A DNA stretch of 24,737 nucleotides from a virus: IMG/VR virus record IMGVR_UViG_3300021519_000071, positions 1 through 24,737 of that record; one strand, written 5' to 3'. Position numbers and translations under genes: made by a program. Below the pieces are notes generated by a model that saw nothing but the letters and a program-made list of their open reading frames with translations, made no database searches and had not been told where the DNA came from. Position 1 is the first letter of the stretch. The number at the start of each line of letters is the position of its first letter. Positions 1 to 24,737 of this stretch are shown here, piece after piece.

Positions 1-264
1 ACTATGTAATACATTGGTACTATCGGCACCACCACTAAACATGACCACAACATAATCATACTCATCTCTGATTTGTTGTGCTCTTATTTTGTAAAGTTCG
101 CCTAGAGATAGTTCGGGTTCTTTCCACCAATTAATTTTTCTAAATCTCTCTTGATGGAAATCCCAAGATATGTCAGCACCGGTTTGATTAGCTTCTAAAA
201 TAGCTTCAATTTTATCTACAAACGGTTTGCCATTTACTGTGTATACGCCTAGGTAATCTTTCAT
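1..264 (-). CDS. PP-loop ATP pyrophosphatase-like protein, partial (C-terminus beyond window)
   Basis: The 88 visible residues run from an ATG to the window edge, so this is the N-terminal part only. A pyrophosphate-binding P-loop, SGGADST, lies near residues 79-85. This is the signature of the PP-loop superfamily, whose members adenylate a substrate and release pyrophosphate. The protein closely parallels the next gene over its whole visible length, sharing blocks such as ADISW, LSL-ELY and RAQQIRD, so the two are tandem paralogs. Its ATG overlaps the stop of the upstream gene as ATGA, implying translational coupling. The substrate is unknown. The roughly 78 residues before the P-loop argue against QueC, where the loop is near the N-terminus. 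Confidence 0.75.
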   Translation of the reverse strand, partial: MKDYLGVYTVNGKPFVDKIEAILEANQTGADISWDFHQERFRKINWWKEPELSLGELYKIRAQQIRDEYDYVVVMFSGGADSTNVLHS

Positions 265-1472
265 AGTTGTGGTTCTATAAATTTTGTGTAATGACCTATT
301 TTATATCGTTGTGCAAAAAGTTTAAATCCTGTTTTTTGAGTTGACAGATACATAGGATTTATATTTTTATAAAATAATTTAAAATCACTTTCAAGTAATT
401 GAGATGTACGAGTTCCGTGGTGTAACTGTTCAAACCAAGTACTTTGTGGAGGTAAAAATGCTATAGTAGATTTTTGACATTGAAATACTGGAGTCACTGT
501 AGTTGGGTAAATTGCTGGCACTATACCGCGCTGATAATCGCCTTTTAAATTAACAATAGAATCATTGGTTGGATCTTTTCCTACCCAAAATTTTGTATTT
601 CCTAATTTACGCACAGCATCAACTAACCATCTATTTTCTTTTTTATGAATAAATCTAGCAGTAACATGACTTTGTTTTACTAATACTTCTGGAAGTTCTG
701 GCCCCCAATAAAACAATATTCGATTAACATTTGGATATACAGTATCAAATGGTAGCACAACATTGTTAACTCCTAAGTCAGTAATAAGAGTATGAATATT
801 GCCTTGCTCGTCATAGCGTAAAACTGGTTTATCACACCCCCAGACTATTCCTATGCGTTTTCCTTGCTCGGCTAAATCTTTAAGGTATTTAAATTTATTT
901 AGATCACCTTTACCGGTTACGATCGGAGTAATCCAGTCTGGACATTTATATAACCACTCGTCAGTTTTACTATTAATAATATCTTCAAAAAAATCATTAA
1001 TAGTAACTTTTGTATTAGGATAATTCACAGAAATTTCGTGTAGCAGTGGAAACAAAGCATATTTTGTTTCACTCATTGTATTAGTTGCCGAAGTATTCTT
1101 GTCGTTCCAGTTCCAATTTTTTAATCCTTCCATCGGAGCACTGCCGATTACTTCATCTACATGAATACCATTATTTAAAAAACTTTTAACTACATTGGTG
1201 CTATCTGCACCACCACTACACATTATAATTATATAATCGTATGCATCACGAATTTGCTGAGCCCTTAATCGATAAAGCTCATCTAAAGATAAATTTGGTT
1301 CATTAGTCCAATCAATGTTATCAAAACTATCTTTATGAAAATTCCAACTAATATCAGCTAGCGTTTTTTGTGCTTCTAGTACAGCTTGAATTTTACTTAC
1401 ATATTTCTTATTATTAACAATGTAATACCCGGCCTCCCAATAATTTTGAGGGAAATTTTCAATTACATTCAT
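261..1472 (-). CDS. PP-loop ATP pyrophosphatase-like protein
   Basis: This is a 403-residue protein with the PP-loop motif SGGADST near residues 86-92, preceded by a short hydrophobic strand (YDYIIIMC). Family members (asparagine synthetase, QueC, TilS, PAPS reductase) use this loop to bind ATP and activate a carboxyl, carbonyl or similar group. The rest of the chain is not recognisable as any named subfamily. No zinc CxxC pair typical of QueC is seen. The ATG at 1472 has no clear ribosome site, and the stop lies 9 bases downstream of the preceding gene's end in the same direction. A second copy follows immediately with ATGA overlap, so both are probably made together. Amide or thiol formation on a metabolite, nucleotide or peptide is possible, but the substrate is not deducible. 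Confidence 0.75.
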   Translation of the reverse strand: MNVIENFPQNYWEAGYYIVNNKKYVSKIQAVLEAQKTLADISWNFHKDSFDNIDWTNEPNLSLDELYRLRAQQIRDAYDYIIIMCSGGADSTNVVKSFLNNGIHVDEVIGSAPMEGLKNWNWNDKNTSATNTMSETKYALFPLLHEISVNYPNTKVTINDFFEDIINSKTDEWLYKCPDWITPIVTGKGDLNKFKYLKDLAEQGKRIGIVWGCDKPVLRYDEQGNIHTLITDLGVNNVVLPFDTVYPNVNRILFYWGPELPEVLVKQSHVTARFIHKKENRWLVDAVRKLGNTKFWVGKDPTNDSIVNLKGDYQRGIVPAIYPTTVTPVFQCQKSTIAFLPPQSTWFEQLHHGTRTSQLLESDFKLFYKNINPMYLSTQKTGFKLFAQRYKIGHYTKFIEPQL

Positions 1473-1481
1473 CTAAGTTTA

Positions 1482-1787
1482 TTAGGAAATAGTCTCTTGA
1501 TTAGAAAAGGTAATACCGTTTGCATCATTATACTGTTTGCGTTCTGCACCTTCTGGATGCGTTAATTTTGCTGTGGTATATGCGGCATAATTTTCTATAG
1601 TATCAAATACTATGGTATGTACTCTTGTGTTAGTATCTACAGATACTAAGTTTTGACTAATAAATCCAGGGAACGATTCGGTCCATGCCCAATAGACAGC
1701 AGCTTTTGCTTTATTTTCATTGCTTACTTGAGCAAAAAATTTAGTTCCTTCGGGCTTGATTATAGTTTGTGTAAATGTAATGGCCAT
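1482..1787 (-). CDS. Small hypothetical protein (101 aa)
   Basis: I do not recognise this protein. It is 101 residues long, soluble, rich in Thr and aromatic residues, with no signal peptide or membrane segment. The alternation of short strands and one helix (for example around TRVHTIVFDTIENYAAYTTAKL) could fit a small alpha/beta ferredoxin-like fold, but this is a guess. The start is well supported by the ribosome site AGGAGA about 9 bases before the ATG. That site lies inside the last codons of the upstream glycosyltransferase gene, so expression is probably coupled to it. It precedes the PP-loop gene by 9 bases and is likely in the same operon. Confidence 0.7.
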   Translation of the reverse strand: MAITFTQTIIKPEGTKFFAQVSNENKAKAAVYWAWTESFPGFISQNLVSVDTNTRVHTIVFDTIENYAAYTTAKLTHPEGAERKQYNDANGITFSNQETIS

Positions 1788-1788
1788 T

Positions 1789-3426
1789 TTAATTCTCTCC
1801 TAATGTGCTATTATTTAGTGCTGTTGCTTCTGTAAATATTGATTTTAGCCAATTAAAATCGTTAATCAGTGCTAATGTAACATGATCCTCGGCACACTCT
1901 TCACCAAATTTGCGTCCCGCAATCGCCCCTTTAATAGCCCATTCACCATATGGTTTATCTTGCCCCACCGAACACCATATATCTAATCGTTTGTTAGATT
2001 CTCTAGTTAGTTGTCGTTTTAAAATCTTACCCGATAGTTTAGCACACTCTCTAAACGCACTTCGCCAGGCATTAAATTCGTTTGTATTAAACCCAGTTGT
2101 ATTACTAATTTTTGGCATAACTTTAAATTTACTACTAATACTAGTAGTCATATCAGGATTACTTATATTCATGTTTAAAGTTAATTCTCTAGGTAAAAGT
2201 TTTACTCCGCCATATCCATATTCTAAATTATTTACAGGGTTACGACTATGCCAAACATGTACACAATCTCTATCAAATATTTTTGGTTGATAATCAAAAG
2301 TCCACTCGTCAGTTAGATATGCATCGCCATCTACTACATAAAACATATCAGTAGTGGCCAGTTCGGCTGCACATTTATGAGCATTAACAATACCCTCAAT
2401 TCCATTTACACGAAATGCCTTGGGGGATTTTTCTAAAACACGTTGCCAGTTCTTTTCGGCGTCGGGTTCATTATAACTAATGAATACAACATCAAGTTTT
2501 TCTGGTAAATTAACTTTAACATTTCCTACAACCTTAGTACCTTTGGATTTTTCTGGAACTATTTTTGCCGCCCAAATGTCTTCACTAGTGCTATGTAACT
2601 GTTTATCTAACAACCACACATGTTCGTATTTTAATTCATAATATGGTATTCGATCTGTAATACTGTATTCTAAATTCGGTAGTGTTGGATTATAAATTAT
2701 TTTAGGTTTAACATATCCCATATCTTTTACAGGTTTAGGGCCGCCGCCGCGAACTTTTAATTTAACAGCCCACACTTTGTCTGCGGTAGGATTAAATTGA
2801 TTGTCTAAATACCATACACATTCGTACTTGAAATTATGCCAGGGTAAAGTATAATCGAGGTCGTATTCAATTTTAGGAATGTCTCGATTGTGTATAGTTC
2901 GTATTATTATATCTGGAGTCAGATACCCCATATCTTTAATACCCAACGACTCGCTGTCTGCCAGTCGACATCTCATAACCCATATTTTTTCATCTGTAGT
3001 ATTAAATTTTGGATCCATGTGCCATATCATTTGATAATTTAAATCTCGTGGGTCGTCAATTGTTAATTTAGATGGATCATTTAAGTAAGAAATATTATTA
3101 GAAATATCTGGATTTCTTTCCCAAATAATATTTAAGTTAGTTGGCATAGGCAAATTAACCGGTACTGGCCAGTACCCCATATCGGGCCTCCAAGATTTAT
3201 TAAAATATTTGGCTACCCAATCACCATTGTATTTCCATACTACACATTTAATTCCCGGAGTAGGTGGCAACGATTCAATTTTAATTTTTGGCATTGATGG
3301 ATTATACACTAAGAATTCTTCGTGATTACCACCTAGTTGGGACAGTTGTTGATCGTAGGCTAAGAAATCGCCATTCCAGATAATTTTTTCTACTTCTTCT
3401 TTGGGTACTTGATATATGTTAAGCAT
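1789..3426 (-). CDS. Glycosyltransferase-like protein with N-terminal W/D repeats
   Basis: This 545-residue protein has two parts. Residues about 58-290 hold three to four degenerate repeats of roughly 70 residues: an aromatic then a VW.LD step, a T..(D/E)..W..K step, and in the middle copies a KDMGY..P ending. From about residue 307 the sequence changes to a Rossmann-like segment (LDVVFISYNEP), then VDGDA at 365-369, resembling the DxD metal/nucleotide-sugar site of GT-A glycosyltransferases, and later GYGGVKLL near 404. Transfer of a sugar in the phage-infected cytoplasm is therefore likely, with unknown donor and acceptor. The frame stays open further upstream, but I chose ATG 3426 because it overlaps the stop of the upstream epimerase by 8 bases, whereas longer forms would overlap that gene by more than 80. 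The neighbouring sugar epimerase supports a glycan role. Confidence 0.7.
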   Translation of the reverse strand: MLNIYQVPKEEVEKIIWNGDFLAYDQQLSQLGGNHEEFLVYNPSMPKIKIESLPPTPGIKCVVWKYNGDWVAKYFNKSWRPDMGYWPVPVNLPMPTNLNIIWERNPDISNNISYLNDPSKLTIDDPRDLNYQMIWHMDPKFNTTDEKIWVMRCRLADSESLGIKDMGYLTPDIIIRTIHNRDIPKIEYDLDYTLPWHNFKYECVWYLDNQFNPTADKVWAVKLKVRGGGPKPVKDMGYVKPKIIYNPTLPNLEYSITDRIPYYELKYEHVWLLDKQLHSTSEDIWAAKIVPEKSKGTKVVGNVKVNLPEKLDVVFISYNEPDAEKNWQRVLEKSPKAFRVNGIEGIVNAHKCAAELATTDMFYVVDGDAYLTDEWTFDYQPKIFDRDCVHVWHSRNPVNNLEYGYGGVKLLPRELTLNMNISNPDMTTSISSKFKVMPKISNTTGFNTNEFNAWRSAFRECAKLSGKILKRQLTRESNKRLDIWCSVGQDKPYGEWAIKGAIAGRKFGEECAEDHVTLALINDFNWLKSIFTEATALNNSTLGEN

Positions 3427-4378
3427 TTTGTGAATTAATCCAGTTATAGTATTCTTGAAACCCTTCTTCAATATTAACAGATGGCGAGAAGCCAAAATCA
3501 TTTTTGGCTCTTAAAATGTTTAATTGTCCGCGAAGTGGAAAGTTATTATCTCGCGGATTAACTTTAATTGTGCCTTTGCCAGCAATTTTAATAGCTAAGT
3601 TAGCTGCTTCTAACAAAGTGCGCGACTGTCCGCGAGTAATGTTGTAGGTTCCGTTAACACTATCTTCGCTAATAGCCGCTACAGCAATACCCATAGCTGC
3701 ATCGTCGATATAAGTAAAATCTAAACTATCGGCTGCACCGTTGACTATTAATTCTCCACCGCGCATGGCTGTAGTCAAAAACTTACTAACAACACGATCT
3801 TCAACATCGTAAGGTCCGTATATGGCACTAGGACGAATAATAGTATAATCTAAATTATATTGGCGGCTATAATCCTGCACCAACCACTCCCCGGCTAATT
3901 TCATTATACCATACGCACCAATAGGACGGCAATCAGCTGCTTCGTCCATACCATCAAAGAATTCGTGTTTACCAAAGTTACCGTAGACCATACTAGAACT
4001 AACATACACAAATTTTTTAATTTTATGTTTTACACTAAGATTTAATAAATTAAGTAGTCCTTCACTCATAACACGACTGCCTAAAGTAGGATTACGATTA
4101 ACTACTTTTTGTCTAGGAAAACTTGCTAGGTGTATAACAATATCTACACCTTCAAAAATACTGTCGTCAAATGGTTCTTCGATGCTAGCAAGTGTTATGT
4201 CACGAGTTTTAATTCTGCACAAGCGTTCAAGCATTACATAATCTAATTCTGCCTGAGGAATAACACCATAGCTGGTTTTATTGTCTATGATAACAACTTC
4301 GTGACGGAAACTTTCAAGCATACGAACTACATTATGCCCTACAAACCCTAATCCACCTGTTACTAAGATTTTTGCCAT
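3419..4378 (-). CDS. NAD-dependent nucleotide-sugar epimerase/dehydratase (extended SDR)
   Basis: This 319-residue protein belongs to the extended short-chain dehydrogenase family that includes GalE and related epimerases and dehydratases. The N-terminus carries the NAD-binding glycine motif VTGGLGFVG (residues 6-14). The catalytic residues appear as SSS at 127-129 and YGIMK with Tyr156 and Lys160. The length is normal for the family. These enzymes act on NDP-hexoses in the cytoplasm. The adjacent glycosyltransferase suggests that it prepares the sugar donor. I chose ATG 4378 over a TTG 12 bases upstream because the protein then starts directly at the conserved AKILVTGG strand. It overlaps the preceding gene by 16 bases. 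The exact substrate cannot be read from the sequence. Confidence 0.9.
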   Translation of the reverse strand: MAKILVTGGLGFVGHNVVRMLESFRHEVVIIDNKTSYGVIPQAELDYVMLERLCRIKTRDITLASIEEPFDDSIFEGVDIVIHLASFPRQKVVNRNPTLGSRVMSEGLLNLLNLSVKHKIKKFVYVSSSMVYGNFGKHEFFDGMDEAADCRPIGAYGIMKLAGEWLVQDYSRQYNLDYTIIRPSAIYGPYDVEDRVVSKFLTTAMRGGELIVNGAADSLDFTYIDDAAMGIAVAAISEDSVNGTYNITRGQSRTLLEAANLAIKIAGKGTIKVNPRDNNFPLRGQLNILRAKNDFGFSPSVNIEEGFQEYYNWINSQNA

Positions 4379-4698
4379 TTTAATGCCCAATAAGTTTGAT
4401 CTTGCTCTTTAAGTCGAGCAATAATAATATATTTGTATCCATATGAGTACGGATCGGCTACACGATGCCAGAACGGAGCTTCCTCGGCATTCTCCATAAT
4501 CCATTTTCCAGCTTCTGACTGTTGCCAATTATACAATGGCTCGGCTGCGTACAAGTCAGGATCCTCAACATCGCCCATTGTAAACTCATGCACTTTCACA
4601 TCTGAAAACTTTACAACTTCGTTATTGACAAGTTTAAATTCTGGTTCTTTAAATAGCTTGGTAGCTTCTTCGGAACGATGCGGAGTAGTAATAGCCAT
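4363..4698 (-). CDS. Hypothetical protein with the array-type C-terminal motif (YWALKW)
   Basis: This 111-residue protein has no recognised domain. It ends in DQTYWALKWQKS, which matches the short C-terminal pattern shared by the small genes clustered at 8685-11786 (acidic stretch, then aromatic-x-L-K-W). The preceding strand YKYIIIARLKE also fits the beta strand and turn seen before the motif there. I therefore regard it as a dispersed, longer member of that family. It starts just after thyX and overlaps the epimerase. The bases before its ATG contain a sigma70-like promoter, so it may be transcribed separately from thyX. The function is unknown. Confidence 0.75.
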   Translation of the reverse strand: MAITTPHRSEEATKLFKEPEFKLVNNEVVKFSDVKVHEFTMGDVEDPDLYAAEPLYNWQQSEAGKWIMENAEEAPFWHRVADPYSYGYKYIIIARLKEQDQTYWALKWQKS

Positions 4699-4703
4699 AC
4701 CCC

Positions 4704-4732
4704 ATTATAACAGAATTACTGTTACTTTACAA
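4704..4732 (-). promoter_or_regulatory. Putative sigma70-type promoter upstream of the 111-aa gene
   Basis: On the minus strand TTGTAA (4732-4727) is followed after 17 bases by a perfect TATAAT (4709-4704). The -35 match is only 4 of 6. The -10 ends 5 bases before the ATG at 4698, so the transcript would be nearly leaderless. It overlaps the thyX stop codon. Confidence 0.4.
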
Positions 4733-5384
4733 GAAATTCGGTAACCATTGGAAATATAGTTTCAAGAGCCTGAGCACAGGCTAGGGCTACTTCTCTATGT
4801 TCCTTTTGGGTTTCCGGCCCACTACGCAATTCAATATAATGTAACCAGCTACGCAGCGTTCCTTGCATATACAATCGACTTACTGTAAGACCTTCGGGCA
4901 ATACGGCACGAGCTTGTTCTTTGGCTATGCCATGTTTGATTGCCCAATCATATGAGTCCTGGGCTACATCGGCGGCTCGTTGTTGTTTGAGGGCCCAACG
5001 CATGGCCAAATCATTATCAGTATTTTCTAAACTGTTTTGGCGATTCTTAGTATCTTGTAGTCTAGCTTCTTTAAGTTCTATACCTAAATCTGCTACGGCG
5101 TAACGCTGACTAAACTCTTGGAATGAAAAACTACGGTGTCGTAGTATCTGGCGAGCAATGTCGCGGGTCGTTTCAATTTCTAAACAGGCACTTACCATTT
5201 CAAGAGGACTCCAGTGGCGGTGCTTGATTAGATATCGAATTAGTTTTTCACTTGTTTCTGTGTTTGTTTGGTTAGCAGGATTGCTAACACGAGCACAGTA
5301 AGCAACTAGTTCTTGGGCATTTACAATACCTTGTGCAACTAGTTCCTTACTTGGCTCACTACTTGATACTAATGTTACCTTCAA
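4722..5384 (-). CDS. thyX: Flavin-dependent thymidylate synthase ThyX
   Basis: ThyX converts dUMP to dTMP using methylene-tetrahydrofolate, FAD and NADPH, and supplies thymidylate for phage DNA synthesis. The diagnostic ThyX motif RHRxxSxxxxSxR is present at residues 82-94 (RHRSFSFQEFSQR). The later LRSWLHYIELRSGPETQKEHR segment fits the substrate-binding helix, and the 220-residue length is typical. The start is a TTG at 5384, not an ATG. It overlaps the upstream stop as TTGA and has a ribosome site (TTAGGA) 5 bases before it, which lies in the last codons of the upstream gene. ThyX is common in phages with AT-rich genomes. Confidence 0.97.
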   Translation of the reverse strand: MKVTLVSSSEPSKELVAQGIVNAQELVAYCARVSNPANQTNTETSEKLIRYLIKHRHWSPLEMVSACLEIETTRDIARQILRHRSFSFQEFSQRYAVADLGIELKEARLQDTKNRQNSLENTDNDLAMRWALKQQRAADVAQDSYDWAIKHGIAKEQARAVLPEGLTVSRLYMQGTLRSWLHYIELRSGPETQKEHREVALACAQALETIFPMVTEFLVK

Positions 5385-5683
5385 AGTTTTCCTAACAACT
5401 TATCTGTTTCGGGTTGAACTAAAGCTGCAACACTTTTAATATCAACTACAAAATCAACATCGCGAATTTGACTGTCTAACTCAGAAAAGGTACGAGTAAC
5501 TAATGCTTCAATCTCTTCTAGTGCTAGTCCTTGTTTGAGTAATGTATGTAAGTTAATAGTACGTTGCTTGCCTTCTGTTAACTTAATTACGATCTTTTTA
5601 ATACACTCCAGTGGGACATCAGTTTTATTAACTTCTGAAATAATGAGTTCCCACTGATCTAACAAGTCATCAATTGGCTGCAT
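5381..5683 (-). CDS. Conserved-looking hypothetical protein (100 aa)
   Basis: I do not recognise a family. The 100-residue acidic, largely helical protein has no membrane segment, no cysteine pair and no nucleotide-binding motif. The repeated leucines and charged residues suggest a helical bundle or a protein-binding role. The ATG at 5683 overlaps the end of the upstream gene by 14 bases. A GTG directly before it at 5686 is an alternative start adding one residue. Its end carries the ribosome site for thyX, so the two are probably translated in a coupled way. Confidence 0.7.
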   Translation of the reverse strand: MQPIDDLLDQWELIISEVNKTDVPLECIKKIVIKLTEGKQRTINLHTLLKQGLALEEIEALVTRTFSELDSQIRDVDFVVDIKSVAALVQPETDKLLGKL

Positions 5684-6422
5684 CACTCACCGCAGCTTCC
5701 GCTTTAGGTGGACGACCTTTACGCTTTGGCGCTTCTGCTACAGGAGGAGTCCATGTAGCTTCGCCCATGTTCACGCCAGGAGTCATACGCTCTGCATCTT
5801 TCTTCATACGGCTAGCTTCGGCAATCATTTCAGTAGCTTCACGCTCCATTTGTTTAGCTTGAGCTAACATGTTAGCGGCAATTTGGCGATCACTTAATAC
5901 ACCATCTGTGCCAGCTTGCAAAGGTGTTGCTTCAGTATAACGACCTTCGGCAGCAGTTTGTTTAGCAAGTTGTTCAGCTTTGTATTCTGCCTCAGCGGCT
6001 CTCTTAACTGAAGGATCAACCATACCACGGCTAGCATCATTCTGTTGCATTTTTTTGCGGGCTTCTTCGCCTTTTTCCATTTCGTTGACTAACTTATTAA
6101 GTTCATCTAAACGAATAGTAGCATTGTTACCAGGAGTCATAATAACATCAGAGGTACGAATCTTTTTAATCATACGCTCGTTGTGTAATGTTTCTAAGAT
6201 TGGGCGGCCATCTGGAAACAATGAACGGTGCAATGCATCAGCTAATTGATTTGCGGCTTGTCCAATAGGACTTTCGACTACCTTTTGGATAGCATCTTGC
6301 CAAGCGGCATTAAGAATCTCAGGATAAATCACAAGGCACATATGGGTATCACCCGGAACCTCTCGATATAATACCAAGACCTTGCGGTCACCATTTTTAC
6401 CTACGTGTTTAATCTGTGCCAT
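5670..6422 (-). CDS. Conserved phage protein with C-terminal coiled coil (250 aa)
   Basis: The N-terminal half (about residues 1-120) looks like a compact globular domain beginning MAQIKHVGKNGDRKVLVLYRE. From about 118 to 220 the chain is rich in Glu, Lys, Ala, Gln and Met and is very likely a long alpha helix or coiled coil. The tail is basic and Pro-rich (APKRKGRPPKAEAA), resembling an AT-hook-like KRKGRPPK patch that could touch nucleic acid. No catalytic motif is visible. The ATG at 6422 is decided by a near-perfect ribosome site (AAGGAGGT) 5 bases upstream. The longer frame upstream overlaps the previous gene and has no such site. A structural or DNA-associated phage role is possible but unproven. 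Confidence 0.75.
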   Translation of the reverse strand: MAQIKHVGKNGDRKVLVLYREVPGDTHMCLVIYPEILNAAWQDAIQKVVESPIGQAANQLADALHRSLFPDGRPILETLHNERMIKKIRTSDVIMTPGNNATIRLDELNKLVNEMEKGEEARKKMQQNDASRGMVDPSVKRAAEAEYKAEQLAKQTAAEGRYTEATPLQAGTDGVLSDRQIAANMLAQAKQMEREATEMIAEASRMKKDAERMTPGVNMGEATWTPPVAEAPKRKGRPPKAEAAVSDAAN

Positions 6423-6423
6423 A

Positions 6424-6672
6424 TTAACCTCCTTGGGTTGTGTCGTCGGGTGTACTATCGACGCTAGCTGATTCAGATACTTCAGTTTCTCCATCGGCAG
6501 TAGCTTGAGCTTGCGCTACTACTGCGTTTAGAAAAGTTGTGAGCTTGTCAAAGACAGCACCAACTTGTGCCAATTCAGCACCGCGGAATGCACCGCGAGT
6601 TGCTGCAAGATCAACGATACTACGAAGAGCATCAAGATCCGCTACAGTGATTTGAGTTGTTTGATTTTCCAT
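6424..6672 (-). CDS. Small acidic phage protein (82 aa)
   Basis: This 82-residue protein has a helical N-terminal two thirds (LDALRSIVDLAATRGAFRG followed by ELAQVGAVFDKL) and a disordered acidic Ser/Thr/Asp tail. The helical part resembles small proteins I associate with T4-like phages of marine and freshwater bacteria, of unknown function. It ends one base before the strongly translated 250-aa gene, and its last codons contribute that gene's ribosome site. There is no clear ribosome site before its own ATG. Instead a late-type box lies 5 bases upstream. Confidence 0.75.
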   Translation of the reverse strand: MENQTTQITVADLDALRSIVDLAATRGAFRGAELAQVGAVFDKLTTFLNAVVAQAQATADGETEVSESASVDSTPDDTTQGG

Positions 6673-6677
6673 GTAGA

Positions 6678-6685
6678 TATTTAAT
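6678..6685 (-). promoter_or_regulatory. Putative T4-type late promoter box
   Basis: The minus strand reads ATTAAATA, which matches 6 of 8 bases of the T4 late consensus TATAAATA. It lies 5 bases before the ATG of the 82-aa gene. This is the same spacing as the stronger boxes at 17641, 19869 and 22387, which is the main reason to list it. Confidence 0.4.
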
Positions 6686-6709
6686 ATAATTTAACTCAAG
6701 CATAAAATA

Positions 6710-6734
6710 AAATACCCCCAATTTAGGGGTATTT
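6710..6734 (-). terminator. Rho-independent terminator
   Basis: AAATACCCC (6710-6718) pairs perfectly with GGGGTATTT (6726-6734) around a 7-base loop. On the minus strand the hairpin is followed by a T-rich run (TTTATTTTA). It lies just after the small membrane-protein gene and before the 82-aa gene, so it should end the transcript that begins at the promoter near 8671. Confidence 0.75.
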
Positions 6735-6752
6735 CGGTAAAACTGATACTGG

Positions 6753-6917
6753 TTATTTGTTAAAAGAGTAGTTAATATACGCTAGACCAAACGAAATTAT
6801 AGCACCAACATAGTTACCCACGGATAAATCTTGCAATCCAGCGTACACTAAAAATCCAATTAAGAACCAAGTAATTTCTTTTGCGTTACGCATATACCAC
6901 TGTTTAAATTTATTCAT
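6753..6917 (-). CDS. Small two-helix membrane protein (54 aa)
   Basis: The frame runs from ATG 6917 to TAA and encodes 54 residues. The N-terminus is short and basic (MNKFKQWYMRNAK). It is followed by a hydrophobic stretch around residues 14-26 (ITWFLIGFLVYAG) and a second around 35-49 (VGAIISFGLAYINY). This predicts a small inner-membrane hairpin protein. The ATG overlaps the stop of the zinc-ribbon gene by 8 bases (ATGAATAA), and a terminator follows 19 bases after the stop, so it is the last gene of that operon. The function is unknown. A holin-like or membrane-modifying role is possible, but no lysis partner is visible. Confidence 0.7.
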   Translation of the reverse strand: MNKFKQWYMRNAKEITWFLIGFLVYAGLQDLSVGNYVGAIISFGLAYINYSFNK

Positions 6918-7101
6918 CTTCTTCTCCATTAATATCCAAATCTTGACTGACCATATCTACCATACTACTATAACAGTTAGGACAAAATGCTACAGGTAAT
7001 ATACCAAAGTAACCTAGTACGCCACCTTCGTCTTCGGTAAACTCGCAGGCACATACATTACATTTGTGGTTGTCACCAACATGATTAAACCCATCAATCA
7101 T
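6910..7101 (-). CDS. Small zinc-ribbon-like protein (63 aa)
   Basis: Two CxxC knuckles are visible, CNVC at residues 14-17 and CPNC at 40-43, separated by about 22 residues. The tail is short and acidic (DLDINGEEDE). This is the layout of a zinc ribbon or treble-clef metal site, often used for nucleic-acid or protein binding. An extra Cys (CACEF) sits next to the first knuckle. The ATG overlaps the preceding stop as TAATG. The specific partner is unknown. Confidence 0.75.
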   Translation of the reverse strand: MIDGFNHVGDNHKCNVCACEFTEDEGGVLGYFGILPVAFCPNCYSSMVDMVSQDLDINGEEDE

Positions 7102-7331
7102 TATTTTTCTTTCTGATAGTGTCTTTTAATCTGTTCCACGGCATGCTTAACACTAGCATTGTATCCGTTTTCCCAATCTTGATAACCACCTAGTGGCTCG
7201 ACAATTTTCTGCCCTTTAACAATCTTACAAATATCTCTTGCAATCAACTCTACCAATAGATTAGCACGACCAGCAAGTTCTGGAGCTGCAAATCCTGCTT
7301 CTAGCATAAGTTTTTTGACTCGATCATTCAT
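7101..7331 (-). CDS. Small hypothetical phage protein (76 aa)
   Basis: This is a 76-residue, mainly helical, basic protein (MNDRVKKLMLEAGFAAPELAGRA at its N-terminus) with no membrane segment or known catalytic motif. Its ATG overlaps the VWA gene's stop as TAATG, and its own stop overlaps the next ATG in the same way, so it is part of a tightly coupled operon. I do not assign a function. Confidence 0.75.
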   Translation of the reverse strand: MNDRVKKLMLEAGFAAPELAGRANLLVELIARDICKIVKGQKIVEPLGGYQDWENGYNASVKHAVEQIKRHYQKEK

Positions 7332-8614
7332 TAGTGCGTACTTTCTTCCTCGTAGTAAGCATACTGTCCAAACGGTGGAACAATAGTCTTACTACCGTGG
7401 ATAATAAACACAGTATCGCAATATTGTTCATCTCCCCACGAACCATATGGATAACCGTCTGTGAACATGATATGGCGCTTGGGTTCAATTTCATTTTCTT
7501 TAAAGTATTGGAACACACAATCAAAGTCTGTGCCACCGCCACCTTTAATTTCGTAACCGGTGATATCGTCTAAGTTCTCCGAGTCGAACTGTTGTGGATT
7601 ATAAACCTGAGTATCAAACGATAGCACATGAATACGATAGTTAGGAAACTGTTCCATGATACCAGCTACTTCTGACAAGAAGTCTTTGAGCATTTGATCA
7701 CCCATTGATCCAGAAGCATCAATACTAACAGCCACATCGATCATTGGATCCAATTTCATGCCAGGCATAACTGCATCCATATGCCAACCTCGACGGCTGT
7801 TACGCATCCAAGTAAAATCTGATTTAATAGTAGATTCTAACTGCATACGCAACAATTCACGCCAGTCCATCTTAGGTGCAGTCATGTCTTGAATAAGACG
7901 CTTGACACCTGCAGGTAAATTGCCAGCACCATCTGATGCCGCGGCAGCCGCTAATACTGCTTCTTTAATTTCATCACGGATAGCGTCTTTTTCGGCTTTG
8001 GATAATTTAGGTCGCCCTTTTCCAGGCTGGTCCCCTTCACCACCGGCGTCGCCATCTTGATCGTCACCTTCTAAATGCTCGTCGAGCATTTTGTCAATCA
8101 AACTGCTGATATCAATTTTTTCAGCATTTTCATATAAAATGTCATAGACTTCCTCAGCACACATGCCATCGTATTTTGCATCGTATAAACAAGGTACGGT
8201 AGTAATAAACTCACCTACCCGATGTTTTTTCAAATCAGCATTTACGCAATAATCGTCGGCAATGTTCCAAAGTTGCGGATCTCTATCACCACGGCGCCCC
8301 ATATGGTCATATACGCAATGTAACACTTCGTGCCCAAACAAGAATTCAACTTCTTTTGGTTTAAGACTATCCACAAAACGAGAGTTGTAATAAAAGTTAC
8401 GCCCGTCTGTAGCGGCAGTAGGACACCATTCGTCGGCGTTCACTAACTTAAGACGGGTAGCCAAGTTACCAAAGAAGCTGGCACGGAGCAACAAACCCAC
8501 ACGAGCAGTGATCAGTTTTTCACGGATGTCACGATCCAATTTGGGGTCTGTGGGCCCTAGCAAGTCTTTGTACTTGTCTTTTTTACTTACTGTAGTTGTA
8601 GCAGCTGTGCTCAT
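7331..8614 (-). CDS. VWA-like metallopeptidase-domain protein (DUF2201 type), partner of MoxR ATPase
   Basis: This 427-residue protein has two recognisable domains. The N-terminal part carries a zinc-peptidase-like HEVLH (residues 95-99), followed by WNIADDYCVN, as in the DUF2201 N-terminal metallopeptidase family. The middle (about 180-235) is acidic and low-complexity, a likely linker. The C-terminal domain is von Willebrand A-like with an intact MIDAS: DxSxS at 299-303 (DASGS), Thr362 in GGGGTD and Asp386 in FTDG. Such proteins pair with MoxR AAA+ ATPases, which remodel target proteins, and a MoxR gene lies 4 kb upstream on the same strand. A strong sigma70-like promoter and a ribosome site (AAGGAT) precede the ATG. 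The target in infection is unknown. Confidence 0.88.
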   Translation of the reverse strand: MSTAATTTVSKKDKYKDLLGPTDPKLDRDIREKLITARVGLLLRASFFGNLATRLKLVNADEWCPTAATDGRNFYYNSRFVDSLKPKEVEFLFGHEVLHCVYDHMGRRGDRDPQLWNIADDYCVNADLKKHRVGEFITTVPCLYDAKYDGMCAEEVYDILYENAEKIDISSLIDKMLDEHLEGDDQDGDAGGEGDQPGKGRPKLSKAEKDAIRDEIKEAVLAAAAASDGAGNLPAGVKRLIQDMTAPKMDWRELLRMQLESTIKSDFTWMRNSRRGWHMDAVMPGMKLDPMIDVAVSIDASGSMGDQMLKDFLSEVAGIMEQFPNYRIHVLSFDTQVYNPQQFDSENLDDITGYEIKGGGGTDFDCVFQYFKENEIEPKRHIMFTDGYPYGSWGDEQYCDTVFIIHGSKTIVPPFGQYAYYEEESTH

Positions 8615-8642
8615 TACTATCCTTATTATTAACTATACTACT

Positions 8643-8671
8643 ATTATACTATAAACAGAATTAACGGTCAA
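8643..8671 (-). promoter_or_regulatory. Sigma70-type promoter for the VWA operon
   Basis: TTGACC (8671-8666) and a perfect TATAAT (8648-8643) are separated by 17 bases. The longer context, AGGTTGA before and TATAATAGTA at the -10, is repeated at 13946 and 16372. The predicted leader of about 22 bases contains the ribosome site of the VWA gene. Confidence 0.8.
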
Positions 8672-8684
8672 CCTGCTAAAACCT

Positions 8685-8981
8685 TTATATTTCGGTGTTG
8701 TTTATGTACTTTAAGCAAAACCAACTTAGTGTTGCTTCGTTATAAAAATCTAAATGCACTTCGGGCGAATAAAAATACCTGCCACTTAATACCTTATTTT
8801 CCTCACCATCGGCTGGTCTTAATCCTCGATGGTGTCTAACTGTAAATCCAAGTTCTCTCTTTAACCGCCAGGAAATTGTAAAAATGTTTATACCATAATC
8901 CTTTTTAATTTGATCGCGCACAGGTTCCCATTCATACGGTTCTTCGAATATAATTAAATTATGTTTAATTTTAATCTTCAA
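8685..8981 (-). CDS. Array protein M (98 aa), last of the small-gene array
   Basis: The C-terminal segment FYNEATLSWFCLKY matches the array signature (acidic or polar residues, then aromatic-x-L-K-aromatic). It is followed by a short extension. I chose a TTG start at 8981 because AAAGGA lies 7 bases before it and because it gives a 98-residue product within the array's size range. The longer frame would overlap the preceding gene by over 80 bases. The N-terminus then reads KIKIKHNLIIFEEPYEWEP, a strand-rich opening. It overlaps the preceding gene's end by 11 bases. The function is unknown. Confidence 0.6.
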   Translation of the reverse strand: MKIKIKHNLIIFEEPYEWEPVRDQIKKDYGINIFTISWRLKRELGFTVRHHRGLRPADGEENKVLSGRYFYSPEVHLDFYNEATLSWFCLKYINNTEI

Positions 8982-9189
8982 GCGGTAATCCTTTGACAGT
9001 ATTAATAGCACTTCTAGCATATTTACTAATTTTACCACCTTTATCCATGCGCTCAATATCTTCTAAAGCCGTCATCATGATTTCTGCTTCCTCGGCCATT
9101 TTGTAAACACGATTGCGTAAGTTGCCGGCATCTAACCAACTCGCAATAGTAGTAAACAATTTAGCAACAAGATAACTCCAATCAATCAT
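8971..9189 (-). CDS. Array-embedded small helical protein L (72 aa), lacks the array motif
   Basis: This 72-residue protein differs from its neighbours. It is mostly helical, with a moderately hydrophobic N-terminus (MIDWSYLVAKLFTTIASWL) that could be amphipathic and membrane-associated, then a charged helix. It lacks the aromatic-x-L-x-W ending. The ATG at 9189 overlaps the stop of gene K as ATGA. The ribosome site GAGGTGG lies 2 bases before the ATG's GC and is formed by K's conserved Leu-Arg-Trp codons. A GTG 6 bases upstream is less likely as start. The function is unknown. Confidence 0.7.
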   Translation of the reverse strand: MIDWSYLVAKLFTTIASWLDAGNLRNRVYKMAEEAEIMMTALEDIERMDKGGKISKYARSAINTVKGLPLED

Positions 9190-9407
9190 GCCCACCTCAA
9201 CAAGAATGCTACATAGTCTTGATTACGATAAAATATAAATTTTAATCTATCATAATAAGTTTCGTAACGCATACAAGTTTTATAATCTGGAAATTCTCGT
9301 TGGCACCATGCTAGGATTTCTTCCAAGTCAGCAAATGCCTTGGGGATATCGTGTTCCCACTTGCCCGACGGGTAATTACTGTTCCAATGTCCAGGTTTAA
9401 GACTCAT
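9186..9407 (-). CDS. Array protein K (73 aa)
   Basis: This is a 73-residue member of the small-gene array. The body is rich in aromatic and charged residues, including a helix around AFADLEEILAWCQREF. It ends FYRNQDYVAFLLRWA, a clear example of the shared C-terminal motif. The start ATG overlaps the previous stop as ATGA. Its LRW codons (TTG AGG TGG) double as the ribosome site for the next gene. No family or function is recognised. Confidence 0.75.
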   Translation of the reverse strand: MSLKPGHWNSNYPSGKWEHDIPKAFADLEEILAWCQREFPDYKTCMRYETYYDRLKFIFYRNQDYVAFLLRWA

Positions 9408-9640
9408 TTAGTCCACACCAATGAAAATGCTGTAGCTTCAGCAGGATTGCTAAAATAAAAATATCCATCTCGATATTGTACATCTTGTTTACAATGTTTT
9501 TCAGTCCACTCTACTTCTGGGCTACGATTTTCTCCAGCATATTCAAATCTAGCAGGACGATACTTAACTTTACCCCAGCCGCGGGTGCTAACTAGATTAT
9601 CCAGCATTGGTTGGCTATATTTAGGATTGAATCTTGTCAT
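9404..9640 (-). CDS. Array protein J (78 aa)
   Basis: This 78-residue protein ends YFYFSNPAEATAFSLVWTK. The alternating aromatic strand followed by a helix-forming PAEA and then F-x-L-V-W is the same pattern as in the neighbouring genes. The N-terminal two thirds are not alignable by eye with other members. The start overlaps the preceding stop as ATGA, and the stop overlaps the next ATG in the same way. The function is unknown. Confidence 0.75.
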   Translation of the reverse strand: MTRFNPKYSQPMLDNLVSTRGWGKVKYRPARFEYAGENRSPEVEWTEKHCKQDVQYRDGYFYFSNPAEATAFSLVWTK

Positions 9641-9885
9641 TTAAACTTTAACCTAAACAAGGTAGCATCCGCAGGATCAATAAAGTAAAATGCCGCGGCT
9701 TCGTCAAAATAGGCACTAACATCTGTAGTGTCGACCAACTCAGACCACACCAAACTTAAATTAGTTTCTCTGCAATATTTTTTCATAGCCCACATACGAA
9801 ATGCAGGATCGTTGACTACCACCAAATGACATTGGTCCAGTGTTTCTTCTGGCGGTCTAGGAAGGGTCCAGTTGTTTACATGCAT
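9637..9885 (-). CDS. Array protein I (82 aa)
   Basis: This 82-residue protein ends AFYFIDPADATLFRLKFK, very similar in layout to gene J's ending (FYFSNPAEATAFSLVW). That suggests I and J are sister duplicates whose bodies have diverged. The ATG overlaps the stop of gene H as TAATG. There is no clear ribosome site, so re-initiation is likely. The function is unknown. Confidence 0.75.
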   Translation of the reverse strand: MHVNNWTLPRPPEETLDQCHLVVVNDPAFRMWAMKKYCRETNLSLVWSELVDTTDVSAYFDEAAAFYFIDPADATLFRLKFK

Positions 9886-10160
9886 TATCTATTAAATTTT
9901 AAAACAAACATTATATATTTCTTTTCATTTATAACATCGTATGATAAGGTAACATTATCGCCGTCAAATTGTAGTTTAATTCCATAGTATTCGCGTACAT
10001 AATCGTCAAAGGTTAAAAATCCTTGCCCAACAGGAACAGCATCAGCAAGTGCATCATATTCATTTTTAACTCTTTGTAATCGTAGGAAATGTTGGGTATC
10101 GCCGCCTATGATAGTATCTAGCCGAGCCGCAGTATTAGCATAGTATTCGTCCTTACTCAC
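9885..10160 (-). CDS. Array protein H (91 aa)
   Basis: This 91-residue protein ends YDVINEKKYIMFVLKFNR, which fits the shared motif with Phe replacing Trp. The first half is helical and the second half strand-rich. There is no ATG in a sensible place. GTG at 10160 (or the GTG just before it at 10163) overlaps the end of gene G, and the Gly/Trp-coding run TGGTGGGGTGG upstream may act as a ribosome site. The start is uncertain by one codon. The function is unknown. Confidence 0.65.
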   Translation of the reverse strand: MSKDEYYANTAARLDTIIGGDTQHFLRLQRVKNEYDALADAVPVGQGFLTFDDYVREYYGIKLQFDGDNVTLSYDVINEKKYIMFVLKFNR

Positions 10161-10437
10161 CACCCCACCACTTAATTGTCTTTGATTTTAGTTTGACTAT
10201 AGTAAACTCATGCGGGTCTACTTGCCCACGCATACCATACCAATCGGGTTTGACTTGATACACTCCATTGGTATTTTCTAACCACACACGACTACTGCGG
10301 GCAACAAACTCGTCATGTGTTTTAAAACACATCTTACCATTGTCCGCAGGGCTACAGTTATACATGCACCAATAGCGCCATGCATCGCCAAATACAGTTA
10401 CATCATACTTAGGATCTATCTCGTAGTAATAATTCAT
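10153..10437 (-). CDS. Array protein G (94 aa), atypical C-terminus
   Basis: This 94-residue protein is rich in Tyr and Trp. Its C-terminus reads EFTIVKLKSKTIKWWGGE. The final strand resembles the array motif (F-x-x-x-K-L-K), but the spacing to the Trp pair is altered, so it is either a degenerate or an extended member. ATG 10437 overlaps the upstream stop as ATGA, like most junctions here. An ATG 6 bases upstream (10443) is an alternative start. The function is unknown. Confidence 0.65.
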   Translation of the reverse strand: MNYYYEIDPKYDVTVFGDAWRYWCMYNCSPADNGKMCFKTHDEFVARSSRVWLENTNGVYQVKPDWYGMRGQVDPHEFTIVKLKSKTIKWWGGE

Positions 10438-10703
10438 GTCCATACCAAAGTAAACATTATAGCATCTTTTTCATTTTCAAACAACCACACCAAGCCCATA
10501 GTTTTATACTCACCAATGCACTTGTGGTCAACCCAGAGATCAATCTCAGCAGACCGTTCGGTTGTCATTGGTGTTAATATTACTTTGGTCCATCCTGATC
10601 TACATAGTTCATCGGTTAAGGTATTAAAGTTAATCTCCGCCCAAACTCGATCGTTGTCTTCTTTCCAATACTTGTGTTGGTGGTTGTATTCTTCTAAGTT
10701 CAT
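10434..10703 (-). CDS. Array protein F (89 aa)
   Basis: This 89-residue acidic protein ends LVWLFENEKDAIMFTLVWT. The motif is textbook for the array: aromatic strand, F-E-N-E-K-D-A helix start, then M-F-T-L-V-W. Its ATG overlaps the previous stop as ATGA. The body contains a strand-turn-strand region (KVILTPMTTERSAEIDLWVD). No known domain is recognised. Confidence 0.75.
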   Translation of the reverse strand: MNLEEYNHQHKYWKEDNDRVWAEINFNTLTDELCRSGWTKVILTPMTTERSAEIDLWVDHKCIGEYKTMGLVWLFENEKDAIMFTLVWT

Positions 10704-10906
10704 TTAGCCCATTTTAACTGAAAATATGTTGCCCACTGCTTGTCCTTAAAATTAAACTCCACTGTAGCCGGAGTTATTACATCATCGCCTAACCATGTAT
10801 TTACTGCCGGAGTGAATCTCCAGGTATAATCAAGATCGCGACACAGGCCTTGATCCGTAATTTGATCGTTGTATAAGAATGCCTCGTGAGCTGTTTTAAC
10901 AACCAT
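10700..10906 (-). CDS. Array protein E (68 aa)
   Basis: This protein ends VEFNFKDKQWATYFQLKWAK, matching the shared motif. ATG 10906 is preferred because a G-rich stretch (GGGG) lies 5-6 bases upstream and it begins 2 bases after the stop of gene D. An in-frame ATG at 10918 lies inside D's Lys-Trp codons and would add four residues. The resulting 68-residue size is typical for the array. The function is unknown. Confidence 0.68.
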   Translation of the reverse strand: MVVKTAHEAFLYNDQITDQGLCRDLDYTWRFTPAVNTWLGDDVITPATVEFNFKDKQWATYFQLKWAK

Positions 10907-10908
10907 CT

Positions 10909-11136
10909 TTAACCCCATTTTAACATAAACCAAGTATAATCTTCATCGCGGTCAAAAATATAATATACCGTATCAAGAGCTCCTCGCGGACTGCTAGTAT
11001 CAACTCTATACTTAAATACTTCACGACAACGCTGTCCGTATTGCCTTGGTGTTTCCAAATGTTCAACAGGTAAGGTACGCTTGGCATTCCAGAATGCACG
11101 ATTAAATCTATCATCTAGAACATTAACTCTGATCAT
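10909..11136 (-). CDS. Array protein D (75 aa)
   Basis: This 75-residue protein has a basic, Arg-rich first half (DDRFNRAFWNAKRTL) and ends YYIFDRDEDYTWFMLKWG, a clear instance of the shared motif. ATG 11136 overlaps the preceding stop as ATGA. The ribosome site AAGGTGG before it is made by the previous gene's Leu-Arg-Trp codons. The function is unknown. Confidence 0.75.
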   Translation of the reverse strand: MIRVNVLDDRFNRAFWNAKRTLPVEHLETPRQYGQRCREVFKYRVDTSSPRGALDTVYYIFDRDEDYTWFMLKWG

Positions 11137-11324
11137 GCCCACCTTAACATAAACATAGTACGATCAGTCTCATCTACAAACTCAAATACACCCTCGCCAA
11201 TATACCACCAGCCGTCTACAATCTGTTCTTCACACCACTCTATACACGGCTTCCATCCACCATACCCTGGTCGAATATTAGGTGCTTGCACACTAGTTGC
11301 ATAACGATTGTGTATTTCGTTCAC
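11133..11324 (-). CDS. Array protein C (63 aa), GTG start
   Basis: This is the shortest member at 63 residues, ending VFEFVDETDRTMFMLRWA. There is no suitable ATG. GTG 11324 overlaps the stop of gene B as GTGA and has GAGG 5 bases upstream within B's LLRW codons. The longer GTG at 11330 would lie inside that ribosome site and is less likely. The Trp-rich centre (EEQIVDGWWYIG) resembles strands of other members. The function is unknown. Confidence 0.7.
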   Translation of the reverse strand: MNEIHNRYATSVQAPNIRPGYGGWKPCIEWCEEQIVDGWWYIGEGVFEFVDETDRTMFMLRWA

Positions 11325-11536
11325 GACCACCTCAACAAAAATCCTATACGCTGGGTATCGTTATCAAATGATAATGCCATGCCTTGTTGATGCTCGATAC
11401 CTCTGGGCAAATTATCAGCCATCCAATTAAGGATTTCGCGCTCATTATCGGCCCACCATGTATAATCCTCAATCATTAATAGGTAACTGCCACTTCCTGG
11501 ACTACTTGCTAGTTGAAAACGCTTAACTGCTTTCAT
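11321..11536 (-). CDS. Array protein B (71 aa)
   Basis: This 71-residue protein ends ALSFDNDTQRIGFLLRWS, fitting the shared motif. A central Trp-rich helix (DYTWWADNEREILNWMADNL) resembles the EEILAWCQREF helix of gene K, so the similarity may extend beyond the C-terminus. The ATG overlaps the end of gene A by 14 bases. Its final codons form the ribosome site of gene C. The function is unknown. Confidence 0.75.
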   Translation of the reverse strand: MKAVKRFQLASSPGSGSYLLMIEDYTWWADNEREILNWMADNLPRGIEHQQGMALSFDNDTQRIGFLLRWS

Positions 11537-11786
11537 ATTGTTTTTCGCCGTATTTTAGTTTAAACCAACTTAGTTCTTCGTCGCCTCGAACATAGATTAC
11601 ATAAGTTTGGTAAACCATATGAAATGACCAATACTCATTGTCGACTAAATCGTTTGCTATGGTACTAGCATATCCGTATGTACTACTAAACCAATTTCTT
11701 GCATGATGAAAATTCAGCATACCCTGTATCTGGATACCGTGTTTAAAATATCTATTATCTCTAGTTTGGTGTATACTATAGTTCAT
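11523..11786 (-). CDS. Array protein A (87 aa), first of the small-gene array
   Basis: This 87-residue protein carries the motif slightly before its end, YVIYVRGDEELSWFKLKYG, followed by an eight-residue tail (EKQYESS region). It overlaps the FkbM methyltransferase gene by 11 bases, so the array is probably translated from the same transcript. The centre is rich in His, Tyr and Phe. No known family is recognised. Confidence 0.72.
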   Translation of the reverse strand: MNYSIHQTRDNRYFKHGIQIQGMLNFHHARNWFSSTYGYASTIANDLVDNEYWSFHMVYQTYVIYVRGDEELSWFKLKYGEKQYESS

Positions 11787-12537
11787 CTAATGCAATCGTT
11801 GGGACGCCATCTAGTTCATAGTCACTTTCCGTAGGACAAAAGATCCAATTTTCAGAATTGTACTCATACGCAATATAATTTAGGTTGCAAAATATTTCTT
11901 TAATTAATTTTGTATTTGTTTTAAACATTTCTACAAAACAAATAGGTCTATGGTTACTGATTGTTTGCATAGCACCAATTAAGGCATAATACTCCATTCC
12001 TTCGATATCCAACTTGATAAAGTCTACTACCTCATTATAACTATCTATAGTTACAGTTTTAACATATTCCAAGTTAGGTTTGACCATATTTTGGTTATCA
12101 CTATGTTCAGCCGGCATTAATTCAACACCACCAAAGTTATTAAATGAATTATAATCAGGCAATTGAATAGGCACAATATTATTAAGTACATCGCTTACTG
12201 CAACATACTCGCAGTTGACATTATCAAGCCCATTAATAGCAACATTGCCACACAGCATATAATACACTTGTCGTTGCGCTTCAAATGCTCGAACGCTAAT
12301 ACGATCTCCAAACTGCTTGGCTAGGGCCACGGCATGGGTTCCAATATTGGCTCCAACATCATACAGGACCATCTTGGGTTTGATTTCGAGTATTAGCTCG
12401 CAAAAGCTAGCAATCAACTCAATATCGTCTTTGGCCCACGCACCAAACTGGATGACAGATTGTCCTATATATTGATCGTTTTGATTAACAATCATAGGAC
12501 CGTATATAGAATCGGCAATGGTATTAGGTATAGTCAT
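11776..12537 (-). CDS. FkbM-family SAM-dependent methyltransferase
   Basis: This 253-residue protein has the SAM-binding motif YDVGANIGTHAVALA at residues 59-73, an acidic residue after the second strand (FEAQ near 85-88), and the FkbM hallmark DFIKLDIEGMEYYALIG at 172-188. Members of this family O-methylate sugars and other small groups, often in glycan or natural-product pathways, so it may modify a phage or host glycan. ATG 12537 is chosen because upstream in-frame sequence runs into the intergenic hairpin. No ribosome site is seen before it, so expression may depend on read-through and low-level initiation. It lies between a long hairpin and the small-gene array. Confidence 0.88.
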   Translation of the reverse strand: MTIPNTIADSIYGPMIVNQNDQYIGQSVIQFGAWAKDDIELIASFCELILEIKPKMVLYDVGANIGTHAVALAKQFGDRISVRAFEAQRQVYYMLCGNVAINGLDNVNCEYVAVSDVLNNIVPIQLPDYNSFNNFGGVELMPAEHSDNQNMVKPNLEYVKTVTIDSYNEVVDFIKLDIEGMEYYALIGAMQTISNHRPICFVEMFKTNTKLIKEIFCNLNYIAYEYNSENWIFCPTESDYELDGVPTIALDEL

Positions 12538-12552
12538 ATTATATAAAAGGGT

Positions 12553-12600
12553 GGAGGGCGGTGCGAACACAGCCCTGTGTAAACAACTACACCGTCCTCC
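12553..12600 (-). terminator. Two-tier hairpin, probable terminator after the MoxR gene
   Basis: GGAGGGCGGTG (12553-12563) pairs with CACCGTCCTCC (12590-12600) over 11 positions with one G-T wobble. A second stem, ACACA/TGTGT (12567-12571 with 12576-12580), closes a GCCC loop inside it. On the minus strand it is followed by ACCC and TTTTATATAAT. It lies 9 bases past the MoxR stop, which fits a terminator. The weak T-run and the inner stem leave room for a regulatory leader of the downstream methyltransferase. Confidence 0.6.
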
Positions 12601-12609
12601 GTAAGCCTA

Positions 12610-13695
12610 TTAAGCTGATGCTGATAAAATATACTTTCCGTATTTCTTATGGAACTCATCAAAGTTTTTCAACTTGGTTGGCTGGAATGGCAAGTTATAC
12701 ACTGTAAGAGCAATACGAGCACCCATGACCACTAACTCAGTTTCAAAGTTCTTCATCATGTAAGCAAAGAAATAATCAGCCATTGTGTGGAACTCTTTGT
12801 CTGATGTTTTCTTTTCAACCGCATCTTTAAGTTCGTAGCACATACTAATAACCAACGAGTACATTGCTGATACTTCTTTAACCTGTAAATCAGTTACTTT
12901 ACCAGACAAAATATCTTCTGGCTTAGGCATTTTACCCGAAACCTTGCGGTGAGCGCCAAACTTAATAGCAAGTCCTTCACCAATAGTACCCGAAATCAAA
13001 TTAGTGATAGTGTCGTCATCGCCGTCATCGTCTGACAATATTTCGCTTACAAATGACCATGAGCGTGGTGTAGCAAATGCTCGCGAGCTAGACTTAGGGT
13101 CAAAGTCGTACAAGTCTTGTTTATTAGAGCCAAGGTAACCAATGATATCTTTATGGATATTATGAGTTACAGCCCAGTCCTGCCATGACGCAAAGTCAGT
13201 TTTCATTTCTTGGTGAATGAAACGATTCGCTAATGGAGTAGGCATACGATATGTAACGCCTTTGTCTGACTCGCGATTACCGGCAGCAACCATTACTACA
13301 TTTTTTGGCAATTTATATTTGCCAATAGCTCGATTCAAGATTAATTGATATGATGCGGCTTGAACTGACGGAGCCGCACTATTAAGTTCGTCCATAAATA
13401 AAACTATAATAGGATACTGGCCAGCTAATTCTTCGGTAGGCAAATCAATAGGTTCGGCCCAATCCATCTTGCCAATTTCTTTATTGTAAAAAGGAATACC
13501 ACGAATGTCTGTGGGCTCCATTTGACCCAAACGAAGGTCAATCATATAACCACCAAGTTCGGCAGTGATATCTGCTACCAATTCTGACTTACCAATACCA
13601 GGAGGGCCCCAGAGGAATAGTGGGCGTTGATGTTTAAATGCTTTCAGTAAACTCTTACGAGCTTGTACCGAAGTGACTTGTCTTGTTTCTGACAT
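12610..13695 (-). CDS. MoxR-family AAA+ ATPase
   Basis: This 361-residue AAA+ protein has Walker A GPPGIGKS at residues 30-37, Walker B VLFMDE at 98-103, sensor 1 Asn140 in AAGNRESD, and an arginine in ANRF near 158. Together these match the MoxR branch. MoxR ATPases act with VWA-domain partners as chaperone-like machines that activate or disassemble protein complexes in the cytoplasm. The VWA/metallopeptidase gene on the same strand is the evident partner. A ribosome site AAGGAA lies about 8 bases before the ATG. It follows a 68-residue gene that has a sigma70-like promoter. The target is not known. Confidence 0.9.
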   Translation of the reverse strand: MSETRQVTSVQARKSLLKAFKHQRPLFLWGPPGIGKSELVADITAELGGYMIDLRLGQMEPTDIRGIPFYNKEIGKMDWAEPIDLPTEELAGQYPIIVLFMDELNSAAPSVQAASYQLILNRAIGKYKLPKNVVMVAAGNRESDKGVTYRMPTPLANRFIHQEMKTDFASWQDWAVTHNIHKDIIGYLGSNKQDLYDFDPKSSSRAFATPRSWSFVSEILSDDDGDDDTITNLISGTIGEGLAIKFGAHRKVSGKMPKPEDILSGKVTDLQVKEVSAMYSLVISMCYELKDAVEKKTSDKEFHTMADYFFAYMMKNFETELVVMGARIALTVYNLPFQPTKLKNFDEFHKKYGKYILSASA

Positions 13696-13732
13696 GGGCT
13701 ATGTTCCTTAAAGTTTTGATTAATGTTAACTA

Positions 13733-13939
13733 CTAAACTACATTGTACATTTTAATGATTTTATCGTCAACCTTTGCAGTTTCATCCATAAACACCGTTA
13801 GAGCCCGTTGTTCGCGAGCAGATAGTAGTTTATAGTGTTTGACCATAGATTCAACTGCTGACAAACTATCAAGTCCGTTGGCCAAAGCAAAATTCTCTAT
13901 AGAGTCGCATGCTTCTGCAAGGGTCAATTTTTTAATCAT
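13733..13939 (-). CDS. Small hypothetical protein upstream of MoxR (68 aa)
   Basis: This is a 68-residue, all-helical-looking soluble protein with no Cys and no known motif. It is the first gene after a strong promoter whose -10 ends 6 bases before the ATG, so the mRNA would be nearly leaderless. No ribosome site is present, and no internal Met near the N-terminus offers a later start. It is separated by 37 bases from the MoxR gene and is likely co-transcribed. I do not recognise a function. Confidence 0.65.
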   Translation of the reverse strand: MIKKLTLAEACDSIENFALANGLDSLSAVESMVKHYKLLSAREQRALTVFMDETAKVDDKIIKMYNVV

Positions 13940-13945
13940 AATACT

Positions 13946-13974
13946 ATTATATTACAATGCAATTTATTAGTCAA
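13946..13974 (-). promoter_or_regulatory. Sigma70-type promoter for the MoxR operon
   Basis: TTGACT (13974-13969) and a perfect TATAAT (13951-13946) are separated by 17 bases. The flanking context (CAGGTTGA and TATAATAGTA) matches the promoter of the VWA operon almost exactly, so MoxR and VWA are probably expressed at the same time. Confidence 0.8.
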
Positions 13975-13989
13975 CCTGAAAAACTACCT

Positions 13990-13997
13990 ACTAAATA
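13990..13997 (+). promoter_or_regulatory. Putative T4-type late promoter box
   Basis: ACTAAATA matches 6 of 8 bases of TATAAATA and lies 5 bases before the ATG of the plus-strand oxygenase gene. It is weak alone, but it has the same position as the perfect boxes further along. Confidence 0.45.
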
Positions 13998-14002
13998 CGG
14001 GC

Positions 14003-14590
14003 ATGTACACTATAATTGAGGACTGTAGTCCGTTCTATATAAGATTTAAATGGGAAGGAATTGAAGAACTCATTAATTTTATAGCAACTCAGCCCACCTA
14101 TCTAAATGCAGGGAATAAAAGAACAGGATATGTACACTATAACTTTGATTTGGCTACTGCAAATCAAATACTTGACCAGTTGCCATTGCCAATTAAAATT
14201 AATAATAATCGAGTAGGATTGTTTATTACACCGCCCGGTGGCAAATCTTCCATTCATAAAGATGGAAAATCAACCCGCTATAGCATCAATATTACTATAA
14301 AAATACCAGACGATAAATGTATTACTAATTGGTATAGTGATGAATCTTTAAAAGATTTTAAAAAAGAAAATGATGATTATAGTCGCATAGTAGTTAATCA
14401 TAACATAAAACCAACTCCTATAAAAACAATGTCTGCGGTTGCAAACGAATGCATTTTATTCAATACCGATATCTATCATTCATGGGACAACACTAATTCA
14501 GCTAACCAGCGTATAGTGTTAACCATGCGTGATATCGATGTTGAAACAGTTTCCTATGATGAAGCCAAACAAATATTATTTGACAAATAA
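14003..14590 (+). CDS. 2OG-Fe(II) oxygenase-like protein 1
   Basis: This 195-residue protein has the metal triad of the double-stranded beta-helix oxygenases: His85-x-Asp87 in IHKDG and a distal His159 in FNTDIYHSW. Arg170 (NQRIVLTMR), 11 residues later, sits where 2-oxoglutarate is usually held. Family members use Fe(II), O2 and 2-oxoglutarate to hydroxylate proteins, nucleic acids or small molecules. The C-terminus (VSYDEAKQILF) resembles the W-D-x-A tail of several cluster members. It is transcribed alone on the plus strand and ends directly against the convergent 54-aa gene. A weak late box lies before the ATG, and there is no ribosome site. The substrate is unknown. Confidence 0.7.
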   Translation: MYTIIEDCSPFYIRFKWEGIEELINFIATQPTYLNAGNKRTGYVHYNFDLATANQILDQLPLPIKINNNRVGLFITPPGGKSSIHKDGKSTRYSINITIKIPDDKCITNWYSDESLKDFKKENDDYSRIVVNHNIKPTPIKTMSAVANECILFNTDIYHSWDNTNSANQRIVLTMRDIDVETVSYDEAKQILFDK

Positions 14591-14755
14591 TTAACGACCG
14601 CGGCCTGCACTACGAGTTGGCGGTTTTTTAGCAGGACCAGCAGAAGGTTTTACTTTAACTTTTTTTTCAACTGTGGTGGCATCACTACCATCCACATGAG
14701 TGCGACCTTGTTTTTTTGCTAGTGCTCGTGCTAGTGTATCTGAAAGTTTACTCAT
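14591..14755 (-). CDS. Small basic Ala/Lys/Pro-rich protein (54 aa)
   Basis: The frame from ATG 14755 encodes 54 residues with a ribosome site (AAGGAT) 5 bases upstream. The N-terminal helix (SKLSDTLARALAKKQG) is followed by a low-complexity basic tail rich in Lys, Pro, Ala, Gly and Arg (PAKKPPTRSAGRGR). The high positive charge suggests nucleic-acid binding. Its stop abuts the stop of the convergent oxygenase gene. No family is recognised. Confidence 0.65.
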   Translation of the reverse strand: MSKLSDTLARALAKKQGRTHVDGSDATTVEKKVKVKPSAGPAKKPPTRSAGRGR

Positions 14756-14772
14756 TATTAATCCTTAAAATT

Positions 14773-14848
14773 TGGTGCCCCCGCCATGATTCGAACACGG
14801 GACATCAGCATTACAAATGCTGCGCTCTACCGACTGAGCTACAAGGGC
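14773..14848 (-). tRNA. tRNA-Thr (anticodon TGT), CCA encoded
   Basis: This is a 76-base cloverleaf. The acceptor GCCCTTG pairs with CGGGGGC using two G-T pairs. The D arm is TAGCTCAGTCGGTAGAGC, the anticodon stem CAGCA/TGCTG encloses loop TTTGTAA, and the T arm CCGTG/CATGG encloses TTCGAAT. Discriminator A and CCA are encoded. It reads ACA, a common codon in AT-rich phages. Confidence 0.95.
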
Positions 14849-14857
14849 CCTACTACT

Positions 14858-15088
14858 TTATTCTACCACCGACTCCACCACTTCTACTATAACTACTTCT
14901 TCGACGAAACCTGGACGACTTTTTAATTCTGCAATTCTACGATGAATTTTAGCAACATTCTTTTTACGAGCACCTGCTGCTAATTTTTCTAATTGTGTAA
15001 TGTTTAATGGGCCCAAGCGTTCTTTACCGTTTTTGGTACGCATTGGATCTGCTTTACGAGTTTTTTGATTTCCACCTTTGGTTGCCAT
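14858..15088 (-). CDS. Small basic phage protein (76 aa)
   Basis: This 76-residue protein has a strongly basic N-terminal two thirds (MATKGGNQKTRKADPMRTKNGKER start, then a Lys/Arg-rich helix AARKKNVAKIHRRIAELKSR) and a hydrophobic-acidic tail (EEVVIVEVVESVVE). This suggests RNA or DNA binding with a self-associating or partner-binding end. The ribosome site AAAGGA lies about 7 bases before the ATG. It sits between an oxygenase gene and tRNA-Thr. The function is unknown. Confidence 0.75.
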   Translation of the reverse strand: MATKGGNQKTRKADPMRTKNGKERLGPLNITQLEKLAAGARKKNVAKIHRRIAELKSRPGFVEEVVIVEVVESVVE

Positions 15089-15110
15089 GTTTATTCCTTT
15101 ATTATTTTAC

Positions 15111-15668
15111 TTATTTTACATATCCGAGTACTGATAATTTTTCAACAGCTTGTTCGTAAGTTATATAAGTCCCAAATAGCATTGATACTGTAATCCTATG
15201 TATATCATTATTATTCACTACTCTGTGCGGTATTGTAGTATTAACTAAACATCCGTGTCCAAGGTTAGTTTCTTCATAAGCATCGTTGGGTGTACTAATT
15301 ATAGAACCATAAGCTAGAGTAGCGTGTTTTGGTTCTGGCGGAGGCAAATTTAATTTAGAATTCCATTGTATTATACCGGTGCCATCTAATACCCAATTAA
15401 TTGCAAAATTTGTTCTAGCAATAACTGTTCCATCAACATGCCAAGGAAAAAATCCATTTGGGTGCCATCTAAAAATTCTAATTAATTCAGGAAATAAGTT
15501 TTGCGAGGCTAAGTTTGTTTGGATTTTAGTGGGCCAAAAATTTGTTTTTAATGTGTGCAATTGCCATCTCGGAATAGTATCACAAACATCTGTTGGATCA
15601 TTCAACCATACAGATTTATAATCTATATTTGGCGTAGGTAAAGTAGTTTGAGTATAAAATTTGTTCAT
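15111..15668 (-). CDS. 2OG-Fe(II) oxygenase-like protein 2 (LPxP/W-x-x-A subgroup)
   Basis: This 185-residue protein has His77-x-Asp79 in PWHVDG, distal His148 in TTIPHRVVN, and Arg158 ten residues later (HRITVSM), the expected Fe(II)/2-oxoglutarate set. The N-terminus TTLPTPNID and C-terminus ITYEQAVEKL are shared with oxygenase-like proteins 7, 9 and 13, which marks a subgroup in this cluster. A late-type box lies 4 bases before the ATG, next to the 3' end of tRNA-Ser. No ribosome site is seen. A hydroxylase on a protein or glycan is likely, but the substrate is unknown. Confidence 0.75.
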   Translation of the reverse strand: MNKFYTQTTLPTPNIDYKSVWLNDPTDVCDTIPRWQLHTLKTNFWPTKIQTNLASQNLFPELIRIFRWHPNGFFPWHVDGTVIARTNFAINWVLDGTGIIQWNSKLNLPPPEPKHATLAYGSIISTPNDAYEETNLGHGCLVNTTIPHRVVNNNDIHRITVSMLFGTYITYEQAVEKLSVLGYVK

Positions 15669-15672
15669 CTTA

Positions 15673-15680
15673 TATTTACT
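15673..15680 (-). promoter_or_regulatory. Putative T4-type late promoter box
   Basis: The minus strand reads AGTAAATA (6 of 8 to TATAAATA), 4 bases before the ATG of the oxygenase gene and 3 bases past the 3' end of tRNA-Ser. The shared spacing is the main support. Confidence 0.42.
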
Positions 15681-15683
15681 GCT

Positions 15684-15773
15684 TGGCGGAAGCGGTGAGA
15701 TTCGAACTCACGATACAGTTGCCCGTATGTCTGCTTAGTAGGCAGATGCCTTCGGCCACTCGGCCACGCTTCC
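15684..15773 (-). tRNA. tRNA-Ser (anticodon ACT), CCA encoded
   Basis: This is a 90-base class II tRNA. The acceptor GGAAGCG/CGCTTCC is perfect. The anticodon stem TCTGC/GCAGA encloses loop CTACTAA. The variable arm has an ATAC/GTAT stem, the T arm GTGAG/CTCAC is perfect, discriminator G and CCA are encoded. The long arm and discriminator G indicate serine. The usual loop for this isoacceptor is CTGCTAA (anticodon GCT). Here position 34 is A, giving ACT, which is unusual in bacteria and phages. Confidence 0.9.
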
Positions 15774-15782
15774 TATAAAACT

Positions 15783-15858
15783 TGGCTCCCCAACCAGGAC
15801 TTGAACCTGGGACCAACAGATTAACAGTCTGCTGCTCTACCGACTGAGCTATCGGGGA
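15783..15858 (-). tRNA. tRNA-Asn (anticodon GTT), CCA encoded
   Basis: This is a 76-base cloverleaf with acceptor TCCCCGA/TTGGGGA, D arm TAGCTCAGTCGGTAGAGC, anticodon stem GCAGA/TCTGT around loop CTGTTAA, T arm CCAGG/CCTGG around TTCAAGT, discriminator G and encoded CCA. It lies 9 bases from tRNA-Ser and 10 bases after the omega-like gene, so all three probably share a transcript. Confidence 0.95.
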
Positions 15859-15868
15859 ATATAACTAA

Positions 15869-16156
15869 TTATCTATATTTTTGTGGAGCAGTTGCTTTTG
15901 TAAAATATTCAACGGCATCAATATGCCCGCCTTCAATTTCTTTAATTACTGTAACCATATCGCCAAAAGTAGAATTAATTTTCTTAGCATGACCCGAATG
16001 TAATTCGCGCACACGGGCACAAGCAATTAGAATTAAATCGTAACGACCGCAGTCCATTTTCCTTACAGCGGCTTCGCTAGTACGACCTTCGATACTAGTA
16101 GGTTCGTTTTTATTACGAGCTAATCTTGGACCATTTTCTGTTTGAATCAATTGCAT
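15869..16156 (-). CDS. rpoZ: RNA polymerase omega subunit-like protein
   Basis: This 95-residue protein matches the omega signature in two places: GRYDLILIACARVREL (residues 37-52), where bacterial omega has NRFDLVLVAARRARQ, and MVTVIKEIEGGHI (67-79), where omega has TVIALREIEEGLI. Omega folds around the C-terminus of the beta-prime subunit and helps assemble RNA polymerase. A phage copy could replace or accompany host omega during take-over. The N-terminal 36 residues differ from cellular omega. A strong ribosome site (CAGGAGG) lies about 6 bases before the ATG. It is 16 bases after a small basic gene with a sigma70-like promoter and is followed by two tRNAs. The assignment rests on motif reading only. 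Confidence 0.75.
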   Translation of the reverse strand: MQLIQTENGPRLARNKNEPTSIEGRTSEAAVRKMDCGRYDLILIACARVRELHSGHAKKINSTFGDMVTVIKEIEGGHIDAVEYFTKATAPQKYR

Positions 16157-16172
16157 ACTACCTCCTGGTAAA

Positions 16173-16343
16173 TTATTTTGCTAAAATTTGTGCTTGGCGA
16201 AATGCTTTAAGAACGGCATAGGTGCGCTGTTTTGCACTGGCCATCTGTCTTGAGGCTTCTGCTCGTTTTTCAGTTTTACTCCATTGGCCAGCTAGGGTAC
16301 GGCTTAGTTCTGATGCTGATTGTTGTTGTGGTTTCTTTGCCAT
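16173..16343 (-). CDS. Small basic helical protein upstream of the omega-like gene (56 aa)
   Basis: The frame from ATG 16343 encodes 56 residues with ribosome site AAAGGA about 7 bases upstream. The product is Ala/Lys/Gln/Arg-rich and predicted fully helical (SELSRTLAGQWSKTEKRAEA and onward), with a basic charge. The N-terminal region SASELSRTLA resembles SKLSDTLARALAKK of the 54-aa gene at 14591, so the two may be related. It is the first gene of the omega/tRNA transcript. The function is unknown. Confidence 0.65.
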   Translation of the reverse strand: MAKKPQQQSASELSRTLAGQWSKTEKRAEASRQMASAKQRTYAVLKAFRQAQILAK

Positions 16344-16371
16344 ATCAATTCCTTTAAAAGTATAAGTTACT

Positions 16372-16400
16372 ATTATACACTACTTCTTTAAAAATATCAA
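16372..16400 (-). promoter_or_regulatory. Sigma70-type promoter for the omega/tRNA block
   Basis: TTGATA (16400-16395) and a perfect TATAAT (16377-16372) are separated by 17 bases. It shares AGGTTGA and TATAATAGTA with the promoters of the VWA and MoxR operons. The -35 overlaps the stop codon of the upstream oxygenase gene. Confidence 0.78.
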
Positions 16401-17020
16401 CCTACGATCTCTTCAATTGTTTTGTCTAACGCCACAGTAACTATTAGTCTAGGTTCTGGGCTTAGTATTACCGCATGAGCGCAATCGGTTCGGACAAATG
16501 CACTTGGAGTTAATAAATTTGGAACACTAATAGTAGGGTCTTTTAAATATTCCCAACGAGATATAGGATCATGACCGGGTATAGATTTACTAATGTATTC
16601 TTGTCCGGTGAGGCTATGAAATTTCCAATCGACCAATCTAGCATCGTCATACTCCATATCACCCCACCAAACCATAGGATCTTCTGGATTACCTTTTACC
16701 ATTACATTAAATCTAGATTTAATACGATATGCATTGCCTTGACTAAACTTTGCATCCATATGCGGATTACTTTTAATCTCATAAGGCATATTACTGACAA
16801 ATACATTTATTCCATAATAATCTGTATCGCAATTATATTTGGATAAAAAATTACTTAGTTCTTGCCCGGCTAAACTACTGTGCCATTCTTTTTGAAATTC
16901 GCGTTGAGAAATATCTAAATCGTGATAAAACTTTTGATTAAATCTATCTTCATATCGATTTGATATCCATTGCTGAGCATCTTTAGAAAATTGGAAACTA
17001 GTTTTATGAAAAAATGTCAT
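16397..17020 (-). CDS. 2OG-Fe(II) oxygenase-like protein 3
   Basis: This 207-residue protein has a complete-looking metal and cosubstrate set: His87-x-Asp89 in NPHMDAK, distal His182 in RTDCAHAVIL, and Arg191 nine residues later (EPRLIVTVAL). It is acidic and Trp/Tyr-rich in the middle (VWWGDMEYDDARLVDWKF), as expected for a substrate pocket insert. ATG 17020 overlaps the stop of the preceding oxygenase gene as ATGA. A TTG 9 bases upstream is an alternative but would lie deeper in that gene. The two are co-transcribed from the late box near 17648. The substrate is unknown. Confidence 0.72.
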   Translation of the reverse strand: MTFFHKTSFQFSKDAQQWISNRYEDRFNQKFYHDLDISQREFQKEWHSSLAGQELSNFLSKYNCDTDYYGINVFVSNMPYEIKSNPHMDAKFSQGNAYRIKSRFNVMVKGNPEDPMVWWGDMEYDDARLVDWKFHSLTGQEYISKSIPGHDPISRWEYLKDPTISVPNLLTPSAFVRTDCAHAVILSPEPRLIVTVALDKTIEEIVG

Positions 17021-17634
17021 GGTTTCCAATAAGCAGATAGGTCAGCAGGCATCTGATAGTTAGTACGATCTACTAGTAGTTCAATGTTATCGTAGTGGTT
17101 ATTGCCGGTCCATGGTGCGCCAACAGCCAAGGTAACTTTTATATCATTGGTATTATTAACCATTCCGTGTGGCCATCCCCCATCCATAATAAACGGACCA
17201 TCGATGCTAGGAACAGGAATGTTACCTTTGTTAGTAATAAAATATAATGTATCAGTTCGCCCTTGTAAAATAATTCTAAATTTGTGTTGTTGCGTATTTA
17301 ACTCATGCGGATCGCAATCTATGTGTTCATAGTTAGCAGCACCAGGTTGAGTAATTAGTGCCATAACTCTAGATTTCATGCCCATCCATGGAAATACTAC
17401 AGTATCAAACCAGTCGCTAATAAGTTTAGGGGTGTAGCTGTTCCAATTGAATTCTCCAGGTAAGCTATTTGAAGCAATCATTCCGCCCTTACTCATTAAC
17501 GGAATCATTTTAGTGTGTCGATAGTTGTCCCAGAAACTAAATCTATTTGGTATAGTAAGTAACTGTGTTGCCGCTTCTTTTTTGTCAAAAATTGGCAAAT
17601 TTACTTTAGCAAAGAGTATATCTGTTATATTCAT
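17017..17634 (-). CDS. 2OG-Fe(II) oxygenase-like protein 4 (Asp/Asn hydroxylase-like)
   Basis: This 205-residue protein has His104-x-Asp106 (YEHIDCDPHE) and distal His156 in DGGWPHGMVNNT. A Lys (K166, DIKVTLAVG) stands at the place usually held by Arg, which some hydroxylases use for 2-oxoglutarate. The Trp-Pro-His-Gly and Asn-rich segment resembles the aspartyl/asparaginyl beta-hydroxylase-like group. It is expressed from a perfect late box 6 bases before the ATG, divergent to oxygenase 5. No ribosome site is seen. The substrate is unknown. Confidence 0.72.
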   Translation of the reverse strand: MNITDILFAKVNLPIFDKKEAATQLLTIPNRFSFWDNYRHTKMIPLMSKGGMIASNSLPGEFNWNSYTPKLISDWFDTVVFPWMGMKSRVMALITQPGAANYEHIDCDPHELNTQQHKFRIILQGRTDTLYFITNKGNIPVPSIDGPFIMDGGWPHGMVNNTNDIKVTLAVGAPWTGNNHYDNIELLVDRTNYQMPADLSAYWKP

Positions 17635-17640
17635 GTAGGA

Positions 17641-17648
17641 TATTTATA
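17641..17648 (-). promoter_or_regulatory. T4-type late promoter box (perfect)
   Basis: The minus strand reads TATAAATA, identical to the T4 late consensus, 6 bases before the ATG at 17634. By T4 geometry transcription would begin within a base or two of the start codon. Confidence 0.75.
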
Positions 17649-17650
17649 GA

Positions 17651-17658
17651 AATAAATA
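17651..17658 (+). promoter_or_regulatory. T4-type late promoter box (7 of 8)
   Basis: AATAAATA lies 4 bases before the ATG at 17663 and is back-to-back with the minus-strand box two bases away. Only the first base departs from TATAAATA. Confidence 0.65.
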
Positions 17659-17662
17659 CGAT

Positions 17663-18241
17663 ATGCGTTATTATAAACTTATCAATTGGAATGTTCCATC
17701 TGCTGATCAAATACTTGAATTAATCCCAATTCCCGAAAATAATCAAGCAACAGTAACTCCAATAAACCGCGACATCCAAAAAGTAATTTTAAATTTATTA
17801 AAAGTTGATTTGGATAAATGTTCTGACCATAATATAATGTTGGTTCATTTTCCGCCACATACGCAGATTAACATACATTCAGATAAACCTAAATACACTA
17901 AAGAACCTGGTAAATTAGATCAGGCTATAATCATACCGTTAACATCATGCGACCAACTACACTGGTCTTGGTACGAAGTGCTCGATGAATCAAAAATATA
18001 TCACTACGGTGAATCAGCAAATTGGAAAATGGTTCCAATGGTACCATTTACCGCCGCTAAAGAAATAGAAACTACAATGTGCGATAAAACCTTTATTAGT
18101 GATATTGGCAGTTTTCATGCCCTTCGTAATACCAGTGATAACACAGCTATAGCAATTAGTATTAGACTTATGCCTTGGGGCTGGGAAGATTTTACAACAT
18201 GTGAATCGTTGCCTCCTATTGAAGATTTTACATTAGCATGA
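17663..18241 (+). CDS. 2OG-Fe(II) oxygenase-like protein 5 (atypical cosubstrate site)
   Basis: This 192-residue protein has His72-x-Asp74 in NIHSDKP and distal His152 in IGSFHALRNTS. The position about 10 residues after the distal His, normally Arg or Lys, is non-basic (NTAIAISIR), and the nearest Arg is 16 residues away. It may therefore bind 2-oxoglutarate differently, use another acid, or be catalytically altered. The N-terminus MRYYKLINWNVPSAD resembles the start of its neighbours. It overlaps the next gene as ATGA-type (GCATGA). It is driven by the divergent late box before it. Confidence 0.68.
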   Translation: MRYYKLINWNVPSADQILELIPIPENNQATVTPINRDIQKVILNLLKVDLDKCSDHNIMLVHFPPHTQINIHSDKPKYTKEPGKLDQAIIIPLTSCDQLHWSWYEVLDESKIYHYGESANWKMVPMVPFTAAKEIETTMCDKTFISDIGSFHALRNTSDNTAIAISIRLMPWGWEDFTTCESLPPIEDFTLA

Positions 18242-18774
18242 AATATTACAAATATTTAGATTTAGATTTTAAGCCAGTAGCTATTAAACTAAAAAATTAT
18301 ATAGATAAACACAGTGAATTATTTTTAGTTAATCAACGGACCTCATCTTGGAAATCTGTTGACTTAGATGATGTTTTAAAAGAAATACCAGAATTGCTTG
18401 TTATGCTTGCACCATTAAATCTTACAATAAGATATGCGGCATTTTTTGTAAGTGATTATTCTGTAGGGACCTTACATATGGATCACGACATACATTCTAG
18501 TTGTAGAATAATTATGCCTGTGTTAAATTGTGAGCATACAGAAACTAGATTTTTTGTTACTAGTAGTGCCCCAATTAAAGTTTTACAACCCAATGGTATT
18601 CCTTTATTAAAATTAGATCCTTCTACTTGTACGCAAGTAGATCAATATTATCTTGACCGAGCATTAGTCTTTAGAAATGATTGCCCGCACCAGGTAATAA
18701 GTAACAATCCAATAGGACCACGCATATCGTTCACTATGGGATTTGTTGAAGATATAGAATACCTACTAAAATGA
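18238..18774 (+). CDS. 2OG-Fe(II) oxygenase-like protein 6 (KYYKYLD subgroup)
   Basis: This 178-residue protein has His80-x-Asp82 in LHMDHDI, distal His151 in RNDCPHQVIS and Arg162 in GPRISFTMGF. The start MKYYKYLDLD, the IPEL near residue 50 and the G-P-R-[IL]-S-[FI]-T-[IM]-G-F ending align well with oxygenases 8 and 11, so these three are paralogs. It is translated by overlap with oxygenase 5 and overlaps oxygenase 7 by ATGA. A protein or peptide substrate is possible but not shown. Confidence 0.74.
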   Translation: MKYYKYLDLDFKPVAIKLKNYIDKHSELFLVNQRTSSWKSVDLDDVLKEIPELLVMLAPLNLTIRYAAFFVSDYSVGTLHMDHDIHSSCRIIMPVLNCEHTETRFFVTSSAPIKVLQPNGIPLLKLDPSTCTQVDQYYLDRALVFRNDCPHQVISNNPIGPRISFTMGFVEDIEYLLK

Positions 18775-19331
18775 ACAACTATTGTGTTGACCTTAATTTG
18801 CCAATGCCGCTATCCGATTCTATATCAGATATAGTTGGTTTTTTAAAGCAATATGATAAAGGGCATTTTCAAATTGACAAAGAATTAGTTAATAACGAAT
18901 TAAAATTGTTACTTGATAAATGCAATTTAGATATTAGTTTAATAGAAGTTTTTCACCGTCAGCCCCTAGCAGTTGGTAACATACACAGCGACTTAGATAT
19001 TGTTGGCGATTACTCTAAACTAAATTGGATTTACGGTGGTGAAGGTAGTATTATGAAATGGTATAAAATTAACAAAACTTATATCAAAAGTGAAACAACG
19101 CATACTACAGATATAAATTCTTATGCACTTTATTATAAAGATACTGAGGTAGATTTAATACATTTACAAACAGTAGGCCAACCTAGCTTAGTGCAGGTGG
19201 GAATACCACATAGAGTAGTCAATGGCAATGCTGAAAGGTTTTGCGTATGTGTTGTATTTGAAGACCGCGACACTAAAAAACGCCCAACTTTTCAAGAAGC
19301 ATTAGAATTGTTTAAAAATTACATTAAATAA
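18771..19331 (+). CDS. 2OG-Fe(II) oxygenase-like protein 7 (LNLPxP/W-x-x-A subgroup)
   Basis: This 186-residue protein has His72-x-Asp74 in NIHSDLD, distal His147 in VGIPHRVVNGN and Arg156 in ERFCVCVVF. The N-terminal LNLPMP and the C-terminal PTFQEALELF match oxygenases 2, 9 and 13. It is the last gene of a three-gene plus-strand operon and overlaps the convergent oxygenase 8 by 13 bases. The substrate is unknown. Confidence 0.74.
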   Translation: MNNYCVDLNLPMPLSDSISDIVGFLKQYDKGHFQIDKELVNNELKLLLDKCNLDISLIEVFHRQPLAVGNIHSDLDIVGDYSKLNWIYGGEGSIMKWYKINKTYIKSETTHTTDINSYALYYKDTEVDLIHLQTVGQPSLVQVGIPHRVVNGNAERFCVCVVFEDRDTKKRPTFQEALELFKNYIK

Positions 19332-19864
19332 TTTTCAATTGGATATTGTCCAAACCCAATAGTAATACTTAATCGAGGCCCACTACAATCAGTATTTGGA
19401 TAGACACCGTGGGCTATTTTAGTATTAAATACCAGCGGCCTGGTTAATTCTACAGATGCTATTTCTGTAAATGGATATTTTCTTTCTATGCTTAAAAATT
19501 TATTTCCATTAGGATTATGTAAAAGTTTTACTTGATTATTGCCAATATCAAAAAATTTTGTATAGCTACCTTGACAATTTTTAACAGGCCATAACAGTCG
19601 ATAGACACTAGGTCCATCATCGATATGAATTTTACCTTGATCTTCGGGAGATCGATGGATTACCGAAATTAAATCAATTGGGTGAGCAATTAAGTTAGCA
19701 CATTCGTTAAACAGTTCCGGAACATGCTTTTTTACTTCGTCAAGTTTTAAGGTATTCCAATCATATTTGGTTTCGAGTATATTTGTATGGTTAACAATAT
19801 AATCGTACAATTTATTAGATATAACCTCTTGATTTTCTACGCTAACAAAATTATATACTTTCAT
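19319..19864 (-). CDS. 2OG-Fe(II) oxygenase-like protein 8 (paralog of 11)
   Basis: This 181-residue protein has His80-x-Asp82 in KIHIDDGP, distal His152 in TKIAHGVYPN and Arg164 in GPRLSITIGFG. It shares the block LLWPVKNCQGSYTKFFD with oxygenase 11 almost exactly and has the same length, so the two are recent duplicates. Oxygenase 6 is a more distant relative. It is transcribed divergently from oxygenase 9 from a palindromic late-promoter region. No ribosome site is visible. Confidence 0.76.
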   Translation of the reverse strand: MKVYNFVSVENQEVISNKLYDYIVNHTNILETKYDWNTLKLDEVKKHVPELFNECANLIAHPIDLISVIHRSPEDQGKIHIDDGPSVYRLLWPVKNCQGSYTKFFDIGNNQVKLLHNPNGNKFLSIERKYPFTEIASVELTRPLVFNTKIAHGVYPNTDCSGPRLSITIGFGQYPIENYLM

Positions 19865-19868
19865 AGCT

Positions 19869-19890
19869 CTATTTATTAGCTAATAAATAG
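19869..19890. promoter_or_regulatory. Palindromic divergent late-promoter pair
   Basis: A perfect 22-base palindrome is formed by CTATTTATTAG and its complement CTAATAAATAG. Each half contains AATAAATA (7 of 8 to the T4 late box). One half faces the ATG at 19864 and the other the ATG at 19895, each 5 bases away. It could also act as a hairpin or a binding site. Confidence 0.7.
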
Positions 19891-19894
19891 TTTT

Positions 19895-20419
19895 ATGTTA
19901 GAATTTATGTACCGATTAAATTTGCCGCCGTTAGACGAGATCCTTACAGACCAAGGCAAGGCAGAATTATTAATTGGTAAAGATATATCTTTATATAGTC
20001 AACATCATCCTAAAGAGTTGATTAAACCTCAGTGGCTAAATTTAGAAGGTATTGAGTGGGATTTTATTAATTTTTTTTATAAACCTAATAAAACAGGAAT
20101 GATTCATATTGACGGTCCGGGAGTGTGGGGTATCAATTGGATACACAATGGGTGGGGTGCAATGGAATATTGGTTGCCAGAAGATGTTACAATATTAGAA
20201 GCGGAGTATGATGAAATAGATAGTAAACGTAGCGAATGTAACACTAATAAATCTCCAATTAAAATTTACAATACAATGCCCGGCGCTTATTTGACCAATG
20301 CGGCTATGCCACACAGAGCGTCCGGCCGGCTAGGAAGATATGCGTTTAGTTTACGCTGTTACAATACTGATATTACCTGGGACCAAGCTGTTATAAAATT
20401 TAAACATTTAATGATATGA
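19895..20419 (+). CDS. 2OG-Fe(II) oxygenase-like protein 9 (LNLPxP/W-x-x-A subgroup)
   Basis: This 174-residue protein has His71-x-Asp73 in MIHIDGPG, distal His140 in AAMPHRASG and Arg148 in GRYAFSLRC. It carries LNLPPLDE near the N-terminus and ITWDQAVIKF at the C-terminus, as do oxygenases 2, 7 and 13. It is expressed from the palindromic late region and overlaps the next oxygenase gene by ATGA. It is Trp/Gly-rich in the central strand (WGINWIHNGWGAMEYW). The substrate is unknown. Confidence 0.74.
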   Translation: MLEFMYRLNLPPLDEILTDQGKAELLIGKDISLYSQHHPKELIKPQWLNLEGIEWDFINFFYKPNKTGMIHIDGPGVWGINWIHNGWGAMEYWLPEDVTILEAEYDEIDSKRSECNTNKSPIKIYNTMPGAYLTNAAMPHRASGRLGRYAFSLRCYNTDITWDQAVIKFKHLMI

Positions 20420-21027
20420 GGCAAGAATCTTTTGTTTATCACGGAACTATTTTTGTAGAATATACATTAATAGAATTAATGCTAAGACATGACTGGACTA
20501 AGCCTCACCTTCAACGCCCGGCGGATGTTAACTTTAACCAATGCCAAACTATATTTTATAACGAATTTAGTGAAGTATCTTTATATAACAAATTATATAA
20601 AACTTATTATGATCTAGATGATATTGATTTAAAAAATAAAACCTACCCTATTATAGACTCGCTTAAAAAAATATGGCCAGATCATACACTTATCAAAGGA
20701 GAGATTAGTTATTGCCCACCAACTGTGCAACAAGGGGCACACATCGATCCAAGATTATTTCATCAGCTATCTAGACGAGTACATGTCCCAATTTTTACTA
20801 ACCCTAAATCATTTCTGATAACGGGCAACGATAGACAACATTTAAACCAAGGAGAAGTGTGGTCTTTTAACAATGTAATAATGCATTACGCAGAAAATTT
20901 AGGGGACACCCCTAGGATACATTTAATATTTGATTTTATAGATAATAAACTGTTTAATCAATATATTGGTAAAGAAAATCAGTTATATGAGTTGATGCCT
21001 GGACAAGTTGGCCCTTTAAACTACTAA
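20416..21027 (+). CDS. Aspartyl/asparaginyl beta-hydroxylase-like protein (oxygenase 10)
   Basis: This 203-residue protein resembles the aspartyl/asparaginyl beta-hydroxylase domain (PF05118 type) more than the other cluster members do. His109-x-Asp111 is in GAHIDPR, RRVHVPI follows (Arg121, the usual 2-oxoglutarate contact in this family), then GEVWSFNNVIMHYAENLGDTPRIHL with distal His157 and Arg167. Known enzymes of this family hydroxylate Asp or Asn in proteins. It overlaps oxygenase 9 by ATGA and is convergent with oxygenase 11, sharing 12 bases at the ends. The target is unknown. Confidence 0.8.
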   Translation: MRQESFVYHGTIFVEYTLIELMLRHDWTKPHLQRPADVNFNQCQTIFYNEFSEVSLYNKLYKTYYDLDDIDLKNKTYPIIDSLKKIWPDHTLIKGEISYCPPTVQQGAHIDPRLFHQLSRRVHVPIFTNPKSFLITGNDRQHLNQGEVWSFNNVIMHYAENLGDTPRIHLIFDFIDNKLFNQYIGKENQLYELMPGQVGPLNY

Positions 21028-21561
21028 CGATTCTAACGGATAATTACCGAATCCAATAGTAATAGTTATTCTTGGCTCAATGCATTTGGGATTAGTATGA
21101 ACTGCGTGTGGTACTTTAGTATTAAAAATAACAGGTTTAATTAATTCAATAGATTCAATTTCAATTAATGGATTGACTTCTGTTACTGCTAGATATTTGT
21201 CGCCGCTTTTGCCATACCCTACTTCAACAGTATTTCCATTTAAATCATAAAATTTTGTATAACTACCTTGGCAGTTTTTGACGGGCCAAAGTACTCTATA
21301 ATCATACGGCCCAGTATCAATATGAGTGCCACCAACTTTTCCGCCATCCATGTGAATTACAGAAATCATAGTTATGTCATGAGGTATTATTTTTTTTAAT
21401 TCTATAGCAAGTTCTGGAACATAACTTAATAAAACTTTAAATGAGATATCGTTCCACACATGGCGTTTTTGTAATATAAGAGTATTCTTACTAATATATT
21501 CGTAAATTTTGTTAGAGATATAATCTTGTCGATCTACATCTATATATTTGTAGATATTCAT
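21016..21561 (-). CDS. 2OG-Fe(II) oxygenase-like protein 11 (paralog of 8)
   Basis: This 181-residue protein has His80-x-Asp82 in THIDTGP, distal His152 in TKVPHAVHTN and Arg164 in EPRITITIGFG. It is near-colinear with oxygenase 8, including WPVKNCQGSYTKFYD and the VPEL region, and has the same length. It begins with an ATGA overlap to the PhyH-like gene and has a good ribosome site (TTAGGAGA) 5 bases before the ATG, in contrast to the leaderless genes. It overlaps the convergent oxygenase 10. The substrate is unknown. Confidence 0.76.
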   Translation of the reverse strand: MNIYKYIDVDRQDYISNKIYEYISKNTLILQKRHVWNDISFKVLLSYVPELAIELKKIIPHDITMISVIHMDGGKVGGTHIDTGPYDYRVLWPVKNCQGSYTKFYDLNGNTVEVGYGKSGDKYLAVTEVNPLIEIESIELIKPVIFNTKVPHAVHTNPKCIEPRITITIGFGNYPLESLVV

Positions 21562-22379
21562 AATTCTCCTAACAGCATGGTTTCAACATTTTCATTTATA
21601 AATTTTTGTGTAAGTTTAGCATATACTATTGGATTATTTTTAATCATGTTATGTTTAACATCACATCCACTTAAAAACTTATCACGAGTTAGGACGGTAT
21701 TTTTATTTACACATCTAACAGAGATAGCAACTCTTTCTTTATTTGCATCTTGTGTTTTATGAAAAATATCTTGTCTAAGTATAAGTAAATCGCCTTCGTT
21801 TAAAGTAGGCGATTCTGCTATGGTATTAATATCAAATGGTAATGCAGTAGTAGTTCCCTCAGAATCATCTCGCATAGTAGTAATACCGGTTGGTTGTACA
21901 TTAAAAACTTTGGCGCCTTTGCCGCATATATAATCTTTAAAAATGTCTGGGCAACATTGTTCTAATTTATCTTGCGGAATTATACTAAGGCCTGATTCAG
22001 CAGAACTAGATTTAATAATAGGAATCCAGCAGTTTATTGCGTTGTAGGAGTCTTGCCACATATAGTAAGGCTCGTGATCTTGATGCCACCCAAACTCTGC
22101 CAGTTGATTACTAAAATATGTTGTAATTGGTTTAATTAAATTTACAGTTATATTAGTTTGCTGGTTAATTTTGTTTAGCAAATTTTGTAGTAATATCTCA
22201 GGAACAATTTGATTATAAACAGTTATGATATCGTAATTACTATTTGTTGATAATTGAGTTTTTGTTAGTTGTTCGTAATATTTCTTTTTGATTTCAGATA
22301 AAACTTTGCTATCTAAAAAATTTGGTATTACTAAAAATCCTTTAGTTTCTAGCTCTTTAAAGTTAATAGCATTTAACAT
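21558..22379 (-). CDS. Phytanoyl-CoA dioxygenase (PhyH)-like oxygenase 12
   Basis: This 273-residue protein has the PhyH layout: an N-terminal GFLVIPNFLD (residues 14-23), His99-x-Asp101 in GWHQDHEP, a long insertion, NEGDLLILRQDIFHKTQD with distal His207, and Arg216 in ERVAISVR. Members use Fe(II)/2-oxoglutarate to hydroxylate lipids, small molecules or peptides. The start is ATG 22379. The longer frame would run into the divergent sulfotransferase gene. A perfect TATAAATA lies 7 bases before the ATG and there is no ribosome site. It is followed by oxygenase 11. Confidence 0.82.
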   Translation of the reverse strand: MLNAINFKELETKGFLVIPNFLDSKVLSEIKKKYYEQLTKTQLSTNSNYDIITVYNQIVPEILLQNLLNKINQQTNITVNLIKPITTYFSNQLAEFGWHQDHEPYYMWQDSYNAINCWIPIIKSSSAESGLSIIPQDKLEQCCPDIFKDYICGKGAKVFNVQPTGITTMRDDSEGTTTALPFDINTIAESPTLNEGDLLILRQDIFHKTQDANKERVAISVRCVNKNTVLTRDKFLSGCDVKHNMIKNNPIVYAKLTQKFINENVETMLLGEL

Positions 22380-22386
22380 AGAGCAA

Positions 22387-22394
22387 TATTTATA
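22387..22394 (-). promoter_or_regulatory. T4-type late promoter box (perfect)
   Basis: The minus strand reads TATAAATA, 7 bases before the ATG at 22379. Its divergent partner lies two bases away. Confidence 0.72.
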
Positions 22395-22396
22395 CT

Positions 22397-22404
22397 TATA
22401 AATA
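22397..22404 (+). promoter_or_regulatory. T4-type late promoter box (perfect)
   Basis: TATAAATA lies 5 bases before the ATG of the sulfotransferase gene at 22410. Together with the opposite box it forms a compact divergent late promoter. Confidence 0.74.
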
Positions 22405-22409
22405 TCCGT

Positions 22410-23024
22410 ATGAGTGATATTGTTATTCCTAAATGGCCGGTAGTAATCTTTACTAGTCCAAGAACTGGTAGTACCGCATTTGCTCACTATCTAAAAAAAC
22501 AAAATCCTACCAAACAATATTTTAATGAGCCAGTACTTGACCAAACTCAAATGACAGAATTTACTAATGTTTTTAATTCTACTGATGATTATATAATAAA
22601 AGTAATGGGCGAAACTATAGTTAAACCTAATTGGGAAGTGCCGCAACATCCCGAATATATGATTAAAAAAATGTTATCTGCTGGGACTTATAAGATTAAA
22701 TTATATAGAAGAGATGTTATTGAGCAAGTGGCTAGTTGCTATGTGGCATCTATAAGAAATTATTGGGAATACAATGAAGACAATGTATTAAACTTCAATG
22801 TAAATGACAATATAGAAATTGATTTAGCTAAAGTCCGCAGGGCTATTCGAATTATCAAACATAACAATGAAGTAATTGATAACATTGAGGCTGACACAAC
22901 TTTATATTACGAAGATATTAGCGACTTTGACGACCAATTTAAACTAACTCCAAAGCCTTATAATTATGCGGAGTTGATTAGTATTGTTAAACATTTTTAT
23001 CCTATTCAATCATCAAGGGCTTAA
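22410..23024 (+). CDS. Sulfotransferase-like protein
   Basis: This 204-residue protein opens with the 5'-phosphosulfate-binding loop TSPRTGSTAFAHYL (residues 15-28) after a strand (WPVVIF). A 3'-phosphate-type motif KLYRRDVIEQVASCY lies near 97-111. These fit PAPS-dependent sulfotransferases, close to the Stf0/sulfotransferase-family type. It would transfer sulfate to a sugar or other hydroxyl group in the cytoplasm. A second copy begins at 24643. The gene starts a plus-strand operon (sulfotransferase, oxygenase 13, nitroreductase, sulfotransferase 2) from a perfect late box and has no ribosome site. The acceptor is unknown. Confidence 0.82.
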   Translation: MSDIVIPKWPVVIFTSPRTGSTAFAHYLKKQNPTKQYFNEPVLDQTQMTEFTNVFNSTDDYIIKVMGETIVKPNWEVPQHPEYMIKKMLSAGTYKIKLYRRDVIEQVASCYVASIRNYWEYNEDNVLNFNVNDNIEIDLAKVRRAIRIIKHNNEVIDNIEADTTLYYEDISDFDDQFKLTPKPYNYAELISIVKHFYPIQSSRA

Positions 23025-23027
23025 TTG

Positions 23028-23660
23028 ATGAATAATTATCGTTTTTTAAATTTACCAGCACAGCCTTTAAAAGATGGCACTATGTTTGATAATATAGTTA
23101 TACAAGGGTACGACACATATGATGCAAATGAAATTTTAAACTCTATTGTTTTAGAAATTTTAAATCAAGCAAATTTGACCCCAACTTTTTGTGCCGTGTT
23201 TAGCCAAAATAATTTTTCTTGCGACCAGGATGGTAAAAACTCTGTAGCTCATTCCGATATTACAAGAATATCCGAGAACCAATGGAAGCCTATTGTTTGC
23301 GGAGTTAATTGGGAACTAAATCAAAATAAAAATAAATTTTATTGGTTAGATACAGGATCATTGCCTGAACACTATCCTCAGCCAAATACATTAGGATATA
23401 TTCAAAAACAAAGACAGTATGATTTGTTAGCTGGAATATCCTACGGTCCACATCGTCGAATGCCGGGGTTTATCGAAGGTTCGACTATACTTGAAGAAGT
23501 AGAATTAACACAACCTACATTAATAAGGACTGATATACCACATCTAGTTACCTACCATAGTCCTAATAAAATTCGATACTCACTTAGTGTTCGATTCAAA
23601 GAAACATGGACAACATGGAACGAAGCTTTAACAGCCTTTGATTCAATTGTGTGTAAATAG
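23028..23660 (+). CDS. 2OG-Fe(II) oxygenase-like protein 13 (LNLPxP/W-x-x-A subgroup)
   Basis: This 210-residue protein has His75-x-Asp77 in VAHSDITR, distal His172 in RTDIPHLVTYHS and Arg183 in KIRYSLSVRF. The N-terminal FLNLPAQPL and C-terminal TTWNEALTAF mark the same subgroup as oxygenases 2, 7 and 9. It is the longest member of that subgroup, with an insertion around QPNTLGYIQKQRQYD. ATG 23028 is preferred over a TTG one codon earlier. AAGGGC upstream is a weak ribosome site. It lies between the sulfotransferase and nitroreductase genes and is probably co-transcribed with them. Confidence 0.74.
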   Translation: MNNYRFLNLPAQPLKDGTMFDNIVIQGYDTYDANEILNSIVLEILNQANLTPTFCAVFSQNNFSCDQDGKNSVAHSDITRISENQWKPIVCGVNWELNQNKNKFYWLDTGSLPEHYPQPNTLGYIQKQRQYDLLAGISYGPHRRMPGFIEGSTILEEVELTQPTLIRTDIPHLVTYHSPNKIRYSLSVRFKETWTTWNEALTAFDSIVCK

Positions 23661-23665
23661 ATATT

Positions 23666-24646
23666 ATGGATGAACCCTTGGATTTTTTAGAAACTGAGCT
23701 TTCTGATTTTCAAAAAAGGTATGGTAAAGCTATACCCGATAATACTTACCCAACAAACGAATTTATTGAAGGTATTATAAAAAGAAAAACAGTTAGGCGA
23801 TTTACCAATCAAAAAATAGACCCTGCGTTGTTAGAAAAACTATTTGCGGCGGCACAATCCTCGCCTACTAGTTCTATGTTTCAAACTTGGTGTGCTATTA
23901 CTATTGAAGATAAAATACAAAGAGAAGAAATTTTCTTTAGTGATGTGAATCGTATCCATATGGGGTTAGCGGATCGCACTATCAAGCATGGCGGAATTGA
24001 TAAGAATATTGGAGCCGCTGACAAAAGTAATTATAATGCTGTAATGGAATGTGATGTATTTATAGTTTGGTGTGTTGATTTAAACATCGTAGAAGAAGTG
24101 TTAACCAACCCCGAATTAAATTCAATATATCCGCAAGACACAGTAAATTTAGCAAGAGATGCTATTCGGCATGCTACTCACGAAGTAAGGGCTATGTGCG
24201 ATACTATTGTGGCTGCTCAAACATTTTGTTTGTCCGCCGAATCAATGGGGTTGGGTACTATGTATTGTGGTAGTGTTAAGAGTATGGATTTAATAGAACC
24301 TTTAAATCTTTCCCGACGAGTAATGCCTATATTTGGTATTTGCCTAGGCTACCCACAAGCAAATCTTGATTTCTTAGGTAGAGTTGCCGAAGATGAAAAC
24401 AAGCCAGATTACACTAAACCACGAATGCCACAAAGTTTGGTTGTACACAAAGAAAAATTTCAAAAAAGAGATGTTATGCAACTTAAAAAATATAATTGGC
24501 TTATGAAAAAGTTTTATATATTTTACAAATTAGGTGGCTACGGAACCGATTGGTTTTATCGAATAATAACACGATCTCAGATATATGAAAATCAAAACAA
24601 ATTCTATAAAGACTTGATGAAAAAATATGGATTTTGGTTTAAATGA
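23666..24646 (+). CDS. Nitroreductase-family FMN protein with C-terminal extension
   Basis: This 326-residue protein has nitroreductase-fold marks: KRKTVRRFTNQKI (residues 39-51) for FMN phosphate binding, SPTSSMFQ (66-73), AAQTFCLSAESMGLGTMYCGS (183-203), and FGICLGYP (223-230). Family enzymes use FMN to reduce or oxidise small substrates. The core normally covers about 200-250 residues. Here about 70 extra C-terminal residues (Lys/Tyr/Phe-rich, from about 260) may dock a partner or membrane. It is in an operon between oxygenase 13 and a second sulfotransferase, overlapping the latter by ATGA. A role in redox tailoring of the modified substrate is an inference. Confidence 0.85.
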   Translation: MDEPLDFLETELSDFQKRYGKAIPDNTYPTNEFIEGIIKRKTVRRFTNQKIDPALLEKLFAAAQSSPTSSMFQTWCAITIEDKIQREEIFFSDVNRIHMGLADRTIKHGGIDKNIGAADKSNYNAVMECDVFIVWCVDLNIVEEVLTNPELNSIYPQDTVNLARDAIRHATHEVRAMCDTIVAAQTFCLSAESMGLGTMYCGSVKSMDLIEPLNLSRRVMPIFGICLGYPQANLDFLGRVAEDENKPDYTKPRMPQSLVVHKEKFQKRDVMQLKKYNWLMKKFYIFYKLGGYGTDWFYRIITRSQIYENQNKFYKDLMKKYGFWFK

Positions 24647-24737
24647 TTACAATATCTAAATGGCCTGTAGTTATATTTGCTAGTCCTAGGACTGGTAGTA
24701 CGGTATTGGGAGAACATATAGCTAATACACATAATAC
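24643..24737 (+). CDS. Second sulfotransferase-like protein, partial (C-terminus beyond window)
   Basis: The 31 visible codons encode ISKWPVVIFASPRTGSTVLG, nearly the same as the start of the sulfotransferase at 22410 (PKWPVVIFTSPRTGSTAFA). This is the PAPS-binding loop, so the gene is a paralog cut by the window edge. Its ATG overlaps the nitroreductase stop as ATGA. Confidence 0.8.
   Translation, partial: MITISKWPVVIFASPRTGSTVLGEHIANTHN

Follow-up and report, generated by a model that had tools for sequence, protein, structure and literature searches.

What kind of genes make up a row of thirteen very small reading frames whose proteins differ in their bodies and end almost alike? We addressed this question in a window of viral DNA, the whole 24,737-nucleotide stretch that was analysed (IMG/VR virus record IMGVR_UViG_3300021519_000071). 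On the minus strand, at 8685-11786, we confirmed 13 open reading frames of 63–98 codons that abut or overlap, mostly by a few bases, with a MoxR-type ATPase gene on one side and a metallopeptidase–VWA gene on the other. Eleven of the 13 proteins carry [FWY]xL[KRV][WFY] within their last 13 residues, so that the overlapping tiny-gene array with a C-terminal motif, as described in the original prediction, was confirmed in both respects. In the following list, 'recovered' refers to leave-one-out motif profiles and percentages refer to profile–profile comparison with members from distant phages, both described below.

13770-13742, minus strand: conserved sigma-70-like promoter TTGACG-17-TACAAT, upstream of the MoxR ATPase gene; a stronger promoter-like match upstream of that gene lies at 13974-13946
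12610..13695, minus strand: MoxR-like AAA+ ATPase (phrog_1297; PF00004), flanking the array on its upstream side
11776..12570, minus strand: FkbM-type methyltransferase, inserted variably between the ATPase gene and the array; a few relatives have it at this site
11523..11786, minus strand: g01, 87 aa, end ...WFKLKYGEKQYESS; recovered; 77%
11321..11536, minus strand: g02, 71 aa, end ...FLLRWS; recovered; 95%
11133..11324, minus strand: g03, 63 aa, end ...FMLRWA; GTG start at 11324, overlapping the g02 stop; recovered; 98%; AlphaFold2 model
10909..11136, minus strand: g04, 75 aa, end ...FMLKWG; recovered; 88%
10700..10918, minus strand: g05, about 72 aa, end ...FQLKWAK; recovered; 85%
10434..10703, minus strand: g06, 89 aa, end ...FTLVWT; recovered; 98%
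10153..10443, minus strand: g07, 94-96 aa, motif-less ('degenerate'); not recovered; 1.9%
9885..10163, minus strand: g08, 91-92 aa, end ...FVLKFNR; recovered; 55%
9637..9885, minus strand: g09, 82 aa, end ...FRLKFK; recovered; 97%
9404..9640, minus strand: g10, 78 aa, end ...FSLVWTK; recovered; 95%
9186..9407, minus strand: g11, 73 aa, end ...FLLRWA; recovered; 95%
8971..9195, minus strand: g12, 72-74 aa, helix-rich, motif-less; not recovered; 0.3%
8685..8981, minus strand: g13, 98 aa, TTG start at 8981, end ...WFCLKYINNTEI; recovered by its tail; 0.5%
8643..8671, minus strand: promoter-like TTGACC-17-TATAAT between g13 and the VWA gene, upstream of the latter
7331..8614, minus strand: putative metallopeptidase (HEVLH) fused to a VWA-like domain (DxSxS MIDAS) (PF13203; PF09967; phrog_1314), downstream flank of the array

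After shuffling of the array proteins (n = 13), 0.02 proteins would be expected to have the motif among their last 9 residues, and 0.33 to have it at any position. In a leave-one-out test with 2000 shuffles per gene, profiles built on the 20 final motif residues recovered 11/11 motif genes (E for 13 sequences, 3e-10 to 0.015); the real score was matched by 0/2000 shuffles for nine genes, by 1/2000 for g05 and by 5/2000 for g01. The two failures, g07 (725/2000 shuffles as good) and g12 (no match), are the genes that had been singled out as degenerate and motif-less. An HMM of the 20 residues, the check that the original prediction had proposed, returned 248 matches at E ≤ 1 among 26,994 ORFs of related loci, almost always at the extreme C-terminus, and 1 in shuffled controls, which places the similarity beyond chance. 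Together, the shuffles, leave-one-out profiles and HMM controls rule out an artefact of composition. It is also conceivable that the motif codons (LRW = TTG AGG TGG) serve the following overlapping gene as an embedded ribosome-binding site, and AGG does encode the motif Arg in 44/79 cases, compared with about 9% elsewhere. However, an SD-like word overlaps the motif codons at only 9/149 downstream starts, and the motif is kept in the last genes of arrays, so this effect is at most secondary. Decay of g07 and g12 from family members was likewise ruled out, since both have well-conserved orthologues (24 matches at up to 83% identity for g07; the same genomic place for g12). Membership of g07 in the family is not supported by sequence comparison, and g12 lies outside the family by every test applied. 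The g13 orthologue group is widespread, with 39 matches among related loci.

We found that the motif closes a larger unit, a domain of about 55–70 residues in which a [DE]W[CL]xxN helix is followed by FxF-acidic turn-AxxFxL[KR]W. In profile–profile comparisons, g02, g03, g06, g09, g10 and g11 share 38–53 columns with the family domain, including the upstream helix; the view that the C-terminal motif is all that is shared was therefore too narrow. Support is weaker for g01, g04, g05 and g08, and g13 is backed by its tail alone, the whole-domain profile giving no match. Against members from distant phages (Sinorhizobium phage Phosso and 0.4–0.6-Mb records), with a reference set that includes a few sequences from one window-clade phage, the first six genes scored 95–98%, g01, g04 and g05 77–88%, g08 55%, and g07, g12 and g13 below 2%, with controls at or below 0.35%. 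The AlphaFold2 model of g03, the one member folded, is beta-alpha-beta-beta-alpha (pLDDT 86) and places the motif in the C-terminal helix. The motif had been taken for a strand, possibly one through which the subunits assemble; the model supports neither idea. A ferredoxin-like fold, also proposed, is matched in five of six elements, but the last strand is absent. The best PDB matches of the model are mostly chains of the ferredoxin-like Cas2 group, which has the same element order, and are non-significant (E ≥ 0.76, TM mostly 0.34–0.46). Structural matches in BFVD were exclusively uncharacterised phage proteins (best E 4.8e-4, probability 1.00, TM 0.79). Proteins of uncultured Caudovirales phages (for example A0A6J7WFP6) and A0A2L0UZW8 of Agrobacterium phage Atu_ph07 have the predicted fold and size of g03; they are unnamed, are not recognised as a family, and on these models probably belong to the array family.

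Searches of Pfam, PHROGs, NCBIfam and PADLOC gave no match above a curated or clearly significant score, defence-related models gave nothing similar beyond weak single matches, and none of the relatives found is known as an inhibitor or for anti-defence activity. The family had been suspected to be undescribed, and we found no description of it in the literature or protein-family libraries searched; judged by these searches, the array is a local patch of an unnamed protein family new to the libraries tried. Searching the proteins of isolated phages directly with the window members gave nothing significant. The link to Phosso began as a weak match (E 0.8) and was confirmed by profiles, which found 56 family matches in this phage, against 735 annotated features. 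Four 436–608-kb records hold 62–73 copies each, and the largest number is 84, in one 417-kb contig; copy number in the family spans 2–84. An exact 9-residue DNA pattern matched 12 phage contigs, whereas bacterial and archaeal contigs totalling 257 Gb gave a single match, in the interior of a regulator gene unrelated to the family; a bacterial origin was rejected on this basis. As far as these searches reach, the family is phage-only and hyper-expanded in giant phages. With dozens of genes per genome, this one domain makes up a substantial part of giant-phage 'dark matter', and the family offers a single handle on many hypothetical genes together; Phosso, isolated on Sinorhizobium meliloti, is available for experiments on it.

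The copies seem to have arisen by tandem duplication, followed by divergence, and to be held by purifying selection. One relative has 44 matching genes in tandem within 14.4 kb, among which the most similar pairs reach 62% identity, in keeping with the repeated duplication proposed for this array. Fast diversifying selection, proposed alongside it, is not supported: orthologues of the array genes in related phages are mostly 60–93% identical with dN/dS of 0.04–0.22 (NG86; approximate, as dS is often >1), similar to the flanking genes. These values indicate purifying selection, and the age of the paralogues explains the differences between the gene bodies. Gene content varies even between close relatives. 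The DNA of g04 is 94% identical to its orthologue in the related locus L089 (dS 0.20), whereas the ATPase gene is 80% identical to its counterpart there (dS 1.98); by this comparison g04 has been exchanged between phages, and cassettes appear to be gained, lost and swapped among related phages. African swine fever virus MGFs and poxvirus ankyrin/F-box proteins likewise form tandem arrays of paralogues that grow and contract, the latter with a conserved C-terminal docking module and a variable N-terminal part. We claim no sequence relation to these families, which belong to viruses of eukaryotes rather than to phages.

What could such a repertoire do? The reading we favour, and to which we give an even chance, is an arsenal of small early proteins that share one scaffold and are each retained for a separate partner. 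The array would be an accordion-like cluster of a phage-only family with a C-terminal beta-alpha-beta-beta-alpha domain and variable N-terminal parts. In the window clade it is probably transcribed early, to judge from promoter-like sequences, from a host-type promoter ahead of the MoxR ATPase gene. Host-type promoter-like sequences are conserved in 106/116 and 106/117 relatives, the latter count being that of the VWA gene among distinct relatives (8 in shuffled sequence). Most likely, each paralogue would bind a host or rival-phage factor and block or redirect it, and the paralogues together would form a takeover or counter-defence repertoire; the predicted role in host interaction or anti-defence is plausible. 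The family includes acidic as well as basic proteins (median pI 6.0, 5–95% range 4.5–9.6) and is rich in Trp (4.7% versus 2.1%), a combination that suggests protein-binding surfaces. The family members gp202, gp209, gp210 and gp237 of phage PA5oct lack the ESI-MS/MS detection mark that many neighbours carry, and this absence from the virion proteome lends the arsenal weak support. Strong purifying selection on orthologues counts against it, since an arms race would more typically show diversification. Why one 60-residue scaffold exists in so many versions, and whether the MoxR–VWA–peptidase is the partner, are the questions that the family raises.

The second of these questions leads to a different reading, which we consider possible but unlikely, in which the members are adaptors for the neighbouring ATPase and metallopeptidase–VWA proteins. 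The C-terminal domain would dock on the VWA MIDAS through its acidic turn, and the variable body would present different targets for remodelling or cutting, much as poxvirus ankyrin/F-box adaptors do. The flanks are indeed such a MoxR AAA+/VWA chaperone pair, as in RavA–ViaA and NorQ–NorD. In the window clade, family density is 1.13/kb between the ATPase and VWA genes, against 0.034/kb elsewhere in the loci examined (34-fold), and 85/116 ATPase–VWA intervals have a member inside or ≤1.5 kb past VWA. The VWA gene is also present in 13/13 tested records ≥200 kb located by peptide pattern alone, and one member lies directly downstream of it in Phosso and several 277–608-kb records. An acidic residue occupies the turn in 93–100% of members, VWA proteins contact acidic residues on their partners through the MIDAS (NorD, PMC9976466), and the VWA protein carries a predicted metallopeptidase domain. 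However, the pair stands without any family member in phages G, 121Q, SCTP-2, Vibrio 2.275.O and S-TIM5 (0/5 phages with members), only 10/16 pattern-found records have a member near the pair (5.1 predicted from density alone), a separate conserved promoter-like sequence precedes the VWA gene, and co-occurrence may be plain phylogeny. The linkage is strong in the window clade and weak in giant phages. The jumbo-phage MoxR–vWA–metallopeptidase pair has been described, with a proposed role in virion assembly (Iyer et al. 2021, PMC7824862); the pair also occurs alone in jumbo phages, and the small-gene family is in none of the described MoxR–VWA systems in the literature found. A combined reading, in which tens of interchangeable adaptors with a common C-terminal docking domain would each deliver a different host or rival-phage protein to the phage MoxR ATPase–VWA–metallopeptidase, to be remodelled or destroyed there, as a phage counterpart to the F-box adaptor arrays of eukaryotic viruses, strikes us as improbable.

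Nucleic-acid-binding regulators or DNA-organising proteins are more doubtful still. Jumbo phages do provide precedent for large expansions, in the zinc ribbons of Bacillus phage G (about 35 copies; PMC7824862). That case resembles ours in that a very small domain has undergone lineage-specific expansion within the genome of a giant phage; the array family differs in the kind of domain, which has no conserved zinc ligands, and in its maximum of about 84 copies, its tandem overlapping arrays and its spread over many phages. A weak structural likeness to Cas2-type ferredoxin folds also speaks for this role, but the PDB matches are non-significant; the mixed charge of the members argues against it, as do their conserved positions, which are aromatic or aliphatic plus the acidic turn, with basic conservation limited to one K/R.

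That the members are parts of the virion or inner body, or that the MoxR–VWA pair acts on them as clients in virion assembly, we regard as very unlikely. The assembly role proposed by Iyer et al. (PMC7824862) would fit such a function, and in Phosso the member gp170 carries a fused fragment of the major capsid protein Gp23 (PF07068, 25.8 bits, cut-off 24.4), but the four PA5oct members are unmarked in ESI-MS/MS and the spread in copy number is unlike that of structural genes.

Duplication-prone cassettes of little or no function, maintained through linkage or selfish spread, would fit the wide differences in copy number and gene content among relatives, but this reading is barely credible, being largely refuted by the purifying selection described above, by the open frames and by orthologue groups conserved across many phages. 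Outside the array there is one further protein with a similar end:

4363..4698, minus strand: 111-aa protein, end ...YWALKWQKS; 35%; 53/2000 shuffles as good

Its membership as an outlying relative is doubtful on these scores; it lies about 4 kb from the array, after thyX, and is conserved, with 85 matches in related loci.

In the window, a viral contig of 24.7 kb, thirteen small ORFs lie on the minus strand at 8685-11786, with overlaps of mostly a few bases, and eleven of their products end in F-x-L-[KRV]-[WFY], just as the original prediction had described; with the proteins shuffled, 0.02 genes would be expected to have the motif in their last nine residues. Leave-one-out profiles recovered all eleven motif genes and rejected g07 and g12 (numbered from the 11786 end), the two exceptions already recognized, for which the profile tests gave no support for family membership. 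The support for g13 came from its tail alone, and that for a 111-aa protein at 4363-4698, about 4 kb from the array, was doubtful. An HMM built from the last 20 residues, as had been proposed, placed the C-terminal similarity above chance: 26,994 ORFs of related loci yielded 248 matches at E ≤ 1, nearly always at the extreme C-terminus, versus 1 in shuffled ORFs. Across the window array and its relatives, 44 of 79 codons for the LRW arginine are AGG, compared with about 9% in the remainder of those genes, and an SD word serving the following gene can account for only a minor share of this excess.

Alignments revealed an upstream helix, [DE]W[CL]xxxxG, followed by FxF, a turn that is acidic in 93-100% of family members, and AxxFxL[KR]W. 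An AlphaFold2 model of g03, the one member folded (59 sequences; pLDDT 85.8, pTM 0.71), predicted strand 8-11, helix 25-34, strands 39-43 and 46-49, and helix 52-62. The model makes FxF the final strand and places the F-x-L-R-W tail within the C-terminal helix, which lends no support to the earlier idea of assembly through a shared C-terminal strand. Searching the PDB with this model gave nothing significant (best E 0.76, mostly Cas2), and a library of predicted viral proteins returned many uncharacterised phage proteins (best E 4.8e-4, probability 1.00, TM 0.79). Pfam, PHROGs, NCBIfam and PADLOC held no convincing match and the open PMC literature no description of the family, in agreement with the first impression that none was known.

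Three genes surround the array:
7331-8614, fusion protein of a putative metallopeptidase domain (PF13203) and a VWA-like one (PF09967), one flank
11776-12570, minus strand, FkbM-type methyltransferase, between the ATPase and the array
12610-13695, MoxR-like AAA+ ATPase, the other flank

Iyer et al. 2021 (PMC7824862) reported a MoxR-VWA pair of this kind from jumbo phages and suggested that it acts in virion assembly; passages in that paper make no mention of the small genes. We fetched 160 IMG/VR loci with relatives of both genes; these gave 116 distinct ATPase-VWA intervals, drawn from related phages, which are non-independent samples. The gap was 15 bp at its shortest and 6.4 kb at its longest, and its size followed the number of family members within it (r = 0.80). 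Fifty intervals contained 1-12 members, and 85 had one inside or at most 1.5 kb after the VWA gene; density was 1.13 per kb inside intervals versus 0.034 outside, and one relative (locus L118) carried about two dozen members. The methyltransferase occupies the same site in just a few relatives, so the interval admits unrelated genes too. Host-type promoters were found upstream of the ATPase in 106 of 116 cases (4 in shuffled sequence) and of the VWA gene in 106 of 117 (8 in shuffled sequence). This conservation suggests that the array is probably cotranscribed with the ATPase, with the VWA gene under a separate promoter.

With a broad profile (E ≤ 1), the 469-kb Sinorhizobium phage Phosso gave 56 matches, Agrobacterium phage Atu_ph07 gave 5 and Pseudomonas phage PA5oct gave 4. 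Bacillus phage G, Escherichia 121Q, Salicola SCTP-2, Vibrio 2.275.O and cyanophage S-TIM5 gave none. Iterated counts from a profile trained partly on Phosso were set aside. To sample independently of the ATPase and VWA genes, we searched IMG/VR DNA for DAMLFKLRW, DAVLFxLRW and DAMMFKLxW. Among the matches listed, 13 records of at least 200 kb held 5-84 family matches each, and all 13 tested had the VWA gene. Four records of 436-608 kb had 62-73 matches each (E ≤ 0.1) and a 417-kb record had 84 (E ≤ 0.01). Members were dispersed in most of these peptide-pattern records, and one lay near the ATPase-VWA pair in 10 of 16, compared with 5.1 expected from density alone. The largest tandem array encountered comprises 44 matching small genes in 14.4 kb (2257-16679 of locus L288, from the 154-kb contig IMGVR_UViG_3300025723_000017). 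In bacterial and archaeal contigs, DAMLFKLRW matched once, inside an unrelated regulator.

Other phages carry a separate set of orthologues for every array gene of the window, and identities are often 60-93%. g04 and its copy in locus L089 share 94% DNA identity (dS 0.20) versus 80% for the ATPase genes of the same pair (dS 1.98), which argues that cassettes move between phages. Orthologues gave dN/dS of 0.04-0.22, similar to the flanks (NG86; approximate, as dS was often saturated), at odds with the fast diversifying selection first envisaged. The repeated duplication envisaged with it fits the 44-gene array, whose closest pairs are up to 62% identical. Together, these sequence comparisons indicate that the array expands by tandem duplication and is then kept rather than quickly diversified.

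We lean, with about even confidence, towards the family being a repertoire of early small proteins, in which one shared scaffold would carry many variants and each paralogue would be retained for its own partner protein in host takeover or competition. The main rival, that the proteins are an adaptor set for the MoxR-VWA-peptidase, seems to us unlikely: VWA MIDAS sites do accept an acidic residue from partner proteins (PMC9976466), which the family's turn could offer, but five phages have the pair and no family member, and linkage to the pair is weak in giant phages. A virion role is less likely, since none of the four PA5oct members is marked as detected by mass spectrometry, although there is a Phosso member with a fused capsid fragment; nucleic-acid binding is also less likely, given the widely spread pI values.

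That Phosso member, gp170 (locus L168, 8924-9304, minus strand; record 113923-114303), is joined to a C-terminal fragment of a Gp23-type major capsid protein (PF07068, above cut-off), in which the short stretch that matches is 43-50% identical to capsid-like genes in Phosso itself and other phages; the fusion is possibly a decoy or assembly interferer. In PA5oct, a 'polyubiquitin-like' gene (NC_071039.1 184808-185068, locus L290) immediately precedes the family member gp202, in a region with many ClpS, ClpX and FtsH-like genes. Elsewhere in the window, about ten neighbouring, mutually alike proteins of 174-211 aa are encoded on both strands at 15111-23660. None matched Pfam; they carry H-x-D motifs, for example 'IHIDDGP...RLLWPVKNCQGSYTKF' at 19319-19864 with a near copy at 21016-21561, and make up a second cluster of paralogues that is perhaps dioxygenase-like. 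A tandem pair at 1-264 and 261-1472 (minus strand) has closely similar N-termini, ILEANQTGADISWDFH and VLEAQKTLADISWNFH, with SGGADSTN in both, and looks like duplicated PP-loop type enzymes.
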